Shown here: positions 1 to 64,000 of the stretch, piece by piece
How positions within the stretch are numbered: the first letter of the stretch is position 1
Layout of the letters: each line of letters starts with the position of its first letter
Assembly (NCBI GenBank): GCA_017302895.1
Contig: JAFLBV010000004.1
Coordinates: 1 to 64,000 of the forward strand
Direction: 5' to 3'
From: Ignavibacteria bacterium
GTDB lineage: Bacteria; Bacteroidota; Ignavibacteria; Ignavibacteriales; Ignavibacteriaceae
DNA: 64,000 nucleotides
Position numbers and translations under genes: made by a program
The notes under the pieces: model-generated
Databases searched by the model: none
Told to the model about the DNA's origin: nothing
Seen by the model: only the letters and a program-made list of their open reading frames with translations

Positions 1-2
1 GG

Positions 3-68
3 CAGGGAGAGATCAACCTGAAGTCATACAAGGATGAACTCCCCGACTTCACATGGCAGTTACAATAG
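3..68 (+). CDS. C-terminal end of an unidentified protein (partial)
   Basis: An open frame enters from the left edge and ends at a TAG at 66-68, giving 21 residues that end D-F-T-W-Q-L-Q. The 5' part lies outside the window. A convincing plus-strand terminator starts about 30 bases after the stop, which supports this being the true end of a gene. No family can be named from so short a tail. Confidence 0.5.
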   Translation, partial: QGEINLKSYKDELPDFTWQLQ

Positions 69-96
69 CCAATCGATCTCAAACAAAAATTGAAAA

Positions 97-127
97 AGGT
101 TGTCACGAAAGTGGCAACCTTTTTTTT
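97..127 (+). terminator. Rho-independent terminator
   Basis: A ten-base stem (AGGTTGTCAC with GTGGCAACCT, one G-U pair) closes a GAAA tetraloop and is followed by at least seven T. It follows the partial plus-strand gene ending at 68. Confidence 0.85.
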
Positions 128-150
128 CATCCGCCTGAGCAGGCGCAAAC

Positions 151-179
151 AAAAAAAAAGCTGCCTCAAATCGGGCAGC
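151..179 (-). terminator. Rho-independent terminator for the minus-strand terminase group
   Basis: Read on the minus strand, GCTGCC pairs with GGCAGC across an eight-base loop and is followed by nine T (plus-strand A at 151-159). It lies just past the stop of the small membrane protein at 187. T also follows the stem on the plus strand, so it may work in both directions. Confidence 0.75.
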
Positions 180-186
180 CTGTTTT

Positions 187-504
187 TTATCTAAAATGTT
201 CTGAAGTAACTCTTGAAAAGACCATCGAAGAGGAAGTATTCATGTGCCTGCTTCGTTGGGTGGTCGGTGGAATTTCTGCTGACAGGAGCTCCCATCCCTT
301 GGCTTTGAAAGAATTGGCAGTCGTTTCCTCTTCAGTTTCTCTTACATCGACTCTCTCTCTGACAACCGCTCCCTGAGTCGTAATCCTCGCAAGTTCAAGC
401 TGTTCGCGTCTGAATCTCCTGTTGGAGGTAACCTTCGAAAAAACAATAAACAAAATATTAAATATTGCGATTGCGGAGACGAGAAGAATGATGTATGAGA
501 GCAT
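187..504 (-). CDS. Small single-pass membrane protein, hypothetical
   Basis: About 105 residues. One hydrophobic segment (roughly residues 2-23, L-S-Y-I-I-L-L-V-S-A) is followed by an Arg/Glu-rich, probably cytosolic tail. The frame stays open to an ATG at 555, but the membrane segment starts directly after the ATG at 504, so I prefer that start; neither has a clear ribosome binding site. It is the last gene before the minus-strand terminator at 151-179 and lies 83 bases below the terminase gene. The short hairpin between them (607-622) has no T run, so co-transcription is possible. I recognise no family. A holin-like role is conceivable only because of the neighbouring terminase, and nothing in the sequence supports it directly. 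Confidence 0.45.
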   Translation of the reverse strand: MLSYIILLVSAIAIFNILFIVFSKVTSNRRFRREQLELARITTQGAVVRERVDVRETEEETTANSFKAKGWELLSAEIPPTTQRSRHMNTSSSMVFSRVTSEHFR

Positions 505-638
505 ATGATTACTTTCAGAATTGTCATAATAAGGTTGAACAAAAATAATAAACATATCTTATTAAAGACAGATAATTTTTCGATTTTGCCTCCGAAAACG
601 CCCTCATGTGAGTTCTCTCACACAGACAGGCCCGGAAA

Positions 639-2111
639 CTAAAATCCTGTGCTGTATTCGTCAGAAAATCGGGCAAGTGGTTCAGATTTCCTTGTCCCTT
701 CAGGTCTGAAAAGTGCCATGATACCATACCTCTGCTCGTCAAGCGCATGATCAGCGACTGAGGGGTCATTTCCCTTTCCCGCAATATCCTCGGGATCATT
801 TGAATCGTAAACAGCCGACATCATTTCATCAATCAAAGGAGTATTAAGGCCGTCAAATATAAAATAGGAGGGTGATTTCCCTTCTGCAGGAAACAAACTT
901 TTCCATGACCACCACCCTGTCTTTCTGCCCGTGAAAGCAGGAGAGAGAAAGAGTCCGTTTGCAGCAAAAACATCTGCGAATGTATTCTCATGGGAAACCA
1001 CAGAATATCTCTCTTTTTTAGCAAAAGCGTCATGTCCTGCAACAATCATCGATGGTATTTTACCTCCTGTGATTGATAGAAGTACGGGGTCATTTTTAAG
1101 CAATTGTGAAATTGCATTTGCATGATCCGACGGGGTTCTCTGTTTCTCGTAGTAGGTGAAAATCCGGTAATATTTTCCTTCAAAATCCCGGGCTGTCAGA
1201 CCAAAGGAGCAGGGAGAGTGGAACCCGGGATCGATGCTTCCCGTCAATGCCCAGTCGGATGGAAGTGTAAACGGTTTGATCACCTGTTGTTTCCGGTCAA
1301 AATTCTTGAAGAACATTCCGCCAAAAACCTCCCAGTCACCATATAAATATGCCATCCGCAGTTCAGCAGGAAGTGTCTTCAAGTTGGCAGCATAGGTACT
1401 CTTCTTTATACAATAATCCCTTCGTGTATCTTCGCTCCATTTATTGTAATATTCACTAATCGATGTTCCCTCTTTTTGCAGATTCTTCAGAGACCAGAAA
1501 ACATTATCCCACAAGTACGACTGAATAAAAAAATAATCAGAGGGATCTTCATTCCCGTCGTATTTTTTATCTATGAACAGTCTTTTAAGATATGAATGTG
1601 AAGTGCCGCCGGGATTCATGGTTAGAACCATTTTGGGAGTAAATCCCTCTTTCAGACTTCTGTTTGAAGTTTTCAGGAATCGCAACTGATGGGGTGTACA
1701 ATGTGTTGCTTCATCAACGAACACAACATCATACTCAAAACCCTGAAACGAATAGATATCGGCTTCACTGTCAGCATAGCCGAACTGAATTATGGGCGTG
1801 CCGTTCGGTGAATAGAGTATTTTCTCCGATTTGTTGTAGTGCTCCATCAATTTTGAATGTTTTTCGTAAAGGGGCAAAATGTGATTCTTTAACAATTCCT
1901 TCGAATATCGCCTGAAAATCAACGATCGTAATGCATATTTTGGATCAAGCCCCAGAATCAATGCTATTTCCCTGATTGCGAAACTTTTTGCTCCACCCCT
2001 CGCTCCCCCATAGCCAATCCACGAATATTTACTTTCTTCGATCAGCGATTTCAACAGCTTCTGTTTTGGAAGAAGTGAAATTCGTTCAACCTGCAATTTC
2101 CCTGTCTTCAT
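639..2111 (-). CDS. Phage-type terminase large subunit (TerL)
   Basis: 490 residues, normal length for TerL, the ATPase-nuclease that packages DNA into phage heads. Visible motifs: Walker A G-G-A-R-G-G-A-K-S (35-43), Walker B V-V-F-V-D-E-A (129-135) and coupling motif T-M-N (164-166). The RNase H-like nuclease domain shows its acidic residues in order: D294 (S-I-D-P-G), D361 (G-H-D-A-F) and D454/D458 (A-D-H-A-L-D-E-Q-R-Y). Both activities therefore look intact. The ATG overlaps the stop of the upstream small gene by four bases, indicating translational coupling. No portal, protease, capsid or tail gene lies on either side: downstream is one small membrane protein and a convergent host gene, upstream an aldo/keto reductase. 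It could be a prophage remnant or part of a domesticated or satellite element. The family call is firm; the role here is unknown. Confidence 0.9.
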   Translation of the reverse strand: MKTGKLQVERISLLPKQKLLKSLIEESKYSWIGYGGARGGAKSFAIREIALILGLDPKYALRSLIFRRYSKELLKNHILPLYEKHSKLMEHYNKSEKILYSPNGTPIIQFGYADSEADIYSFQGFEYDVVFVDEATHCTPHQLRFLKTSNRSLKEGFTPKMVLTMNPGGTSHSYLKRLFIDKKYDGNEDPSDYFFIQSYLWDNVFWSLKNLQKEGTSISEYYNKWSEDTRRDYCIKKSTYAANLKTLPAELRMAYLYGDWEVFGGMFFKNFDRKQQVIKPFTLPSDWALTGSIDPGFHSPCSFGLTARDFEGKYYRIFTYYEKQRTPSDHANAISQLLKNDPVLLSITGGKIPSMIVAGHDAFAKKERYSVVSHENTFADVFAANGLFLSPAFTGRKTGWWSWKSLFPAEGKSPSYFIFDGLNTPLIDEMMSAVYDSNDPEDIAGKGNDPSVADHALDEQRYGIMALFRPEGTRKSEPLARFSDEYSTGF

Positions 2112-2350
2112 TTTTGCTCACCCGCCTTTATTTCGGAAGCAAGATCCACAACCTCGATTCTAAGAACGCCCTCATCGTTTTTCTTCTTGTCACCACCGGT
2201 AGGATAAACCTTGTCGATCAGTATTTTGGCCGCTGAGATCCTGTGGTTGAGATTTTTCCCCTCCACTTCACCTTCCCTGACGGACACAAGAAAAGTGATA
2301 GAATTATCAGCTTCCCTCTCCAGAATACTCCCTCCCCTTTTACTCACCAT
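2108..2350 (-). CDS. Terminase small-subunit-like protein
   Basis: 80 residues, ending in an ATGA overlap with the terminase large-subunit start. The middle contains a helix of the type H-R-I-S-A-A-K-I-L-I-D-K (about 37-48), which resembles the repeated 'R-x-x-A-A-x-x-L-L-D' helix of many phage small terminases. The position directly before TerL is the classical one for TerS, which recognises the packaging site. No helix-turn-helix is obvious and the protein is shorter than most TerS, so the call rests mainly on position and this helix. A possible minus-strand -7 element (TACTTTTG, 2377-2384) lies about 27 bases upstream of the start. Confidence 0.5.
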   Translation of the reverse strand: MVSKRGGSILEREADNSITFLVSVREGEVEGKNLNHRISAAKILIDKVYPTGGDKKKNDEGVLRIEVVDLASEIKAGEQK

Positions 2351-2501
2351 TTTCTCCTGACTGGTTTATAATACTTCAAAAGTAGTTAATTCGACACCCA
2401 AATTCAAGATTAGGAAAAAGAACAATCATGAAGTCCACACTTTTTATATAATTAATTTTTCCTTAACTTTATTTTCATAACGGGCATTTTTCCCATGGGT
2501 G

Positions 2502-2529
2502 CTGGACAAATACACTAATCAGTGTCCAG
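2502..2529. promoter_or_regulatory. Inverted repeat upstream of the aldo/keto reductase
   Basis: CTGGACA (2502-2508) is matched by its exact complement TGTCCAG (2523-2529), and an overlapping pair ACACT/AGTGT lies inside. It sits 68 bases before the aldo/keto reductase start, in the divergent spacer shared with the terminase genes. It may be an operator; no T run follows, so it is not a terminator. Confidence 0.35.
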
Positions 2530-2596
2530 AATTCTGAGGAACAGATATCCTGGTCTCTGCATTTTACTTTTTTATCCTAAATGAAACAAAACTCAA

Positions 2597-3586
2597 ATGA
2601 ACTACAGGAAATTCGGAAACACAGATTTACTCGTTAGCGAAACAGGATTTGGAGCCTGGGGAATTGGTGGTGCGATAAAAATCGGAAACATTCCCATTGG
2701 ATGGGGTGAAACGGACGATGAGACATCACAAAAGGCTCTTCTTAAAGCTCATGATATGGGTGTAAATTTTTATGATACTGCCGATTTTTACGGTTTGGGA
2801 CGGTCAGAAGAATTAATTGGTAAATCGTTCAGGAATGTGAGGGATGTGATTATCGCTACTAAAGTCGGGCATCGTGTGGGAGACGGCGACACCATTCTTC
2901 TTGATTACAGCAAGTCTCACATCATTTCAGCATGTGAAAAAAGTCTTAAAAGACTGCAACGAAACGAAATAGACCTCTATCAGCTCCACTCTGCAAAAGT
3001 AGTCCACCTTGAGCAAGGAGAGTGCATCGAAGCAATGGAGCGCCTAAAGGAACAAGGAAAGATCAGATATTGGGGAATTTCACTGAATACTTTCGATCCC
3101 TACCCCGAGTACAATTTTCTTAAAGATACAAGTCTGTGCAGCAGTTATCAGGTGGTTTTTAACATTATCAACCAAAAGGCTCTCGATCTGATAAAAGATG
3201 CTGAAGAGAACAACTCTGCAGTTATTGCCAGGATGGTCATTCAGTTCGGACTGCTTACCGGGAAAATGAACCCCGACCGGGAATTCGAATCGACCGATCA
3301 CCGGTCATTCAGATTAACGAAGGAATTTATTTCCCTTGTAAACGAAAAACTGAATCCGTTGCACTCTTCAGCAGCAGTTGAGGGGATGAATCCACTGGAA
3401 CTTGCTATGAGTTTTCCATTATGGCAAAAAGGCATTTCCACCATCATCCCCGGCATAAAAACAGAGGGTCAGGCAGTCGAAAACATCAATGCGGTTCAGC
3501 CCTGCAATGAAAGACTGGATAATCTGACAAAACAACTCTACCGGGAAGATCTCTATAAAATTACAGATCTCATGAAAGGTCTCTGA
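2597..3586 (+). CDS. Aldo/keto reductase
   Basis: 329 residues, the normal size for the family, which reduces carbonyl compounds with NADPH on a TIM barrel. The catalytic tetrad is visible: D60 and Y65 (F-Y-D-T-A-D-F-Y-G), K89 (I-A-T-K-V-G) and H131 (Y-Q-L-H-S). No signal peptide, so cytoplasmic. The order of motifs and the C-terminal I-P-G-I-K segment resemble the bacterial aldo/keto reductases often annotated as sugar or L-glyceraldehyde-3-phosphate-type reductases; the substrate cannot be read. The last 17 bases overlap the 3' end of the convergent GH2 gene. It is the only plus-strand gene beside the 24-kb sugar locus, so a link to sugar metabolism is possible but unproven. Confidence 0.9.
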   Translation: MNYRKFGNTDLLVSETGFGAWGIGGAIKIGNIPIGWGETDDETSQKALLKAHDMGVNFYDTADFYGLGRSEELIGKSFRNVRDVIIATKVGHRVGDGDTILLDYSKSHIISACEKSLKRLQRNEIDLYQLHSAKVVHLEQGECIEAMERLKEQGKIRYWGISLNTFDPYPEYNFLKDTSLCSSYQVVFNIINQKALDLIKDAEENNSAVIARMVIQFGLLTGKMNPDREFESTDHRSFRLTKEFISLVNEKLNPLHSSAAVEGMNPLELAMSFPLWQKGISTIIPGIKTEGQAVENINAVQPCNERLDNLTKQLYREDLYKITDLMKGL

Positions 3587-5642
3587 TAGTTACATTAAAG
3601 CTCTCTTTTCGGAGGACCTGATCACCTGAATAGAGGAGCACATCAAAGACAGCGTCACCTTTTGCAGTATCCTGTGGAACAGGAATTTTGTTGAAGTAAT
3701 CCTGTCCAAAATGGAGACTGGAGTTGCTTCCGATAACAAAGTTCTCAATCTCAACAACTGTGGAACCGTTGAGCAACACCTCAATTTTGCAATAGTCATA
3801 CTCCTCATACTTGTCGTTTATTACCCAAATCTCAAAATTGAGCATGCTCCCGGGGAAATATCTATCCTGTCTCAAAAATACCGAAAGGAGGAGCGGATCA
3901 AAAGCTTTCCTGACCGCTTCATACCCTTTTTTGGGAACACCATAATAGTCGATAACTGACCAGCTTATCGATTCCCAGCAATCCATGAAGAAAAACTGAA
4001 ATGCTCCCGTTATTCCTTTCCCTTTTCTCCTTCGGTACTGGTGAATCGCGAATGAAAGCAGGTTTGCCTGATAATCCTGAGAATTTTCCACAAACTCCAT
4101 AAGCGTGCTCCCCGGATCAATGCCGGCAATATTAAAAGTCTGGTCTGGTTGAAAATTGTGATATTGCCATTCCTTCCAGTCATAAGGTGGCTGCACTGAT
4201 TTCAGGAACTTTTCAAGTGACCCGGGAGCAGGGAGAGCTTGTGCTCCGAATTCCGTTACAAGGGGGCCCATTGGTGCTCCGGCATAATGCTCCCATGTTC
4301 CCCAGTACCAGCCGTCATAAGGGTGCTCCTCATAATTCGAGGCTCTCCTTATAATTCGTAACGAGTCTTCCTCTTTCACAGCTTTCTCGAGGTGCATATC
4401 AAGGGTTTCCACCTGCTCTCCGGGTTCATTCTGACAGCACCAAAAAGCGATTGAGGGGTGGTTGTAGAATGAGTTTACCATCTCCTTTATCTGTTTTATA
4501 GCCGTTGAAGCGAATTCAGGTGATTCATCATAAGTCCACTGCAAAGGGAAATCCTGCCAGATCATAATACCGGCTTTGTCACATGCTGTGTAAAATTCTT
4601 TTCGAGTAATGTGGGCGTGAACCCTGACTATGTTAATGTTTGCATTTTTAATCAGTTCCACCATCCCGTCTATCCTTTCTACCGAGAGAGAGGAGAGAAG
4701 TTGTTCAGGAATCACATTTGTACCCCTGAGAAACAATTCCTTCCCGTTAATATAGAACCGTTTGTCTTTATCGAGTTCAACTCTTCTGATGCCGAAATGC
4801 TCCCTGTAGATTTCTTCATTTCCGTAGTAGAGCACCAGTTCGTGCAGATTCTGCTCCCCAATATCCCAGGGGTACCAAAGCTGAGGATTTGATATCTTTG
4901 TAATCAGTGAAATCTTGTTAACTCCGTGAGAGAAGACGGGATTTCGCTTTATCTCAATCACTTCCCAGTGGGGTGTTATTATAACAGCTTTTAGTTCATC
5001 TTTTTTTACTCCCCCGTCTCCGGCAAGAAGTTTTAACTTGATGTTCAGTCCGCATTCTGTTTCATTATAAAATTCATAACTGACTTTCACTCTTGCGGGA
5101 ACGACCCCCGGAGTAATTATCATGGAAACCGAATTCCATATACCACCGGTGTTTGCGTTTTGTCCCTTCTCCATATCCCATCCACCGGGTCTGCAGTCAT
5201 GGTGATTAAGCACCCCCTTTATCAATCTCTTTTTCAGAGGCCATACCTCACCCGGTTCCTCATGCGGGGATGAAACTTTCACGATGAGCAAATTCTTCCC
5301 GATATGTGGAACACTTTTCGGCAATTCAATATAAAATCCTGCAAAGTAACCCTCATGTCTTCCGCAAAACGCTCCGTTGAAGTAAACTTCACAAAAGTAA
5401 TCGACTCCCTCAAATCTTAAAAATACGGAGTTGCCAGCGGTTAATTTTTCTATCTCCACTTCCCGGCTGTACCAAACTGTGCCGTTGAAGTTTCTTAATC
5501 CGTGGAGTTCCCAGTTCGAAGGGAGTTCAGCCTGTGCGATGTTTACTCCTGAGAAAAAGCCGGCAGATACTTCTTCCAAAGTCTTTTGAGAATGTTCATC
5601 GGTTATAAACTGCCATTGTCCGCTTAAGTCAATCTTTTTCAT
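3570..5642 (-). CDS. Glycoside hydrolase family 2 enzyme (beta-mannosidase/beta-galactosidase-like)
   Basis: 690 residues with no signal peptide (starts M-K-K-I-D-L-S-G-Q-W), so cytoplasmic. The GH2 layout is visible: an N-terminal jelly-roll sugar-binding domain (about 1-180), an Ig-like domain (about 185-290) and a TIM barrel (about 290-590) with a short beta tail. The family acid/base Glu is in Q-N-E-P-G-E (about residue 406) and the likely nucleophile Glu in V-T-E-F-G-A-Q-A (about 463). GH2 retaining enzymes release terminal beta-linked galactose, mannose, glucuronate or glucose; the E-F-G-A-Q-A-L-P context leans toward the beta-mannosidase side, but specificity is not readable. Last gene of the minus-strand sugar locus, nine bases after the GH144-like lipoprotein gene. 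It probably finishes oligosaccharides in the cytoplasm. Confidence 0.85.
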   Translation of the reverse strand: MKKIDLSGQWQFITDEHSQKTLEEVSAGFFSGVNIAQAELPSNWELHGLRNFNGTVWYSREVEIEKLTAGNSVFLRFEGVDYFCEVYFNGAFCGRHEGYFAGFYIELPKSVPHIGKNLLIVKVSSPHEEPGEVWPLKKRLIKGVLNHHDCRPGGWDMEKGQNANTGGIWNSVSMIITPGVVPARVKVSYEFYNETECGLNIKLKLLAGDGGVKKDELKAVIITPHWEVIEIKRNPVFSHGVNKISLITKISNPQLWYPWDIGEQNLHELVLYYGNEEIYREHFGIRRVELDKDKRFYINGKELFLRGTNVIPEQLLSSLSVERIDGMVELIKNANINIVRVHAHITRKEFYTACDKAGIMIWQDFPLQWTYDESPEFASTAIKQIKEMVNSFYNHPSIAFWCCQNEPGEQVETLDMHLEKAVKEEDSLRIIRRASNYEEHPYDGWYWGTWEHYAGAPMGPLVTEFGAQALPAPGSLEKFLKSVQPPYDWKEWQYHNFQPDQTFNIAGIDPGSTLMEFVENSQDYQANLLSFAIHQYRRRKGKGITGAFQFFFMDCWESISWSVIDYYGVPKKGYEAVRKAFDPLLLSVFLRQDRYFPGSMLNFEIWVINDKYEEYDYCKIEVLLNGSTVVEIENFVIGSNSSLHFGQDYFNKIPVPQDTAKGDAVFDVLLYSGDQVLRKESFNVTIRDLS

Positions 5643-5651
5643 TGTAATTCC

Positions 5652-7034
5652 TTATCTCGTGAAACCAAGATTTTCAAGTCCTTTTTGAACAACAGGATCT
5701 TTCATAAAATACTCCCATACAAAGTCGTTTTTGTAGTTTTCGATCATCAGTATTATCGGTCCTTGATCAATACCGATACAATCCTGTGCCACCCAACCTG
5801 CAGTGGGATTGAATGCGTCCTGAAAGCCATATTTCCCCCAAAGCCCCGAACTGCCGTATTTATACTTCATGTTCATGAGGGTGGGAATTGTAATCTCCGG
5901 AGCGAATGGAATCGATCCACCTGCGGCTGTGGGAGCAATGGTTCCGTCGTCGTTCCAGTCCATACCGGGCATACTGAATCCCCGGGCTGAATAATCGATA
6001 AACTTGTATCCATTTTTGTTGTATTTTTCACCGGGTCCGTCACAGGCGGTAAGGCCCCAGGTGAACTCATCGAATCCGACCCATTTTCTGGGATTTTCCT
6101 TGCCAAATATCTGCTGGACATATGTAGCCCTGCGGGTATTCTCCCAGTAGTCGATCCCTTTTTCCCCCGTTTTGCTGTCAAAAATACCTCTGAAATCAAG
6201 GAAGAGATGAGAATACTGATGCCCGAAGAGTGGCGGAAATATGAAATGACCAAGTCCCGGATATGGAGTCCCCCACTTGTAATCCCTCAACCAGCGGTCA
6301 TAGGTTCTTCCGTAATCTTTTGAATTGGAGCCGGCAGCAATTACAAAAAGAACAATTGCCTCGTTGTACCCCCACCAGCAATGATCAATCAATTCGCTTT
6401 TTTCCGGATGCCAGCCCATACTTAAACCATTGTGGTAATCACTTTTAGGATTGTTGATTGTGAAGAAATCCCATTCAGCCCTCTCCAGGATTTTTGTGAC
6501 TCCTTCCCGGATAGCACGGTGAGTTTCATTGTCACCGCTGTAGTAGTTTCGTGCGAATATCAACCCGGCAAAAAGCAGCCCTGTATCGATCGTCGACAAT
6601 TCACATTTCCACTCCCTTTTCCCCTTTTTCATATCGACGAAGTGATAATAAAAACCTTTGTAACCCGTGGCGTCAACTTCCGCACTCTGAACACTTCCCA
6701 GAAGAAAATTGATCAGATTGAGAGTGACCTTTGCCGCAAACTCTTTTGTTATCCATCCCTTCTCAGCACCAATAGCCCATACAGGCACTGCAAACCCGGT
6801 GGAAGCCATACTTGCCGGTGACCAGTCTGCTGAACGGTCTTTTACCAGTCCGTTTTCAGGATTCATCTCATGAATAAAATATTGAAATGTCTCCCTCTGA
6901 AGTGAATCGAGGAAATCCTTTTGCACCTGAGGAATGCTCTGATATTTTACATACTTCTCAGGTAAATAGCTGTTTTGAGCTATTGAGCAGCCGCCAAAAA
7001 GGAAAACAAGGGGTAATAAGAGTAATAATCTCAT
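5652..7034 (-). CDS. GH144-like (PF10091 'glycoamylase') lipoprotein
   Basis: 460 residues. The N-terminus is a lipoprotein signal (hydrophobic run ending L-F-G-G-C, Cys16), so it should be anchored in a membrane facing the periplasm or surface. The rest is one (alpha/alpha)6-barrel domain of the PF10091 type, with the hallmark stretch D-W-N-D-D-G-T-I-A-P-T-A-A-G-G-S and a C-terminal I-D-Q-G-P-I-I-L-M-I-E-N-Y. Family GH144 comprises endo-beta-1,2-glucanases; other PF10091 members are uncharacterised, so substrate is inference. It is a paralogue of the catalytic domain in the protein at 20364-22787 (same T-I-A-P-T-A-A and Q-G-P-I motifs). A strong terminator (7061-7086) lies between it and the PorV-like gene, so it and GH2 may be a separate or read-through unit. 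Confidence 0.8.
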   Translation of the reverse strand: MRLLLLLPLVFLFGGCSIAQNSYLPEKYVKYQSIPQVQKDFLDSLQRETFQYFIHEMNPENGLVKDRSADWSPASMASTGFAVPVWAIGAEKGWITKEFAAKVTLNLINFLLGSVQSAEVDATGYKGFYYHFVDMKKGKREWKCELSTIDTGLLFAGLIFARNYYSGDNETHRAIREGVTKILERAEWDFFTINNPKSDYHNGLSMGWHPEKSELIDHCWWGYNEAIVLFVIAAGSNSKDYGRTYDRWLRDYKWGTPYPGLGHFIFPPLFGHQYSHLFLDFRGIFDSKTGEKGIDYWENTRRATYVQQIFGKENPRKWVGFDEFTWGLTACDGPGEKYNKNGYKFIDYSARGFSMPGMDWNDDGTIAPTAAGGSIPFAPEITIPTLMNMKYKYGSSGLWGKYGFQDAFNPTAGWVAQDCIGIDQGPIILMIENYKNDFVWEYFMKDPVVQKGLENLGFTR

Positions 7035-7060
7035 TTCTTCGTCCGGATTGTTATTATAAC

Positions 7061-7086
7061 AAAAACCGCCGGGGACTGCCCGGCGG
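7061..7086 (-). terminator. Rho-independent terminator after the PorV-like gene
   Basis: On the minus strand CCGCCGGG pairs perfectly with CCCGGCGG (plus 7066-7073 and 7079-7086) around a five-base loop, followed by five T and then GTTAT. It separates the TonB receptor/PorV group from the downstream GH144-like and GH2 genes. Confidence 0.85.
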
Positions 7087-7111
7087 TAGAATATATTATT
7101 AATTATTGAGA

Positions 7112-8125
7112 TCAGAAACCGACACTGAAAGTGAATCGGTGAGCCTGATCCAGCCTTCCATAGTCAGCCCAGGCATAGTCGAACCTGACTGTGTACCCTC
7201 CCGAAATCGATGCTTTCACACCACCTCCGAGGACGGCACCACCTTCGAGAGAAGGAAGAAAAAGGTTTCTGTAACCGCCTCTCAGGTACACCAAATCGAG
7301 TATCTGAAACTCACCACCAAGGCTTATGCTTTCATTATTGTCATTAGGATGAAAACCATCGACTGAGAGGATAAGTTTATAGTCCTTGGTAAATTTAACA
7401 GGATATGACAAACCAACTCTGAAGGCTGTAGGAAGACCCCACTCATCCATCCTGAGTTCGGCCGGTAACTGATCGTTGTCTCCGTATTTCTTCGGGTCGA
7501 AATCAAAATTGACATAAGCATCCCTTCCCTCATATTTGGCTCTCGGACCAAAATTCATGAGAGCGGCTCCAATCGTAAGACCGTCAACCTCGACCTGGTA
7601 CTGTACACCGATGTTGAGGGCGAAACCGGAAAGATTGGAATGCCAGATCGATTCCTGATAATAGGTCATCTGAAGTCCGACAGAAACACGGTCTGTGAGC
7701 ATAATACCATACCCGAGACCGAGTGCGAAATTGGTGACGCTGAACCTCTCACCCGTACCGAGTGGTTGTTCAACCGTTCTCACATCCATCTCACCCGAGT
7801 TTAGAGAGGTCATCTGAAGTGCCAATGTACCAAGTCCCTGAATCGGAACAGCAGCAACCGCATAGTTGTAGTTGATGTCTGCAATCCATTTGTTGTAGGT
7901 AAACTGGGCATCAAGCTTGTCAAGTCTCCCGAGACTGGCAGGATTGTAGTAGAGCGAAGTTGCCTCACCATAAAGTGCCGTACCTGCATTTCCCAAAGCG
8001 GCGGCCCTGGCGCTCGGTTCTATCTTCAGAAATTGTGCTATTGTGGTTCCCGCCTTGCTCTGCGAATAAAGCAGGACAGAGGAAAGAACCAAAAAGAACG
8101 CGGTGATAATTGTTATCTTTTTCAT
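7112..8125 (-). CDS. PorV/PorQ-family outer-membrane beta-barrel protein
   Basis: 337 residues with a signal peptide (M-K-K-I-T-I-I-T-A-F-F ending about residue 24). The mature start shows the PorV/PorQ signature: F-L-K-I-E-P-S-A-R-A-A-A-L-G-N-A-G-T, then S-L-Y-Y-N-P-A-S-L-G. The remainder is alternating strands ending in an aromatic residue (F-S-V-G-F), as for outer-membrane barrels. In type IX secretion PorV is the shuttle that carries CTD substrates from the translocon to the attachment machinery. This copy lies in a sugar locus, directly after a TonB receptor and a large exported protein (spacing 11 bases), so it may be a locus-dedicated paralogue rather than the housekeeping PorV. It ends before a strong terminator. 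Confidence 0.85.
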   Translation of the reverse strand: MKKITIITAFFLVLSSVLLYSQSKAGTTIAQFLKIEPSARAAALGNAGTALYGEATSLYYNPASLGRLDKLDAQFTYNKWIADINYNYAVAAVPIQGLGTLALQMTSLNSGEMDVRTVEQPLGTGERFSVTNFALGLGYGIMLTDRVSVGLQMTYYQESIWHSNLSGFALNIGVQYQVEVDGLTIGAALMNFGPRAKYEGRDAYVNFDFDPKKYGDNDQLPAELRMDEWGLPTAFRVGLSYPVKFTKDYKLILSVDGFHPNDNNESISLGGEFQILDLVYLRGGYRNLFLPSLEGGAVLGGGVKASISGGYTVRFDYAWADYGRLDQAHRFTFSVGF

Positions 8126-8136
8126 TTTAGTCTCTC

Positions 8137-11100
8137 CTACTTCACAATTGCGAATTTACCGGTGTGTACACCCGCCTGACCGGCATCAACATGGAAGATA
8201 TACAAACCCGGTGCTGCCTCAAGGTTATCCTTCGTACGAAGATCCCAGGGTACATAGCCGTTCAAGATATTTCCATCGTGTTGAAGTGTCTGAACAAGTT
8301 CACCCGTCACTGTATAAATTCTTATGGTGCAGTTTGGAGGGAGATTCCTGAATTCAAGTTTTCTCTCGCCTCTTCCCTGAACGCCAAATCTTTGGGGTTC
8401 GAAAGATGCTGCAGCTACATAAGGATTAGGAACAACATACGGTTTGTTGTTAAACTGACTGTTTGCCAGGTTTTGATCAAACTTTTGGCCAATCGATCTG
8501 AAAGTAAATTCATCCTGACTGCCGAGTGGTTTGTTGATCACAAAACGGTACTCGTCACCTTTTGACGGCGGCACAAGGGGTCCTCTTTGCCACTGTCCAA
8601 CTGTATCAAGTTTGATGTTCCAGGTCGGAATTGCAACCGTCGGAGCTTTTGTCTGATAAGTCTGAATCTCGATATAGTCGTCGGGTTGATCGAGGGTCTT
8701 AGAATTGTTTTTATCGTAGAACTTGAAATTCAGTTTCGACTCGGTACCGTCGGATTTCACAGCGGTAATTCTAAACATTGCAGGCTTCGCCTGGAATCCC
8801 GGGAATGCCTTGGAAGTGTCGAGAACCTGGTCGCTGAATTCGATTCTCAAGTTTTCGGGGTAGTTGGGTCGTTTTAGGTTGATCGGTCTTACGGCACTGT
8901 ATCTGACAGTAAGAGAAGCATTTGTAGGACTTCCCGCTACAAATCCTGTCTTCGTGGAATCGACTTTAAAAGTATCAATGGAGGTAACCACGGGGAGCAG
9001 ACCAAGAGCTGTCGGACCCGAGCCCTCGCCCTTAAAGTCGTAACCGAGTCTAAAGAGAGTATCGCCTGAAGTCTCATCAATAAATCGATACATCTCTGCT
9101 TTTACACTGTCATCCTGACCAAAAAATGTCAGTTTGAAAAGATGATTATCCGGCACTTCAGCAGGGTTCACAACTTTTACCGATACACTTCCGAAACCAT
9201 TTCCCTGGCTGTGAACTATGTTCTCGGTTGTTGCCGGAACATATCCCATGCTGTTTGGATTCGGCACCACCTCTATAACATTCTTCGGTAACACTGTTCC
9301 ACCACGAAGTGTCTGAGTAACTGAATAAGCATTTTCAGAGGGATACAATTCCAAAGAATCTGAACCTTTGTCATAAGCAACTACTGCATAGTAGTACTTC
9401 TGACCGTTAACGGCTGTTGTGTCGCGGAAAGTATGCCTGATGCCTGTGTCATCACCAAGATAGTAAGCAACACCTTTAACTGTGGTTTTCGAGTAGCCAA
9501 GCACCTTGTCCTTTAAATCAAATTGTGCAAGAGCTCTTCCGAACGGCATCGGCTCAGTTCCTGTTCCACTGTAAATGGTCTTAATGTCATTAAAGTTTGG
9601 ATCGGTACTTCTGTAAATCTTGTAACCTTCGAAATCATTTTCACTGGTAACAGGATCGAAAGCCCTTTCAGCAGCTTCATCCCATGAGAGTTCGACATAA
9701 CCGTCTCCGGCGAATCCCGTAAGAGTTGGAGTTGGAGGCGGAACCGCAAACTGATAGTTGGCTTTGTAGATTTTACCGACGATCTTCACATTGTTCTTGA
9801 GTTCCCTTAGATCGCGTCCAAAAGCAAGAGCAAGACTGAATCTTTCTGTCTTTCCGGCAGGAAGTTTGAAAGGACCTGAAGCGAATAAAAATCCGATATT
9901 CAGGTTGGTTCTGGTAATCGCTGCATCAAAGGAAGAATCGGGATCGGAGAAATTTTTGTAGAGTCTCTCGGGCCAGCCTCTGCCATCATCAAAAAAGACG
10001 ATGTTGTCTGTTTGTCCACCACCCGCAGGATCATTGATTCTGTTGAACTTGAATCCGGTCAGGCCAACCTGATCTGATTCATCTATATCAACTTTATCGA
10101 AACCGGGTTCACCATTCGTCGGGATACCATCATTTTCACCGGCATCATTTGTACCAAAAAGACCATCAGCACCGGTATCGTTATACTCACCAACCCAGTC
10201 CATGTCTTCATCACCTGTCCACCACAGACCTCTTTTGAAAGCAGGTCTGTTCTCGATAGGACCGTAGGTTGCCTGAAAATCGGCGAGATTGTAGTTTGAA
10301 GTAGCATAAGAACGGATATTGTCCTGACCTGTAATGAGGGTGCCCGGACCGCTGTCTCGTTTCTCATCCTTAATTCCGTCCTTATCATTATCCTTGCTGT
10401 CATACTGATTTCCGGGTGTTTCGAGGTATGAGTATCCAAGATAACCTGTTGGCCCTTTTACACCGTTTCCGTAGTAATCCCAGGTGTAAACAAGGTTAAT
10501 TCCCTCTTCCTTGGTGAAGTAAGCATTGTCATCGTCAGATTCAGGATATGGATCCTTCCCTTTTCCCGAACCGCCAACACCGGAGTCCATGTAAAGTCCG
10601 AAAATAATATTGTCATTATAGTCGGTAGTACTTTCATTCGTAATGTCATAATGGAAGAAAATTACATCAGACGCCTGCGGGTTGTTCCACTGGAAGCCTC
10701 TTTGCTCAATTCTTAGACCAAGCCCTCTTCTTGTGCGGTCACGACTGTCGGGGTAATAATCCCATGCATCGTAAAAGTTGTCATCCATTACGGTGAAACT
10801 TTCCTGCATTTCGAGTTTTGGTACCTTACCAAAATAGCCGTTCCAGGAACCGCCCCATCCGGGGTCTGTGGCATCATTCATCTTGTCAATCCACTTGTCG
10901 GGCCAGGTTCTCGGGTCGTTCGACATTGCAACAGACCGTCCCACATTTATTGTCGGATCATCCTGGTGATATCCGGGTCTCGGCTCATATCGCATGGTCT
11001 TTCCTGTGAGGGGACTTTGAGTCTGTCTCTCACGGTATCCCGATTGCATCATGTAGGCAACTTTTCCGTTTTCCTGCATAACCTTAGCCAAAACAAAAGG

Positions 11101-11382
11101 TGTAATACCATCGGTATAGTTTTCACCGGAACCTTTTGGAATTTCAACCGAATGGAAAACTGTGAGGTCAACTTTCAACGGATCCGGGGGATAATCGCCA
11201 ACCATTCCATAGTTAAAAAACCGGGTTCTGATGTTGTTAAAGTCGTGCTGCCCCATTCTTTCCGCATCAATTCTGCCCCTCAGTTCCGGGGGAACCTGAG
11301 CAAAAAGAACAACAGGTGACAAAATCATCAGGAGGACGAAAAAGAACCTTCCCGGTCGAAAGATTTTATTTTTTGAATTCAT
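8137..11382 (-). CDS. Large exported protein paired with a TonB receptor, FlgD/T9SS-like C-terminus
   Basis: About 1081 residues from the ATG at 11382, chosen because a GGAG (plus 11391-11394) sits eight bases upstream; the frame is open to 11406. A signal peptide follows (ends near V-L-F-A-Q). The N-terminal half is rich in aromatic and acidic residues and holds Asp-rich loops resembling calcium-binding turns (D-S-K-D-N-D-K-D-G-I-K-D about residues 340-350, and another near 415-440). A fibronectin III-like stretch follows (T-P-T-L-T-G-F-A-G-D-G-Y-V-E-L-S-W, near 565). The end (G-L-Y-I-F-H-V-D-A-G ... G-K-F-A-I-V-K) resembles the FlgD-like/T9SS sorting module but lacks the N-Y-P-N-P-F-N-P motif. 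The TonB receptor gene ends two bases before this reading frame opens, and the PorV-like gene follows 11 bases later. It may be the surface partner of the receptor, in the place of SusD. No catalytic domain recognised. Confidence 0.7.
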   Translation of the reverse strand: MNSKNKIFRPGRFFFVLLMILSPVVLFAQVPPELRGRIDAERMGQHDFNNIRTRFFNYGMVGDYPPDPLKVDLTVFHSVEIPKGSGENYTDGITPFVLAKVMQENGKVAYMMQSGYRERQTQSPLTGKTMRYEPRPGYHQDDPTINVGRSVAMSNDPRTWPDKWIDKMNDATDPGWGGSWNGYFGKVPKLEMQESFTVMDDNFYDAWDYYPDSRDRTRRGLGLRIEQRGFQWNNPQASDVIFFHYDITNESTTDYNDNIIFGLYMDSGVGGSGKGKDPYPESDDDNAYFTKEEGINLVYTWDYYGNGVKGPTGYLGYSYLETPGNQYDSKDNDKDGIKDEKRDSGPGTLITGQDNIRSYATSNYNLADFQATYGPIENRPAFKRGLWWTGDEDMDWVGEYNDTGADGLFGTNDAGENDGIPTNGEPGFDKVDIDESDQVGLTGFKFNRINDPAGGGQTDNIVFFDDGRGWPERLYKNFSDPDSSFDAAITRTNLNIGFLFASGPFKLPAGKTERFSLALAFGRDLRELKNNVKIVGKIYKANYQFAVPPPTPTLTGFAGDGYVELSWDEAAERAFDPVTSENDFEGYKIYRSTDPNFNDIKTIYSGTGTEPMPFGRALAQFDLKDKVLGYSKTTVKGVAYYLGDDTGIRHTFRDTTAVNGQKYYYAVVAYDKGSDSLELYPSENAYSVTQTLRGGTVLPKNVIEVVPNPNSMGYVPATTENIVHSQGNGFGSVSVKVVNPAEVPDNHLFKLTFFGQDDSVKAEMYRFIDETSGDTLFRLGYDFKGEGSGPTALGLLPVVTSIDTFKVDSTKTGFVAGSPTNASLTVRYSAVRPINLKRPNYPENLRIEFSDQVLDTSKAFPGFQAKPAMFRITAVKSDGTESKLNFKFYDKNNSKTLDQPDDYIEIQTYQTKAPTVAIPTWNIKLDTVGQWQRGPLVPPSKGDEYRFVINKPLGSQDEFTFRSIGQKFDQNLANSQFNNKPYVVPNPYVAAASFEPQRFGVQGRGERKLEFRNLPPNCTIRIYTVTGELVQTLQHDGNILNGYVPWDLRTKDNLEAAPGLYIFHVDAGQAGVHTGKFAIVK

Positions 11383-11408
11383 ATTAAGATCTCCACTTTT
11401 CCGCATAA

Positions 11409-14057
11409 TTATTTACTCCTGAAAGAGATGCCAATCTCAATTTTTCTCGGCTCATAAAATCTGCCCGGGTTAAGAAGTGCTGCCCTGTCGGCAAATGAAT
11501 TTACAGAGTAATCAGGACTTCCGGTGTTCGCGAAGACAAATCCATTCACGAAATTTGTACTGAGAACATTGGTCATTCTTGCGAAAACACTAAGATTTAT
11601 GAAGGAAAGTTCGAAGTATTTTTCCGCCCTGATATCGAGAATTGCATAGCCGTCTTTCCTTCCGGAGTTCGTTTCGAGGTCTGCATTGAAGCCTGTCCCG
11701 ATTGCCGGGGTGTATGGCATACCGCTTCCAAAACGGAGAATCGCAGATATGGTATAATCGTTCGGCTGTAAATAAACGGCAGTGAAATTAAGTGTGTGTC
11801 TCTGATCCCATCCGAAGGGGATATCTCTTGGTCTGGGGTCTTTCCCGGCAGCAGCTCTGTTGGCGGTCTCATACGGATCACTTGCATTTCCCCGGGCATA
11901 CTGCATGGTATAATCAACTGATGCTGTAATCGGACCAAGTTTCCTCATCTCAAACGCGAGTGTGAAACCGTAGACCGAACCAAAATCGATGTTGGTCAGT
12001 CTTGGGTAGTCAGCAGCAGCATAGGTCGAAATAAATTCAGCGCCAAGAAGGTCTCTAATATCCTTGTAAAATACCGTCAATTCACCGCCAAAAATCTGAC
12101 TGAAAGCCTGCTTCAATCCACCTTCATACTGAACGGTGAGCTGAGGTCTCAAATCAGGATTTCCCATTGTGCCATATGAAATGCCGCCATCCTGCAAATC
12201 CTTCAAGATGTTGTAGTTTGAGTTCGAGTAGAGGTCAGCAAGACCCGGCATCTGATAGAAGTGTCCATAGGCAAAATAAACAGATGACATGGCAGTAAGA
12301 GGGAAACTGAAACCAAGTCTCGGTGCCAGCGCAAATTTTACTGAAGTTGGTTTAAGAACTGACTTTGGTGCACCTGAAATGGAGTTGGCGGGATTCGAAA
12401 GATCGCTCGGCACTTCAGCGTTTGCATCATAATACTCTGCTCTCAATCCGGCTCTGACCACCAAATCTCCCAACTCAATCCTGTCCTGTAGGTACAGTGC
12501 ATATTGTTTCGGGAAGTACTGATTTATTCTCGGATCGGTGATGAGTACAGGCTGGTCTTTTGCAACGAGTGTTGATACCCCGTTTACAATGGTCATCTGC
12601 AGGAATCCCGGCGAACCAAACTGGATGTCAGATATTTGTCCTTCGACACCAGCCTCGAGGAGGTTGTGCCTGTTAATCTGCCAGGTGAAATCAGCTTTGG
12701 CAATTATACTGTTCGTCTTTTGGATATATCTTCCAAGGTCAACACCCTGAACTATTGCACCAAGTTCGTAATTGTTGTCACTCTTGAACTCACCTGCAGC
12801 TATGTATCCGGGATCAAAAACTGATTCGTATTTGTATGACTTGTAGTCGAAGTAATTCTGCCGTACACTCACCTTATAAAACATTTCCGAAGAGAGGGTG
12901 TGCGTAAAATCGACACCATGCGAAACAGAAACTGTGTTGTTTGGTTTGTTCCCGTCGGGATTCAGACGGAGACCAAAATTGTAGTAGTATGCTTCGATCG
13001 AGTTCATTATAGCCTGATAGCTCAGATTCATGTTCTTGATTGAAGTGTTGGTCAACTTGAATTGCCCGCTCCACTCTCTTGTGGTGTTCATCGGTACAAG
13101 TTCGTTGTCTCCTGTGGGCCTGAAGATTTTGTTTTCGAGATCATTTTTATCAGTTGGCATAAATCTTCTCGTTCCATAGAGGTATCCGTCACCGGCATAT
13201 CTTCTTCCTGAAACAAGGAAAGTTGTCTGGGGTAAACCTGTTGGACCTGAAAGTGTCAACTGATAATTCTGTATGCCAAGAGGACGGAGTTTATCAGCAT
13301 CAGGATATCTCTGATTGTCAGTGGTATAAAAACTTCCACCGTAAAACTCGCCTGACCACTCAAAATTATCATCGCCCGACCTTAATACAGCATTCACAAC
13401 GCCCGACATTGCCTGTCCGTATTTTGCATCGAATGTTCCGGAGATAATCTGTACCTCCTGCAACACCGATTTATCGAGTAGAAGTGTAGCTGCATTATTG
13501 AACGGGTTATTAATCGAAACACCATCCACCTGATACTGCACCTCACCAAGTCTTCCGCCTCTGAAATGACCATCCACAACACCTGCCTGAAGGTTCACAA
13601 TCTGTCCCAGATCCTGAACAGGCAAAAGTTCAATTTCATCCTTCGAAACATTTACTACGGAAGAGGTTTGATTAAACTCAACGAGTGGTTTTTCTGCGGT
13701 AACGACAACTGTTTCTGTGGTAAAGGATGTACTCTGAAGTTTTACATCAATTTTTGTGGTTTGATCGGTTGAAACCGCAATAGCTTCAACTTTTTTCGAC
13801 TGAAAGCCGGTGTATCTAAACTCCACAGAGTAGGTTCCGGCACGAAGATTAAGGATGGTATAATAGCCGTCGAAGTCTGTGACAGCTCCTTTGTTGGTGC
13901 TTTCAACGATAACAGTCGCACCGATGAGTGGCTGACCGTTTTCATCAGTCACCCTGCCAGCAAGTTTTCCCGCCGTTTGAGCATTTAACTGCCCGGAAAT
14001 CAGAACAATAAAAATCAGCAGAATTACCGGAAGAAATTTGTAGCCGGTTTTTTTCAT
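11409..14057 (-). CDS. TonB-dependent receptor with N-terminal carboxypeptidase-regulatory-like domain
   Basis: 882 residues. Signal peptide (to about residue 27, Q-L-N-A-Q), then a CarboxypepD_reg-like beta-sandwich (about 30-115, G-R-V-T-D-E-N-G-Q-P-L-I-G-A-T-V). The plug follows (about 120-230, containing V-Q-Y-Q-V-D-G-V-S-I-N-N-P), then a 22-strand-type barrel ending I-E-I-G-I-S-F-R-S-K. This is the SusC-like layout, an energised outer-membrane channel for oligosaccharides, though no SusD gene lies next to it. It is preceded by a -7-like element (14091-14098) and a perfect hairpin (14113-14142) and followed two bases later by the frame of the large exported protein. In this locus it should import products made by the surface GH144-like enzyme. 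Confidence 0.9.
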   Translation of the reverse strand: MKKTGYKFLPVILLIFIVLISGQLNAQTAGKLAGRVTDENGQPLIGATVIVESTNKGAVTDFDGYYTILNLRAGTYSVEFRYTGFQSKKVEAIAVSTDQTTKIDVKLQSTSFTTETVVVTAEKPLVEFNQTSSVVNVSKDEIELLPVQDLGQIVNLQAGVVDGHFRGGRLGEVQYQVDGVSINNPFNNAATLLLDKSVLQEVQIISGTFDAKYGQAMSGVVNAVLRSGDDNFEWSGEFYGGSFYTTDNQRYPDADKLRPLGIQNYQLTLSGPTGLPQTTFLVSGRRYAGDGYLYGTRRFMPTDKNDLENKIFRPTGDNELVPMNTTREWSGQFKLTNTSIKNMNLSYQAIMNSIEAYYYNFGLRLNPDGNKPNNTVSVSHGVDFTHTLSSEMFYKVSVRQNYFDYKSYKYESVFDPGYIAAGEFKSDNNYELGAIVQGVDLGRYIQKTNSIIAKADFTWQINRHNLLEAGVEGQISDIQFGSPGFLQMTIVNGVSTLVAKDQPVLITDPRINQYFPKQYALYLQDRIELGDLVVRAGLRAEYYDANAEVPSDLSNPANSISGAPKSVLKPTSVKFALAPRLGFSFPLTAMSSVYFAYGHFYQMPGLADLYSNSNYNILKDLQDGGISYGTMGNPDLRPQLTVQYEGGLKQAFSQIFGGELTVFYKDIRDLLGAEFISTYAAADYPRLTNIDFGSVYGFTLAFEMRKLGPITASVDYTMQYARGNASDPYETANRAAAGKDPRPRDIPFGWDQRHTLNFTAVYLQPNDYTISAILRFGSGMPYTPAIGTGFNADLETNSGRKDGYAILDIRAEKYFELSFINLSVFARMTNVLSTNFVNGFVFANTGSPDYSVNSFADRAALLNPGRFYEPRKIEIGISFRSK

Positions 14058-14090
14058 TTTTTCACCAGTTCATAAGTGGTTTGAAACTGT

Positions 14091-14098
14091 CAAATATA
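14091..14098 (-). promoter_or_regulatory. Bacteroidetes-type -7 promoter element before the TonB receptor
   Basis: On the minus strand the sequence reads TATATTTG, matching TAnnTTTG, 34 bases before the start codon. A twelve-base word including it (TCAAATATAAGC on the plus strand) recurs before the candidate sRNA at 61520-61531. No clear TTTG was found at the -33 position. Confidence 0.45.
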
Positions 14099-14112
14099 AG
14101 CCGTTGTGCAGT

Positions 14113-14142
14113 GTGCAGAGGAAGAAAAATCTTCCTCTGCAC
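14113..14142. promoter_or_regulatory. Perfect 12-bp hairpin between the CBM9-like gene and the TonB receptor
   Basis: GTGCAGAGGAAG is followed after AAAAAT by its exact complement CTTCCTCTGCAC. No T run follows on either strand, so it is not a standard terminator. It may be an mRNA-stabilising or processing hairpin that sets receptor level relative to upstream genes, or an operator just upstream of the promoter. Confidence 0.5.
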
Positions 14143-14171
14143 TCATTTATCTGCACTTTGGACCGAAAAAA

Positions 14172-16058
14172 CTACTTCATCAAAATCATTTTGCCTGAAG
14201 CTGACGAAATGCCGCCATTCGATGCATTTTTAAAGTTGACCTTATAGAGATATACACCCGAGGTAAGACCTCTTGCATCAAAGTTGATTTCCTGCGCACC
14301 GGCAATCGCATTGATCATTTGCCTGCTGACAAGCTGACCAAGTGAATTGTAAACCAGCACTTCAGCCTGACCTGACTGAGGAGCGGAAAACTTGATTTTG
14401 GTTGAAGGATTAAAAGGATTCGGGTAGTTTCCATAAAGTTCAAGCGATGAAGGTATTCCTGTAAATTCATCCTCGACATCAACTACACCATCGTTGCTGA
14501 GGTAAACCCATGCAAGGGCAGGTCCGCCGGCATGCTCACGCATAAACCAGGTTCTTGTTCCATAGTTCAATGCAGGATCGGTGAATGAATCACCATCATA
14601 AAGTACTGACCCAAAGAACAGACTTCTGTCGCCGAGATCCTGAGGATAACCCAGAAGTCCTGTTAATTGAATTTTTCCTTCAATTACATAGCCTTCATCA
14701 ACATCGTTGTTGTTGTTTATGGTCGATGCGCCTTTTAACCTGAAGGCATAGGATGATTGTGTGGAATCGAGAAGTGTCTGCATATAATCACCGGGTTTGA
14801 GAGCACCTGTCGAATCGAATGTGAGCCTGAGCATCCTTGCTTCAAGTGCATTGTCTGATGCACGGGAATCACGATCCATAAGTACAGTTGCGAAACCGTC
14901 GACGGCATCAAACAAACTGGTTCCCTGAATAAGCTGATCGTTGAAATCAGCACCAAAATAGAGGAATCCGTCTCTGTGGAAATATTTGATTTTTACATAT
15001 CCCGGATCTACAACAGGAGGCCTGCTTCCTGCAACAAGTTCGGGCTGATACTGTCCACTCTGGTAGGCACCAATTCCGGGATATGCTGCTCTGGCAAGTG
15101 TATCGTCCCATCCGATTACCAGTTCCTGAGCGCCTCTCCAGACTTCTTCGTCAAGGTTGCCATCGATAACGGGAGCAGGTTTGTTGGAACCGTTGTAGAA
15201 GGTGTATTCAACAGGAGCGAGTGGAGGGTTGGTGGTGTTTACAGTTACATCCGGTTTTGCATAGATTCTGGCAGCATTTGCACCATTTGCATTTCCCCAC
15301 GGATACTGATAGTATGCTCTTGCTGTATTGATCCTCGATGGAGTATTCCCGTAAACCCAGTCGCAATCCCATATCGAGAAGTTTAACTGGATGATGTCGC
15401 CGGTAGATCGTGTTATATCGTAACCGAGCACCGCAACATCTATTCTCATCTCTACTTCCCAGCCCTGATCAGGAGTGGTATCATCGCAAGATACACCACC
15501 GATGGTTCTGTAACCGGCATCCCATGCAGCTCTCTGTTCGGGAGTTCTGGTAGTGTCAGAGAAGTTGCCAAATCTGCCGATAAAACGGGGTGGTGTTCCG
15601 GGCTGCAGATATTGAGGCACATTCAGGTACCACCATGTGTAGAAAAATTCTGTAGCGGGGAGGGGTCTGTTTGGACTTGCCTTGTCGCGAATGTTCATAA
15701 GGATTCCGTCCCATCTTGCCCAGTCAGCAATTCCACCAACTGAAGAGTCGGGCATCTTGAATCCAAGATAGAGATAGTGGTCTTTAACGAGGAATTTTAC
15801 CGTTGCTCTGATAGGATCAGTAATGGCATTCTCGTTGAATTCCGCTGTCCAACCGCTGGTTGGCAGAGCGCCCGGCTGACCATAGATAACCTGTACCGAA
15901 TCGGCTTTTGCCCAGTCGGCTTCATTCATGTTGCCATCAAGGGTAATGGTCCCCAAAGCGACCTTTCCCCAGAGGGCATCACTGCGCACCACATTTTGCG
16001 CGTTTGAAAAATTGACTGAAAATAGAAGAATGAACAAAGCTGTTATTACTCGTTTCAT
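14172..16058 (-). CDS. Exported CBM9-like protein with T9SS sorting tail
   Basis: 628 residues. Signal peptide to about residue 20 (N-F-S-N-A-Q). Two domains each start with the carbohydrate-binding-family-9-like motif: L-D-G-N-M-N-E-A-D-W (about 38-47) and I-D-G-N-L-D-E-E-V-W (about 298). A type IX sorting tail begins Y-G-N-Y-P-N-P-F-N-P (about 545) and ends K-M-I-L-M-K. No catalytic domain is visible, so it probably acts as a surface glycan-binding protein, the functional counterpart of SusE/F-type lipoproteins. Located between lacI and the TonB receptor gene. It is related in plan to the protein at 25337-27304 but not a close copy. Confidence 0.8.
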   Translation of the reverse strand: MKRVITALFILLFSVNFSNAQNVVRSDALWGKVALGTITLDGNMNEADWAKADSVQVIYGQPGALPTSGWTAEFNENAITDPIRATVKFLVKDHYLYLGFKMPDSSVGGIADWARWDGILMNIRDKASPNRPLPATEFFYTWWYLNVPQYLQPGTPPRFIGRFGNFSDTTRTPEQRAAWDAGYRTIGGVSCDDTTPDQGWEVEMRIDVAVLGYDITRSTGDIIQLNFSIWDCDWVYGNTPSRINTARAYYQYPWGNANGANAARIYAKPDVTVNTTNPPLAPVEYTFYNGSNKPAPVIDGNLDEEVWRGAQELVIGWDDTLARAAYPGIGAYQSGQYQPELVAGSRPPVVDPGYVKIKYFHRDGFLYFGADFNDQLIQGTSLFDAVDGFATVLMDRDSRASDNALEARMLRLTFDSTGALKPGDYMQTLLDSTQSSYAFRLKGASTINNNNDVDEGYVIEGKIQLTGLLGYPQDLGDRSLFFGSVLYDGDSFTDPALNYGTRTWFMREHAGGPALAWVYLSNDGVVDVEDEFTGIPSSLELYGNYPNPFNPSTKIKFSAPQSGQAEVLVYNSLGQLVSRQMINAIAGAQEINFDARGLTSGVYLYKVNFKNASNGGISSASGKMILMK

Positions 16059-16103
16059 CTTTTCTCCTGTATGTTTGTTACTGATTGATTGATTAAAAAA
16101 AAT

Positions 16104-17138
16104 TTAAAATAATGGTGACGGATTGGCACCCGAACAGCCGCATGAATTGCCGATTATCAGCCCTGTCGAAAGTTTTTCATGGTAGGCATCCAACGGATTT
16201 ACTTCGCCGTTTATTACTTTTAGTAAATACCTTACCGCCTTTCCACCCAGCTCTTCAATAGGAGCGTGAACTGTAGTCAGTCTTGGACTCAAGAGTCTGC
16301 TCAGATAGATGTCATCAAATCCTGTTACGGCTATATCATCCGGAATTGCAACCTTCAGAATCTTTGCTCCCTCGTAGACCCCAAGAGCCATCATGTCGTT
16401 TGCCGCAAAAATCGCCTGCGGTCTCTCGGCAATGGTCATCAATCTCATGAAACCATAGTAACCGGAGCGGACAGTGAAATCACCGTCGACTATCCAACTG
16501 GGATTAATGTTGATTCCGTGCTTCAGCAGCGTCTCTGAATAACCCAAAAACCTCTCTTCAGCGTCGCAGTTGTCTTTCGGTCCTTTAATCATGGCAATTC
16601 TTTCATACCCGTGCTCGAGAAGATGCTCGATATTGGCAACTGTTCCCTGATAATTGTCGATACTTATGCTGATTGCCTCATCGATATCGTTCAGAGAATT
16701 TATGAGAACCACTGGTCTGCGGCTCTTCCCGATAATCTCGGGCACTTCCTTGTGGATTTGCGGAGCCATCATTATGACTCCGTCCACTCTACCACTCGAC
16801 ATGAAGTCGATCAGTGTTTCCACTGCGTCTCTTTGGCTGTGAGAGCTCGCAACAATTATAAATTTGTTCCACCTGTGAGCCTCTTCGTCTATTCCATGAA
16901 TGATGTCGGTAAAAAACTCTCCGGCAATATCTGGAATGATCACTCCAATCGTATCTGTCATCTGTGTCGAAAGTCCGCGGGCGAGAGGACTCGGCTTGTA
17001 ATCAATCTCCTCAGCGATCCTCATAATCTTCGACTTGGTAGCATCCTTTATCAATTTGCTGTTATTAAAAGCTCTCGATACTGTTGCTATCGACACCCCT
17101 GCCAATTTTGCGACTTCATGGATGTTTTTTCTGGTCAT
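16104..17138 (-). CDS. LacI-family transcriptional regulator
   Basis: 344 residues. The N-terminal helix-turn-helix is canonical (N-I-H-E-V-A-K-L-A-G-V-S-I-A-T-V-S-R-A-F-N, residues 5-25), with the hinge helix P-L-A-R-G-L about 53-58. A periplasmic-binding-protein-like effector domain follows (about 62-335), containing F-A-A-N-D-M-M-A-L-G and V-T-G-F-D-D. The C-terminus carries an unusual Cys pair (S-C-G-C-S). Such proteins repress or activate sugar operons and respond to a sugar or sugar phosphate. A consensus LacI operator lies 26 bases upstream (17164-17177), so autoregulation is likely; a second lies before the first gene of the locus (27338-27351). It sits between the ABC permeases and the CBM9/TonB genes. 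Confidence 0.92.
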   Translation of the reverse strand: MTRKNIHEVAKLAGVSIATVSRAFNNSKLIKDATKSKIMRIAEEIDYKPSPLARGLSTQMTDTIGVIIPDIAGEFFTDIIHGIDEEAHRWNKFIIVASSHSQRDAVETLIDFMSSGRVDGVIMMAPQIHKEVPEIIGKSRRPVVLINSLNDIDEAISISIDNYQGTVANIEHLLEHGYERIAMIKGPKDNCDAEERFLGYSETLLKHGININPSWIVDGDFTVRSGYYGFMRLMTIAERPQAIFAANDMMALGVYEGAKILKVAIPDDIAVTGFDDIYLSRLLSPRLTTVHAPIEELGGKAVRYLLKVINGEVNPLDAYHEKLSTGLIIGNSCGCSGANPSPLF

Positions 17139-17163
17139 GATCTTGGTTTCAATTGTAAAAAAA

Positions 17164-17177
17164 TGTAAGCGTTTACA
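17164..17177. promoter_or_regulatory. LacI-family operator upstream of lacI
   Basis: TGTAAGCGTTTACA matches the LacI-family consensus TGTAArCGnTTACA with a central CG and near-perfect dyad. It is 26 bases before the lacI start codon, in the 102-base gap after the ABC permease gene. Confidence 0.75.
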
Positions 17178-17240
17178 AAGATCAATTTAATAAAGATTTT
17201 TGATTAATTCAAGCGGAAAATCAAAAATATTTAAAGAATT

Positions 17241-18050
17241 TTACTCTTTTACTCCACCCATCATTATCCCCTTAATGTAATACTTTTGTAAAGCAAGAAA
17301 CATTATCATAACCGGCAGGATTGTAATTACACTTCCCGCCATCATCAGTTCAGGATCTTTGGTATGTTCCCCCATCAGATTGGCAAGAGCAACCGGCAGG
17401 GTGTACATGTCGCTGTCATTCAATACAATAAGAGGCCAGAGGAAATCATTCCATGTCCCCATAAATGTAAATATTGCAAGAGTAACCATCACAGGTGCAG
17501 CAAGCGGAACGATGATTTTATAATATATCTGAAAATCTGTGGCACCGTCAATTCGTGCTGACTCGAGGAGACTGTCCGGAATCGCCATTACATACTGTCT
17601 GATGAGGAAAATACCAAACACATTCGCGAGTCCCGGTATCAAAATTGCCATGTATGTGTTCAAAAACCCGAGTTCCTTGAGCATAAGGAATAATGGCAGC
17701 ATCGTAACCTGTGAAGGAATAACCATTGAACTAAGCAGCAGTTTGAATATGGCATCCCTCCCTGCAAATCTGTACTTTGCAAAGGCAAATCCCGCCATCG
17801 AATTAAATACTAATGAAACAACCGTAACCATCGTCGAAATAATCAGACTGTTCAGAAGATTCCTCGAAACATCGAGTCTCGAAAACAATGTTTCATATTG
17901 CGTCAGCGAAAAAATGTCGGGAATAAACCTCGGCGGGAAAACCGAGGCGTGTCCATCCAGCATAAAAGATGCGGATAGCATCCAAATAAACGGAGCGAGG
18001 GTAAGCAATCCCGTAAAAATCAGAAACGCATAAATTAAATATTTCTTCAC
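17241..18050 (-). CDS. ABC sugar transporter permease (MalG/CUT1 type)
   Basis: 269 residues with six predicted membrane segments, the size of CUT1 inner permeases. The conserved cytoplasmic EAA loop that docks the ATPase is present (E-S-A-R-I-D-G-A-T-D-F-Q-I-Y-Y-K-I-I-V-P, about residues 163-182), and the N-terminus has the M-L-S-A-S-F segment of MalG-like proteins. It pairs with the permease at 18052-18921, which ends one base upstream, and the binding protein at 19063-20367. No ATPase gene is in the window, so a shared MsmX/UgpC-like ATPase elsewhere would be needed. Expected cargo is a short oligosaccharide from the surrounding locus. Confidence 0.92.
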   Translation of the reverse strand: MKKYLIYAFLIFTGLLTLAPFIWMLSASFMLDGHASVFPPRFIPDIFSLTQYETLFSRLDVSRNLLNSLIISTMVTVVSLVFNSMAGFAFAKYRFAGRDAIFKLLLSSMVIPSQVTMLPLFLMLKELGFLNTYMAILIPGLANVFGIFLIRQYVMAIPDSLLESARIDGATDFQIYYKIIVPLAAPVMVTLAIFTFMGTWNDFLWPLIVLNDSDMYTLPVALANLMGEHTKDPELMMAGSVITILPVMIMFLALQKYYIKGIMMGGVKE

Positions 18051-18051
18051 T

Positions 18052-18921
18052 TCAGGCCTCCCTTCTCTTCTGAACCCACATCTGAATCATTGTACCAATC
18101 AGAATGATCACAAACAGCACAAACGCAATAGCAGAGGAATATCCCATATTCCACCAGCGGAATCCCTCCTGATACATGTAAAGGACAATACTCAGTGTGC
18201 TGTCCAGCGGTCCCCCCTGTGTCATGATGTAGGGCTCTGCGAACAACTGGAAATAGCCAATCATTGTAATAATTGTTATGAATACAGTAGTTGGCGCAAG
18301 CATGGGGAGAGTAATTTTTATAAATCTTTGCCAGCCGTTTGCCCCTTCAATCTCGGCGGCTTCGTACAGTTCCTCGGGTATGTTCTGTAAGCCGGCTATG
18401 AAAATTATCATGTTGTATCCGAAATTTTTCCAGATCGAGAGAAGTATAATGGATGGCATTGACCAGTTGGGATCTCCAAGCCAGTCGATTTTCCCGATTC
18501 CCAAAAAGCTCAAACCGTAATTCAGCAATCCAAATTCCGGATGATAAATAAACCGCCACACTATCGAAACAGCTACAAGAGTGGTAACCACCGGCATAAA
18601 ATATACAAGTCTGAATATCCCTTTGAACTTGACAAGTTTCGAGTTCAGCATCATCGCTGCACCAAGAGAAACAGCAATCGAGAGGGGTCCCGAAATAACT
18701 ACAAAAAAGAGGGTGTTCTTCAGAGCAGTCCAAAACAATGCATTATCAAAAAGTTTGATGTAATTATCGAATGCTGTGAATCTGAATTTGCTGTAATTGC
18801 CGATGGCATAGATATCAAAATCAGTAAAACTGATTATGAATGCACTTATCACAGGGATAAAAAAGAATACAAATATCGCTGTAAGTGCCGGTGCCAAAAA
18901 GAAATATGCAGCTTTTTTCAT
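18052..18921 (-). CDS. ABC sugar transporter permease (MalF/UgpA-like, CUT1 type)
   Basis: 289 residues, six membrane segments, EAA loop E-A-A-E-I-E-G-A-N-G-W-Q-R-F-I-K-I-T-L-P (about 189-208). The N-terminus F-F-L-A-P-A-L and the late segment I-M-T-Q-G-G-P-L-D-S-T are typical of MalF-like sugar permeases. The gene ends one base before its partner permease starts, so the two are translated together. It is 141 bases after the binding-protein gene; that gap is filled with short repeats. Confidence 0.92.
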   Translation of the reverse strand: MKKAAYFFLAPALTAIFVFFFIPVISAFIISFTDFDIYAIGNYSKFRFTAFDNYIKLFDNALFWTALKNTLFFVVISGPLSIAVSLGAAMMLNSKLVKFKGIFRLVYFMPVVTTLVAVSIVWRFIYHPEFGLLNYGLSFLGIGKIDWLGDPNWSMPSIILLSIWKNFGYNMIIFIAGLQNIPEELYEAAEIEGANGWQRFIKITLPMLAPTTVFITIITMIGYFQLFAEPYIMTQGGPLDSTLSIVLYMYQEGFRWWNMGYSSAIAFVLFVIILIGTMIQMWVQKRREA

Positions 18922-18934
18922 TCGTCTTTTTTTT

Positions 18935-18963
18935 GAGTACTTGAGTAACTCGAGTACTTGAGT
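18935..18963. repeat. Direct repeat of GAGTACTTGAGT
   Basis: A 12-base unit GAGTACTTGAGT occurs at 18935-18946 and again at 18952-18963, separated by AACTC; the middle forms the palindrome ACTCGAGT. It lies just upstream of the permease start in the 141-base gap after the binding-protein gene. It resembles low-complexity intergenic repeats; function unknown. Confidence 0.6.
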
Positions 18964-19039
18964 TTATTTAATCCTAAATTTCAAAACTTTATTAGAGCAC
19001 AATTCATAAGTCATAATTCAAAACTAATAACTAAAAATC

Positions 19040-19077
19040 AGCTCATAGTTCATAGATCATAGCTAATAGCTAAGAAT
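19040..19077. repeat. Dispersed intergenic repeat, copy 1 (AGCTCATAGTTC...ATAGCTAATAGCTAA)
   Basis: An AT-rich word beginning AGCTCATAGTTC and ending ATAGCTAATAGCTAAGAAT. A second copy lies at 34861-34900 with the same two ends. In both places it covers the stop codon of a minus-strand gene, here that of the ABC binding protein (19063-19065). Confidence 0.65.
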
Positions 19078-20367
19078 CCATCTCCTCTTTTCCAAAATTA
19101 TATCAACTTCCTTGTCCATCGCTTTCATGGCTTCAGCCTCCGTCATGGTGCCACGGGCGGCATATTCCGCGAATTGTTGCAGCTTTGAGAATACAATTTG
19201 TTCCCACTCGGGTATCTTTGGAGTTGGAACCACATGTTGAAACTGATCATAAAATGCTTTAATAAACGGATCGTTTTTGAAGTAGGGTTCATCCCAGGCT
19301 GAGATCACAGCGGGAAGGTTGTTCGTTTCCCTGTAGAAAGCGAGCTGGGTCTCTTTCTCCGAAAGAAATTCTATGAACTTCCATGCGGCTTCCTTGTTTT
19401 TGGAATTTTTGAACATCACAAGACTCGATCCGCCTGCAAGACTGACACCCGGGAATCCGTTTTTTCCGGGAAGTGGTGTAGTTCCCCACTTCTCACCGGT
19501 GGAATCCTTCATCCATTTTTTGAATTCAGGGATGTTCCAAGGTCCTGAAATATACATTGCAAAAAATTCCTGTTGAAACGCCTGATACACATTTGTTACC
19601 TGAGAAACCCCCAATGGGGTCAGTTTTTCCTTGTGAAACTGCATGAGGAATTTAAAGGCATCGAGAAATTCCTTGCCGCTGAAATTACCATAGGTCCAGT
19701 TGTCTTTGATCAGGTCGGAGCCATTCTGCAGTCCAAAGATTACAAAAGGTGCCCACTCGTTTGTAGGAAGATATATCGCATACTTGTTCGGATCATTCTG
19801 CATTCTGACAATTTTGCGGGAAAGGTCGAGCAACTCTTCCCAGGTTCTTGGAGGATTGTCATAACCAGCTTTTTTGAAGATGTCTTTTCGATAATATATG
19901 ATCCGGGTATCGATGTACCACGGAACACCGAAAATTTTTCCCGTCACTTCATTTGTGTTCCAGATGCCCGGGAAGTAATTCGCTGCTTTTAAACTTTTAC
20001 TTTTTGAAATGTAGGCATCGAGAGGTTCCAGTGCTTCAATCATTACAAATTGTGGCACCCATGTATTGCCAAGCTGGCAGAGGTCGGGTGTATTGTCGGC
20101 GGCAAATGAGGAAATCAGCTTCTCCTGAGCTGCCGTCCAGGGAACCATCTGTACTTTTACTTTTATGCCCGGATTTCTTTTTTCAAACTCGGGAATTACT
20201 TTTTGTATCTTCTCCCCTTCGGTTCCCATCCCCCAAAAAGTAATTTCTGTTGTACCGTCTTTTTTATCACTACATCCGCCGAAGAGGAATAAAAATGGAA
20301 GCAAGAAGTAACCTCCCGAAAAAACCAATCGAAAACCAAGGTTCACTTGCTTCCACCAACCATTCAT
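19063..20367 (-). CDS. ABC transporter extracellular solute-binding protein (lipoprotein)
   Basis: 434 residues. The N-terminus carries a lipoprotein signal ending F-L-F-G-G-C-S. The mature protein is a family 1 (CUT1) sugar-binding protein: I-T-F-W-G-M-G near the start, P-D-L-C-Q-L-G-N-T-W, then the typical I-S-G-P-W-N segment and A-W-K-F-I-E-F-L-S. It delivers a sugar to the two permeases at 17241-18921. The start codon overlaps the stop of the upstream GH144-like gene by four bases (ATGA), so enzyme and transporter are one transcription unit. The last codons lie inside a dispersed repeat, so the very C-terminus (W-I-L-S-Y) may have been altered by the repeat. Confidence 0.92.
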   Translation of the reverse strand: MNGWWKQVNLGFRLVFSGGYFLLPFLFLFGGCSDKKDGTTEITFWGMGTEGEKIQKVIPEFEKRNPGIKVKVQMVPWTAAQEKLISSFAADNTPDLCQLGNTWVPQFVMIEALEPLDAYISKSKSLKAANYFPGIWNTNEVTGKIFGVPWYIDTRIIYYRKDIFKKAGYDNPPRTWEELLDLSRKIVRMQNDPNKYAIYLPTNEWAPFVIFGLQNGSDLIKDNWTYGNFSGKEFLDAFKFLMQFHKEKLTPLGVSQVTNVYQAFQQEFFAMYISGPWNIPEFKKWMKDSTGEKWGTTPLPGKNGFPGVSLAGGSSLVMFKNSKNKEAAWKFIEFLSEKETQLAFYRETNNLPAVISAWDEPYFKNDPFIKAFYDQFQHVVPTPKIPEWEQIVFSKLQQFAEYAARGTMTEAEAMKAMDKEVDIILEKRRWILSY

Positions 20368-22787
20368 TTCATCAACACCATCTTACCCGTGAGGGATTTA
20401 TTTCCCGCGGTTATTTTGTATAGATAAATTCCCGAATTAACTGACGATCCGCGCTTGTTTAGACCATTCCAATAAAATTCATTCCTTCCCGCTTCAAACC
20501 ATTCTCCATTGGTTTCCGATACTACATTTCCAAGTGCATCATATATTTTTAGATCGACAAATCCATTTTCCGGAATTGAAAATGATATTTTTGTTGTCGG
20601 ATTAAAAGGATTGGGATAATTTCCCTCAAGCTTAAACTCTGCAGGCAGCGGTGGTAAAGCTTCGTCTTCAACCGATGTGGTTGTATCTGCTGTGAATCCA
20701 ACCGCTGCAAGCATGGGAGCAATCTCGGGATTTTTCATAAACCTGTTCCATAACAGACCCGTTCTGTAATTCTCGATCATTGCAAGAATGGGACCTTGAT
20801 CTATCGCAAGATAGCTCGATGCAAACCAGTTCTGCTGAGGATTGAAAGCATCCTTAAATCCATAAACTCCCCACAGGTTTGCACCATAGGTTCTGTACAT
20901 GTTTTTTAGTGCTGCTATCGATTCAACAGGGGTGTAAGGCATGGATGAAATTGCGGCTGTCGGAGCGATGGTCCCGTTGTCTCCCCAGCTTGTCGGTTCA
21001 TGAGCTGCATATCCCCACGGATTGTCAGATGCGGTCAGACCCCAGGTATTGGCGTTGTAACCCGCATATCCTTTTGGATTTGCGATACAATATGCCCTGT
21101 TTACGAGGGTCTGGTTTTTGTTGTGCTCAAAGTAATTAGCAAACTGATCTTTTTTGTGTCTCGGATCAAAACCGAGATATGAGTAATGTGCGAAGAAAAG
21201 TGGTCCGCCCGTGTTTTGTCCTACCCAAAGCCGGTATCCGTAATAGGTACCTGTATTCTGATAGCCCGATCCCACTGACCAACCGAGCCAGTATGACTGT
21301 GGAGGCATCGGAAATGTCGGAGAAGCGATCGCCAGCATATACATTATCATAGCTTCCATGTATCCCGTTACGGGCATATTCATCTGCCATGCGTAGTTTG
21401 GCGACCAGTGCCAGTAGAGTTTGTATGTGTTTGAGTATCTCCTGTACCAGTTCCACTCGACGGTTTCCCACGCCTGTGTTATCTTCTGCCGGATTTCAGT
21501 CTCAACGGGATTCTGACCGTCAAAATATTGTCTTAATGTCAAAAGTCCCTGCACCAGAAATGCGGTTTCCACAAGGTCACCGCCGTTGTCATAAGTGCTG
21601 AAAGGGATTACCGCCCCTGTCGTACCATTCAACCAGTGAGACCAGGCTCCGTGGAATCTGTCCGCTTTGGTCAAAAGGAAATTGACTATTTTCAATGTCC
21701 TCTCGGCACCTTCTGTGCGGGTTATAAAACCTCTCTCTATTCCAACAGGTATTCCCATCACTCCAAAACCGGAACCGCCGGTGGTAACAGTTTCACCACT
21801 TCCCAGGCGCTCCCTTGCGAGTCCTGACACAGGATGAGCATAATGCCAAAAGTATCTGAAAGTTGCCGCCTGCACCATGTCGAGGAAATCTTCATCGGTC
21901 ATTGGTGAAGTGGTAACGGCTAAATCGGATGTTCTCTCCGATTCATTGTAAGAAGTATCAAATGCGGATATCGCAAAGGTTTTGGATATTCCCGTTGCAC
22001 CCGTCCACTCAAAATAGTAGTTGTCATTGGCATTTGTCGTTCCAATGCGGATGTACGTGTTTCCCTCTTTTTTATAGATGTTGTACCCCATTACATCGGT
22101 TTCGGGACTTTTCATCCACCTCAAATCAAAATGCTTCTCATATCCTTTTGCTACCGGTTGGGAAGGAATAGAAGGAGGTGTCGGGTCAATTGTTCCTTTT
22201 GTTACCATCCTGACTTCATCAATAAAACAGATTCGTTCTGTAGTATCTGCTACCCCGCGGGAGAAAAAGACATATCTTATCTTTGTCAAATCTGTGGTGT
22301 CTGCAGCATTTCTGAATAATGAAAGGGGCACAAGAACCCTCCTCCAGGTGTGAGCGGGAAGATGAGAAAGGTAGCTGCCCATTTGAACCATGCCCGTTCT
22401 TGCTCCTGCATTATCCTGAAGGTAAAGCAGAGGCAGATTTGAACCGGGAATTTCTGATGTGGAATAGATATAAAAACTGAGGGTATCTTTGTTGTTTACA
22501 TTAAATAAGGGATTGCCTGAACCTGCTACACCAAGACGCCAGTTACCCGAATCCATCGAGCGCCACCTCAACTTAAGGCTGTTTGCTCCCGAGAAAGCGT
22601 ATTGTGTGGAAACAGGAAATTTACTGTCGAATATCAATTCCACAAATGCGGGTGCAGTAAATGAACCGAGACTGGGATCCCAGTAGGTATTAACCGCACT
22701 GTTAGTGAAAAAGACAAAATCCTGCCCATAGGTTAGCGACCATGTAAAAACAAAAAATGTTATCAGTTTGAATAGTAATTTCTTCAT
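20364..22787 (-). CDS. Secreted GH144-like (PF10091) enzyme with accessory domains and T9SS tail
   Basis: 807 residues. Signal peptide (to about 21), a CBM-like beta-sandwich (about 25-200), a fibronectin III domain (about 205-295), a PF10091/GH144-like (alpha/alpha)6 barrel (about 300-700) and a type IX sorting tail starting G-N-Y-P-N-P-F-N-P (about 725) and ending K-M-V-L-M-K. The catalytic domain shares N-G-T-I-A-P-T-A-A, the Q-G-P-I-L-A-M-I-E-N-Y end and the early A-T-F-R-Y-F-W-H-Y with its lipoprotein paralogue at 5652-7034. GH144 enzymes are endo-beta-1,2-glucanases; this specificity is inferred. It starts within the stop of the GH94 gene (TGATG, one shared base) and ends in an ATGA overlap with the ABC binding protein, so hydrolase, phosphorylase and importer are translationally coupled. 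Probably the surface enzyme that starts polymer breakdown. Confidence 0.82.
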   Translation of the reverse strand: MKKLLFKLITFFVFTWSLTYGQDFVFFTNSAVNTYWDPSLGSFTAPAFVELIFDSKFPVSTQYAFSGANSLKLRWRSMDSGNWRLGVAGSGNPLFNVNNKDTLSFYIYSTSEIPGSNLPLLYLQDNAGARTGMVQMGSYLSHLPAHTWRRVLVPLSLFRNAADTTDLTKIRYVFFSRGVADTTERICFIDEVRMVTKGTIDPTPPSIPSQPVAKGYEKHFDLRWMKSPETDVMGYNIYKKEGNTYIRIGTTNANDNYYFEWTGATGISKTFAISAFDTSYNESERTSDLAVTTSPMTDEDFLDMVQAATFRYFWHYAHPVSGLARERLGSGETVTTGGSGFGVMGIPVGIERGFITRTEGAERTLKIVNFLLTKADRFHGAWSHWLNGTTGAVIPFSTYDNGGDLVETAFLVQGLLTLRQYFDGQNPVETEIRQKITQAWETVEWNWYRRYSNTYKLYWHWSPNYAWQMNMPVTGYMEAMIMYMLAIASPTFPMPPQSYWLGWSVGSGYQNTGTYYGYRLWVGQNTGGPLFFAHYSYLGFDPRHKKDQFANYFEHNKNQTLVNRAYCIANPKGYAGYNANTWGLTASDNPWGYAAHEPTSWGDNGTIAPTAAISSMPYTPVESIAALKNMYRTYGANLWGVYGFKDAFNPQQNWFASSYLAIDQGPILAMIENYRTGLLWNRFMKNPEIAPMLAAVGFTADTTTSVEDEALPPLPAEFKLEGNYPNPFNPTTKISFSIPENGFVDLKIYDALGNVVSETNGEWFEAGRNEFYWNGLNKRGSSVNSGIYLYKITAGNKSLTGKMVLMK

Positions 22788-25225
22788 CAGAATTTGTATC
22801 CGGTGATGCCACTTGATTTATGATCGAGAAGTGATCCATCGATATCTCCGAGATATACTTTAACCGAGACTTCTTTTTCGGAACGGGGTCTCAGGATATT
22901 GTCCTCTGCTTCGATTCCGTCAATTTCAACTTTTGCGACTCCACATGAAACATGCTCAGGATTGAAGACTTCGATATTGTAGACAGTACCTCTGTAAAGC
23001 CTCTTTATTTTGAAACCGTCCCAAACTGCGGGAATCGCAGGATCAATTATAAGCCCTTCATCTTCAGCACGAACACCGAGGATCCAGTCAACAAATACCT
23101 TTTGATACCATGAAGCCGAACCTGTGTACCATGTCCAACCTGCTCTGCCATAGTTGGGTGAATCGGGTCCGTCGATGTTGCCGGGAGTTACATAAGGTTC
23201 TGCACTCCAAAGATCTGGATCCATTCCGTTAAGTACGGGAGAAATTCCCTCCACGACTCTGTATGCTTCTTCAGGTTTCCCAAACTTTGCAAACGCCCAG
23301 ATTGCCCAGGTAGCCGCGTGCATGTAAACTCCACCGTTCTCTCTTCTTCCCGGTGCATAACGGGAAAGGTAACCGATATATTTGTCCGGTACACTGTATG
23401 CAGGTTGAAGCAACAGAGTCCCGTTTTTCTTAAGTAAATATTTCTCGACTGCCTTAAGTGCTGCCTCCTGTTTTTCAAACGGGGCGATATCGCTCATGAC
23501 AGCCCAGGTTTGTGGATTCAGGAATATTTTACCCTGGGAGTTCTCCGAAGATCCGAATTTTTCACCCGTGTCCTTGGTTCCCCGGTAATAGTACTCACCA
23601 TCCCATGCATGTTCGTTGAATGCGGTTTTTATTTTTTCGGCACCCGAGTGCAGTTTTGCGAGTGTGGTATAATCCCGTTTCTGCTCTGCAATCTTCGCAA
23701 ATTCCTGAAGCACAAAATAGAAGAACTCCGCCATCCAGATTGATTCCCCCTTCATTTCTAGACCAACGGCACTCAGTCCGTCATTCCAGTCACCTGCCCC
23801 AATCAAAGGAATTCCCCTGTCGCTAAGGCGGGAAAAAACCACATCAATCGCACGAAGAGAATGTTCGTATAGAGTTTCTTTTAATTCTTTCTTATCGTAA
23901 TATTCAACCTTTGTCTCAACAAAATCAAGATTGCCGGTTTCCTTGACATACATCGACAGGATGAAAGGCAGCCACAAAAGGTCATCCACCATTTTGGTCG
24001 GAAGTCCTGTCTCGGTAATTGGATGCCACCAGTGAAGGACAGTTCCTTCAATAAACTGATGAGCAGCGTGAAGTTTCAGTTGTGCTTCTGTTCGAGAAGG
24101 ATCAATCGGCAACCAAACGAGAGAATCCTGAAGCTGGTCTCTAAAACCAAAGGCACCACTCTGCTGATAATAAGCTGTTCTTCCCCATAATCTTCCTGCA
24201 ATTGCCTGATACCTCAACCATTTGTTAACCATTAAATTCATGGCAACATCCGGTGTATTAATTTCAAGCGGAGAGAGCATCTCCGTCCACATTGTCTTCA
24301 CTTCCGCAAGTTTCCCAGCCACTTTGGCGGGAGTGTCATATTTCGCTCTTTTAGAGTCAATTTCATTAAGTTCGCTAACCAGACCCAGATGATATATTAC
24401 TGTATCTTCCGCTCCGGCTTCCAGTTCAATTTCGTTTTGCAGACACGCAACAGGGTCATTCCAGGAACCGGTCTGACATTTCAATGGTGTGTCATTCAGT
24501 GCGGCAGGATTTTTCAAATCACCATACTGCCCCATAAAATTTTCTTTTTCCGACTCGTAAGAGACGACTTTTTTGTTAACCCCAAAAAATCCGTGATACT
24601 GGTAATCGATATTCCAGTGCCCCCTGTCCCCGAGAGGAATCTCCCAGAGCCTTTTTGTGCCGTGCATGTAGTTGCCATCGGCGTTAAAATATGTTTCAAT
24701 AAATGTTTTGTGAAATTCCCTGTGGAAATCTGCTGATGAACCGAGACACCATTCAAAATAAGTGAACAAGGAGAGAGATACTTTTTTGCCGGAGTTATTT
24801 ATAAACCTGACATTCCAAATCTCAAGTGTATCGTTCAACGGAACAAAGACCGTCATCTCGATTTTAATACCTTTATATTCAGAAGTAAAGACCGTGTAAC
24901 CAAATCCGTATCTGCACTCGTAACTGTCGAGTGGAGTCTTAACCGGCATAAATGTGGGGCTCCAAACTTCTCCCGTCTCGTTGTTTTTTACATAGAGGTA
25001 TTTGCCCCAGTTATCCTGTATCAGGTCCTGGTGCCATCTGTTTACCCGGTTAAACTCAGAATGCGTCAACCAACTGAAACCACCACCCGTCTGCGAAATA
25101 ACCAGACCGTAATCTCCATTCGAGATCACATTAACCCAAGGCTTTGGGGTGTCATGTCTTTTTATAACATATTCGCTTCCGTCTTCTGTAAAATATCCGT
25201 ATTTGGTTTCAAATAATCTTTCCAA
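22787..25225 (-). CDS. GH94-family glycoside phosphorylase
   Basis: 812 residues, no signal peptide, so cytoplasmic. The start is TTG: the frame has no ATG upstream, and GGAAAGAG precedes the TTG. The N-terminus has the family entry K-Y-G-Y-F...E-Y-V-I. The catalytic region shows G-F-R-D-Q-L-Q-D-S-L, H-W-W-H-P, D-D-L-L-W-L-P-F and G-A-G-D-W-N-D-G with the general-acid Asp. GH94 enzymes cleave beta-glucosides (cellobiose, chitobiose, laminaribiose, beta-1,2-oligoglucans) with phosphate to give glucose 1-phosphate. The length matches cellobiose/chitobiose phosphorylases, but the H-W-W-H-P and D-Q-L-Q-D wording is that of the cyclic beta-1,2-glucan synthase and beta-1,2-oligoglucan group. Together with two GH144-like neighbours this favours beta-1,2-linked substrates. 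First enzyme gene after the CBM9-like gene; its stop overlaps the next start by one base. Confidence 0.87.
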   Translation of the reverse strand: MERLFETKYGYFTEDGSEYVIKRHDTPKPWVNVISNGDYGLVISQTGGGFSWLTHSEFNRVNRWHQDLIQDNWGKYLYVKNNETGEVWSPTFMPVKTPLDSYECRYGFGYTVFTSEYKGIKIEMTVFVPLNDTLEIWNVRFINNSGKKVSLSLFTYFEWCLGSSADFHREFHKTFIETYFNADGNYMHGTKRLWEIPLGDRGHWNIDYQYHGFFGVNKKVVSYESEKENFMGQYGDLKNPAALNDTPLKCQTGSWNDPVACLQNEIELEAGAEDTVIYHLGLVSELNEIDSKRAKYDTPAKVAGKLAEVKTMWTEMLSPLEINTPDVAMNLMVNKWLRYQAIAGRLWGRTAYYQQSGAFGFRDQLQDSLVWLPIDPSRTEAQLKLHAAHQFIEGTVLHWWHPITETGLPTKMVDDLLWLPFILSMYVKETGNLDFVETKVEYYDKKELKETLYEHSLRAIDVVFSRLSDRGIPLIGAGDWNDGLSAVGLEMKGESIWMAEFFYFVLQEFAKIAEQKRDYTTLAKLHSGAEKIKTAFNEHAWDGEYYYRGTKDTGEKFGSSENSQGKIFLNPQTWAVMSDIAPFEKQEAALKAVEKYLLKKNGTLLLQPAYSVPDKYIGYLSRYAPGRRENGGVYMHAATWAIWAFAKFGKPEEAYRVVEGISPVLNGMDPDLWSAEPYVTPGNIDGPDSPNYGRAGWTWYTGSASWYQKVFVDWILGVRAEDEGLIIDPAIPAVWDGFKIKRLYRGTVYNIEVFNPEHVSCGVAKVEIDGIEAEDNILRPRSEKEVSVKVYLGDIDGSLLDHKSSGITGYKF

Positions 25226-25264
25226 GGTCTCTTTCCATGTTTTTTGTGTGTAAGAATAAAAAAT

Positions 25265-25329
25265 AAACCGCTAAGAACGCAAAGTACGCAAAGTTTTATT
25301 TTCTGCGTTCTCTGCGTCCTTTGCGGTTT
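25265..25329. repeat. Long inverted repeat with internal 9-bp period (AACGCAAAG family)
   Basis: The left arm (25265-25293) starts AAACCGCTAAGAACGCAAAG and continues TACGCAAAG, a nine-base period. The right arm (25303-25329) is nearly its complement, ending TCCTTTGCGGTTT. Nine AT-rich bases separate them. It would fold into a long stem in the 111-base gap between the CBM9-like gene and the GH94 gene, which are on the same strand. It resembles a repeat type seen between genes in many environmental bacteria; it may act as a processing or attenuation hairpin. The translated plus-strand open frame across it is an artefact. Confidence 0.75.
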
Positions 25330-25336
25330 GAATAAA

Positions 25337-27304
25337 TTACTTCATCAGGATCATTTTTTTGGTGGAGGTGTAGTTACCTGCACTTACGGTATAATAATAT
25401 ACACCGCTTGCGAGGTCACTTGCATTGAAATCCACTGAATGTCTGCCCGATTCAAATTCTCCGTTAACAAGATTTGCAACTTCTTTTCCAAGTACATTGT
25501 AAACTTTCAGGGTTACAAATGATTTGGCAGGAATTGCAAAAGATATTGTCGTTGAAGGATTGAATGGATTTGGGTAATTCTGATCCAAAGCGAAATCAGA
25601 TACTATGGAACCGAGTTCAATTACATCAGAATAACCAAATTCACCGTTGAAATCGATTTGTTTCAGTCTGTAGAACAGTTTACCTGAAACTTCCCTGTCA
25701 ACGAATGAATAGCGGTTTACATCTGTTGAAGTTCCTTTGCCATTTACAAATCCGACTGCTGCGAAAACGAGACCGTCAACACTTCTTTCAATCTGGAATC
25801 CGGCATTGTTTCTCTCGGAAGCTGTTGTCCACTCGAGGTTAACATTTCCATTAACTGCCTGGGCGGTAAATGAAGTAAGCTCGACTGGAGTTGAATTGTT
25901 GGTCAGGTTGAGTGTTCTCATACCTGGACCCCACTCGCTGCCCCAGAAAGTTTTGTGGAATGTTCCTTTGTCTCCCCATGCGCCCATACCGTTATGGTAG
26001 AAGTCAGGATCGAAAATGTTCATCATAACCTGAACCGACTGTGGAACTGTAGCATAACCAAGAACTGCCAGATCGATCATCATTTCTGCTGAATATCCGT
26101 TGTCTGTCTGGGTAGTGTCATTTACCAAAGTTCCGACTGCTTTCCTTCCGATACCGGCACCTGAGTTTGCAACCTGTGCTTCGAATACCATCTCAGGATT
26201 TACACCGCCGGCATTGAAGTACAACTTAAACTCTTTGTCGGCGTTCGAGGCATCTTTAATCTTCATGAAGAGGCCGTCGCCTTCCCAACTGTCTCCAAAA
26301 CGGCAAACTTGTTTATCTTTGGATGTGAATCCAATGTAAAGTTTGTTCTGAATTCTGAGTACCTTAAGCGGTGTCCAGGTTGTATCCTTATACACACCTT
26401 TTACCAGTACAGTCGAGGTAACAGAACTTCCGGTTCCGGTGAGAGGGGGTTTTGGTCCGAATACCAGATATTGGGATGGATATGCCCAGTCAGGTTCGGT
26501 TAAAAGACCATCCAAAACTATTGGATTTGCCGACTGATAAACATTGATTGACTGTGGATCGTTATAGAATGCGATGTCTCTCCAGACTCCGCCCCACTCA
26601 CTGCCCCACCAGGTCTTGTAGAAGGTGCCTTTTGGTCCCCATGCTGTCATTCCAACATGATAACCGTCAGGATCAAAAATATTAATTGTAACGGGAACAG
26701 ATGTAACATTCGCATCATATCCAAGTGAATCAAGATAGATAAGCAGTTCAGCACTGTAGCCATTATCAACCTGTGTTGTATCATTAACTATGGTGTTGGA
26801 ACCCTTAAGTCCTGCGCCCATTCCGGGAGCCTGATTCTCGAATACCATGTTTGAGTTTGCAGTTCCGTCATTAAAATAGAGTTTATACTCTTTTTCCTGA
26901 CCACCGGCTGTCTTTATTTTCATAAAGAGTCCGTCACCTTCCCAACTGTCACCAAATTTACAAACCGATTTGTCATCGCTGGAGAAACCGATATACAGTT
27001 TCGTGCCAACCTTAAGGAATTTCATCTTTGTCCATGTGGTGTCAAGATAGGGAACATCTGTTTTTACATATACACCGGCGGTAACGCCTTGCATCTGAAT
27101 TGTTGTAGCAGGCTTCGGTCCGAATACCAGATATTCCTGGACACTGTTCCACGCTGCTTCATTCATATTGCCATCGACCACGATTGGTCCTGCTGCGAGA
27201 TATGCCTCGCGGGTACTTGGATCGTTATACGGTTGTGCAACGATTGTTTGAACTGCTGCCAGTACAAATATCACTGCGAAGAGCTTGTAGATATTGCTTT
27301 TCAC
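25337..27304 (-). CDS. Exported protein with duplicated CBM9-like domains and T9SS tail
   Basis: 655 residues. Signal peptide to about residue 23 (T-I-V-A-Q). Two homologous halves of about 220 residues each start V-D-G-N-M-N-E-A-A-W (about 44) and L-D-G-L-L-T-E-P-D-W (about 267); they share E-Y-L-V-F-G-P-K-P, F-G-D-S-W-E-G-D-G-L-F-M-K and N-G-Y-S-A-E, a clear internal duplication. A linker of the form T-S-F-T-A-Q-A-V-N-G-N-V-N-L-E-W leads to the type IX tail (N-Y-P-N-P-F-N-P, about residue 573, ending K-K-M-I-L-M-K). No catalytic domain: probably a surface or released glycan-binding protein. It is the first gene of the minus-strand locus, with a LacI operator 34 bases before its start, so it may be the most strongly induced. 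Confidence 0.82.
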   Translation of the reverse strand: MKSNIYKLFAVIFVLAAVQTIVAQPYNDPSTREAYLAAGPIVVDGNMNEAAWNSVQEYLVFGPKPATTIQMQGVTAGVYVKTDVPYLDTTWTKMKFLKVGTKLYIGFSSDDKSVCKFGDSWEGDGLFMKIKTAGGQEKEYKLYFNDGTANSNMVFENQAPGMGAGLKGSNTIVNDTTQVDNGYSAELLIYLDSLGYDANVTSVPVTINIFDPDGYHVGMTAWGPKGTFYKTWWGSEWGGVWRDIAFYNDPQSINVYQSANPIVLDGLLTEPDWAYPSQYLVFGPKPPLTGTGSSVTSTVLVKGVYKDTTWTPLKVLRIQNKLYIGFTSKDKQVCRFGDSWEGDGLFMKIKDASNADKEFKLYFNAGGVNPEMVFEAQVANSGAGIGRKAVGTLVNDTTQTDNGYSAEMMIDLAVLGYATVPQSVQVMMNIFDPDFYHNGMGAWGDKGTFHKTFWGSEWGPGMRTLNLTNNSTPVELTSFTAQAVNGNVNLEWTTASERNNAGFQIERSVDGLVFAAVGFVNGKGTSTDVNRYSFVDREVSGKLFYRLKQIDFNGEFGYSDVIELGSIVSDFALDQNYPNPFNPSTTISFAIPAKSFVTLKVYNVLGKEVANLVNGEFESGRHSVDFNASDLASGVYYYTVSAGNYTSTKKMILMK

Positions 27305-27337
27305 GGCATCTCCTGTTTGTTTGTTTGTATCAAAAAA

Positions 27338-27351
27338 TGTAAACGGTTACA
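27338..27351. promoter_or_regulatory. LacI-family operator at the head of the sugar locus
   Basis: TGTAAACGGTTACA fits TGTAArCGnTTACA with central CG. It lies 34 bases before the start codon of the first gene of the minus-strand locus. With the copy at 17164-17177 it is the evidence that the local LacI protein controls the locus. Confidence 0.75.
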
Positions 27352-27537
27352 CACTGTTAAATTACGGCAAATTTTTCAGAATGTCAAGTTAAATCTTTCA
27401 TCTTGAAGATATTTTTTTCTTTTTTTTCTACTTTTCAGATAAATTTTCTCCTTTAATACCCTTTTTTTATATTTTTGGTGATAATTTTTCAAACTTTTCC
27501 ACCCGGCGGGTTTTATGCCACTGATTGGCTAAAAAAA

Positions 27538-27568
27538 TGTAAATATTTACATTTTTGTAAATTTTACA
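27538..27568. promoter_or_regulatory. Two tandem TGTAAA/TTTACA palindromes upstream of the secreted glycosidase
   Basis: TGTAAATATTTACA (27538-27551) is a perfect palindrome and TGTAAATTTTACA (27556-27568) a second one with a single central base; centres are about 18 bases apart. The half-sites equal those of the LacI operators, but the central CG is missing. They lie 63-93 bases before the preferred start at 27631, so they probably control the divergent glycosidase, through LacI or a relative. A possible -7 element (TATTTTTG) is at 27470-27477. Confidence 0.6.
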
Positions 27569-27630
27569 TTTTCCGGACGGGATTTACATAAGTGAATATT
27601 CTTTTCCCCAATTTATTATCAGGTCTCCCG

Positions 27631-30600
27631 ATGAAGATTAAAATTTTGGCGACATCTATTCTGTTTACTGTTTTTCTGGCTATTCAACTTCATGGACAGG
27701 TACTTTTTGAAGAAAAATTTGAGTCTGTAGCTGCATGGAAAATCAACTCATCCGAGGGTGTTTCGGTAAATAAACAGTCTGACAAGGGCCTCGCAGGTAA
27801 ATGTGTCAGATTTGATATCGATTTCAAAGTGGGCAGTGGATACGGCGGAATCTATGACCTCTTATCCCTCGACCTCCCTGATAATTACCAGATAACCTTT
27901 TATGTGAAGGCAAAAGGTCTTCCCCCAAACAATTTTGAATTTAAACTGGTTGATCCATCGGGCGACAATGTATGGTGGGTTAACAGAAAAGGTTTTGACT
28001 TTCCATCTGAATGGACTAAGATGACTGTGCGGAAACGGAATCTCGGTTTTGCATGGGGTCCGCAGGGTGGCGGTGAGATTAAAAAACTCGGGAGAGTTGA
28101 ACTGATAGTTGCATCAATCAATGGTGGCAAAGGGTCTGTCTTTATCGATGAACTGAAAATTGAAAAACTCGATCCGCCGACTGTACCGACACTTCCCCCT
28201 GTTGTAACAAATAATTTTTACGGGGAAGAGGATGTCCCCAATTCACTTTTTGACGGAAAGTCTGAGACGGGACTTAGCAGTGGTACCAAAATCAAGGAGT
28301 TCACCATCGATATCGATCTGACCGTACAAAAGGAGTTCGGTGGTATCGTACTCGAGTGGGACAAGGAAATGTATCCGCACGGTTTCTCTATTCTGGCATC
28401 CAATGACCTGAAAAAGTGGAATACCCTCTCCAAAAACAAAGGGAAGGGGGGAAAAACTTATATTGTAACTCCCGAAGCTCAATACCGGTACATCAGAATT
28501 GTTGTTGATAACAAGAAAAAATATGAATCTTATCTTAAAGAGATTGAATTTAAAGACCTGAGCTTTGCTGACAACCATAACAACCTTTATTACACTATTG
28601 CTGCATCAAGCCCAAGAGGCTGGTTCCCGCGCTATACCCTGAAACAACAAAATTACTTTACTGTAACAGGTGTCTCAGGTGATGTGAAGGAGGGACTCCT
28701 CAGCGAAGACGGATTGCTCGAAACCGACAAACAGTCTTTCTCTGTGGAGCCGTTTCTTCATCTGGAGGGCAAATTTTACACATGGAATGATGTCAAAATT
28801 TCCCATTCACTCGTGGATAACTATATCCCGGTTCCATCAGTGATCTGGGAGGGAGATAATTTTGATCTGAAAATTACCTCCTTTGCCTCGGGTGAAGTGG
28901 AGAACTCAGTCCTCTACTCTGAATATTCGGTCACAAACAAAACCGGGAAGGAAATCAGCGGCTCTCTCTTCCTCGCACTTCGACCTTTTCAGGTTAATCC
29001 TCCTTGGCAGGACCTGAATTTCTACGGTGGTACCGCCAAAATTGAGACCATCGACCTGAAAAATGGATACGCTCTTGTAAACGGTAAAACAGCCGTAATT
29101 CCTTTGGGCATCACCGGGAATTTTGGAGCCCTCACTTTTGACGAAGGCGACATTTCAACTTATATCTCGGAAAACAAACTCCCAGATTCAAAAAAAGTTA
29201 CCGATAAAACCGGACTGGGCTCAGCCGCCTATTCTTTTAATCTGAAACTGAAACCCGGTGAGACCCGGCGGTTTACATTCGCCATTCCTCAGTATAAAAA
29301 AACAATTCCGGAAACCCTGGTTAAACTCTCGTCAAAAAATGACATTTATAAAACAGAACTTTTGAAAACCAAAGATTTCTGGCAGAAGAAACTGGGACAC
29401 ATCTCATGGAAGGTTCCGAAAGAACTTGAAACTGTTTTTAACACAGTTAAAACCAACATCGGCTACATCCTGATAAACAGAGATAATGTCGGTATCCAAC
29501 CCGGTTCCCGCTCTTATGAAAGATCATGGATAAGGGATGGTGCCCTCACTTCGGCTGCACTTCTGAAAATGGGGCTGCAAAAAGAAGTTAAACAATTCGC
29601 TGAATGGTATTCAAAATATCTGTATCCCAATGGAATGGTCCCTTGTGTAGTCGATAAAAGAGGTCCCGACCCCGTTCCCGAAAATGACAGCAACGGCGAA
29701 TTTATCTATCTGATTTATCAATATTACAGATATACAGGCGACAAGGATTTTATTAAAAACCTCTTCCCCAAGGTTGAAGATGCTGTTGGTTTCATCCGTC
29801 ACATGATCGCCCAAAGAAGCACGGATCACTTCAAAAACAATCCAAACGATTCCATCAGATCACTCTATGGACTGGTTCCTGAATCGATAAGCCACGAAGG
29901 GTACTCAGATAAACCGATGCATTCATACTGGGATAATTTCTTCACATTGCTCGGACTTAAGGATGCGGTCACGATGGCTAAACTGATTGGAAGGAACGAT
30001 CTTGCAGCATCCTGGTCAGTTACAAGAGACTCTTTCGAGACAAATCTCTACAATTCAATAAATCTCTCCATCAAGAGAACAGGTATCGATTACATCCCCG
30101 GGTGTGCAGAAAAAGGTGACTTCGATGCGACTTCCACAACAATAGCCGTCTATCCGGGAGGTGAAATCCACAATCTGCCACAACCGTATCTCGACAATAC
30201 TTTCAAGAGATACTACAAATTTTTTACTGACAGACGGGATGGAAAGTTAAAATGGAATGAGTATACCCCGTATGAAATGAGAACGATCGGCACATTTAAC
30301 TTTTCGGGACAAACCGATATCGTTTGGGAACTGATTCAATTCTTCATGAAAGATCAAAGACCACAGGGCTGGAACCACTGGGCTGAAGTGGTCACTCGTG
30401 ATTACAGATATGCCAGATTCGTCGGTGATATGCCCCACACATGGTGCGGATCCGATTTTATCAATGCAATCAGGGCAATGGTTGTCCACGAGAGAGAATC
30501 TGATAATTCACTTCTTGTTGCTCCCGGTTTTCCGAACGCCTGGTATGAATTTGAGGAGGGATTCAAGTTCGAAAATCTCCCCACCTACTATGGGGAATTG

Positions 30601-30810
30601 AACTTTGAAATTGTAAAAAAAGGACTTGAAGCCACCATAAATATTACTGGTGACATCAAAATTCCCGAAGGTGGCATTAGATATGTGATTCCTCCAAAAT
30701 TCCGGAAAGAAAGAATCGAACTGAACGATAAACACATCGAACCCGGCCTCGATGGCGAGGTGGTAATTAAATCCCTTCCCGCAAAAGTTGAATTGATTTA
30801 TTGGAAATGA
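27631..30810 (+). CDS. Secreted six-hairpin glycosidase with discoidin-like domain
   Basis: About 1059 residues from the ATG at 27631. The frame is open from a GTG at 27592, but a clean signal peptide (M-K-I-K-I-L-A-T-S-I-L-F ending L-H-G-Q) starts only at 27631, with AGG upstream. An N-terminal jelly-roll (about 25-180) is followed by an F5/8 type C (discoidin)-like domain (about 215-310), a beta-rich super-sandwich (about 320-580) and an (alpha/alpha)6 barrel (about 600-960). The barrel contains Y-E-R-S-W-I-R-D-G-A-L, as in GH15-like and related exo-glycosidases, and W-A-E-V-V near its end. No T9SS tail is seen. Divergent from the sugar locus and probably co-regulated through TGTAAA palindromes; likely cleaves polymer or oligomer in the periplasm or outside. 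The GH family number is not readable. Confidence 0.72.
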   Translation: MKIKILATSILFTVFLAIQLHGQVLFEEKFESVAAWKINSSEGVSVNKQSDKGLAGKCVRFDIDFKVGSGYGGIYDLLSLDLPDNYQITFYVKAKGLPPNNFEFKLVDPSGDNVWWVNRKGFDFPSEWTKMTVRKRNLGFAWGPQGGGEIKKLGRVELIVASINGGKGSVFIDELKIEKLDPPTVPTLPPVVTNNFYGEEDVPNSLFDGKSETGLSSGTKIKEFTIDIDLTVQKEFGGIVLEWDKEMYPHGFSILASNDLKKWNTLSKNKGKGGKTYIVTPEAQYRYIRIVVDNKKKYESYLKEIEFKDLSFADNHNNLYYTIAASSPRGWFPRYTLKQQNYFTVTGVSGDVKEGLLSEDGLLETDKQSFSVEPFLHLEGKFYTWNDVKISHSLVDNYIPVPSVIWEGDNFDLKITSFASGEVENSVLYSEYSVTNKTGKEISGSLFLALRPFQVNPPWQDLNFYGGTAKIETIDLKNGYALVNGKTAVIPLGITGNFGALTFDEGDISTYISENKLPDSKKVTDKTGLGSAAYSFNLKLKPGETRRFTFAIPQYKKTIPETLVKLSSKNDIYKTELLKTKDFWQKKLGHISWKVPKELETVFNTVKTNIGYILINRDNVGIQPGSRSYERSWIRDGALTSAALLKMGLQKEVKQFAEWYSKYLYPNGMVPCVVDKRGPDPVPENDSNGEFIYLIYQYYRYTGDKDFIKNLFPKVEDAVGFIRHMIAQRSTDHFKNNPNDSIRSLYGLVPESISHEGYSDKPMHSYWDNFFTLLGLKDAVTMAKLIGRNDLAASWSVTRDSFETNLYNSINLSIKRTGIDYIPGCAEKGDFDATSTTIAVYPGGEIHNLPQPYLDNTFKRYYKFFTDRRDGKLKWNEYTPYEMRTIGTFNFSGQTDIVWELIQFFMKDQRPQGWNHWAEVVTRDYRYARFVGDMPHTWCGSDFINAIRAMVVHERESDNSLLVAPGFPNAWYEFEEGFKFENLPTYYGELNFEIVKKGLEATINITGDIKIPEGGIRYVIPPKFRKERIELNDKHIEPGLDGEVVIKSLPAKVELIYWK

Positions 30811-30849
30811 AATTATTTATTAGTTTTGAAGCGCAGCTCAAGTGAGAAT

Positions 30850-30881
30850 TTTGCATTTGTCGAGTGGAAACCTTATTTTTG
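30850..30881 (+). promoter_or_regulatory. Bacteroidetes-type promoter of the restriction-modification cassette
   Basis: TTTG (30850-30853), a 20-base spacer and TATTTTTG (30874-30881) fit the -33 TTTG / -7 TAnnTTTG consensus. The expected transcript start is about 24 bases before the methyltransferase ATG at 30912. An AGGA lies just before the ATG. It is the best promoter match in the window. Confidence 0.6.
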
Positions 30882-30911
30882 CGTTAGAAAGATATTTTCA
30901 GGATAAAAATA

Positions 30912-31790
30912 ATGCAACCAGAAAAAAGAACATTCGGCCAAACTGATTTCAGGTTTGATAAAAATTTTACACCCCTCCTTTTTAGCGATGGTTTAGCAGC
31001 CCATCCCTTTTTAAAGTGGGCAGGTGGGAAGACACAGTTATTACCTGCCCTAATGAATGAAATCCCGGCAAATTTTAATAAGTATATTGAACCTTTTGTA
31101 GGTGGAGGTGCATTATTTTTTAAGCTAAATCATTCAAATTCCATTATTTCAGATTCGAATGAAGAATTGGTAATTACCTACAATCAAATTAAAATCGATG
31201 TCCAATCCATTATTTCAGTTCTTAATGGTTATCGGAATACAGCAGATTTCTTTTATCAGCTAAGGTCTTTAAAAACAGATGATCTCAGTAAAACTGAGAT
31301 AGCGGCAAGGATGATCTTTTTGAACAAGACTTGTTTCAACGGGCTTTTCAGAGTAAATAAAAAGGGTGAGTTTAATGTCCCTTATGCGAATAACAAGAAT
31401 ATTAAAATTAACACAGACAATTTATTTAAGGTCGCCGATGCTTTGAAAAATACAACGATACTTCACGGAGATTACAAGGAAATAATAGGGAAATTTGCAG
31501 AAAAGGGAGACTTTATATTTCTGGATCCACCTTATCAACCAGTTGGTAAATTCTCTGACTTTAAGAGATACACAAAAGAATTTTTTTACGAGTCAGATCA
31601 AATTGAGTTGGCAACCGTATTCAGGAAACTTGTTGATAAAGGGTGCCATGTCCTCCTGACAAATTCAGAACACCCTCTAATTTTTGATCTTTATAAAGAT
31701 TTTGAGATAAAAATCCTTCAAACAAAGAGACTAATCAATAGCAATGCCGCTTCTCGCTCAGGAACTGACATTATTGTAATTGGTCGATAA
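30912..31790 (+). CDS. D12-class DNA adenine methyltransferase (Dam/DpnM-like)
   Basis: 292 residues. Motif X is F-L-K-W-A-G-G-K-T-Q (33-42), motif I E-P-F-V-G-G-G-A-L-F-F (60-70) and motif IV D-P-P-Y near residue 205, in the order of Dam-family N6-adenine methyltransferases; C-F-N-G-L-F-R-V-N also fits Dam. Dam and DpnM methylate GATC, so a GATC-containing target is plausible. The N-terminus has about 30 extra residues. It is the first gene of a three-gene restriction-modification cassette. The TAA at 31788-31790 is in the same reading frame as the second methyltransferase and is followed by 22 open codons, so the two may once have been one two-domain enzyme. Codon choice looks more AT-rich by eye than in the flanking sugar genes, consistent with transfer. 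Confidence 0.9.
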   Translation: MQPEKRTFGQTDFRFDKNFTPLLFSDGLAAHPFLKWAGGKTQLLPALMNEIPANFNKYIEPFVGGGALFFKLNHSNSIISDSNEELVITYNQIKIDVQSIISVLNGYRNTADFFYQLRSLKTDDLSKTEIAARMIFLNKTCFNGLFRVNKKGEFNVPYANNKNIKINTDNLFKVADALKNTTILHGDYKEIIGKFAEKGDFIFLDPPYQPVGKFSDFKRYTKEFFYESDQIELATVFRKLVDKGCHVLLTNSEHPLIFDLYKDFEIKILQTKRLINSNAASRSGTDIIVIGR

Positions 31791-31856
31791 ACGGAAAACA
31801 TCATCGAAACCGACATCTTCCCGGATTATTTTCGAAATTTCCCCGGTACCAGATAT

Positions 31857-32840
31857 ATGGGGAGCAAAAATAAAATTCTCGGTTCAATTTGGCAACACCT
31901 TGGTAAACTGGAGTTTGAAAGTTTTCTCGATGTTTTTGCCGGGAGTAATGTTGTTGGATATTTTATGAAATGCCAAAATAAGCGGGTAATTTCCAATGAT
32001 TTTTTAACCTTTAGTTATCTAAACGCAAAAGCTATTATTGAAAATCCCTCCGTACAACTATCAGATCAAGATATTCAGATATTATTAAAATACAATGAAA
32101 ACGATAATTTTATTCAGTCAACCTTTAAGGATGTTTTCTTTTCCGAAGAGGATAATAAATTTTTAGATTTCGTAAGATTCAATATAAGTCTTTTCGAAAA
32201 TGAATATAAAAAAGCTCTTGCATATTCATCGTTAGTAAGGGCATGTTTAAAGAAAAGGTCGAGGGGAATTTTTACATTTGTAGGCGAAAGGTATAATGAC
32301 GGTCGGGTTGACATGCAAAAATCCATTCAAGATCATTTCTTAGAAAGTATATCTCTTTACAACAACGCAGTATTTGACAACAATAAAACAAACAAAGCGC
32401 TCAACCTGAATTCAGAAGATATTCAGCTTAATACTGATCTCGTCTACTTAGATCCACCATACTATTCTCCAAAATCTGACAATGATTATGTACGAAGGTA
32501 TCATTTCGTCGAAGGACTGGTTAAAAATTGGGATAATCTGAAAATTCAGGAACACACTGCAGTGAAAAAGTTTAAGAGCTATGACACTCCTTTCTCTAAA
32601 AAAACTTCGTCAGCAATTGCATTGGATAACTTGATGAATAAGTTTAAGAACTCAATTATCGTAATTTCATACTCCTCCAATAGTCTACCCAAAAAGGAAG
32701 AGATAATCGAAATGCTGTCAAAATATAAATCGAATATCCAAACTCATGAAATCAAACATACTTATTCGATGGGTAACCAAAATCACAAAATTGGCAATGC
32801 GAATAATCGAATTCAAGAATATCTGTTTATAGGAAAATAA
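31857..32840 (+). CDS. Second D12-class adenine methyltransferase (FokI-methylase-domain-like)
   Basis: 327 residues from the first ATG. The protein opens at M-G-S-K-N-K-I-L, but this motif X normally reads R-Y-M-G-S-K, and R-Y is encoded directly upstream in frame. The frame is open back to the stop codon of the first methyltransferase (31788-31790) with no ATG, GTG or TTG, and its translation (ending F-P-G-T-R-Y) looks like genuine family sequence. The true start may therefore be a rare codon or come from read-through. Motif I is F-L-D-V-F-A-G-S-N-V-V-G and motif IV D-P-P-Y near residue 199. This arrangement (G-S-K, V-F-A-G-S, then N-D at the end of the next strand) is like one half of M.FokI. 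It probably methylates the second strand of an asymmetric site. The endonuclease gene starts five bases later. Confidence 0.88.
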   Translation: MGSKNKILGSIWQHLGKLEFESFLDVFAGSNVVGYFMKCQNKRVISNDFLTFSYLNAKAIIENPSVQLSDQDIQILLKYNENDNFIQSTFKDVFFSEEDNKFLDFVRFNISLFENEYKKALAYSSLVRACLKKRSRGIFTFVGERYNDGRVDMQKSIQDHFLESISLYNNAVFDNNKTNKALNLNSEDIQLNTDLVYLDPPYYSPKSDNDYVRRYHFVEGLVKNWDNLKIQEHTAVKKFKSYDTPFSKKTSSAIALDNLMNKFKNSIIVISYSSNSLPKKEEIIEMLSKYKSNIQTHEIKHTYSMGNQNHKIGNANNRIQEYLFIGK

Positions 32841-32845
32841 GTTTT

Positions 32846-34597
32846 ATGCTAAGAGTTTGGAATATAGGAAACACTACTGTTAGAAATCCTAAGAGAATTG
32901 AAAACGCCTTAAGGGTATTTGTTGAAGAAGGTTTTTCTGGCAACGCAAAAGGTAAAGATCAGGAAGAACGACTCCTCAACAAATTAAGAGAAAACCGAGT
33001 TGTTGAGTTCGAGGGTGAACCCTCAGCTTGGAATGGACGAAAATGGCGTGCCGCTTTCTATCAACTCGGTTTTATTAGCTATGAAAAGTATCTCATAGAT
33101 AAGGTAACATTTTCTGCTGAAGAATTCTTCAAAAAGATAAATTGTTCAAAGATATCATTTCCTTATCAGATCACTCCTGCAGGCAAAAAGTTAATATCTA
33201 CGGATAGAATTGCAGAAATAGAAGAAATTTATACCAGACAATTACTTTGTTATGAACTGCCAAATTCTTTGGAGAGAAGATTTGATAATGGCCCCTTAAA
33301 ACCTTTTATACTATTTCTACAAGTATTACAACTATTAAGATCTAAAAATCTCGATGGATTATCAAAACTAGAGGTCGGATTATTTTTACAAAGATTTTAT
33401 ACTCATAGCCCCGATCTAGCTGAGAATATTGTAAAGAATTTACTTGCTTTCAGGCACGATTTATCATCATGTAAGAATTCAAATGAACGAAAGGCAATTA
33501 AGAAAAAATATGTGGAATCCCTTCGGAAGGAAATCACCATAGACCCTCAATCCGTCGTTTCTGATTATTCAGATACCACATTCAGGTATTTTTTGCTGAC
33601 AGGGTTATTTTCAAGAAAGGGAGAAACAATCAGTATAAGAGACAGCAAAGTTGAATTTGTGAATTATCTTTTGGAATCGGAACCCGTGTTCACATTCAAT
33701 ACCAATCCGTATGAATATTTTTCCAATTTTTATAACTGTAGTTATCCCCTTCCTATTGATGATATTGAATTTTCTTTCAAAGAGGTTCAAAGGTTAAAAT
33801 CCGGAGTAAAAGATAAAAGACACGAATTATTTAAAAGAGCCGAGACTATTACTTTAGATTCAGGAATGAAAGAAATCAATGATCTTCGTCTTGACCTCAT
33901 TGAATACAATAATTGGGAAAGAGAAGTTGATTTCGCTTCACAACAGCAATCCATAAAATCAGTCAATGAAATCCTTGAATATCTTGCTATATTAAATAAT
34001 GAGAAACCAACGGGACATCTTGAGATTGATGATAGACCCGCATATCTAGAATGGGCTGTATGGAGGTCATTTCTCGCTATAAATGAAATTATTTGTCCTG
34101 TTCATGAAACAAGAAGGTTCCCCGTAGATTATGATTTTTTCCCGCGAAACACTGCCCCCGGAGGGGGTTCTGACTTAATTTTTGTATTTAAGAACTACAT
34201 TTTGGTTGTTGAAGTAACTTTGACTTCATCATCTAGGCAAATGGCAGTAGAAAGTGAGCCAGTAAGAAGACACACAGTTCAATATCAAAACATTTTTAAG
34301 GATAAAACTGTCTATTGTTTATTCGTTGCCCCCAGTATTGATAATAATGTAGTTGAGACTTTTAGGATCGGTGTTTGGTACAAAAATGATGAAGAAGAAT
34401 TTGTTAATATTCTCCCGATGGAACTCGGTGATTTTATTAACTTGTTCGAGATTTTCAGGTATAAAAAATTTACAAACGATGATCTTAAAAGTCTAATGGA
34501 CCGATGCTTGGTGTTTCGAAATGCCCGCGCTCCTCTATGGAAACGCAAGATAAGCTTGGAAATAAAAGAATGGAAAAATTCTTTTTTGAAAGAGTAA
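32846..34597 (+). CDS. AlwI-family type IIS restriction endonuclease
   Basis: 583 residues, cytoplasmic. The C-terminal third holds the AlwI/PleI/MlyI-type nuclease core: A-P-G-G-G-S-D-L-I-F (about 434-443), then V-V-E-V-T-L-T-S-S-S-R-Q (about 452-463) and E-P-V-R-R-H-T. The acidic pair D~440 and E~455 form the metal site, with Thr where PD-(D/E)XK enzymes usually have Lys, as expected in this family. The N-terminal two thirds (R-V-W-N-I-G-N-T-T-V-R-N-P) is the DNA-recognition part. AlwI-family enzymes cut beside short asymmetric sites such as GGATC or GAGTC. The adjacent Dam-like methyltransferase suggests a GATC-containing site here; that is inference. Starts five bases after the second methyltransferase. 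Confidence 0.87.
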   Translation: MLRVWNIGNTTVRNPKRIENALRVFVEEGFSGNAKGKDQEERLLNKLRENRVVEFEGEPSAWNGRKWRAAFYQLGFISYEKYLIDKVTFSAEEFFKKINCSKISFPYQITPAGKKLISTDRIAEIEEIYTRQLLCYELPNSLERRFDNGPLKPFILFLQVLQLLRSKNLDGLSKLEVGLFLQRFYTHSPDLAENIVKNLLAFRHDLSSCKNSNERKAIKKKYVESLRKEITIDPQSVVSDYSDTTFRYFLLTGLFSRKGETISIRDSKVEFVNYLLESEPVFTFNTNPYEYFSNFYNCSYPLPIDDIEFSFKEVQRLKSGVKDKRHELFKRAETITLDSGMKEINDLRLDLIEYNNWEREVDFASQQQSIKSVNEILEYLAILNNEKPTGHLEIDDRPAYLEWAVWRSFLAINEIICPVHETRRFPVDYDFFPRNTAPGGGSDLIFVFKNYILVVEVTLTSSSRQMAVESEPVRRHTVQYQNIFKDKTVYCLFVAPSIDNNVVETFRIGVWYKNDEEEFVNILPMELGDFINLFEIFRYKKFTNDDLKSLMDRCLVFRNARAPLWKRKISLEIKEWKNSFLKE

Positions 34598-34601
34598 CAG
34601 A

Positions 34602-34829
34602 ATGAAATGCCCTGTTTGTAAAAATGGTGAGACTGCTAAAGGTAAAGTTGTGGTAACTTTGGCCAAAGGTGAATTTATTGCTGTTTATCGCAGTGTTCCG
34701 GCTGATATTTGCCAAAACTGTGGTGAAGAGTATGTTGACAGCTCAATCGCCCGGTCGCTTCTTGAGTTATCAAATGAAACCTGCAAGAAAGGTGTCATCG
34801 TTGACATCAGAGACTATCGGGCGGCTTAG
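34602..34829 (+). CDS. YgiT-type (MqsA-like) zinc-finger protein
   Basis: 75 residues with two zinc knuckles, C-P-V-C (3-6) and C-Q-N-C (37-40), in the order of the MqsA/YgiT N-terminal domain, and the intervening beta segment V-V-V-T-L-A-K-G. These small proteins are usually antitoxins encoded beside an MqsR-like or DUF4258 toxin. No toxin gene is beside this one. It begins four bases after the endonuclease stop, so it is expressed with the restriction cassette. It could be an orphaned antitoxin, or a regulator of the cassette comparable to a controller protein. Confidence 0.82.
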   Translation: MKCPVCKNGETAKGKVVVTLAKGEFIAVYRSVPADICQNCGEEYVDSSIARSLLELSNETCKKGVIVDIRDYRAA

Positions 34830-34860
34830 CCTTCAGTGAACTATGATCTTTTTGGAATTA

Positions 34861-34900
34861 AGCTCATAGTTCGTACCTTATAGCTAATAGCTAAAAATTT
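34861..34900. repeat. Dispersed intergenic repeat, copy 2
   Basis: Starts AGCTCATAGTTCG and ends ATAGCTAATAGCTAAAAATTT, sharing both ends with copy 1 (19040-19077); the middle differs. It covers the stop codon of the small minus-strand membrane protein (34891-34893). Confidence 0.65.
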
Positions 34901-35046
34901 ACTCCTAAATGTACCAGTAACCGATAAACTGCCAGGCCTATCAGCGCATATATTGCAATTTTTACCACCAGCTTTACCATTCCCGCCAGACTCTTCAAGA
35001 CAAAAAGTCCAATGAACACGGCGGCAATTATTAAAATCAATTCCAT
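34891..35046 (-). CDS. Very small membrane protein (51 residues)
   Basis: An ATG at 35046 opens 51 codons ending in TAG at 34891. The product is almost entirely hydrophobic: a first segment M-E-L-I-L-I-I-A-A-V-F-I-G-L-F and a second I-A-I-Y-A-L-I-G-L-A-V, joined by a short K-containing turn. A GGAAGGA lies about 12 bases before the ATG, slightly far for a ribosome binding site. Its strand is opposite to the neighbours. The even hydrophobic pattern and the upstream GGAAGGA support a real gene; no family is recognised. The stop codon lies in a dispersed repeat. Confidence 0.5.
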   Translation of the reverse strand: MELILIIAAVFIGLFVLKSLAGMVKLVVKIAIYALIGLAVYRLLVHLGVNF

Positions 35047-35145
35047 ATTAAATTTTATTCCTTCCGTTGCAGAGGTCGATCAAAAGTGATTAACCCGTAA
35101 AAATTCAAAAATTCTTTTTCAAATTTAATCAATTGAACCCCTAAA

Positions 35146-35162
35146 TTCGTATGTTACGAATA
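35146..35162. promoter_or_regulatory. Inverted repeat before the transglutaminase-like gene
   Basis: ATTCGTA (35146-35152) and its exact complement TACGAAT (35156-35162) are separated by TGT, 28 bases before the ATG at 35191. Possible operator; no regulator can be assigned. Confidence 0.35.
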
Positions 35163-35190
35163 ACATTTACGAAAAATTAAGGCTCCAGAA

Positions 35191-36444
35191 ATGTTGCAGC
35201 ATCTCTTTTTTACAATTGTTATTTTATTTCTGCTGTGCGGTTCCCTGTCGGCACAAACACCCCACCCAAAAGCGATAGACATCCCGTCAGACCTTGCAGC
35301 AAAAATGAAAACAGACCCGAAACAAATCATCCCTGAATTTGTAAAACATGTCACCTCGGGCATCACCTCCGATGAAGAAAAAATACGAGTCCTCCACGAC
35401 TGGACAGCTTTGAACATCAGATATGATGTGGAAGGATATTTCGGTAATGGCAAGATTGTCTATGATACATACGATGTCATTAAAACGGGGAAATCGGTCT
35501 GTGAGGGATACTGTAATGTTTTCGAATTACTGCTCACCACTGCGGGAATTGAAAATAAAAAAATTCCCGGCTATGCCAGAGGTTACGGATTTAATCTCTT
35601 TGCGGAAGGTGAGAAATTCGAAAATAATCATGCCTGGACTGCTGTGAAGCTAAACGGGAAATGGCAGCTTATCGATGTAACCTGGAACTCCGGTTTCATA
35701 GATGGCATCAACTTTGTTCCCCATTATACACTTGGTTACTACCTTTTGTCTCCTGAAAAATTCATCCACACACACTTCCCCGAATCCCCTGAATGGCAAC
35801 TCCTCTCAAAACCGGTTTCGTTTGAACAGTTTATTGACATGCCATATCTCACAGAGAGATTCTTCGCTCTGGGATTCGATCTTGTCACCAAGCCGGCAAG
35901 ACGGTACGATTGCGGAGACAGTTTCAAACTTGATTTTATTGCAGCCGAAGACGCCCTTTTTATGGCATCGTTGTATGACTCCGAAGGTAACAGCATCGAT
36001 CATTCAACCCTTGCGCAAAGAGCTGCTGATAAAGGGACGATTCACATGATTTTCCCAAAACCCGGCAAGTACAAACTGACCCTTTTCGCAAAACATAAAG
36101 GTGAAAAAGGCAACTATTTTGGTGTCGCGGAATTTGCTTTTAATGCATCCACGGGTAAAACCGGTGAGTTTCCCCTTTTATTCAAAAAATTTGTCGAAAA
36201 TGGCTGCCGTCTGGTTTCACCGCTTACAAGTCCGTTCCTGGCTGGAGCTGACGGAATGGTCAATTTTGAGTTTTTTGTCCCGGGTGATGAAGCCGGGGTA
36301 GAATGCGGTGAACAACTGACAATGTTGACAAAAAATTCTTCGGGTAACTTTGCCGGCAAGGTAAAAGTTACGGGATTCCCTGTCCGCATTTTTATGAAAG
36401 TTGGAAATATGCTCCAGTATGTATGCAGTTGGGAAGCCAAATAG
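35191..36444 (+). CDS. Secreted transglutaminase-like (kyphoscoliosis-peptidase-type) protein
   Basis: 417 residues with a signal peptide (M-L-Q-H-L-F-F-T-I-V ending S-L-S-A-Q, about 22). The transglutaminase-like core shows the catalytic triad in order: C104 (K-S-V-C-E-G-Y-C), H147 (N-H-A-W-T) and D162 (I-D-V-T-W-N). The remaining 230 residues are beta-rich, as in bacterial relatives of the kyphoscoliosis peptidase. Such bacterial proteins are thought to be cysteine proteases or cross-link-cleaving enzymes, mostly uncharacterised. It is 54 bases upstream of the TRAP permease genes on the same strand, but a functional tie is not evident. Confidence 0.82.
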   Translation: MLQHLFFTIVILFLLCGSLSAQTPHPKAIDIPSDLAAKMKTDPKQIIPEFVKHVTSGITSDEEKIRVLHDWTALNIRYDVEGYFGNGKIVYDTYDVIKTGKSVCEGYCNVFELLLTTAGIENKKIPGYARGYGFNLFAEGEKFENNHAWTAVKLNGKWQLIDVTWNSGFIDGINFVPHYTLGYYLLSPEKFIHTHFPESPEWQLLSKPVSFEQFIDMPYLTERFFALGFDLVTKPARRYDCGDSFKLDFIAAEDALFMASLYDSEGNSIDHSTLAQRAADKGTIHMIFPKPGKYKLTLFAKHKGEKGNYFGVAEFAFNASTGKTGEFPLLFKKFVENGCRLVSPLTSPFLAGADGMVNFEFFVPGDEAGVECGEQLTMLTKNSSGNFAGKVKVTGFPVRIFMKVGNMLQYVCSWEAK

Positions 36445-36498
36445 ATTTTTGTAAACTCATTTTTCCTTAAATTACGCCTTTTCAATTCAGGAATCTTG

Positions 36499-37008
36499 AT
36501 GGAAAAATTTTTACGGTTTAATGACAAAATTCAGGAGGCTGCAGGGGGAATCTCTGCATTACTCTCCGTTTTGCTTGTTCTGCTTGTTTCTATCGATGTG
36601 ATCGCAAGATATCTGTTCAATTCAGGAAGTGTAGCCGCACAGGAACTCGAGTGGCATATCTTTGCCCTTATATTTATCCTCGCTGCCGGCTACACATTGA
36701 AACACGATGAACATGTTAAAATCGATGTCCTTTACTCCCGGTTTTCTCCCAAGAAACAGGCTCTCGTTAACATTCTGGGCGTCATATTCCTTCTCATTCC
36801 GTTTTGTCTTTTTGTAATCTGGTTCTCAATCGACTTTTTCCTCGTCTCATTCGAAATCAATGAAGCTTCTTCCGATCCGGGTGGACTTCCTGCCCGTTAC
36901 ATTCTAAAACTTTTCATTCCGATTGGATTTATCCTTCTCCTGATGCAGGGTATCTCATTTTTGCATGCATCGCTAATTGAATACAAACAAAACTCCGGGG
37001 ATAAATGA
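36499..37008 (+). CDS. dctQ: TRAP transporter small permease (DctQ)
   Basis: 169 residues from the ATG at 36499; a TTG directly before it is also in frame. Four hydrophobic segments and the DctQ signature L-E-W-H-I-F-A-L-I-F with H-D-E-H-V-K-I-D-V are visible. DctQ and DctM together form the membrane part of tripartite ATP-independent periplasmic transporters, which use an ion gradient to import acids or other small solutes. The stop overlaps the dctM start by four bases. No binding protein (DctP or TAXI type) is nearby, so the substrate cannot be guessed. Confidence 0.9.
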   Translation: MEKFLRFNDKIQEAAGGISALLSVLLVLLVSIDVIARYLFNSGSVAAQELEWHIFALIFILAAGYTLKHDEHVKIDVLYSRFSPKKQALVNILGVIFLLIPFCLFVIWFSIDFFLVSFEINEASSDPGGLPARYILKLFIPIGFILLLMQGISFLHASLIEYKQNSGDK

Positions 37009-38306
37009 TGGAAGAGCTCGTACCGTTTATATTTTTTGCAGTTATCATTATTTCTCTATTGATGGGGTTTCCTGTAGCGTTCACACTCGGAGGTGTCTCT
37101 GTTTTGTTCGGTACCTTAATGCTCGGACCGGAATTCCTGTCGATTCTTCCCCTCAGAGTTTACGGAATAATGTCAAATTTTGTCCTTTTGGCAGTCCCTC
37201 TCTTCATTTTTATGGGGGTAATGTTTGAGAGATCGGGAATTGCCGAGGAATTGCTCGAAACGATGGCATTGGTTTTTGGGAAACTGCGGGGTGGTCTGGC
37301 TATAGGTGTTCTGCTGGTTGGTGCTCTACTTGGTGCCTCTACCGGCATTGTCGGGGCAACGGTTGTGACGATGGGAATACTCTCCCTCCCTGTAATGATA
37401 AAAAGGAATTGCTCAATTCCCGATTCTGCAGGAATAATTGCGGCCTCGGGTACTCTCGGGCAGATCATCCCGCCGAGTATCATCCTAATTCTTTTGGGAA
37501 GTGTAACCAATGTACCTGTCGGTAATCTCTTCATGGCTGCGGTAATCCCGGGACTCCTGCTTACAGGTTTGTATTTTTTATGGATACTGTCACTCAATTT
37601 TTTCAAACCATCTGCTTTTCCCCCAATGTCAGATGAGGAACTAGCCGATTTCAGACAAGGAAGAATTAAAAAATTCCTCTCAGCCATCTTTCTCCCGGGT
37701 ATCCTGATTCTTCTCGTTCTCGGTTCAATATTTTTTGGAATTGCATCTCCCACGGAAGCGGCGGGTGTGGGCGCGATCGGTGCAACCGTTTTGGCAGCTC
37801 TTCGGAAAAAACTGAACAAAGACAATGTTCTTTATGTCGCAAAAAAAACTGTGACCATAACAACGATGGCACTAATAATTCTTGTGGGGGCAACTGCATT
37901 CAGTCTTGTTTTCAGGGAACTGGAAGGGGATGTGGTGCTTACCGAGATGATAATGGCTTCAGAGATTTCACCTCAGATTTTCCTGCTTTTGGTGATGCTG
38001 ATTATCTTTTTGGCGGGGTTCCTGATTGATTTCATCGAGATCATTTTTATTGTCGTCCCGATAGTAGATCCAATTTTCAGACATTTTGGAATGGATATGC
38101 TTTGGATTTCTATTCTGATTGCTCTGAATCTTCAAACTTCGTTTCTCACTCCTCCGTTTGGCTTCTCACTTTTCTATCTGAAAGGTGTTGCACCGAAGGA
38201 GGTAAGAACCCTTGATATTTACAAAGGTGTAATTCCCTATATCATTATTCAGTTGGTAGCCCTCGCTCTCGTCGCGGCTTTCCCCGAGATCATACGATTA
38301 ATTTAA
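37005..38306 (+). CDS. dctM: TRAP transporter large permease (DctM)
   Basis: 433 residues, about 12 membrane segments, standard length for DctM. Typical stretches: G-F-P-V-A-F-T-L-G-G-V-S near the start, G-A-S-T-G-I-V-G-A-T-V-V-T-M-G, I-I-P-P-S-I-I-L-I and S-P-T-E-A-A-G-V-G-A. It carries the substrate and the coupling ions. Translationally coupled to dctQ by an ATGA overlap. A long antisense frame inside this gene is a shadow. The gene ends 32 bases before an octamer repeat that covers the convergent metal-transporter stop. Confidence 0.92.
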   Translation: MMEELVPFIFFAVIIISLLMGFPVAFTLGGVSVLFGTLMLGPEFLSILPLRVYGIMSNFVLLAVPLFIFMGVMFERSGIAEELLETMALVFGKLRGGLAIGVLLVGALLGASTGIVGATVVTMGILSLPVMIKRNCSIPDSAGIIAASGTLGQIIPPSIILILLGSVTNVPVGNLFMAAVIPGLLLTGLYFLWILSLNFFKPSAFPPMSDEELADFRQGRIKKFLSAIFLPGILILLVLGSIFFGIASPTEAAGVGAIGATVLAALRKKLNKDNVLYVAKKTVTITTMALIILVGATAFSLVFRELEGDVVLTEMIMASEISPQIFLLLVMLIIFLAGFLIDFIEIIFIVVPIVDPIFRHFGMDMLWISILIALNLQTSFLTPPFGFSLFYLKGVAPKEVRTLDIYKGVIPYIIIQLVALALVAAFPEIIRLI

Positions 38307-38338
38307 AGTGTTTTTAACTCATCCACTATTCAATATTG

Positions 38339-38370
38339 TTGGATTATTGGATTATTGCATTATTGAATTA
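38339..38370. repeat. Tandem octamer repeat (TTGGATTA, four units)
   Basis: Four units in a row: TTGGATTA, TTGGATTA, TTGCATTA, TTGAATTA. The last unit contains the stop codon of the minus-strand metal transporter (38368-38370). It fills most of the convergent gap after dctM. Confidence 0.7.
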
Positions 38371-39309
38371 CAAAAACAGGTTCCCATCCTTGTTCTTGGA
38401 GACATAGGAGTCGGGATCGAAAGGTTCGATGTGGCACAGCACATCTGAAACGCTCGGGAACACTTCCTTAATCCGGTCTTTAACTTGATGTGCGATCTTG
38501 TGTCCTTCGTGTACTGACAAATTACCGTTCACTATAACATGCATGTCGATGTAATATTCGAAACCCATCTTTCTAATATGGCACTTTTCGATATCCTCAA
38601 CCCCCTCCACTTCCATGGCGCAAGCTTTTATTTTTTCTTTGAATTCCACCGGAGGTGCTGTATCCAGTATCTCCTTGAGAGCCGGCATGAAAAGCGAGAT
38701 GGCATTATAAATGATGATAAATGAAGCGAAAAGAGCTGCATAATCATCCGCCTCCTCATAACCCTCTCCGCCAATAAGCGCAATGGCTATTCCGATGAAT
38801 GCTGCTGCTGAAGTTATTGCGTCACTTCTGTGGTGCCATGCATCATTTTTCACTGCAGTGCTGCCAAGTCCCTCGCCAACGACAATAATTTTCCTAAATA
38901 GTACTTCTTTCACAAATATTACCCCAATTAACACAAGAAGTGTATACGATTCAGGGGCATGATGAGGGGTAATGATTTCATGGAGACTTTGCACGATGAT
39001 GACAACCGCGGCCGCAACAAGCATCAATGAAACAAACATTCCCGCAAGCGGCTCTGCCTTTCCGTGACCATATGGATGGTCTTCATCTTTGGGACGGGAT
39101 GCATATTTTAGTCCGGCAAGAACTATTGTGGATGTAAAAATATCTGATAATGATTCTATTGCATCAGCAACGAGTGCATAGGAGTTTCCCAGAATTCCGG
39201 CGGTGCCTTTGGTTATTACCAGTACAAAAGAAACAAGTATCCCGATGAAGGTTGTTTTCATTCCTTTATCGGAAGAGCGTTCTGCATAACTTTTCGGTTT
39301 GATGATCAA
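38368..39309 (-). CDS. Cation diffusion facilitator (CDF) metal transporter
   Basis: 313 residues, six membrane segments and a C-terminal metallochaperone-like domain (about 225-300), the standard CDF plan. Metal-site motifs: A-D-A-I-E-S-L-S-D in segment 2 (E52-x3-D56) and W-H-H-R-S-D in segment 5 (H159-x3-D163); the H-P-Y-G-H-G-K-A-E loop lies between. CDF proteins export Zn, Fe, Mn or Co in exchange for protons. The Glu at position 52, where Zn exporters have His or Asp, leaves metal specificity open. Its start overlaps the stop of the S24 repressor by four bases, so both are made from one message. Confidence 0.92.
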   Translation of the reverse strand: MIIKPKSYAERSSDKGMKTTFIGILVSFVLVITKGTAGILGNSYALVADAIESLSDIFTSTIVLAGLKYASRPKDEDHPYGHGKAEPLAGMFVSLMLVAAAVVIIVQSLHEIITPHHAPESYTLLVLIGVIFVKEVLFRKIIVVGEGLGSTAVKNDAWHHRSDAITSAAAFIGIAIALIGGEGYEEADDYAALFASFIIIYNAISLFMPALKEILDTAPPVEFKEKIKACAMEVEGVEDIEKCHIRKMGFEYYIDMHVIVNGNLSVHEGHKIAHQVKDRIKEVFPSVSDVLCHIEPFDPDSYVSKNKDGNLFL

Positions 39310-39941
39310 CCCTTCTTTTCTATCAGTACAACTTTATAAATTTTAATTTCATCTCTCTTGAAAACCATGGGTTGAATTGACTGATTATAAGAACTCAACA
39401 TGGCAATCCCGGGCAGATTTTCATTCTCATTGTATATTTTTAATGCCCCCTTTGTTTTATCATACAGGGCAACCACCAGATCACCCGGCTTTACTTTTCC
39501 GTACATGCTCACCAGAACATAATCTCCCGGATTTACCAGAGGCATCATGCTGTAACCAAACTCTTCATCAACTTTCAGGTAGAAGTGAGTGTCGGGATCA
39601 TACTCAAGATCACGGAATTCGTTCAGATCGCTCCAGTCCTGAATTTCGGCTTTTCCCGCCGGTACAGTCCCCATTACCGGATACACCCGCTCTTTTCTGT
39701 CACCCGTGTTATGTCGGGCTCTTGCATCACTGCCGGTTCTGCCGGTAAGCAGCCACTCGATGTCACACCCCATCTCAGAAAGCTTTATCAACAGCTCTGA
39801 TCCCGGGGTGATCTTCCCCGAGAGATAGGAATTAAGCGTTTGGGGCAACATATCAAGTGACTTCGCAAACTCCGTTAAACGGTCGGTTTTGGAGTAAGCG
39901 AATTCTCTTAATCTTGATGCTATTAAAGATTTTTCTCTCAT
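39306..39941 (-). CDS. LexA/CI-type repressor with S24 peptidase domain
   Basis: 211 residues. The N-terminal helix-turn-helix (about 20-45, E-F-A-K-S-L-D-M-L-P-Q-T-L-N-S-Y) is of the XRE/CI kind. A possible self-cleavage Ala-Gly is at A95-G96 (T-V-P-A-G). The S24 domain has G-Y-S-M-M-P with catalytic S131 and a candidate catalytic Lys at K168 (G-A-L-K-I-Y). Phage-type and stress repressors of this kind are inactivated by RecA-stimulated self-cleavage. It is the first gene of a two-gene unit with the CDF metal transporter (four-base overlap), an unusual pairing. Palindromes in the divergent upstream region (40020-40049) are candidate operators. Confidence 0.88.
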   Translation of the reverse strand: MREKSLIASRLREFAYSKTDRLTEFAKSLDMLPQTLNSYLSGKITPGSELLIKLSEMGCDIEWLLTGRTGSDARARHNTGDRKERVYPVMGTVPAGKAEIQDWSDLNEFRDLEYDPDTHFYLKVDEEFGYSMMPLVNPGDYVLVSMYGKVKPGDLVVALYDKTKGALKIYNENENLPGIAMLSSYNQSIQPMVFKRDEIKIYKVVLIEKKG

Positions 39942-40019
39942 TTTTTCAATTTAAACTTGACTTGTATAAGCTCTTTATCTTAGTTTGGTGCTACCATAAG
40001 TTAATAATTTTATTTTTTG

Positions 40020-40049
40020 TAAGATTAACATCTTAAATGTACAACATTT
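40020..40049. promoter_or_regulatory. Two palindromes between the S24 repressor and a divergent small gene
   Basis: TAAGAT-TAAC-ATCTTA (40020-40035) and AAATGT-ACA-ACATTT (40035-40049) are both perfect and share one base. They lie midway between the repressor (start 39941) and the small plus-strand gene (start 40092). Good candidates for operator sites of the S24 repressor. Confidence 0.5.
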
Positions 40050-40091
40050 TCTTAATATATCAAAAAACAAATTGATGAAAGAGAGGATAAA

Positions 40092-40319
40092 ATGGAAGCA
40101 TTACCTGAAATGAATTTTGAGGAACTGAGGAACCACGGGCTGATCGACGAGTCGGGGTACAGAAATTTCCTGATAAAACGAAAGTTCGATGAGCTTAAAA
40201 ATCAGGGGCTTAAGACAAGCATAATAAAAGAGATTCTGGCGGATGAATTTGCGCTCTCCCCGGAGTCTATCCACGGTATCTACTACAGAAAAAAGGAGAA
40301 ATACAGGTTTGTAAATTGA
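40092..40319 (+). CDS. Small protein with helix-turn-helix-like C-terminus, hypothetical
   Basis: 75 residues, rich in Lys and Glu. The second half (I-I-K-E-I-L-A-D-E-F-A-L-S-P-E-S-I-H-G-I) has the spacing of a helix-turn-helix in which the second helix follows 'L-S', resembling small DNA-binding or phage-like regulators. A GAGAGGA precedes the ATG by seven bases, a good ribosome binding site. It is divergent from the S24 repressor gene and shares the palindrome-bearing spacer, so the two may form a small switch. No family named. Confidence 0.55.
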   Translation: MEALPEMNFEELRNHGLIDESGYRNFLIKRKFDELKNQGLKTSIIKEILADEFALSPESIHGIYYRKKEKYRFVN

Positions 40320-40321
40320 GG

Positions 40322-40358
40322 CAAAAATAAAAGAGGCTGCCTTTCTCAAGGCAGCCTC
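40322..40358 (-). terminator. Rho-independent terminator of the CPY-repeat gene
   Basis: A perfect 11-base stem (GAGGCTGCCTT with AAGGCAGCCTC, 40333-40343 and 40348-40358) with a four-base loop is followed on the minus strand by TTTTATTTTT. The core GGCTGCC is shared with the terminator at 151-179. Confidence 0.88.
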
Positions 40359-40384
40359 AATGCGACCAATTAATTAGTTTGAAA

Positions 40385-40738
40385 CTAAACTTTTTTCACT
40401 TCGATCTTCTTCACCGGACGGGATTCCTTCTCTGAAGAAGTCTTTCCTTTTTCACCCGTTACAGGACACTCCGATTTTCCTCCGGAATAAGGACAATCAC
40501 CTTTCATTCCTGTGTAAGGGCACTCGGATTTCCCCGAATCCTTCTTCTCTCCTGTCTGTGTCCCCTTTTTTCCGGTATAGGGACAAACAGCAGCTTTTTC
40601 ACCGTTAAGGTAAGGACATTCCTGCTTCTTCAACTCTTTTTTTGGATCACCATTATTACCTGCAAGTGTCGTGTGTCCACTCCAGGAAAATCCAAACATA
40701 AAAGCTGCAACAAACGATGCATATACGAACAATCTCAT
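40385..40738 (-). CDS. Small exported protein with Cys-Pro-Tyr repeats
   Basis: 117 residues. A hydrophobic N-terminus (about 3-20) looks like a signal peptide, with possible cleavage near A26-G27. The mature part is very hydrophilic (Lys, Glu, Gly) and contains five Cys, each in C-P-Y or C-P-V: residues 41, 52, 73, 82 and 91. Most sit in a unit like E-C-P-Y-T-G-x-K-G-x-C-P-Y. There are no other Cys. I know no family with this pattern. Possible roles are metal or heme binding or a disulfide-linked scaffold. It has its own strong terminator. Because of the repeated simple composition, a low-complexity coding artefact is possible but unlikely given the signal peptide and the terminator. Confidence 0.65.
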   Translation of the reverse strand: MRLFVYASFVAAFMFGFSWSGHTTLAGNNGDPKKELKKQECPYLNGEKAAVCPYTGKKGTQTGEKKDSGKSECPYTGMKGDCPYSGGKSECPVTGEKGKTSSEKESRPVKKIEVKKV

Positions 40739-40859
40739 TTTAACCTCCGGGATTTATTATTACAAACTGTTATTATTTATTACAAGTTCCGGAAATGTTT
40801 AAAGTTCTGAAATATTTATTTAATTTTGGTCTTTACTTCTCAATCTTTATGAACAGCAC

Positions 40860-41603
40860 TTGGACGACCTTCTCAAATATTCTCTTCTTCTTGTAACCGG
40901 ATTTTTTACCGGGATTTTGAACATTATGGCAGGAGGGGGTTCGATTCTTACTCTACCCGCATTGATTTACATAGGACTTGATCCGAATCTTGCAAACGGC
41001 ACAAACCGCATCTTCATCCTTATGCAGAATCTGACAGCAGTGGTTGCATTTTCCAATGAGAAGATGAGTTACTTCAAGGAATCATTCAGACTCGCAATTT
41101 TTACAATACCGGGAGCAGTAATAGGTGCATTGGCTGCAGTAAGAATTGAGGGGGATGTTTTTGTAAAAATACTCGGTATTGTCACCATTGTTCTTTCGTT
41201 GTTGATGTTTATCCCTGTAAAAACCGGTGAAGGCGCAAATCCCGTAAAAACAAAAGCCCTGCTTTACCCCCTCCTTTTCGCAATTGGTTTTTACGGAGGT
41301 TTTATTCAGGCAGGCACGGGAATCTTTATAATGTTTATTCTAAGGAGTTTTCTCAAGATAGACCTCGTGAAAGTAAATGTTCATAAGGTTTTTATAGCTT
41401 TTATTTTTACAATACCCGCATTTTTTATCTTTGTTTATCACGGACAGATCGACTGGATTGCAGGCTTCATTCTGGGTATCGGTTCCATTTTCGGAGCATG
41501 GTTCTCAGCAAAAACGGTACTCAAACTTGGTGAAAAAGTTGTCAAAATTGTCCTTTTAATTTCCAGTTTTCTCATTGCCTTAGACTTGTTGGATGTAATA
41601 TAA
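40860..41603 (+). CDS. TSUP (TauE/SafE) family membrane permease
   Basis: 247 residues, about eight membrane segments. The duplicated family motif is visible as G-I-L-N-I-M-A-G-G-G-S (about 19-29) and G-G-F-I-Q-A-G-T-G (about 145-153). TSUP proteins export or import sulfur-containing or organic anions (sulfite, taurine-derived compounds, sulfate). The start is TTG at 40860: an in-frame TAA lies at 40821 and no ATG or GTG follows before it. A TAATTTTG -7-like element is at 40821-40828. The Wzi-like gene starts one base after the stop, so the two are co-expressed. Confidence 0.87.
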   Translation: MDDLLKYSLLLVTGFFTGILNIMAGGGSILTLPALIYIGLDPNLANGTNRIFILMQNLTAVVAFSNEKMSYFKESFRLAIFTIPGAVIGALAAVRIEGDVFVKILGIVTIVLSLLMFIPVKTGEGANPVKTKALLYPLLFAIGFYGGFIQAGTGIFIMFILRSFLKIDLVKVNVHKVFIAFIFTIPAFFIFVYHGQIDWIAGFILGIGSIFGAWFSAKTVLKLGEKVVKIVLLISSFLIALDLLDVI

Positions 41604-41604
41604 T

Positions 41605-43269
41605 ATGAAAAAAACAGTTTTATTTATTGTCTTTTTATTATTCACCGTACCACTATTTTCACAAATTGAAAATCTCCACATCGATGACGGTATCTATGCC
41701 TTTTTGAAGAAAATGAAAGTGAAGGGAATCATCGAAAGTATACATGACGATGTTCCAAACATGTCGTATGCAGAGGTTACCGGCTATCTTGAAGAAATAA
41801 AAAGGCAAGAGGAAAAACTTACCCGCACTGAGAGAAAGAAACTCCAGCGTTACCTCGAGAATGTTTCCGGCATTACAAAGGGGGAAAATGTAACTAATCT
41901 CCTCGGGGGTGAAAGCTTCGGTCAAAATATTGAAGACATCGTGTCGCAAAAAATCAAATATTTTTACGCCTACGCCGACAGTTTTGTTACGGCTTATGCA
42001 GAAGGAATCGGATCATTGCAGTACGGACACCGTCTGAAACCCAATGTGAATAACGCTGCCATATACGACATGGGTTTTCGTGTCCAGGGAACTGTCGCTA
42101 AAAATTTCGGCTACATGCTTTATGTGGTTAAGGGACTCGCAACAGGTAACAGGGAATTCGCACTCGATGTGGATCCCAGACTCGCCTACAATTTCAAATT
42201 TGTCGAAGATATAGAGTATGCCCCAAGTTATGATTATACAGACGGCTACTTGAAATGGAGCACCAGCCCTGTAAAAGGGATGGAAATGCTTGCTCAAATA
42301 GGAAGGGAAAAAACAAAATTCGCATTTGGATACGGGAGTAATCTTGTACTCTCCGGCGATCACGCCAATCTGGATTTCTTCAAATTCCAGTTTAAATACG
42401 GTCCCATAAGATACACTTCATATCAGGCTTCCACCGTAGGCAGATTCCAGAGAATACGGGACGACAACTATACAAAGTATATTGCCGCGAATAAATTTCA
42501 ACTCCACCTCCCCAATCTCTTCGATCTTTCAATCGGTGAGGCGATAGTTTATTCAGGCAGAGGTGTCGATCTTACCTACCTGAATCCGTTGATCTTTTAC
42601 AAATTTGCCGAGATGTCATTGCAGGACAGAGATAACGGAACACTTTTCTTCGATTTCCAATCCGATTTTATCCCAAATCTTGAACTGCAGGCATCTTTCT
42701 TCCTCGATGAGAACATCCTGATGCAACTCGCAGATCTTGAAAGGTTTTCAAACAAAACTGCTTATCAACTCGGTGCCTACTGGTATACTCCCGTACCCGA
42801 TCTTGTTCTTATAGCTGAGTACACTCGAATCAGACCTTATGTTTATACACATGCGAATCCAAAAAACACCTACACCTCTTGGGATTCCCCTCTCGGGCAT
42901 CCAATCGGACCGAATGCGGATCAAATTCTCTTCAAAGCCGATTATGCTCTCAACTTCATTACAAATATCTTTGCCTCTTACAGTTACACCCGTAAAGGCT
43001 GGAATATTTATGATGAAAACGGCAATCTGGCTTATAATGCAGGTGGGAATCTTTTTGAACCTCACAGACCGGAATTCGACTCCGATCATATTAAATTCCT
43101 GACCGGCGATGTGTACAACTATAACAACTTTGAGGTGGGTGTCTCATGGGAGGCTTTTCGTGATCTTACATTTTATCTCTCACTCAAGCATAATTCTGCT
43201 AAACAGGTTTCTACAGGTAATACCACGGAAGTGACATGGATAAACTTTAAATTCACTATTGAGTATTAA
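41605..43269 (+). CDS. Wzi-like capsule-assembly-family outer-membrane protein
   Basis: 554 residues with a signal peptide (M-K-K-T-V-L-F-I ending P-L-F-S-Q). The body is an outer-membrane beta-barrel with the Wzi-family segment F-G-Y-G-S-N-L-V-L-S-G-D (about 235-246) and an aromatic end (F-K-F-T-I-E-Y). Wzi in enterobacteria is a surface lectin that anchors capsule; in Bacteroidota/Ignavibacteria this family is widespread and mostly uncharacterised. An N-terminal helical part (about 25-110) is extra. It starts one base after the TSUP permease stop. No capsule genes are nearby. Confidence 0.72.
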   Translation: MKKTVLFIVFLLFTVPLFSQIENLHIDDGIYAFLKKMKVKGIIESIHDDVPNMSYAEVTGYLEEIKRQEEKLTRTERKKLQRYLENVSGITKGENVTNLLGGESFGQNIEDIVSQKIKYFYAYADSFVTAYAEGIGSLQYGHRLKPNVNNAAIYDMGFRVQGTVAKNFGYMLYVVKGLATGNREFALDVDPRLAYNFKFVEDIEYAPSYDYTDGYLKWSTSPVKGMEMLAQIGREKTKFAFGYGSNLVLSGDHANLDFFKFQFKYGPIRYTSYQASTVGRFQRIRDDNYTKYIAANKFQLHLPNLFDLSIGEAIVYSGRGVDLTYLNPLIFYKFAEMSLQDRDNGTLFFDFQSDFIPNLELQASFFLDENILMQLADLERFSNKTAYQLGAYWYTPVPDLVLIAEYTRIRPYVYTHANPKNTYTSWDSPLGHPIGPNADQILFKADYALNFITNIFASYSYTRKGWNIYDENGNLAYNAGGNLFEPHRPEFDSDHIKFLTGDVYNYNNFEVGVSWEAFRDLTFYLSLKHNSAKQVSTGNTTEVTWINFKFTIEY

Positions 43270-43385
43270 AACCGCACAAACGGTCTGCTTTTTATCGATT
43301 TTTTAGTATCTTTAAGCATTACTTTTGTAATTTTGCGTTAAACCGCATTTTAATCATTTTTATATTCAATCGTACTACGGGATCT

Positions 43386-44198
43386 ATGCGAATAAGAATA
43401 TCGGTTCATTTTGAGCCCAAAAAATTGTCTGTAAATTATAATTACGGAATCTCAACGGCCATCAGGCGGTTGCTGAGGATAGGTACGCCCAAATTTGCCG
43501 AATTTTTGAAGGATAACGACTACAAAATCGATCCAAAGAAATTTGATCTATTTACTTTCTCTCTACGGTTCGAGAAAATGAAGATGTCGGGTCCGATGAT
43601 ACAGTTGCTTTCGCCAAAAGCCTTCATTCATGTCTCATTCCCGATTCTTCACGAATTCCTCGATTTCGACCAGCTCGACCAGTCGGTTAAACACGATTTG
43701 AAAATCAAAATCGCGGGTGAGGATGTGGAAGTGAGGGGAGCAAAACTCGATTTTATTCCTGAATCCTCCTTCTCTTCCGAGATGAGGTTCATTTTTCTTT
43801 CCCCCCTGGTTCAATCAACATTCAGATTTATTAATCAGAAGGAAAGAATTTATTTCCTGAGACCTGAGGACAAGCACGAACTTGATGCCCTGCTCAGGGA
43901 TAATCTTATCGACAAATACAAGGCTATCTCGAAAAACTACGGTTATCAGGCAGGACCTCTCCACATTTTTTGGGATCAGGAATACGCCAGCAAGCATGAG
44001 CGGATAACCAAAAAGATTTCTGTTGAGAATCCCAAGGCAAAACCGATGGATTTGATCGGTATCCTCTCACCTTGCACCATTATTGGTGATCCGAATCTAA
44101 TTAAGACCGGATTCATTGCAGGGTTTGGTGAAAAAACATACCTCGGGATGGGTATGGCAGAACACCTCTACGAGACTTCCTACTCCGATTCTATCTGA
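43386..44198 (+). CDS. cas6: Cas6-family CRISPR RNA endoribonuclease (orphan)
   Basis: 270 residues, typical Cas6 size. N-terminal M-R-I-R-I-S-V-H-F with L-S-V-N-Y-N-Y-G-I-S-T-A-I fits the first ferredoxin-like fold; the C-terminus has the glycine-rich loop G-F-G-E-K-T-Y-L-G-M-G-M-A-E that binds the crRNA stem. Cas6 cuts CRISPR precursor RNA in type I and III systems. No CRISPR repeat, effector or adaptation gene is within the window, so it would have to act on an array elsewhere. Two -7-like elements (TACTTTTG, TAATTTTG, 43320-43335) lie upstream. Its last 19 bases overlap the 3' end of the convergent TPR/CHAT-like gene. Confidence 0.85.
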   Translation: MRIRISVHFEPKKLSVNYNYGISTAIRRLLRIGTPKFAEFLKDNDYKIDPKKFDLFTFSLRFEKMKMSGPMIQLLSPKAFIHVSFPILHEFLDFDQLDQSVKHDLKIKIAGEDVEVRGAKLDFIPESSFSSEMRFIFLSPLVQSTFRFINQKERIYFLRPEDKHELDALLRDNLIDKYKAISKNYGYQAGPLHIFWDQEYASKHERITKKISVENPKAKPMDLIGILSPCTIIGDPNLIKTGFIAGFGEKTYLGMGMAEHLYETSYSDSI

Positions 44199-46033
44199 TA
44201 CAACTCGCCAAGGGTCTTCCCTTGTGCCTGATCAAAAAGAAGCTCAATAGCCACCTGTTTGTATATACCGGACAGTTTGATGTGGAGCTTCTTTTTATTT
44301 GTCAGGACTGCTGAAATGTCACCCCAAAGCTCCTTGTAGAATTTGGTACCACGCTTGTCAGAATCGGCTTTTTTATAGTCTGCAAGCACTTCCTCTTCAA
44401 GTTTGTTACCGTTTTTTATTTCGATAAACCGTGGGTCTGCATCTTTTTCACCATCCAGAATGAGCGCTCCGTAGCTGTTTTCACCCGGATATTCACCACT
44501 GTTTGTCTCGCCTCTTAGAATAACTATTGTAACTTCATCTTTAGCAAGTGTTTTTAGATATTCTTTCCATTCAAATGAAAATTTGAGATAAGACTTTGCA
44601 AATACTGAATCTGATGCGAGTCGCGATGCAGTCGAAGTGACAGCGTTATAAACCGTTTCCAGGTTTTCATTCCACGCTGCAAGATCCTTTTTCGGCAGGA
44701 GTTTTAGATTGCCGTAGTATTCAGCGTGACGAAGCCAAAAAACATAGTCGCTCTCCTCCTCGGTAATATACTTTCCATCAAGCTGTTTTTTTGAAAACCA
44801 GTACTTTCCCGGATTCAACATTGAGAGTATAAGGTAATTATTAAAAGCCAAATGGCGGATTTCATCATTTGATGCCATTTTATTCATAAAGATTGAATTG
44901 TAGAGACCAAACGCCTCCTCCGCATCTTTCTCAACTAACTGAATGTCGGGTATCGGAAGTGCCGGGTAAAGTATCTGCCGGATGTCCAGACATCTGCCGA
45001 ATATCTCAGCCAGCATTATCGATGCCTCTTCAAATCGATCCTGCTTAAAAAACACCTTAGCGAGATGGAGGGCTGATTTGTTGATGTCAGGATGCAAACT
45101 GTCGAGCAACTCCTTGCGACCGTTATATACTTCAATTCCGAGCTCCTCAGCCTTAATCAGATCACCCTGTTTCAACTTGAGGGCTGCATAATCTCCGAGG
45201 AAATCGAAGAAAACCAGACTCTTTTTCGTATATCTTGGTTCAATAATGCTTAGTGCATTAAACAAAAGGGAATCTGCGATTCTGAGTTCCCCCTTTTGTA
45301 TATAAAGGTTGGCAAGCTGTCTGAGAGCACCGAGAAAAAGGGGATGGATTGTACCAATCTTGTATGTAAGAATCGAAAGTCCCAGCTTGTAAAGTGAGTC
45401 AGCGGTATGAAAATCACCCGTAAGTTGATAGACATCGGCAAGATAAACCTGATTCACCGCATATTGCGCATTGTCTTTCCCGAGGGTTTTCTCTCTAATC
45501 TTGAGCGCTGCACCGAGGTAGTTTAATGCCTTGCCGATATCCTCAAGGTAGTAGCTGATCCTGCCAAGATTTGCGAGATTCGATGCATAAATTTCACTGT
45601 TCTCCCCGACGATTCCCTTGTCAATGTTTGCTGCAAGCTGATAATATTCGAACGCCTTCACATAATCTTTTCTGGTTTTATAGAGATCTGCAAGATTAAT
45701 CAGGGTAGTTGAATATGAAAAGTTGGAAGTCCCAACAGCTTTTTCTTTTATTTTCAGGGTTTTCTGAAATGTCCGCTCCGCATCAAGGTAACGCAGCCTC
45801 TTTTGATAGACCATTGCCAGATTGTTCAACGCCTTGGCGTATGATGTGTCGCTGTTCCCGAATTCCTTTTCAGCCTGCACCGCTGCCTGTTCAGCAAACA
45901 CAAGGGCTATGCCATAATTCCCCTGAGAGAAGAAATTTTGCACTTTGGTTGCGAGTTCTTTGTAGGTCTGTGAATATACTGAGAATGTAAAAAGAAGAAA
46001 AAACAGGAATATTGATCGTCTCATTGGTACCAT
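44180..46033 (-). CDS. Exported TPR protein ending inside a CHAT-like domain
   Basis: 617 residues. Signal peptide (M-R-R-S-I-F-L-F-F-L-L ending F-S-V-Y-S-Q). An array of tetratricopeptide repeats follows (about 25-400; e.g. A-L-N-N-L-A-M-V-Y, L-A-N-L-G-R-I-S-Y-Y), with spacing of 42 residues as in kinesin-light-chain-type TPRs. The last 130 residues look like the opening of a CHAT caspase-like domain: S-Y-G-A-L-I-L-D-G, F-I-E-I-K-N-G, and I-K-L-S-G-I-Y-K-Q-V-A-I-E-L-L-F. The chain stops before the His and Cys dyad of CHAT proteases. It is therefore either a truncated or a naturally inactive CHAT protein. The stop lies inside the 3' end of the convergent cas6 gene. An alternative ATG (46024) sits nine bases after the first. 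Confidence 0.75.
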   Translation of the reverse strand: MVPMRRSIFLFFLLFTFSVYSQTYKELATKVQNFFSQGNYGIALVFAEQAAVQAEKEFGNSDTSYAKALNNLAMVYQKRLRYLDAERTFQKTLKIKEKAVGTSNFSYSTTLINLADLYKTRKDYVKAFEYYQLAANIDKGIVGENSEIYASNLANLGRISYYLEDIGKALNYLGAALKIREKTLGKDNAQYAVNQVYLADVYQLTGDFHTADSLYKLGLSILTYKIGTIHPLFLGALRQLANLYIQKGELRIADSLLFNALSIIEPRYTKKSLVFFDFLGDYAALKLKQGDLIKAEELGIEVYNGRKELLDSLHPDINKSALHLAKVFFKQDRFEEASIMLAEIFGRCLDIRQILYPALPIPDIQLVEKDAEEAFGLYNSIFMNKMASNDEIRHLAFNNYLILSMLNPGKYWFSKKQLDGKYITEEESDYVFWLRHAEYYGNLKLLPKKDLAAWNENLETVYNAVTSTASRLASDSVFAKSYLKFSFEWKEYLKTLAKDEVTIVILRGETNSGEYPGENSYGALILDGEKDADPRFIEIKNGNKLEEEVLADYKKADSDKRGTKFYKELWGDISAVLTNKKKLHIKLSGIYKQVAIELLFDQAQGKTLGELYQIESE

Positions 46034-46097
46034 TATTTACAAAAAATAAAAAAAACTGACCCTAAATTTAATATTTATGCGTCAACCGTTGCACCTC

Positions 46098-48290
46098 TTA
46101 TTTTTCCTTCATTTGGAATGATCCGTCCCAATCAGAAGGGACTTCATTTTCAGTAAAGTACTTTATTCTTTTTAGAAACTCTTTTGATGCAGCATCACCG
46201 GGTTTCAAATCAATACACTCTGTAAACAAAGCAGCCGCACTTTCAAACCGTTGCGCAAAGTAGTTCCCAAGTGCCTCCTCAAATTTCAGGAAATAAACTC
46301 TCTCTTTTTCGTAAACTTCATCTGAAATTACTTCAAAAACCTTCACGGCTTTGTTTTTCCCTTTCACTTTTATGAAATCGAGAGCCCGGGTTTTTATTCC
46401 CGAGTTTTTAATCTGATCATAAACCGTCTCCGAGATCATAATATTGCAACCGTAAACTTTTCCGGCACCTTCCAGTCTTGATGCAAGGTTCACTGTATCC
46501 CCGACGACTGTATAGTCAAAAACCTGCTGAGAACCCATGTTCCCGAGAATCACACCACCTGTGTTAATCCCGATTCTCATCCTTATTTCAGGGTGTCCTT
46601 TCTCCTTCCAAAGTCTGTTCAGTTCATCACATCGTTTTTGCATCTGCAGAGCGGAAGTAACAGCAGCCAGAGCGTGCCCTTCAAATGCAAGTGGAGCACC
46701 AAATTCCGCCATTATCGCATCACCAATATACTTGTCTATGATCCCTCCATTGGTTGTCACAATCGAGGTCATTTCTGTAAAATACTCGTTGAGTAGCTTT
46801 ACAAGTTCCTGTGGTTTGATAGTCTCGGAGATTGTTGTGAATCCTGCAATATCAGAGAAGAGCACCGTCAGTTCCCTCTCCTCTCCGCCAAGGGCAAGAC
46901 TCTCCCTGTTTTCGATCAACCTGTCAACCACAGTTGGCGAAAGATACCGGGAAAATGCCGATTTGATGAATGACTGCTCTTTTGCAGATGTGTATTGAAT
47001 TGTCAGCAACAAAGTCAGATAACCCAGCACGGTGAATGCCTGAAATGTTACAACCGGGAAGAGTATCCGCTCGACTATCATCAAATAGGCAAAAGGCAGG
47101 GAAAGAAGTAATACTGCGATAAAAAAGAAGTGGAGGAATATGCCGTTTTTGAATGTACTCATCACTGTCATCAAAACAGTAACACTTGTTATCACAAGAA
47201 GGAATGTAAAAATTCCAAAGGAACTGAAAAAACTGTCAGTCATAAGTGCGTTCATCATCGCCGCATGTATCACCACCAGAGGTGCAGCAATATCGAGAGT
47301 TGTGGGTCCCGTATCCGAAATTCCAGTGGATACATCTCCCACAAAAACGACATTTCCTTCAAAAAATGCAGTAAGTTCATCCGTCAACTCGGGATTCTCT
47401 GCTCTATCGGTGAAATTTTTTATCTCCATCTTTCTTTTATCATCCTGCCACTTCAACGGGTAGGGAATAAAAGTCTGACCATGTTCATCGATCGGAATAA
47501 CCACATCCTTTTCAAGTTTGCTCTCCTTTAATGCCGGAATGGTAATGCTCTCCCCCCATTTCACATAAATGCTGTCAGGAGCTATATCATACATTCTAAG
47601 AAACATCGCCAGGGTTGAAGTGGGAATATAACCGCTGTCAACTTTAATGAGCATGGGATAAAATCTGTATACCCCATCCGATTCCGAAACTGCAGTGATA
47701 TGACCGGAAGTGCTGGTTACTCCTGCGAAAATATCCGCCTGATAAAGGCCTCTTCCTGCTATAAACGGCTGCCCCTCCCCTGATTCCCTGGGATGAATCA
47801 AAAACTCCTTCACAAGCCGGTTATAGTAAACTCCTTCTTTGTCCAAACCTCCTTTATTCTCGAACGATACAGAAAGTCCCGCAGGAAGACAGATATTACC
47901 CGCACTTCTTAGTGATTCAGCAAAAATGGAATCGGCAACCGGAGATGAAGGTCTTGCAAACAGAATATCGAACATTACAGCTTCGGGTGAGTACGCTGAC
48001 AAATCATCAATCGCCTTCGCCAGAAATTTTCTGTCAAGCTGATTGGATTTCAACCAGTCATATGTCTGATCATTTATGGTCAGAAATACCACCCTGTTGC
48101 TCGCAGCAGGCGTTGCACCATTCTTATAAGCGAACGAGTAGATCACATCGGTTGCTTTATGATCATAGGAATTCCCGCTCACATTAAACAACAGTTGAGT
48201 AATAATCTGAAGAAGTATGACAATCAATCCTGCAGTTAAAATGGTTTTTATCGAATATCTGCTTCTGAATCGCAACTTGACGCCTTTCAA
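46098..48290 (-). CDS. CHASE2-domain adenylate/guanylate cyclase (class III)
   Basis: 730 residues. One N-terminal membrane helix (about 17-35), an extracytoplasmic CHASE2 sensor (about 40-345, with F-D-I-L-F-A-R-P), three membrane helices (about 350-430), then a class III cyclase domain (about 470-650) and an 80-residue tail with TPR-like character. Cyclase motifs: L-F-S-D-I-A-G-F-T-T (metal Asp), D-K-Y-I-G-D-A-I-M-A-E-F (second Asp region) and Y-T-V-V-G-D-T-V-N-L-A-S-R-L-E (transition-state Asn/Arg). It makes cAMP or cGMP in response to an outside signal; the nucleotide cannot be told with certainty. It stands alone, divergent from the Hsp20 genes across a 279-base spacer full of short repeats. 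Confidence 0.92.
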   Translation of the reverse strand: MKGVKLRFRSRYSIKTILTAGLIVILLQIITQLLFNVSGNSYDHKATDVIYSFAYKNGATPAASNRVVFLTINDQTYDWLKSNQLDRKFLAKAIDDLSAYSPEAVMFDILFARPSSPVADSIFAESLRSAGNICLPAGLSVSFENKGGLDKEGVYYNRLVKEFLIHPRESGEGQPFIAGRGLYQADIFAGVTSTSGHITAVSESDGVYRFYPMLIKVDSGYIPTSTLAMFLRMYDIAPDSIYVKWGESITIPALKESKLEKDVVIPIDEHGQTFIPYPLKWQDDKRKMEIKNFTDRAENPELTDELTAFFEGNVVFVGDVSTGISDTGPTTLDIAAPLVVIHAAMMNALMTDSFFSSFGIFTFLLVITSVTVLMTVMSTFKNGIFLHFFFIAVLLLSLPFAYLMIVERILFPVVTFQAFTVLGYLTLLLTIQYTSAKEQSFIKSAFSRYLSPTVVDRLIENRESLALGGEERELTVLFSDIAGFTTISETIKPQELVKLLNEYFTEMTSIVTTNGGIIDKYIGDAIMAEFGAPLAFEGHALAAVTSALQMQKRCDELNRLWKEKGHPEIRMRIGINTGGVILGNMGSQQVFDYTVVGDTVNLASRLEGAGKVYGCNIMISETVYDQIKNSGIKTRALDFIKVKGKNKAVKVFEVISDEVYEKERVYFLKFEEALGNYFAQRFESAAALFTECIDLKPGDAASKEFLKRIKYFTENEVPSDWDGSFQMKEK

Positions 48291-48365
48291 ATGTGCTGAA
48301 GTAACTTCTCAAACATGCGTAATTATTGCGAATTTATCAAGTTTTACATAAATATTTTTTTGTTT

Positions 48366-48442
48366 TGTCATTTTGTCTGTCATTTTGTCGCAGTATGTCA
48401 TTTTTTTCATACAGTAATTGTCATTTTGTCTGTCATTTTGTC
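48366..48442. repeat. Two tandem pairs of a 12-bp repeat (TGTCATTTTGTC)
   Basis: TGTCATTTTGTC occurs at 48366-48377, 48378-48389, 48419-48430 and 48431-48442: two back-to-back pairs with starts 53 bases apart, about five helical turns. Between them GTATG and CATAC form a small inverted repeat (48393-48397, 48408-48412). They lie in the divergent spacer between the cyclase and the Hsp20 operon and look like sites for a DNA-binding protein. Confidence 0.7.
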
Positions 48443-48456
48443 ATAACAATTTAGTC

Positions 48457-48501
48457 TGCCAAACTCAAAACAGTGAAATTCGATCGATTTTCAGTTTGGC
48501 A
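48457..48501. promoter_or_regulatory. 9-bp inverted repeat overlapping the Hsp20 promoter
   Basis: TGCCAAACT (48457-48465) and its exact complement AGTTTGGCA (48493-48501) are separated by 27 bases that include the palindrome TCGATCGA. The right arm overlaps the promoter region directly upstream of the Hsp20 genes, as expected for a stress-gene operator. No regulator can be assigned. Confidence 0.6.
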
Positions 48502-48516
48502 CGCTATTTGTATAAT
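48497..48516 (+). promoter_or_regulatory. Promoter of the Hsp20 operon (two readings)
   Basis: TGGCACG-CTAT-TTGT (48497-48511) fits the sigma-54 -24/-12 consensus except for the last base (TTGC expected). Directly after it TATAAT (48511-48516) is a perfect sigma-70 -10, with TTTTCA 17 bases upstream as a poor -35. Either may be used; the ATG at 48570 is 54 bases past the -10. Confidence 0.45.
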
Positions 48517-48569
48517 AATAGCCAAAGAGTTCAACAATCATTCAGAAATTAAACAAAGGAGCAAAAACA

Positions 48570-49001
48570 ATGAGAACTTTAGTTTATAATCCGGTAAAAG
48601 AAATGTTAAGAATGAGCAACGAGATTGCTGATTCACTGGAAAGGGAATTCAAGTCGTCTTTTTCGATGCCGGCTGTATTCAGTCCCAGAGCAGACATAAT
48701 TGAGAAAGATGGTGTTGTTACCATTCACCTTGAATTACCCGGATTGAAAAAAGAGGATATTAAGCTTTCGGTTGTAGAGAATACCATTACTGTCGAGGGT
48801 GAGAAAACCCTTACTGCAGATGAAAATACACGCTACTATATCAGCGAAAGAATTGCAGGATCGTTCAAACGCAGTTTCAAAATGCCATTCGAAGTCGACA
48901 GAAACAGCATTGAAGCTTCCTTCAAAGATGGTATTCTTTCTATCTCTCTCAAAAAAGCAGAGAAAGAACCTGACACTAACAAAAGCATTGAAATAAAATA
49001 A
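48570..49001 (+). CDS. Hsp20-family small heat-shock protein, first copy
   Basis: 143 residues. The alpha-crystallin domain (about 38-130) shows L-E-L-P-G-L-K-K-E-D-I-K-L and the late strand I-E-A-S-F-K-D-G-I-L-S-I, with a C-terminal I-E-I-K in place of the usual I-x-I anchor. The N-terminus is short. Small heat-shock proteins hold unfolding proteins in oligomers until ATP chaperones refold them. AAAGGAG lies eight bases before the ATG. First of two Hsp20 genes in one operon, behind a repeat-rich control region. Confidence 0.93.
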   Translation: MRTLVYNPVKEMLRMSNEIADSLEREFKSSFSMPAVFSPRADIIEKDGVVTIHLELPGLKKEDIKLSVVENTITVEGEKTLTADENTRYYISERIAGSFKRSFKMPFEVDRNSIEASFKDGILSISLKKAEKEPDTNKSIEIK

Positions 49002-49019
49002 AGAGAAAGGAGAATTGTC

Positions 49020-49430
49020 ATGTCAAACGAAATTAAAAAGACAGAAAACAACGAGGCAATGGTAAGCCTGACAGAGGATACCTGGAAAGAAGCATTCGAT
49101 AAAGAAAACTGGGTACTCCCCGAGGTCAATCTCCTCGAAGATGATGAAGCTTTCTATGTATATGCTTCGATGCCCGGTGTAAAGAAAGATGATGTCCGCA
49201 TCAAACTTGAAAACGGAAATCTTGTTCTGATGGGAAGAATCGACAGAAGCAAACAGGAAGGCAAGAAAATATTGCTGAAGGAAATCAACACCGGCAACTT
49301 CTACCGCAAGTTCAAGGTAGCTGACTCAATAGATACAGAAAGTGTTGATGCTTCATACCAGGACGGTCAACTGGTTCTCCGCCTCGCAAAACACGAGAGA
49401 ATAAAACCAAAAACCATCGAAATAAAATAA
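49020..49430 (+). CDS. Hsp20-family small heat-shock protein, second copy
   Basis: 136 residues, 18 bases after the first Hsp20 with an AAAGGAG in the gap. The alpha-crystallin domain contains A-S-M-P-G-V-K-K-D-D-V-R-I and V-D-A-S-Y-Q-D-G-Q-L-V-L-R-L; the C-terminus is I-E-I-K as in its neighbour. The two are only distantly similar, so they are old paralogues that may co-assemble. It ends before a terminator. Confidence 0.93.
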   Translation: MSNEIKKTENNEAMVSLTEDTWKEAFDKENWVLPEVNLLEDDEAFYVYASMPGVKKDDVRIKLENGNLVLMGRIDRSKQEGKKILLKEINTGNFYRKFKVADSIDTESVDASYQDGQLVLRLAKHERIKPKTIEIK

Positions 49431-49454
49431 AAACCTCGGTGTTTCAGAACTGCA

Positions 49455-49492
49455 GAACCCCGGAAAGTCAATCTTCCCGGGGTTCCTGTTTT
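49455..49492 (+). terminator. Rho-independent terminator of the Hsp20 operon
   Basis: GAACCCCGG (49455-49463) pairs perfectly with CCGGGGTTC (49477-49485), then CTGTTTT. It lies 25 bases after the second Hsp20 stop. Confidence 0.82.
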
Positions 49493-49501
49493 AAACACGC
49501 C

Positions 49502-49759
49502 TCAATCAAGCCTGCGTAACGAATCCACCAGCTCTTTATACTTGAGAAGTTTCTTTTGTGATTTGTCGCTCATTTTGGCAATTCTCACTGAGGTTTTAAG
49601 CAACTTCTCCATCGACTCAGTCAATTTCATATACTCGATCATGAGTAACCTTGGGTCTTGCTGACCTCTGTTAGGTAATTCCTTTGCGTTTGCCACAACT
49701 GCAAAAAATTCAGCAAATATTTCTTCTGTATCGTCAAGTTCTGTTTTGTCTGTGTTCAT
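49502..49759 (-). CDS. Small coiled-coil protein, possible GGDEF-less SiaD remnant
   Basis: 85 residues from the ATG at 49759; the frame is open to 49801, but that would overlap siaC and adds an unlikely leader. The protein is helical and charged: T-E-E-I-F-A-E-F-F-A-V-V-A-N-A near the start and L-L-K-T-S-V-R-I-A-K-M-S-D-K-S-Q-K-K-L-L later. The latter resembles the signalling helix found just before GGDEF domains, including the stalk of the SiaC-binding diguanylate cyclase SiaD. No GGDEF domain follows in this or a neighbouring frame. It is the last gene of the SiaA/B/C-like operon, eight bases after the siaC-like gene. It may be the output partner bound by SiaC. Confidence 0.5.
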   Translation of the reverse strand: MNTDKTELDDTEEIFAEFFAVVANAKELPNRGQQDPRLLMIEYMKLTESMEKLLKTSVRIAKMSDKSQKKLLKYKELVDSLRRLD

Positions 49760-49766
49760 GCCTGCC

Positions 49767-50141
49767 TCAATAGGATATAATATTGAATGGAAAAGTAACA
49801 TCTTCTTTTATCTCTTCACCCATCTCCATGATATCTTCATCATCCGCTTTGTGATACCAGTTCAATTCGACACTCCCGCCACTTTTGTGATAGTTATCCA
49901 GTTTGTCAATCATATCGGAGAGGTATTTTATCGAACTCGAATTAAGATAATCTATCTTAATGTTGAGGGTCAAATCACCGGTAACTTCGAGAAAATAATG
50001 CTGTATCCAGTCGATAACAGGCTTAAAAAATTCTGTGGTATTCTCCGGATATGACGAACCTGCCAGTTCAAGTATGCCGGTGGAACAATCGAAATTGACA
50101 CCAAAGGTGTTTTGAGTCTTTGGTATTGTTAAATTATTCAT
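49767..50141 (-). CDS. siaC: SiaC-like phosphoprotein regulator (DUF1987)
   Basis: 124 residues, the SiaC/DUF1987 length and fold, similar to anti-sigma-factor antagonists. In Pseudomonas aeruginosa, SiaC binds the diguanylate cyclase SiaD when unphosphorylated and is switched by kinase SiaB and phosphatase SiaA. The phosphosite region reads Y-L-N-S-S-S-I-K (65-72). The residue at position 68 is Ser, where I recall the Pseudomonas protein has Thr68 in an N-T-S-S context; a Thr-to-Ser change would still be phosphorylatable. Its start overlaps the siaB-like stop by eight bases. It is the most recognisable member of this operon. Confidence 0.82.
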   Translation of the reverse strand: MNNLTIPKTQNTFGVNFDCSTGILELAGSSYPENTTEFFKPVIDWIQHYFLEVTGDLTLNIKIDYLNSSSIKYLSDMIDKLDNYHKSGGSVELNWYHKADDEDIMEMGEEIKEDVTFPFNIISY

Positions 50142-50691
50142 GATGAGCTTTTCTCCATACTGTAATGGTTAAATTTAAAAACAGTGAGCCGTCAATTGTT
50201 TTTAAGGAACAGACGACAGGATTCTTCGTTTTTCTTATAATCTCTATAAAACCAATCCCTCCCCCTTTGGAGTCCTCAGGAGACTGCTCTTTAAGCTTTT
50301 GCTTATAGAGAACTTTTAGTTCTTCCGGGTTTAAGCGATTGTATGATTCAAGTTTTTTCGAAATTTTATCTGCCTGCTCACGGGTCACAGCATTTTCGGA
50401 GGAGACAGTTATTTTTTCAGCATTGCCGTGAAGTGAAAATTTCCCGATCCCGGCTGCAAGACTCTTTTCACCCGCATCCCGGACGACAGAATAAAAACCA
50501 ATGTTTTGCAATAATTCATTGGAGCAAAACAATACTGTCTTGAACTCCTGTGGAGTCATTATTTTTTCATACATACCCGACAGATATCCTGTAAATTTCA
50601 CAAGAAACTCGTTGTTGCAGACACCTTCGTAATCATATGAGAATTCCGGAGTACCGGTTTCCTCTATCACTTCCAGTTCAGGCAAATCCAT
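50134..50691 (-). CDS. siaB: SiaB-like protein kinase (GHKL-type ATPase fold)
   Basis: 185 residues. An N-box-like helix S-N-E-L-L-Q-N-I-G (about 57-65) and a glycine-rich nucleotide loop G-G-G-I-G-F-I-E-I (143-151) match the SiaB family, which phosphorylates SiaC. No membrane segment. It starts seven bases after the SiaA-like gene and overlaps the SiaC-like gene by eight bases, the same gene order as siaA-siaB-siaC elsewhere. Confidence 0.8.
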   Translation of the reverse strand: MDLPELEVIEETGTPEFSYDYEGVCNNEFLVKFTGYLSGMYEKIMTPQEFKTVLFCSNELLQNIGFYSVVRDAGEKSLAAGIGKFSLHGNAEKITVSSENAVTREQADKISKKLESYNRLNPEELKVLYKQKLKEQSPEDSKGGGIGFIEIIRKTKNPVVCSLKTIDGSLFLNLTITVWRKAHHE

Positions 50692-50698
50692 TATTTCC

Positions 50699-51877
50699 TC
50701 AGTTGTTAAGTATGCCGATTACTGTAATATCATCCCTCTGCGATTCATTTCCACGATGCATGTTAAATTCATTTTCAAGACGCTCCAACTGGTTGGATGC
50801 ACTGCTGCCCTGCAACTCAATTAATAATTCCCGGAACCTTTTTGTACCGAATTTAGTATTTTCACTGTCATTCTGATCAATAATGCCATCAGTAAAGATA
50901 TAAAACGCCTTAATATCTCTGAGGCTTAAGGTGTGAGTTGTATATGTAATAACTTTCCGGTTGTCACCGATTGACTTTCTGTCACCCTTTATCTCATTAA
51001 AACCGTCTTGGTTAAAATAAAACAAAGGTCTGTTGGCAGCGGAGTACTTCAATGTCTGTGCTTCTGTGTTGACAACACAGAGAGCAATATCCATACCATC
51101 CAGTGTTTCAGTGTTCGACTCTTTATTCAGCTCGGTAATTATTCCGTAGTCAAGCGCCTGAAGAATTTCACCGGGCTCAATAATATGTTTAGTGTAAACT
51201 ATCTCGTTAAGAAGGGTATTCCCAATTAATGACATAAATGCTCCCGGGACTCCGTGCCCCGTGCAGTCAACCGCAGCTAAAATCTGATTTTTGCCGACCT
51301 CCCCAAACCAGTAAAAATCTCCGCTGACAATATCCTTGGGATTGTAGAAGAGAAAACTTTCAGGGAACATGCTCGAGAATCTAACATTGTCCGGTAGAAT
51401 GGCCGTTTGAATCCTCTTGGCATAATTGATGCTGTCGGTGATGTATTTATTTCGTTCCGACAGAGCTTCATTTTGACGCTCAAGGTTAGCCCTGGCTTTC
51501 AAGAGTTCCAGATGATTCTTTACGCGAGCTAAAACAATCGGCGGGCTGATCGGCTTGGGAATAAAATCGACAGCCCCGAGTTCAAGCCCGAGTGTTTCAT
51601 CTTCAACGGATGATTTACCTGTGATAAAAATTACGGGAATGTTTTTTGTTTCAGGATTTGCTTTCAATTGCCTGCAAACCTCAAATCCATCCATGCCCGG
51701 CATCATAATGTCTAACAAAACAAGGTCAGGTTTGTTCTTACCGTTTGCTATTTTCAGAGCGAGTTCACCGTTGATTGCAGCACTTTTCTTAAAATCCTTT
51801 AGAACAGAGCCCAAAACATCAAGGTTTTCAGGGGCATCGTCCACGATCAGGATTTTGTAATCGTAAATTGTATTCAT
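50699..51877 (-). CDS. Response regulator with PP2C (SpoIIE-type) phosphatase domain, SiaA-like
   Basis: 392 residues. A receiver domain (about 7-125; acidic D13/D14, phospho-acceptor D56 in L-L-D-I-M-M-P-G, conserved K in F-I-P-K-P-I) is joined by a coiled coil (about 125-160) to a SpoIIE-type phosphatase (about 170-390). The phosphatase has metal-binding motifs S-G-D-F-Y-W-F, D-C-T-G-H-G-V-P-G-A, F-T-D-G-I-I-D and R-D-D-I-T-V. In this operon it would dephosphorylate the SiaC-like protein. Unlike Pseudomonas SiaA, which has a membrane sensor, this one is controlled by a receiver, so its input is a histidine kinase, plausibly the large hybrid kinase encoded 171 bases upstream. Confidence 0.88.
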   Translation of the reverse strand: MNTIYDYKILIVDDAPENLDVLGSVLKDFKKSAAINGELALKIANGKNKPDLVLLDIMMPGMDGFEVCRQLKANPETKNIPVIFITGKSSVEDETLGLELGAVDFIPKPISPPIVLARVKNHLELLKARANLERQNEALSERNKYITDSINYAKRIQTAILPDNVRFSSMFPESFLFYNPKDIVSGDFYWFGEVGKNQILAAVDCTGHGVPGAFMSLIGNTLLNEIVYTKHIIEPGEILQALDYGIITELNKESNTETLDGMDIALCVVNTEAQTLKYSAANRPLFYFNQDGFNEIKGDRKSIGDNRKVITYTTHTLSLRDIKAFYIFTDGIIDQNDSENTKFGTKRFRELLIELQGSSASNQLERLENEFNMHRGNESQRDDITVIGILNN

Positions 51878-52048
51878 ATAAAGGGATTATATTTAGTTAT
51901 GGTGTGTGTTTTTTCCTGACAGCAACCGGCTTTTCTGCCTGAAAGCTTAGACATTAGAATCTTTTTGTTGGAATCAAATAAAATTCGGTGTATCATATTT
52001 TGTTAATTATGGAAATTAATTTAACAATTCCTAAACTTGAATTCAAAT

Positions 52049-55000
52049 TCAAAGTATGTTTTTTGCTGAAATATTTGCCAAAAGTTCAAGCGCCTCATCA
52101 AACTCATAATCTTTTAACGATACTGAAACCTTGTTTAAATCTTCCTTAAACACTGAGATACCTGAAAGACTTAAAATTTCTTCGAGTTTGTTGGATGCGG
52201 CAAAGTCGTTATCCTCGACTAATTGTATTAATTCGGATATTAAAGATTTAAATTTCTCTTTATCCAACTGACCCTCATCTGCAACAATCAGCTCATTCTC
52301 AGCGGGTTTTGATAACTCTTTCCACAGCCTTATTTCTTCAATTATCAATGATAATTCATCACCGAACTCTGATAAAAGAACATCAGTATCAACTTCGAGT
52401 GACTTCTTTAACTCAGCTTCCACAAATGCTGCGGCTCTATTCAGTTTATTCGCACCGAGATTTCCCGCAACTCCTTTTACAGTATGAGCAATACGGACCG
52501 CCTTCTCCTGATCATTTTGACTTATTGCCTCTTTTATTTCGTTTACCAAGTCCTGATTTTTGGAATAGAATTTATCAATCAGACTTAGATACAATTTCTG
52601 ATTCCCACCCACACGGCGCAATCCATCAATCACATCAATATTTGAAAAAGACGGTAATTCAACTGGATTTGAGCGGTCTACTGTCACAACCCTTGCTTCA
52701 ACAACCTCCCTTTCACCCGGTTTAATCCATTTGACGAGTGCTCCGAATACTTCATCAGGATCTATTGGTTTGGTAACAAAGTCCTGCATTCCTGCCGAGA
52801 AGCATTTTTCTTTTATTCCTATCATTGCATCGGCTGTCATGGCAACTATTGGAAGATCATCATATTCTTTCATTTCCCGGATGGATCTGGTGGCAGTATA
52901 ACCATCCATAACCGGCATCTGTAAATCCATAAGAACTATATCATACCCGGAAGGGGTTCCTGAGACTTTAACCTTTTCAAATGACTCTCTACCATTGTTG
53001 GCTATTTCAACAATAAATCCGGCACCTTCAAGTAATTCGGAGGCAACCTGCTGATTTATTTCATTATCTTCAGTAAGAAGGATTCTCGCTCCTTTAATTT
53101 TCTCCAGTTCCTTTACATGCTTCATACCTTTACCTGTACCGGCATGCTTGGTCCTGGCTTCTTTACCGAATACCTCCATGATAGTGTCAAACAGGGCTGA
53201 ATAAGAGACGGGTTTGGTAAGGAAGGCTTTTATCCCAATTTCCTTCGCTTTTTCTGCAATCTCCTCGCGACCGAAAGCGGTTACCATAATAATGGTAGGA
53301 ACATTGTTCTTTTTATGTTGTGCGATTATTTTTGATGTTTCCAACCCGTCCATCTTTGGCATTTTCCAGTCCATCAGTACAAGTTCGAATGGATGTTCGA
53401 TTTCCTGATCAATTAATTCAATCGCATGTTGTCCGGAATCAACCAAGGTCACTTTGAATGAAAATGCTTCAAGGGCTTCTCGGAGGATATTTCTTGCAGT
53501 TTCATTGTCGTCACAGACCAACACTTTAAGACCGCGCAGATCAATTGCCGGGATATATTCATCACGCTTTTGCTCTTCCTGTACCTGAAGAACAGCATTA
53601 AAGTAGAATGTACTGCCTTTGCCATACTCGCTTTCCACCCAGGTAGTACCGTCCATCAGTTCGGCAAGTTTTTTACAGATTGCCAATCCCAAACCTGTAC
53701 CGCCATATTTACGGGTTGTTGAACTGTCCGCTTGACTGAACGACTGAAACATTTTGCCGAGTTGTTCGGAAGAGAGACCGATACCTGTATCGCTGACAGC
53801 AAACCGCAATTTTATGTTTTTCCCCTCTCTTTTCTCAACATCAACTGTCACCACAATATCACCGGACTCGGTAAATTTCACTGAATTGCTGCAAAAATTG
53901 GTGACGATTTGACTTACTCTGAGAGGATCACCGATAAGATTAAGTGGAACATCATTGGCAATTCGTATGGCAAACTCCAAACCTTTTTCCTGTGCTTTTT
54001 CAGATACGAGGTTGGAGACTGTTTCCAGCACATGCTCAAGGTCAAATTCAGTTTTTTCGATGGTAAGTCTTCCGGCTTCAATTTTGGAAAAGTCCAAAAT
54101 ATCATTTATGATGCCAAGCAAAGCTATGGCCGACCGCTCGATTTTTAATAAATAATCGAGTTGTTTATTGTCCAGACTGGTTTTAAGCGCGAGATGAGAA
54201 AGCCCGATAATCGCGTTCATAGGTGTGCGAATTTCATGTGACATGGTCGCAAGAAACTGACTTTTCGCAACAGTTGCCGCTTCGGCCTCTTCCTTCGCCA
54301 TAGCCAGTTGTGTTTGAATCTCTTTCAAATCATTGACATCAATCAAGGAGATGAGGAAAGAACTTTTTCCAAGATAGAAAATCGGGTAAAGTGAGAGCAA
54401 ACACCATCTGTTTTCACCGGTCCCAATCCGTCTTAAAAGTATCTCGTAATTCTCTACTCTGCCCTTTTCCTTGAGTTTTTGAAAAATTATGGGACGCTGA
54501 GCTTCAACATCAGAATAGATATCTACTGATTTTTTGAATTTAAGCTCTTCGGTCGACATCAGGTTAAATTCAGCCATGGCATTATTTACTTTAATTATCT
54601 CACCCGTTGCAGGATCAGTAACAGCCATCGGTACAGGCGAAGATTCGACAATTGCGTCCGCTGATTCCTTCGCCATCGACAATTCATTTTCAATCTTTTT
54701 AATATCTGTGATGTCCCAAATAAGCCCGGTGGATATCGCAGGTTCACCATTCTCATTGTAAGAGAATTTCCCGATTGACATGATATACCTGACCTCTTGA
54801 TCCGGTTTTACAATTCTAAAATTAGTTCGATAGTCACTAATTTGATTTTTGATGGTTTGTTCCATAACGGATGCAATACCGGGAATGTCGTCAGGATGCA
54901 CAAAGGTAAACCACTGCCCCATGGAGCCATCAAGCTCAACATCATCCAAACCGTATAATTTGATCGTGTTTTTGTCAGCTTCGAGTCTGTTTTCAGCAGG

Positions 55001-57805
55001 ATAATATTTCCATGTGCCCATCTTGGCTGCTTCGAGAGCAAGGTTTAAATTTGCCCGGGCTTCAAGAATTTGATTTTCGGCAAGCTTCCGCTCTGTAATA
55101 TCGGGTGCAAAAGCAATGACTATCCCCTGTCCTTCAAACTCAAGGTAGCGGACATTAACTTCCACAGGTATTCTGAAATCGTCCTTTGTCCATATACCGG
55201 ATTCAAAGGAGACTACTTCTCCGGTTTTTAATTTTTCCACAAGACCGGTCCATTTTTCCATGGAGAAACTTTTATCGATTTCAGGAATTGTTAATGAAGC
55301 TATCTCTTCTTTTGAATAGCCTGTTTTCAACAGAATGGTTTTATTCACATCTATGAGACGGGCACTAACGGGGTCTATCCAAAATATTCCTATAGCTGCA
55401 TTATCAACACTGTATTGAATTATCCGAAGTCTGTTTTCAATTGCCTTTCTTTCAGTTATATCAGTGAAGGCTATTACAGAACCAATAATCTCGTCCCCGT
55501 TCATGATGGGTGTCGCCGAGTATTCCACAGGGAACGAACTGCCGTCTTTTCTCCATAAGACTTCATTATCCACGATACTTGTTTTCCCCTCCGACAACGC
55601 GTGATACATCGGGCAGGTATCTAACGGATACTCACTCCCGTCCGCATGATGATGATGGAAAACCGGATGCGATTTCTGTCCGATAAGCTCATCAGGAGCA
55701 AAGCCCAGCATTGTTTCCATCGAGTGATTTACGAAGGTTATATAACCGTCCCTGTCGGTTCCAAAAATACCGTTGGTCACAGATTGTAAAATATTTCTGC
55801 TTTTTTCCTCCGCTGCTTTAACTGCTTCTTCAATCAATTTTTGTTGGGTAATATCAAAACGGATTGACAGGTATTCAACAGGAGTTCCGTCATCGCCCAT
55901 GACAGGGGCAATCACTGAATCAACCCAAAAGAATGAACCGTCTTTTGCTTTGTTCCGAACCTGTCCACGCCAGACATTTCCGTTTTGTATTGTCTCCCAC
56001 ATTTCCGCAAAGAATTCTTTCGAATGATAACCTGAGTTAAGAACTCGATGATTCATGCCTATGACCTCTTCTTCAGAGTATTTGGAGACAAGACAAAACT
56101 GGTCATTAACTTTTGTAATATTTCCTTTGATATCCGAGTGGGAAACGATAGCTGACAAATTTAAGGCGAGATTTTGGGAAGCCAGTCTTGAATTGAGGGA
56201 GCTCATCTTCTGCAAAGTTTCTTCGAGTGATTTTGTTTTCTCTTCAACTTTGCTTTCAAGGTTTTTATTTAATTCCTGGATTTGAAATTCGGCGTTTTTC
56301 CTGGCGGTTATATCGGAGTTAGTCCCTACAACTCTTGTTGCTTTTCCATCCTCATCAGTTTCGACAACGATGCCTCGGGCAAGTACCCAGAAAGTTTCTC
56401 CATTCTTTTTAATTCCGAGAAATTCAGTTTCATATGATGAATTATTCGCAAGCGCCTCATAAACAGCCTTTGACGAGTCCTCCACTGTAGATGGATGATT
56501 CATTGAAAGCCATTTTTCAACTGAAGGAGTAAATTCACCCGGACTGTAACCAAAGATCTCAAAAAATCTGTCACTAAAGTATAGCTCACCCGATTTAATA
56601 AACCAGTCAAAGATACCATCATTGGTTGCCTGAAAAGCAAACTTGAATCTGTGGGTCAATTCCTTTAATTCTGTCTCCCTTTTTTCTATCTCGGAGGACA
56701 TAAGGTTAAAAGACTCAGTCAGAACGCCTATTTCATCATTTGAGGTTACTTCAATTTGCTCCCGCTTTCCACCCCCAGCAATAAGATTTACTTTATCAGT
56801 CAGTGTTCTTATCGGTTTTGCAATTCTATCTGAAAGCCAGAACAACAAAAGGAACATTATCAATATCGTGGATGCTGAAATCAGCATCGAAATGTAAGTT
56901 CCCGTCTTCACATGTGCCAACAGTTCCTGTTCATCAACTGATATACTTACACTCCACCCGGTCTGTTTAATCGGATGGTAATATCCGAGTAAATTTTCAC
57001 CGGGTTTATCATTATTCCGAAGAACCGCCTTCCCCGTTAAACCTCTAATCATCGACTTGCCCTCGGCATGCTGATCTTCCGGGTTGATACTGCTCCCGCT
57101 AATGGTAAGAATGTTATCCTTCATGATGCGTTTTTTTGAAGGATGGTAAATAAAAGTACCATCTCCGGAGACGACAATAAAATTAACGGATTTGTAAAAT
57201 GAGGTGTCAAGGATGGACTTGAAGCCTGTTAGATCAATTCTGGCACTCGCCACACCAATGAATTTGCCATCTCTAATAATGGGAGCCGAAAAACGGGAAG
57301 CCAGTATTTTTGTTTCCCGGTCTACAAACGGCTTCTCCCAAAAGGATTGATTATATTTCTTTACATTTTGGTACCAGGTCTCGGAAGTATCTGTATAATC
57401 AATGAGATTAGACAAATCTGATTTGAAAGGTTTTCCGTCTATTTTTGAAACGGATAACAGGCGATGTTTCCCCTTGGAATACTCCGGCTCAAATGCGAAG
57501 CGTGAGCCCAACAATAATTTACTTTTCTCAAGGTTTTTTGTTAAGTAGTTGAATGCCTCTTCATCCGTTACAAAGTCAGACATTGAAACGAAATCTGCCC
57601 CGTCTTTAACGATCATCTCAATACTCAGCAAATGAGTGTTTATCTTCTCCGCAAATTGTGCGGAATAAACCGCCATAAACTTGTCAGAGTTGAGCACCTC
57701 ATTCTCTACAGTCACCCTGTTGGTTATAAATCCACTTATTATTGACAAGATAATTACAGGTATGAGGATTAAGAGCAGGATTTTCGTTTTAATTCGTGAT
57801 TTCAT
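52049..57805 (-). CDS. Very large hybrid histidine kinase (Cache, HAMP, six PAS, HK, two receivers, Hpt)
   Basis: 1918 residues. In order: membrane helix (about 8-28), extracytoplasmic double-Cache sensor (about 35-300), second membrane helix (about 305-328), HAMP (about 328-385), six PAS-type domains (about 390-1160), HisKA with S-H-E-I-R-T-P-M-N (phospho-His about 1190), ATPase (D-T-G-I-G-L and G-G-T-G-L-G-L-A-I), receiver 1 (phospho-Asp about 1480), receiver 2 (about 1625) and an Hpt domain with A-H-T-V-K-G (His about 1774). This is a full four-step phosphorelay in one chain; the Hpt can pass phosphate to a separate receiver. The nearest separate receiver is on the SiaA-like phosphatase, next on the same strand. 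Signals are an unknown ligand of the Cache domain plus PAS inputs. Confidence 0.93.
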
Positions 57806-57856
57806 AAATCAACTTGGATTTACATATTAAAAAATACATATTGTTTACAAAAATAT

Positions 57857-57887
57857 AAAAAAATACTCTGACAAAATGCCAGAGTAT
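57857..57887 (-). terminator. Rho-independent terminator after the amidase gene
   Basis: ATACTCTG and CAGAGTAT (57863-57870, 57880-57887) form a perfect eight-base stem; on the minus strand a run of T follows (plus A at 57857-57863). It lies between the amidase stop (57948) and the hybrid kinase start (57805). Confidence 0.75.
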
Positions 57888-57947
57888 TTAATTATATTTA
57901 ATCAATTTCATCATTTTGAGCAAATGATGAAGGTTGTTATACGAAAG

Positions 57948-60413
57948 TTACTTCAACAGCAACATCTTCCTGCTGATTACACCGAAACCGGTGGAAAGCC
58001 TGTATATATAGACTCCACCCGGCAGGTCTGTCGCATCAAATCTGTAGTTGTAAGTCCCTCCATCCATTTCGCCATTAACAAGCGAAGCGACCTTTTCACC
58101 AAGCACTGAATATACATCAAGTGTTACTGTACTTTTTGAAGGAAGGCTGAACTTTATAACAGTTCCCGGATTGAAAGGATTTGGATAATTTTGTGCCAGA
58201 CCATATTCAGCAGGCATACCGCCTGATTCGGGCTCAATTCCCACAGGGATATACCTGGCGTATTGCAGATCATCAAAATACAAAGTACCAATGATCTTGC
58301 TTCCCGGTGTTCTTGTAATCTGATAACTGTCGAAACTGAGAGGTGCCTCAAGCTGACCGTTGCCGATCCAGCTTCCGACAGTATCCCTTCCAAGATCCCA
58401 CCTTACAAGTTTCCATCCGAACCAGTCAACAGTAATCCATTTCCCGACTTCGTGTCCACCCGTTCCGGCGTCATTCACACAGAATCTGAATTTGTTTCCA
58501 CTTCCGTCTCCGAAAAGATAAGTCTCGAGGTAATAATCATTTACACCAAAAGTCGGCGAAGTGGCTCCAAAATATTCTCTTATCAACCACTCATTTGCAT
58601 TCACATCCCAGCCGTAGGTAAGTTTCATCGATTTCGCACTGGATGAACCGTGATTAATTATCACTCCATCAGAATAGATGTTAGTGGTATCAGTAAGGAT
58701 ACCGGTGGTTGTGCCTGACTGTTGTGGTACCCACCAGTTTGCTATGCCGGATTCAAAAGCATCAATGGCTGTAACTGTCGGAGGAGCATAATTTCCACGG
58801 GTAAAAAAGAATTCGTGAGCCTGCGTTGTTGGATTTCCGCTCATGTCCTCAACACCGGCTTCAATTCTCAGTTTAACCTGCTGATTCACCACAAGATCTT
58901 CCCTGGTGAAAATGTTTATTGCAGAGACATCACTTCCGGGATAATACCTAGTGTAGGTCTGTACATTTGCACTCGTCGTAGTGTTTACGAACGAAATCTT
59001 TCCGCTGAGAGAAGAGGTTTTTAGCGGTTCGTTAAAAGATATATTTATTACAGGTCTCAACTCTTTTACTTCAGTGCTTGCAGCAGGATAGTGATTAAGA
59101 ATCACAGGTGGAATCTGATCAAGCACCCTTGTCTTGAATGTCAAAACATACGAATCGCCGCCTGTACCGTTTCCATCACCGTCGAGAGGATGGTTATACT
59201 TGTCCTTCGCAGTTGGTTGAATCGTCATGGTATATTGGGTATTGTAAGCCATGCCGGTAGTGGTGATGCTTATCGTTCTGTCGGAATTACTCCATGTATT
59301 CGTCGTTCCGGCAACGGGTGGATTGAAGGAAATGGCGGCATTCACAGAAGCAACATCCATTGGTCTGCTGAAGGTAATCTGAATGTTTTTCAGTCCCGGA
59401 TAGATGGAATCTCCCTGTGCAGGTATGTTTTCTGCAATATATGGAGGAGTAATGTTGCCCAGTTGTACATCTTTGAATGTAAAGAAAGTATCGGACATAG
59501 CGACAGTTCCAACATAGGTTTCGTATCCGGGAGCGCTTACAGTTATCTGCTGGTTCCCGCCCGGAACTCTTTCGAAATAGTAAAATCCATTCCGCAGAAG
59601 GGTGGAATCTGTCGTGTATTTATAGAAAAGCGACTGATAACTGTCGGTTTTGTAGGTTCTGCCATCAACGGTTACAGTAGCACCATTAATCGGCAGGCCG
59701 CTCTCCTGATCCAAAATTTTCCCTGCCACAATGCCGGGATAGGGACGGTTTGCACCTTTGAATTTGATTATCGACCACCAGAATGTCTTTGCCTCAAGCC
59801 TCTTCCATTCATAATTCATATTGAGCGTGTTTTGCATAGGATTTGTATGGAATCCCGCTTCACTCAATTCGGAAGGCATGTTGGTCAATCTGTTTACGGA
59901 GAGATATGGACCACCGCTGGTACAGCCATAGAATGAGCAGTCACCGATAGATCCTCTGCTGGTGCCAGTCCTCATTCCCTTGGTCAAATTTCCAATCATA
60001 ATGTCACTCATCGCCTTGCCACCGTTGGGGATCTTCTCCAAACCACTGGCATACTGTCCCCACAACAACAAAGTTGTGTTACTGCTTGCAGCACCCGCAT
60101 CACTGTGGATTGAGTGGAACCATGCAGCCCCGATTGAGTTGGCATAATCAGACCTTTGCGACAAACCAACGAGTTGAAGGCTGTCCGTTCTGGTCATGTA
60201 AACTGTATCAATATCGGTAGAATCCAAAAGGAAAGCCCTTAAATGCTTTGCAACATAGAGATTTTTCATCGCTTCAGGATAGTTGTATATCCCCATGTTT
60301 TCCTGCTGACTGTGTCCGGGATCGAGAACAATGTTCCAACCGGAAAGTCCCGTGATCTGTGACCATGCCATGGAGGACAATAAAATTGTAAAAATTAAAA
60401 TCGTCTTTTTCAT
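57948..60413 (-). CDS. Exported N-acetylmuramoyl-L-alanine amidase with Ig-like domains and T9SS tail
   Basis: 821 residues. Signal peptide to about residue 19 (S-M-A-W-S-Q). An Amidase_3 domain (about 25-225) follows, with zinc ligands H34 (D-P-G-H), E48 and H103 (H-S-I-H-S-D-A) and catalytic E185 (L-S-E-A-G-F-H-T-N). A carboxypeptidase-regulatory-like domain (about 235-320), two Ig-like big domains (about 330-530, I-Q-I-T-F-S-R-P-M-D and I-S-F-N-E-P-L), a jelly-roll and a type IX sorting tail (N-Y-P-N-P-F-N-P, about 742) complete it. It cleaves the amide between muramic acid and stem peptide. The T9SS route would place it outside the cell, so it may attack other bacteria rather than the cell's own wall. 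It starts within the stop of the beta-propeller gene (ATGA). Confidence 0.9.
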   Translation of the reverse strand: MKKTILIFTILLSSMAWSQITGLSGWNIVLDPGHSQQENMGIYNYPEAMKNLYVAKHLRAFLLDSTDIDTVYMTRTDSLQLVGLSQRSDYANSIGAAWFHSIHSDAGAASSNTTLLLWGQYASGLEKIPNGGKAMSDIMIGNLTKGMRTGTSRGSIGDCSFYGCTSGGPYLSVNRLTNMPSELSEAGFHTNPMQNTLNMNYEWKRLEAKTFWWSIIKFKGANRPYPGIVAGKILDQESGLPINGATVTVDGRTYKTDSYQSLFYKYTTDSTLLRNGFYYFERVPGGNQQITVSAPGYETYVGTVAMSDTFFTFKDVQLGNITPPYIAENIPAQGDSIYPGLKNIQITFSRPMDVASVNAAISFNPPVAGTTNTWSNSDRTISITTTGMAYNTQYTMTIQPTAKDKYNHPLDGDGNGTGGDSYVLTFKTRVLDQIPPVILNHYPAASTEVKELRPVINISFNEPLKTSSLSGKISFVNTTTSANVQTYTRYYPGSDVSAINIFTREDLVVNQQVKLRIEAGVEDMSGNPTTQAHEFFFTRGNYAPPTVTAIDAFESGIANWWVPQQSGTTTGILTDTTNIYSDGVIINHGSSSAKSMKLTYGWDVNANEWLIREYFGATSPTFGVNDYYLETYLFGDGSGNKFRFCVNDAGTGGHEVGKWITVDWFGWKLVRWDLGRDTVGSWIGNGQLEAPLSFDSYQITRTPGSKIIGTLYFDDLQYARYIPVGIEPESGGMPAEYGLAQNYPNPFNPGTVIKFSLPSKSTVTLDVYSVLGEKVASLVNGEMDGGTYNYRFDATDLPGGVYIYRLSTGFGVISRKMLLLK

Positions 60414-61333
60414 TTGTATGCCTCCACTTCCATTTTATAGATCGCTCCGTCAGTGGCATTGTCGAAATAAATTGATTTGCCATCGGAACTGAACGAAGGA
60501 TTCATCTCAATTTTATCGGTGGAGTTTGTGATCATCTTTTTACCTGAACCGTCAGCCTTTACGATATACAATTCCGAGCCCGTTATAAAGTGTCCGTCAT
60601 CTTCGGATAACATAAAAGAAATGTATCTTGAATCGGGTGACCATGAAGCTCGGTAGCCCCTTCCAAGATCAATAAGTCCTGAACCATCTGAATTAATCAG
60701 ATAAAGATTCCCGCCAAGAATTTCAAATGCAATCCTGCTGCCGTCAGGTGAAAGTGTTGCATTAATGCACCTTTGACCTTTTACCGGTTCAATAACTCTT
60801 TTTGCGGAACCAGCCGAAACAACTGATATTTTATCATTCTCAATAAATGCGGCAATTCCTTTTGGTGCTGAAAGAGAAGAGCTTTTCGCTACAGGATTGT
60901 AACTTTTCAAGGTGCCATTTTCCACAAAACAGATTTCCCCGCCGGTGGAAACAGAGGGCATTACCGTCATCCTTCCTGAAAATTCGCTCAATTGGAGTGT
61001 ATTTTCGCCCTTCAGACTGTAGATCACCACGCTGTTTTCGCGGCGTATGTCAATAAATCTGGCACTGCGGGCTACAATTCCTGTATTATCATTTAGCCAC
61101 CGGAAACCGAATCCGGAAGCATTGTCAGTCGTTAATTCTTTAATTTCCCTGTTGCCGTTCATCAGAAAAATCCCGTTGTAACCTTCCTGCGTAAATGCAA
61201 GGGTTTTACCATCGGGTGATTCCTGAGGAGCAACAAGAATTTTGTTCGCCATAGATACAACTTTCTCAGTTTTCTGGGCTTCTGTCACTGAAACCGCACA
61301 AAACAAAAGAAGCATAACTGTAATTGATCTCAC
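60410..61333 (-). CDS. Exported TolB-like beta-propeller protein
   Basis: 307 residues with a signal peptide (to about residue 19, V-T-E-A-Q). PD40/WD40-like blades are visible as Q-E-S-P-D-G-K-T-L-A-F, T-L-S-P-D-G-S-R-I-A-F, S-W-S-P-D-S-R-Y-I-S-F and S-F-S-S-D-G-K-S-I-Y-F, which gives a six- or seven-blade propeller of the TolB type. Such proteins bind peptides or partners in the periplasm. Translationally coupled to the amidase by a four-base overlap, so it may be its binding partner, in the way TolB works beside cell-envelope enzymes. Confidence 0.82.
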   Translation of the reverse strand: MRSITVMLLLFCAVSVTEAQKTEKVVSMANKILVAPQESPDGKTLAFTQEGYNGIFLMNGNREIKELTTDNASGFGFRWLNDNTGIVARSARFIDIRRENSVVIYSLKGENTLQLSEFSGRMTVMPSVSTGGEICFVENGTLKSYNPVAKSSSLSAPKGIAAFIENDKISVVSAGSAKRVIEPVKGQRCINATLSPDGSRIAFEILGGNLYLINSDGSGLIDLGRGYRASWSPDSRYISFMLSEDDGHFITGSELYIVKADGSGKKMITNSTDKIEMNPSFSSDGKSIYFDNATDGAIYKMEVEAYK

Positions 61334-61424
61334 TATATGTTTCCTTTAATTAAAAGATTTTTTTTACTCATGTAAAATAGATAAAACAGAGGGAACAGTC
61401 AGGTCATGAAATTATGACAGGGCA

Positions 61425-61513
61425 TAAAAAAACCCCGGCAATGGGGGGTAGCCGGGGATCGTCATTAAGGTTGACTTGTCAGGGGAAGAACAAGTCAACA
61501 AACTTTTGAAAAA
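61425..61513 (-). ncRNA. Candidate small RNA with two hairpins and its own promoter and terminator
   Basis: On the minus strand: a -7-type element TATATTTG (plus 61521-61528), then a nine-base perfect stem GTTGACTTG/CAAGTCAAC (plus 61471-61479 and 61492-61500) with a C-rich loop, then a seven-base stem CCCCGGC/GCCGGGG (plus 61433-61439 and 61451-61457) with a C-rich loop and seven T. The predicted transcript is about 90 bases. No minus-strand gene lies upstream to need this terminator. The start site is inferred from the promoter element. No known RNA family is recognised. Confidence 0.5.
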
Positions 61514-61605
61514 TATTATTCAAATATAAGCATTTATTAAAAAAAAGCTACCCGTCTTTCTTATATTTTTGTAATATTGATTATTTTTTTACTCAAAAAC
61601 TCCGG

Positions 61606-62721
61606 ATGATTATGAAGCAAATTACAGTTCTGGGGGCCGGTATGGTCGGCCGCGCAATTGCCCGCGACCTCGCAAAATCATATACGGTCACCTCTGTCGA
61701 TCTCGATGAAGGCAATCTCTTTCTTCTCGCTCAATATGGAATAAATACCATTGCTGCTGACCTTTCAGATGCGAAAAACCTTTGTGCTCTGATCAAAAAT
61801 GCAGACATTGTTGTCGGTGCCGTCCCCGGCTTTATGGGTTATAAAACTGTGGAAACCGTGATAAATGAGGGGAAAAATATCGTCGACATCTCCTTTTTTC
61901 CTGAGAATTATTCACCATTGGATAAACTCGCCAAAGATAAAGGAGTAACCGCTATCGTCGATTTTGGAGTGGCACCGGGACTCAGCAATCTATGGTTCGG
62001 AAACCAGTATGCCAAAGGAGGAGTGAAATTCCTCGAGTGCATGGTTGGAGGTTTACCGGCAGAAAGGAAATATCCATTTCAGTACAAAGCACCATTTTCA
62101 CCCGTGGATGTGCTTGAAGAGTATACCCGTCCCGCCCGTGTGAAGGAAGGCGGCAGAATTGTAACCCGTGAAGCTCTTTCCGGAAGTGAAATGGTGGATT
62201 TTGACGGTGTTGGTACTCTCGAAGCGTTCTATACCGACGGACTTAGATCAATTCTCGAGACAATTCCGGTTGATGACATGCGTGAAATGACACTCCGTTA
62301 CCCGGGACATATCGACCTGATAAAAGCTCTTCGACATGTCGGTTTTCTCTCCGAGGATGAAATTGAATTTCACGGTAAGATGGTGAAACCAAGGGATTTT
62401 ACTTCGAAATTACTTTTCAAGGACTGGAAACTTGGTGCGGCAGAGCATGAATTTACGGTGATGCGGCTTCGGTCCCAAAGAACCATTGCGGGTGAGGAAA
62501 TTGAGATTGTACAGACACTTCTTGACAGGTATGACCCCGAAACGGGAGTTTCATCAATGTCTCGAACCACTGGATACACATGTACCGCCGGTGCAGGATT
62601 GCTCCTGAATGGACTCTTCACCGAAAAAGGTTGTTTCCCACCCGAAATCATCGGCATGAAAGATACCTGCTTCGACTATGTCCTGAACCACCTGAAGGAA
62701 AGGAACATCACCTTCTCTTAG
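61606..62721 (+). CDS. Saccharopine-dehydrogenase-family oxidoreductase
   Basis: 371 residues. The N-terminal Rossmann fold is clear (I-T-V-L-G-A-G-M-V-G-R-A-I-A, residues 6-19), with V-D-L-D at the end of the second strand suggesting NAD. The following A-D-I-V-V-G-A-V-P-G and the later A-P-G-L-S-N-L match the LYS9/saccharopine dehydrogenase group, which also includes carboxynorspermidine- and homospermidine-forming enzymes. The substrate cannot be read; lysine biosynthesis or degradation is the default guess. An ATG two codons further (61612) is also possible. A -7-like element (TATTTTTG, 61564-61571) lies upstream. Its last 14 bases overlap the convergent M15 peptidase gene. Confidence 0.85.
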   Translation: MIMKQITVLGAGMVGRAIARDLAKSYTVTSVDLDEGNLFLLAQYGINTIAADLSDAKNLCALIKNADIVVGAVPGFMGYKTVETVINEGKNIVDISFFPENYSPLDKLAKDKGVTAIVDFGVAPGLSNLWFGNQYAKGGVKFLECMVGGLPAERKYPFQYKAPFSPVDVLEEYTRPARVKEGGRIVTREALSGSEMVDFDGVGTLEAFYTDGLRSILETIPVDDMREMTLRYPGHIDLIKALRHVGFLSEDEIEFHGKMVKPRDFTSKLLFKDWKLGAAEHEFTVMRLRSQRTIAGEEIEIVQTLLDRYDPETGVSSMSRTTGYTCTAGAGLLLNGLFTEKGCFPPEIIGMKDTCFDYVLNHLKERNITFS

Positions 62722-63550
62722 CGGATTCTATTATTTCGGGGCGGTATTCAAAGTGCATCGTATCAAAATGGTACCACCTGCCGCCCCATATCCATCCGTG
62801 CTTTTCAAAAATTTCAACAATCTCCATCGGGATGTTATTTCTGAACTTCAGAAGCCCGTCTTTCTCTTTTTTATAACCCCGCCAATAGTGACTCTGATTC
62901 ACATTGATGTCAATTGCGATGGCAAAACTGTGGGCACTCAGATTATCAGTTCCGGCAATGTTTCTCCACATGAAAGTACCGGCAGGATTGTCGAGATACT
63001 TCATAAATTTTTTAGGCAGCTTGTCCAGTTCATCAGAAATTTTTTGAAGTGATGCAGCAGCGCCGTTCATCTTGTTGACCTGAAAAGACTTGTTAACATT
63101 TTTCCTGAGCCATTTCACGGTAACGAGATTTTTACCGACTTTACTTTGATTGGCACCATAGACTTTCTTTAAAAATTCGGTGTTCCTGAATCTACCCGGG
63201 TCCTCATTTTTACCGGGTGCCTTAATTTCTTTCAAATATGGATATTCGGGTGACAGCATCATGAATGGATCAGAGGTGGCGAGCAGTTTTTCAAATTCCT
63301 TGTCGCTTATTTTCTTGAGGTCGATCTCTTTTTTAGATGTGGTTTTTAACGGCATCTTCGTACCGTCTTTCCAATAGATGGTATTCGCGGAGACTGAATC
63401 GATAAATTCAGGATAGGCAATCACAAAAGGGTGTGGTTTCTTTCCTCCGGTCTCAACTTCTGATTTTGAAGAAGCATGTTTTGTTTCGGTCTTCACTTCC
63501 GACTGACAACACAGGGACAAAAACCCGAATACGACTAACCACTTAAACAA
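62708..63550 (-). CDS. M15-family D-Ala-D-Ala carboxypeptidase-like lipoprotein
   Basis: 280 residues from a TTG at 63550, two bases after the stop of the upstream hydrolase. The frame also has an ATG at 63622, but the lipoprotein signal (F-K-W-L-V-V-F-G-F-L-S-L-C-C) starts only after the TTG, and the longer version would overlap the upstream gene by 71 bases. The zinc-peptidase motifs are S-A-H-S-F-A-I-A-I-D (His and Asp) and Y-H-F-D-T-M-H-F-E (second His). M15 enzymes trim the D-Ala ends of peptidoglycan stem peptides or cleave other wall links (VanY, endolysins). The cassette of two wall-related genes with the upstream hydrolase suggests cell-wall maintenance. Confidence 0.82.
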   Translation of the reverse strand: MFKWLVVFGFLSLCCQSEVKTETKHASSKSEVETGGKKPHPFVIAYPEFIDSVSANTIYWKDGTKMPLKTTSKKEIDLKKISDKEFEKLLATSDPFMMLSPEYPYLKEIKAPGKNEDPGRFRNTEFLKKVYGANQSKVGKNLVTVKWLRKNVNKSFQVNKMNGAAASLQKISDELDKLPKKFMKYLDNPAGTFMWRNIAGTDNLSAHSFAIAIDINVNQSHYWRGYKKEKDGLLKFRNNIPMEIVEIFEKHGWIWGGRWYHFDTMHFEYRPEIIESAKRR

Positions 63551-63551
63551 A

Positions 63552-64000
63552 TTACTGTTTCTTCTTTGCTGAAATAATCGTTGAAACAAATTTTTCACCT
63601 GTATTTTGGCTGTTAAATTCATGATTGCCTGATATTGTTATTATAATTTCCTGTTTTGGCAGATATGCGCAAAAAGAGTTCATCCCCGGATTTTTTCCGT
63701 AACAGTATAAATACTCATTTCCGGCAATCTTTCCTTTGTAAAATCCAAAAATGTAGTTTCTTGAATCCAGCGATTTATTCAGCCCGACATCGAGCAATAT
63801 CCCTGAATAATAGCCGTTTTTGAAGAAAAGACGGCATAGCCACTGATGAAGTTGTCCGGCTCTGAAATACAATCCACCCGATCCCTTCCTGTTGTCGAGA
63901 ATCCTTGTTGCACCGGCCGAGACTATTTGATATTTCTTTCCGGTTGAAGCATAAGCAAGAGCCACCTGTTTGGCAGAATCTTTCAATTCATTTTTAGAAT
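63552..64000 (-). CDS. C-terminal part of a beta-lactamase-family serine hydrolase (partial)
   Basis: The frame is open to the window edge, so the 5' end and catalytic S-x-x-K motif are missing; a TTG at 63986 is not a true start. The visible part (about 150 residues) has the order typical of class C/esterase-type hydrolases: G-L-Y-F-R-A-G-Q-L-H-Q-W-L, then Y-C-Y-G-K-N-P-G-M-N-S-F-C-A-Y-L-P, then I-I-I-T-I-S-G-N-H. These enzymes cleave D-Ala peptides, esters or lactams. It ends two bases before the TTG of the M15 peptidase gene, so the two are co-expressed. Confidence 0.7.
   Translation of the reverse strand, partial: SKNELKDSAKQVALAYASTGKKYQIVSAGATRILDNRKGSGGLYFRAGQLHQWLCRLFFKNGYYSGILLDVGLNKSLDSRNYIFGFYKGKIAGNEYLYCYGKNPGMNSFCAYLPKQEIIITISGNHEFNSQNTGEKFVSTIISAKKKQ

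What the first reader, a model, noticed from the sequence alone, without database searches (positions are those of the whole stretch)
7112..14057. TonB receptor, giant exported protein and PorV paralogue as one module
Seen: three tightly spaced minus-strand genes (gaps of a few bases) ending at a strong terminator. Known: PorV normally acts as a type IX shuttle, and TonB sugar receptors normally pair with SusD. Inference: the 1081-residue protein may be the receptor's surface lid, placed there by its own PorV-like carrier, a possible SusCD alternative not described in standard models.
Basis: partly seen in the sequence, partly recalled or inferred. Interest (0 to 1): 0.7.

Follow-up and report, generated by a model that had tools for sequence, protein, structure and literature searches.

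The report
TonB receptor with T9SS-delivered surface partner
Three adjacent genes encode a nutrient-uptake receptor, a large surface protein with its own export tag, and the outer-membrane barrel that probably carries and holds that surface protein; the same trio recurs several times in this genome and across many bacterial phyla, and looks like an undescribed alternative to the SusC/SusD sugar-uptake system.

Summary
In detail: TonB receptor, large exported protein and PorV/PorQ-family barrel lie head to tail on the minus strand, ending at an intrinsic terminator. It is not a one-off. All 71 relatives with sequence on both sides have the same order, across Ignavibacteriota, Calditrichota, Eisenbacteria, Krumholzibacteriota, Marinimicrobia, Rhodothermota, Gemmatimonadota and WOR-3. 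The window's genome has seven such trios plus a rearranged one. The large protein belongs to no Pfam or NCBIfam family. AlphaFold gives a carbohydrate-enzyme-type beta-supersandwich, Ig/FN3-like domains and a C-terminal domain related to, but separate from, ordinary type A T9SS signals. The barrel is closest in fold to PorV but below PorV and PorQ cut-offs. The genome has SprA, PorU, PorV and PorQ, but no SusD and no SusC above cut-off. The window's copy sits where SusCD would sit in a beta-1,2-glucan-type locus. Best reading: a TonB uptake system whose surface subunit is a T9SS client of a dedicated PorV-like barrel, as PorQ holds PorZ. Module and export signal are well supported by sequence; retention, contact with the receptor and a lid function are inferred. 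I found no description of the trio in the open-access papers searched.

The parts
11409..14057 (-). TonB-dependent receptor, 882 aa: CarboxypepD_reg domain, TonB-box-like ETVVVTA at residue 115, plug, TonB_dep_Rec barrel. Not SusC (79 bits against a cut-off of 368).
8137..11406 (-). Large exported protein (1089 aa; 1081 aa from the ATG at 11382): Sec signal, no lipobox, beta-supersandwich domain (about residues 33-545), FN3/Ig-like domains, T9SS-type C-terminal domain (about 984-1081). No Pfam or NCBIfam family.
7112..8125 (-). PorV/PorQ-family 14-strand barrel, 337 aa; neither the PorV, PorQ nor PorV2 equivalog by score.
7065..7087 (-). Intrinsic terminator after the PorV-like gene (9-pair stem, 8 G-C, U-run).
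14172..16058 (-). 628-aa exported protein with an ordinary type A T9SS tail; conserved directly upstream of the receptor in 32 of 33 close relatives.
16104..17138 (-). LacI-family regulator, probable regulator of the locus; present upstream in 19 of 26 close relatives.
5652..7034 (-). Secreted glycoamylase-like enzyme (PF10091), homologous to endo-beta-1,2-glucanases (5gzh, XCC2207).
3570..5642 (-). GH2 family enzyme, outer part of the locus.
17241..20367 (-). ABC sugar importer: two permeases (17241-18050, 18052-18921) and a solute-binding protein (19063-20367).
20364..22787 (-). Second PF10091 (GH144-like) enzyme, with a type A T9SS tail.
22787..25225 (-). [quoted passage not shown]
25337..27304 (-). 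CBM9-like protein with a type A T9SS tail.

Best explanation
The trio is an outer-membrane uptake system. The TonB receptor is the energised import channel. The large protein is its cell-surface partner: it crosses the inner membrane by Sec, crosses the outer membrane through the T9SS channel SprA using its C-terminal domain, and is collected by the PorV-like barrel encoded next to it. That barrel most likely keeps the domain bound, so the barrel anchors the surface protein beside the receptor, as PorQ holds PorZ and PorV holds PorU, in place of the lipid anchor of SusD. In this copy the surface domain probably captures beta-1,2-glucan-type oligosaccharides made by the GH144-like enzymes and hands them to the receptor. 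Shown by sequence here: a conserved, co-inherited module; homology of each part; a distinct T9SS-type C-terminal domain; T9SS present; SusD absent; the glycan locus around it. Inferred: recognition of this domain by this barrel, retention, contact with the receptor, lid or capture role, and the substrate.
For: Order conserved in 71/71 informative relatives, median gaps 4 and 12 nt. Seven full copies in the window's genome plus one rearranged. Receptor, large-protein and barrel trees match: r 0.80-0.92, 0 of 2000 shuffles; within the seven own copies r 0.51-0.76. Window-type barrels form a 100/100 clade across phyla, and two copies of one MAG (L049, L096) fall in different clades. Number of PorV-family matches tracks number of large-protein matches in 61 genomes, Spearman 0.89. 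C-terminal domain: held-out own copies score 63-81 bits with the module profile against 14-22 with the type A profile; profile-profile 90.6% with type A; terminal lysines over 94% conserved, matching the functionally important lysine of type A domains (PMC10994853). Barrel fold closest to substrate-bound PorV, Z 34. PorZ and PorU among fold matches of the large protein; the PorU domain is the only tail match in the PDB sequence search, weak at E 0.24. SprA, PorU, PorV and PorQ, at least 150 type A cargos. SusD absent, no SusC over cut-off. Glycan locus.
Against: No direct evidence of physical contact between the three proteins; only single-chain models were possible. The C-terminal domain might be recognised by the ordinary PorV, with the adjacent barrel doing something else. 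Retention against cleavage by PorU cannot be read from sequence. In three of the seven own copies (L040, L042, L043) the passenger part is only weakly alike, so a shared lid fold across all copies is not shown. Mirror-tree correlations across genomes include shared species history. Some genomes of the class (13 of 45 with the module) also have SusD matches.
Confidence: 0.55

Rival explanations
1. The PorV-like barrel is a one-way shuttle: it collects the large protein at SprA, which is then cleaved by PorU and tied to lipopolysaccharide or released. The large protein is a free surface or secreted binding protein or adhesin, and the receptor is only co-regulated.
For: Type A cargos are normally cleaved and anchored this way (PMC10202324); the tail is related to type A. 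Type B cargos also have dedicated carriers without a receptor partner (PMC12618676).
Against: The receptor is as strictly coupled as the barrel (receptor with large protein r 0.92; 71/71 adjacency), and the tail is a separate subtype although the genome has at least 150 ordinary type A tails.
Confidence: 0.22
2. The PorV-like barrel is not a carrier but a FadL- or BamG-like subunit: an assembly platform or small-molecule channel that forms part of the receptor complex.
For: Fold matches to FadL (Z 30) and BamG (Z 26) follow PorV; BamG holds a surface protein and is thought not to shuttle it (PMC12578637).
Against: PorV is the best match by fold and profile, the sequence family is PorV/PorQ (BamG only 29 bits), and the neighbour bears a T9SS-type tail.
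Confidence: 0.12
3. The receptor serves protein export or surface assembly of the large protein (Oar-like), not nutrient import.
For: Oar of Myxococcus, a TonB-dependent transporter, is required for secretion of PopC (PMC6434023, abstract only).
Against: The T9SS route is present and the protein carries a T9SS-type signal; the window copy lies in a glycan locus with an ABC importer and a GH94 phosphorylase, and GH144-like or GH94-like genes follow in 26 of 26 close relatives.
Confidence: 0.06

Closest known systems
PorQ-PorZ and PorV-PorU pairs of the type IX secretion attachment complex
   Same: A PorV/PorQ-family barrel paired with a T9SS-exported multidomain surface protein whose C-terminal domain stays bound (retention stated in PMC10202324); PorZ and PorU appear among the structural matches.
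   Different: Here the pair is joined to a TonB receptor, occurs in many copies per genome, and the surface protein has a beta-supersandwich body instead of the body of PorZ or PorU.
SusC/SusD glycan importers
   Same: TonB receptor plus co-encoded exported protein in glycan loci, several paralogues per genome with different neighbouring enzymes.
   Different: Receptor is not SusC by score; surface protein has no SusD match, no lipobox and a beta-rich fold; a third gene for a PorV-like barrel is always present.
Type B cargo with cognate PorP/SprF carrier (Flavobacterium johnsoniae)
   Same: T9SS client encoded directly before its dedicated carrier barrel, several pairs per genome (PMC12618676).
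   Different: Carrier belongs to the PorV/PorQ family, tail is type A-like rather than type B, and a TonB receptor precedes the pair.
Beta-1,2-glucan cluster of Ignavibacterium album (IALB_1177-1187)
   Different: The passages read do not mention the large protein or the PorV-like barrel; the cluster itself was not examined here.
BamG-BamH of the Bacteroidota BAM complex
   Same: FadL-like barrel that holds a large surface protein (PMC12578637).
   Different: BamH is a lipoprotein and the complex serves barrel assembly; sequence match to BamG is marginal (29 bits against 250).

Membership tests
PorV/PorQ family (NF033709) | Score above the family's curated cut-off | tested here: met
   188 bits against 90
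PorV (NF033710) or PorQ (NF033711) equivalogs | Score above the equivalog cut-off | tested here: not met
   PorV 62 of 250, PorQ 96 of 220 bits; the genome has separate genes for both, L035 (248 bits, just under the cut-off, beside PorU) and L041 (262 bits)
PorV/PorQ family | Fold of PorV | tested here: met
   Z 33-34 to PorV 8gl6/6h3i over 280-286 residues
T9SS type A cargo (TIGR04183/PF18962) | C-terminal domain recognised by the family model | tested here: not met
   No match for the large protein, while the neighbour at 14172-16058 matches
T9SS type A cargo | C-terminal beta-sandwich homologous to type A domains | tested here: met
   hhalign 90.6% probability, E 1.3e-6 over 59 columns
T9SS type A cargo | Secretion depends on SprA and a PorV-like carrier | not testable with these tools
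   Needs mutants; SprA is present
SusCD | SusC-family receptor (TIGR04056) | tested here: not met
   79 bits against 368; none over cut-off in the genome
SusCD | SusD-family surface protein | tested here: not met
   No Pfam match up to E=1 for the large protein; no SusD_RagB in the genome
SusCD | Surface partner is a lipoprotein | tested here: not met
   No lipobox in the window protein; lipobox-like motif in 2 of 70 relatives
SusCD | Surface partner forms a complex with the receptor and binds substrate | not testable with these tools
   Only single chains could be modelled
TonB-dependent receptor | Plug, barrel and TonB box | tested here: met
   PF07715 and PF00593 over cut-off; TonB-box-like motif conserved in the 70 aligned receptors
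Beta-1,2-glucan utilisation locus | Endo-beta-1,2-glucanase homologue plus GH94 phosphorylase | tested here: met
   GH144-like gene matches 5gzh and XCC2207; [quoted passage not shown] The substrate itself is untested

The most novel reading that the evidence does not exclude
A widespread class of TonB uptake machine in which the surface-capture subunit is delivered and held by type IX secretion through a private PorV-like barrel, taking the place of SusD's lipid anchor in FCB bacteria that lack SusCD; the barrel-plus-tail pair is the constant chassis and the passenger domain varies with the substrate.
Probability: 0.45. Interest if true: 0.85.

Novelty: new variant of a known kind. Interest (0 to 1): 0.7.

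Why it matters
susCD genes were reported as scarcely detected in carbohydrate clusters of Ignavibacteriales and absent from those of Kapabacteria (PMC10576277), leaving open how these lineages take up large sugars. This module is a concrete, multi-copy candidate answer. It also challenges the published statement that type A T9SS substrates all rely on one PorV (PMC12618676): here many PorV-family barrels each travel with one client whose tail forms its own subtype. It links a large protein family that neither Pfam nor NCBIfam covers to a testable function, and offers a test of the idea, raised for PorZ/PorQ in PMC10202324, that cognate PorV-like barrels protect tails from cleavage. A cultured strain, Rhodothermus marinus DSM 4252, carries a copy.

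Tried and rejected
SusD relationship of the large protein: no sequence match, and SusD did not appear among the fold matches listed. Ordinary type A cargo: no model match. Gene order unique to this genome: rejected. Barrel equal to the genome's own PorV or PorQ: rejected. Monophyly of all module barrels against PorV, PorQ and PorV2: unresolved, long branches. A plain test that modules replace SusD genome by genome is weak: 32 of 45 genomes with the large protein lack SusD_RagB, but so do 12 of 16 without it. Literature searches for the trio: none found in the open-access library. Residue-level coevolution between barrel and tail was not attempted: too few sequences.

Full report
Observation. 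The window holds three minus-strand genes in the order receptor (11409-14057), large protein (8137-11406 or, from a second ATG, 8137-11382) and PorV-like barrel (7112-8125). The gaps are 2 or 26 nt and 11 nt, and a strong intrinsic terminator follows at 7087-7065. The terminator is real, but a GH144-like gene begins 31 nt beyond it, and such a gene is conserved at this place in close relatives, so the functional locus is larger than the finding's coordinates.

What the parts are. The receptor has a CarboxypepD_reg domain, a plug, a TonB barrel and a TonB-box-like motif conserved in 70 aligned receptors; it scores far below the SusC cut-off. The barrel scores 188 bits as PorV/PorQ family but below the PorV and PorQ equivalog cut-offs. 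Its AlphaFold model (mean pLDDT 89) is closest to PorV in the substrate-bound translocon (Z 34), ahead of FadL and BamG. The genome has its own PorV beside PorU (L035), PorQ (L041) and a PorV2-like protein (L045), so the module barrels are additional paralogues.

The large protein matches no Pfam family even at E=1. Its model (mean pLDDT 87, pTM 0.78) has an N-terminal beta-supersandwich like the N-domains of GH94, GH116 and GH15 enzymes (Z 15-20 over roughly 240-280 residues), without their catalytic barrel; then FN3/Ig-like domains; then a C-terminal beta-sandwich. PorZ and PorU appear among the Foldseek matches. It has no lipobox. A shared fold does not show function.

The tail. A profile of the module tails and a profile of 50 ordinary type A tails of the same genome separate the two sets. 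Three divergent own copies that were not used to build the module profile (L040, L042, L043) score 63-81 bits with it and 14-22 with the type A profile. Profile-profile alignment still relates the two (90.6%). The two lysines near and at the C-terminus are conserved in over 94% of relatives; a near-terminal lysine is the almost invariant, functionally important residue of type A tails (PMC10994853). The tail is the best conserved part of the large protein (60% mean identity to the window, against 30-50% elsewhere), and in the most divergent copies it is the main recognisable part.

A module, repeated and widespread. The window's genome holds 12 proteins over the PorV-family cut-off and a few weaker ones. 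Seven barrels sit in the receptor - large protein - barrel order (window, L036, L038, L039, L040, L042, L043) and one locus (L037) is rearranged with a lipoprotein gene. In public genomes, 71 of 71 relatives with sequence on both sides have the receptor directly upstream and the barrel directly downstream (two were resolved by reading the coordinates). Titles of the records name Ignavibacteriota, Calditrichota, Eisenbacteria, Krumholzibacteriota, KSB1, Marinimicrobia, Rhodothermota, Gemmatimonadota and WOR-3/Stahlbacteria. The cultured Rhodothermus marinus DSM 4252 carries one on its plasmid, annotated as TonB receptor, hypothetical protein, PorV/PorQ family protein.

Co-inheritance. Tree distances of the three proteins correlate at 0.80-0.92 (0 of 2000 shuffles), and within the seven own copies at 0.51-0.76 (13 to 184 of 5040 permutations as high, tail comparisons included). 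The first figure includes shared species history; the second does not. Barrels of window type form a 100/100 clade across phyla, while the barrel of another module of the same MAG lies in a different 100/100 clade. Over 61 genomes of the class, PorV-family counts and large-protein counts rise together (Spearman 0.89; related genomes are not independent, and matches can be fragments).

Context. The genome encodes SprA, PorU and at least 150 type A cargos, but no SusD_RagB and no SusC above cut-off. [quoted passage not shown] Among window-type relatives the 628-aa T9SS protein adjoins the receptor in 32 of 33, and a GH144-like or GH94-like gene follows in 26 of 26; in other module types the figures are 0 of 29 and 3 of 28. 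Other own copies have different neighbours: GH16/malectin, CBM48/CBM20, peptidase S51 or GHL10 proteins. This is the pattern expected of one uptake system per substrate. A similar beta-1,2-glucan cluster was published from Ignavibacterium album, with uptake assigned tentatively to a TonB transporter (PMC8861115).

How it most likely works. The large protein is exported by Sec and then by SprA, its tail binding the adjacent barrel. I think the barrel then stays bound, as PorQ does with PorZ (retention stated, and generalised as a hypothesis, in PMC10202324), giving a surface subunit without a lipid anchor next to a TonB channel. Export route, tail type and pairing rest on homology and gene order; retention, contact with the receptor and substrate binding are inference. 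Evidence against a simple SusCD replacement across genomes is that SusD is also missing from most genomes without the module.

Verdict. I rate it a new variant of a known kind: known parts (PorV-family barrel, type A-like tail, TonB receptor) in an arrangement I could not find described in the papers searched.

Noticed in passing
window 30912-34597: Two D12-class adenine methyltransferase genes followed by an AlwI-type restriction endonuclease gene: an apparent restriction-modification system.
   Followed up: partly
window 639-2111: A 490-aa gene matching phage terminase large-subunit families (PF04466, PF03237) near the end of the contig; possibly a prophage remnant.
   Followed up: no
window 14113-14142: A 13-pair inverted repeat between the 628-aa T9SS protein gene and the receptor gene, without a U-run on the minus strand; may trim or attenuate the transcript.
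   Followed up: no
L037 2-9010: Rearranged module in the same genome: large-protein-type tail gene, T9SS cargo, a lipoprotein (518 aa, FN3), then receptor and PorV-like barrel; may use a lipid-anchored partner instead.
   Followed up: partly
L044 4123-7640: Two PorV-family genes in tandem after a 531-aa protein with a T9SS-like tail, with no receptor beside them: a possible receptor-free variant.
   Followed up: no
window 27592-30810: 1072-aa protein with F5/8 type C domain and a weak amylo-glucosidase match, no solved relative, homologues near several window-type modules: candidate new carbohydrate enzyme.
   Followed up: partly
own genome (G000): At least 150 type A T9SS cargo tails in a 3.98 Mb genome; the search scored only 150 of 244 candidates, so the true number may be higher.
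   Followed up: no

Follow-up and report, generated by a model that had tools for sequence, protein, structure and literature searches.

A type IIS restriction-modification operon whose second methyltransferase gene lacks a canonical start codon and probably uses a non-canonical one

Introduction

How is a DNA methyltransferase translated when its reading frame opens directly behind the stop codon of another methyltransferase and its conserved sequence begins before any usual start codon? This question was raised by a locus in a stretch of 64,000 nucleotides from an Ignavibacteria bacterium (hereafter the window, meaning the whole stretch of DNA that was analysed). M.FokI has two adenine methyltransferase domains and an asymmetric site. 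For AlwI-family restriction endonucleases, an excerpt of one report describes association with a fused Dam methyltransferase, and two separate proteins in Mycoplasma agalactiae (PMC12898733). An excerpt of another report names infC (ATT; ATC in Streptomyces) and sigR (GTC) as genes with non-canonical starts, which are held down by IF3 and misannotated (PMC5472188).

Results and Discussion

The locus is a type IIS restriction-modification operon

As read from the sequence, three genes follow one another on the forward strand in the order M1, M2 and R, and M1 and M2 lie in the same frame, split by a single TAA.

30912..31790, + strand: M1, Dam-family adenine methyltransferase of 292 aa (ORF; PF02086, E 2.6e-55; TIGR00571, E 1.8e-76)
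31788-31790, + strand: TAA stop codon of M1, preceded by CGA
31791..32840, + strand: M2, second D12-class methyltransferase, 349 aa if the start is 31791 (PF02086, E 1.1e-19)
32846..34597, + strand: R, AlwI-family type IIS restriction endonuclease of 583 aa (PF09491, E 1.9e-77; Nt.BspD6I, 2ewf, E 1.1e-21)
30815..34893, no strand: stretch missing from G369, a genome of the same genus with 665 bases of different sequence in its place (blastn breakpoints)

The presence of PF02086 in both halves bears out the initial annotation, which had called two methyltransferases. M1 scored 257.4 bits against the curated Dam model TIGR00571 (cut-off 114.85), placing it in the Dam family, and its nearest solved structures were DpnM and E. 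coli Dam. The PADLOC model PDLC03261 (643 positions) was matched by both proteins, M1 over 21-284 and M2 over 301-642. R begins 5 bases after the end of M2; its frame is intact, and the PF09491 match spans residues 105-533. The locus thus has what marks an AlwI-family system, an AlwI-family endonuclease gene with two adenine methyltransferase modules adjoining it. The three genes make up an operon for type IIS restriction-modification that is ordinary in family terms, and in which each methyltransferase would serve one strand of an asymmetric site. M.FokI-type enzymes are a fused chain, whereas M1 and M2 are not one chain, the TAA at 31788-31790 interrupting their frame. R is homologous to R.BspD6I / Nt.BspD6I, but is a single protein of 583 aa, and no separate small subunit was seen next to it.

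The operon was probably acquired, because G369, which is collinear with the window's genome at about 90% identity, has other sequence in its place and because the operon is richer in A+T (G+C of 0.34 from M1 to R versus 0.42 for the 204-kb stretch). A tRNA scan of the window found none. A repeat of about 40 bases lies near 38330-38385 of the window, with some 40 copies in G369. Outside the window, at about 115384-117780 of contig G000:C4 of the same genome, a TAG stands where an intact 807-aa frame of G369 has AAG; with about 89% identity behind the stop, this gene is a recent pseudogene, an error or a case of restart.

The M2 product begins upstream of the first ATG

Behind the TAA, the frame reads ACG GAA AAC ATC ATC GAA ACC GAC ATC TTC CCG GAT TAT TTT CGA AAT TTC CCC GGT ACC AGA TAT and then reaches its first ATG.

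31791..31856, + strand: 22 codons of the M2 N-terminus, ending F-P-G-T-R-Y (conservation, profile test, predicted fold)
31857..31859, + strand: first in-frame ATG (ATG GGG AGC AAA, MGSK), inside the conserved TRYMGSK motif and likely the annotated start

Direct reading found no ATG, GTG or TTG among the 22 codons and confirmed the initial statement that the first enzyme ends at this TAA and that 22 open codons without a usual start precede MGSK. That conserved family sequence lies upstream of the first ATG was also correct. Three M2 residues in this segment, P18, T20 and R21, were invariant in 35 of 35 aligned homologues. The FPGTRY codons of the window and of the relative L025 have 6 base differences between them but encode identical residues. 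The 16 codons upstream of this block were scored against an N-terminal profile of related M2 proteins, built from 12 relatives with the window and L025 left out. The score was 10.7, against -6.7 and -19.7 in the other two frames. Among 400,000 random open 48-mers drawn from this contig, 46 scored as high and 399,954 lower. Compared pair by pair between the window and L025, these 16 codons (-16 to -1) show 13 amino-acid replacements and no silent codon change, so that this tail appears to be under little purifying selection in the pair.

The predicted fold of M2 (pLDDT 85.6, pTM 0.88) was under pLDDT 50 for residues 1-8, which are predicted disordered, and confident from about residue 9, with a mean pLDDT of 84 for residues 11-20. 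The model matches many methyltransferases, among them T4 Dam, which is not the top match and whose first residue aligns at M2 residue 14 (Z 14.2 over 226 residues). Residue 14 onward is thus predicted to belong to the fold. By eye, via the M1 alignment, TRYMGSK lines up with LKWAGGK of Dam, in which the motif K-W-A-G-G-K has a cofactor role. A PDB profile search with M2 gave no match at E 0.01. Given the invariance of P18, T20 and R21 in the 35 homologues, the M2 product almost certainly starts earlier than 31857.

The closest relatives carry two separate genes

Among distinct M2 sequences with the motif [FY]P.TR[YFW]MGS[KR], 76 of 97 were open for at least 250 codons upstream or ran off the contig, and 21 were not. 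The 97 represent the closer members of the family rather than a random draw, the search having given the best 80 of 336 relatives; L115, with two genes and an ATG, is outside the motif-limited count. Two of the 21 (L009 and L018) were broken inside M1 and set aside, leaving 19. Two such domains in one chain, which the initial annotation had named for M.FokI-type enzymes, thus do occur in relatives. Single-chain examples are found on the Geobacillus kaustophilus plasmid pHTA426 and in the Erysipelothrix phage phi1605, AlwI-family systems with a fused Dam/D12 double methyltransferase, the same M1-M2-R order and homologous domains. In both, the fused methyltransferase adjoins an AlwI-family or type IIS R, whereas in the window M1 and M2 are two frames and M2 is without a canonical start.

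A tree was made from 95 rows of at least 300 bits with the motif, L034 being dropped because its contig begins inside M2. The window fell in a two-gene clade of 14 members (the window, L024-L033, L084, L131 and L135), which is one side of a branch with support 100/99, and L024 was its sister at 96/95. The tree label 'fused' was given to every row outside the 14, including L039/L104, L047, L048 and L079, which are not one open frame; L132, L130, L134 and L136 are second copies of L024, L025, L030 and L028. The clade relatives are 55-67% identical to the window in M2. Further relatives were sought in phylum, class and order samples, in which only L131 and L135 were new to the clade, and two viral contig scans for clade members found none.

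In all 13 other members of this clade of Bacteroidota and neighbours, M1 and M2 are separate as in the window, but their frames differ, the genes touching end to end or sharing a few bases. Of these 13, 12 have an ATG for M2 upstream of the conserved block. Since these 13 are all two-gene and share one branch at 100/99, the split is old and common to the closest relatives. The in-frame state of the window is then a local accident, which is not by itself remarkable, with a chance of 1 in 3. Fission happened more than once in the family, because L039/L104, L047, L048 and L079 are also not one open frame. The fused form is likely ancestral, with the tree root placed at the midpoint.

The one exception among the 13 was L025, from a Pyrinomonadaceae assembly different from the window's. 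Its 31 open codons hold no canonical start; they have GGAGG, then ATT and ACG, and the ACG, at codon -14 relative to FPGTRYMGSK, occupies the very position of the ATG in L024 and L135. Within the 19 non-fused of the 97 distinct sequences, the window and L025 are the two with no ATG, GTG or TTG in the open frame upstream of the conserved coding sequence.

The ACG touching the M1 stop codon is the best candidate start

Two candidates were considered in the M2 tail.

31791..31793, + strand: ACG touching the M1 stop (codon -16), the best candidate M2 start
31800..31805, + strand: ATC ATC, alternative near-cognate starts at codons -13 and -12 before FPGTRY

Similarity to the relatives reaches codon -14 (N-I-I-E in the window versus N-Q-I-E), and the score of the segment from -14 to -10 was reached by 1.5% of random segments. 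No near-cognate codon other than the ACG lies at codon -14 or further upstream, and the ACG aligns gaplessly with the ATG of L029. The extent of this similarity, the gapless match and the contact with the stop codon favor the ACG; the first eight residues, being predicted disordered, do not separate it from the ATC codons. At the start site, the window and L025 have ACG, L024 and L135 have ATG, and L131 has its ATG further upstream; the ACG is therefore not conserved in the window's sister. ACG is a poor start codon in E. coli. No Shine-Dalgarno-like stretch was evident by eye before the window's ACG, and RNA folding of the junction gave no structure (z 2.13, less structured than shuffles). 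A literature search for ACG start codons in bacteria returned no title on a bacterial gene using ACG, which does not imply absence from print.

We consider it probable that M2 is a gene of its own in a two-protein operon, with a product that starts upstream of 31857 at a codon other than ATG, GTG or TTG. Within this explanation, the ACG at 31791-31793 would have roughly an even chance of being the start, and ATC 31800/31803 would come next.

Alternative explanations for the M1/M2 junction

The initial annotation had proposed three causes, a non-ATG start, a recent stop that broke a fused enzyme, and read-through of the stop. The non-ATG start was the best supported, and the other two did not hold up against the clade relatives, which are split in different frames. 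A conventional start at ATG 31857, from which M2 would have 327 aa and miss the beginning of the conserved block, was also weighed, as this is the first canonical in-frame start and the 16 codons before FPGTRY vary strongly. However, such a protein would lose all three invariant residues and part of the segment that is modelled with confidence and aligns with the start of T4 Dam. Nor did the alignment that the initial annotation had called for show homologues beginning at MGSK. In each of the 12 split-clade relatives that have an upstream ATG, this codon precedes the conserved block, and in fused relatives the chain runs through the block. We regard a start at 31857 as unlikely. Read-through of the TAA, which would yield some M1-M2 single chain as in the fused relatives, draws on the shared frame, the single stop and the existence of those relatives. 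The in-frame arrangement is not kept, however, and in 13 of 13 clade relatives the differing frames make read-through impossible, while a shared frame has the 1-in-3 chance given above; read-through is thus very improbable here. A recent cut of a fused enzyme by a point mutation to TAA is in keeping with fused forms being the majority, and such a cut was seen elsewhere. In L047 (Chloroflexi), at the junction upstream of 3501, M1 and M2 share a frame that is interrupted by one TAG with an ATG immediately behind it, which clearly exemplifies the fission imagined by the initial annotation. In the window's own clade, however, the genes were already split, with a single origin at 100/99, and for this locus a recent cut is barely conceivable.

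The lack of a start codon could also come from the sequence itself. Were the base count off by one between 31783 and 31838, through a fault of sequencing or assembly, another start would come into frame, from which M2 would overlap M1.

31780..31782, + strand: TTG in frame +1, in frame after a one-base error (this explanation only)

Short A runs (AAA, AAAA) are present in that interval, and with one extra base M1 and M2 would be framed relative to each other as in the sister L024. Against this, 144 ORFs of G369 over 190 kb were compared with the window's genome, of which 124 were intact and 8 were not, the other 12 lacking a match above 75%. Six of these 8 had in-frame stops without a frame change (five of them inspected base by base), one had lost its N-terminal match and one (131 aa) lay in two frames. 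Frame-shifting errors thus appear rare in this genome, with no frameshift in any well-supported orthologous ORF, and L025, from another assembly, is also without a canonical start. An error of this kind is quite improbable in our judgement. The M2 start codon could instead have been lost, leaving M2 silent, so recently that its frame has stayed intact; in keeping with this, ATG is still present in the sister L024, and the tail codons vary. But M2 has retained the whole of its frame along with the D-P-P-Y motif, the frame of R is intact, and L025 would need the same accident, so that recent loss, slightly more credible than a sequencing error, is improbable too.

Possible re-initiation at the M1 stop codon

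The kind of operon described here is already known, and what is unusual is the start of M2, which is probably a real non-canonical one. Bacterial post-termination ribosomes can restart nearby. With the ACG as start, ribosomes finishing M1 would restart on the spot at the adjoining codon by coupled re-initiation, and its placement by the M1 stop codon would make up for a poor start codon. M2 may then be made at a lower level than M1. More tentatively, ACG might be the working start in both the window and L025, each lineage having arrived at it from ATG by its own T-to-C change. It would be either tolerated or selected as a throttle on M2, since a ribosome that has just terminated on M1 would re-initiate there regardless of the codon; we regard this whole scenario as possible but doubtful. 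In calicivirus, according to an excerpt of one report, re-initiation is largely insensitive to changes of the start codon (PMC5972666). An excerpt on re-initiation at non-canonical codons (PMC4648390) was not used, as it concerns a eukaryotic system. Like M2, infC and sigR are without an ATG, GTG or TTG start, and automatic annotation picks a wrong one (PMC5472188, excerpt). Their starts are experimentally demonstrated and conserved, whereas that of M2 is inferred, is not conserved in the sister and differs in being ACG.

If the ACG start is true, gene finders cut off the invariant T-R of M2, and the locus would be a natural case in which to ask if an adjoining stop codon can stand in for a good bacterial start codon. 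Ready-made controls exist in the relatives that have ATG at this position. Two enzymes in one frame with one stop between them need not mean a broken fusion.

Genes around the methyltransferases in the clade

In 7 of the 14 clade loci, a gene for an HTH regulator ends at the start of M1 (L024:2236-2619, L026:115-414, L027:2335-2637, L029:599-940, L031:149-475, L033:2325-2633 and L084:2341-2643). The window, L025, L032 and L135 lack it before M1, L131 has a truncated form, and the contigs of L028 and L030 begin too late to show it. A tie between loss of the ATG and loss of this upstream gene was rejected as a rule, because L135 and L032 are without the regulator but keep the ATG.

At 11 of the 14 loci, the window not among them, the gene after M2 encodes a protein of about 344 aa other than the AlwI-family enzyme (L025:4534-5571, L026:2327-3361, L027:4547-5578, L028:1338-2375, L030:1429-2463, L031:2385-3419, L032:4544-5578, L033:4542-5576 and L084:4553-5587; also in L131 and L135). 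Pfam DUF7226 was found in all four of the proteins scanned (L025, L026, L033 and L084), and the rest were recognised by similarity. A literature search with the term DUF7226 found no paper. The C-terminus has a D...E-x-K plus Q-L-Y-E-Y pattern, and the predicted fold (pLDDT 80.6, pTM 0.48) had its best Foldseek matches in Nt.BspD6I, XisH and BpuJI (E 7e-4 to 5e-2). On this model, the DUF7226 protein may be an undescribed type IIS endonuclease. In L084 (4553-7357), the DUF7226 gene and an AlwI-family endonuclease gene were both observed behind the same methyltransferases.
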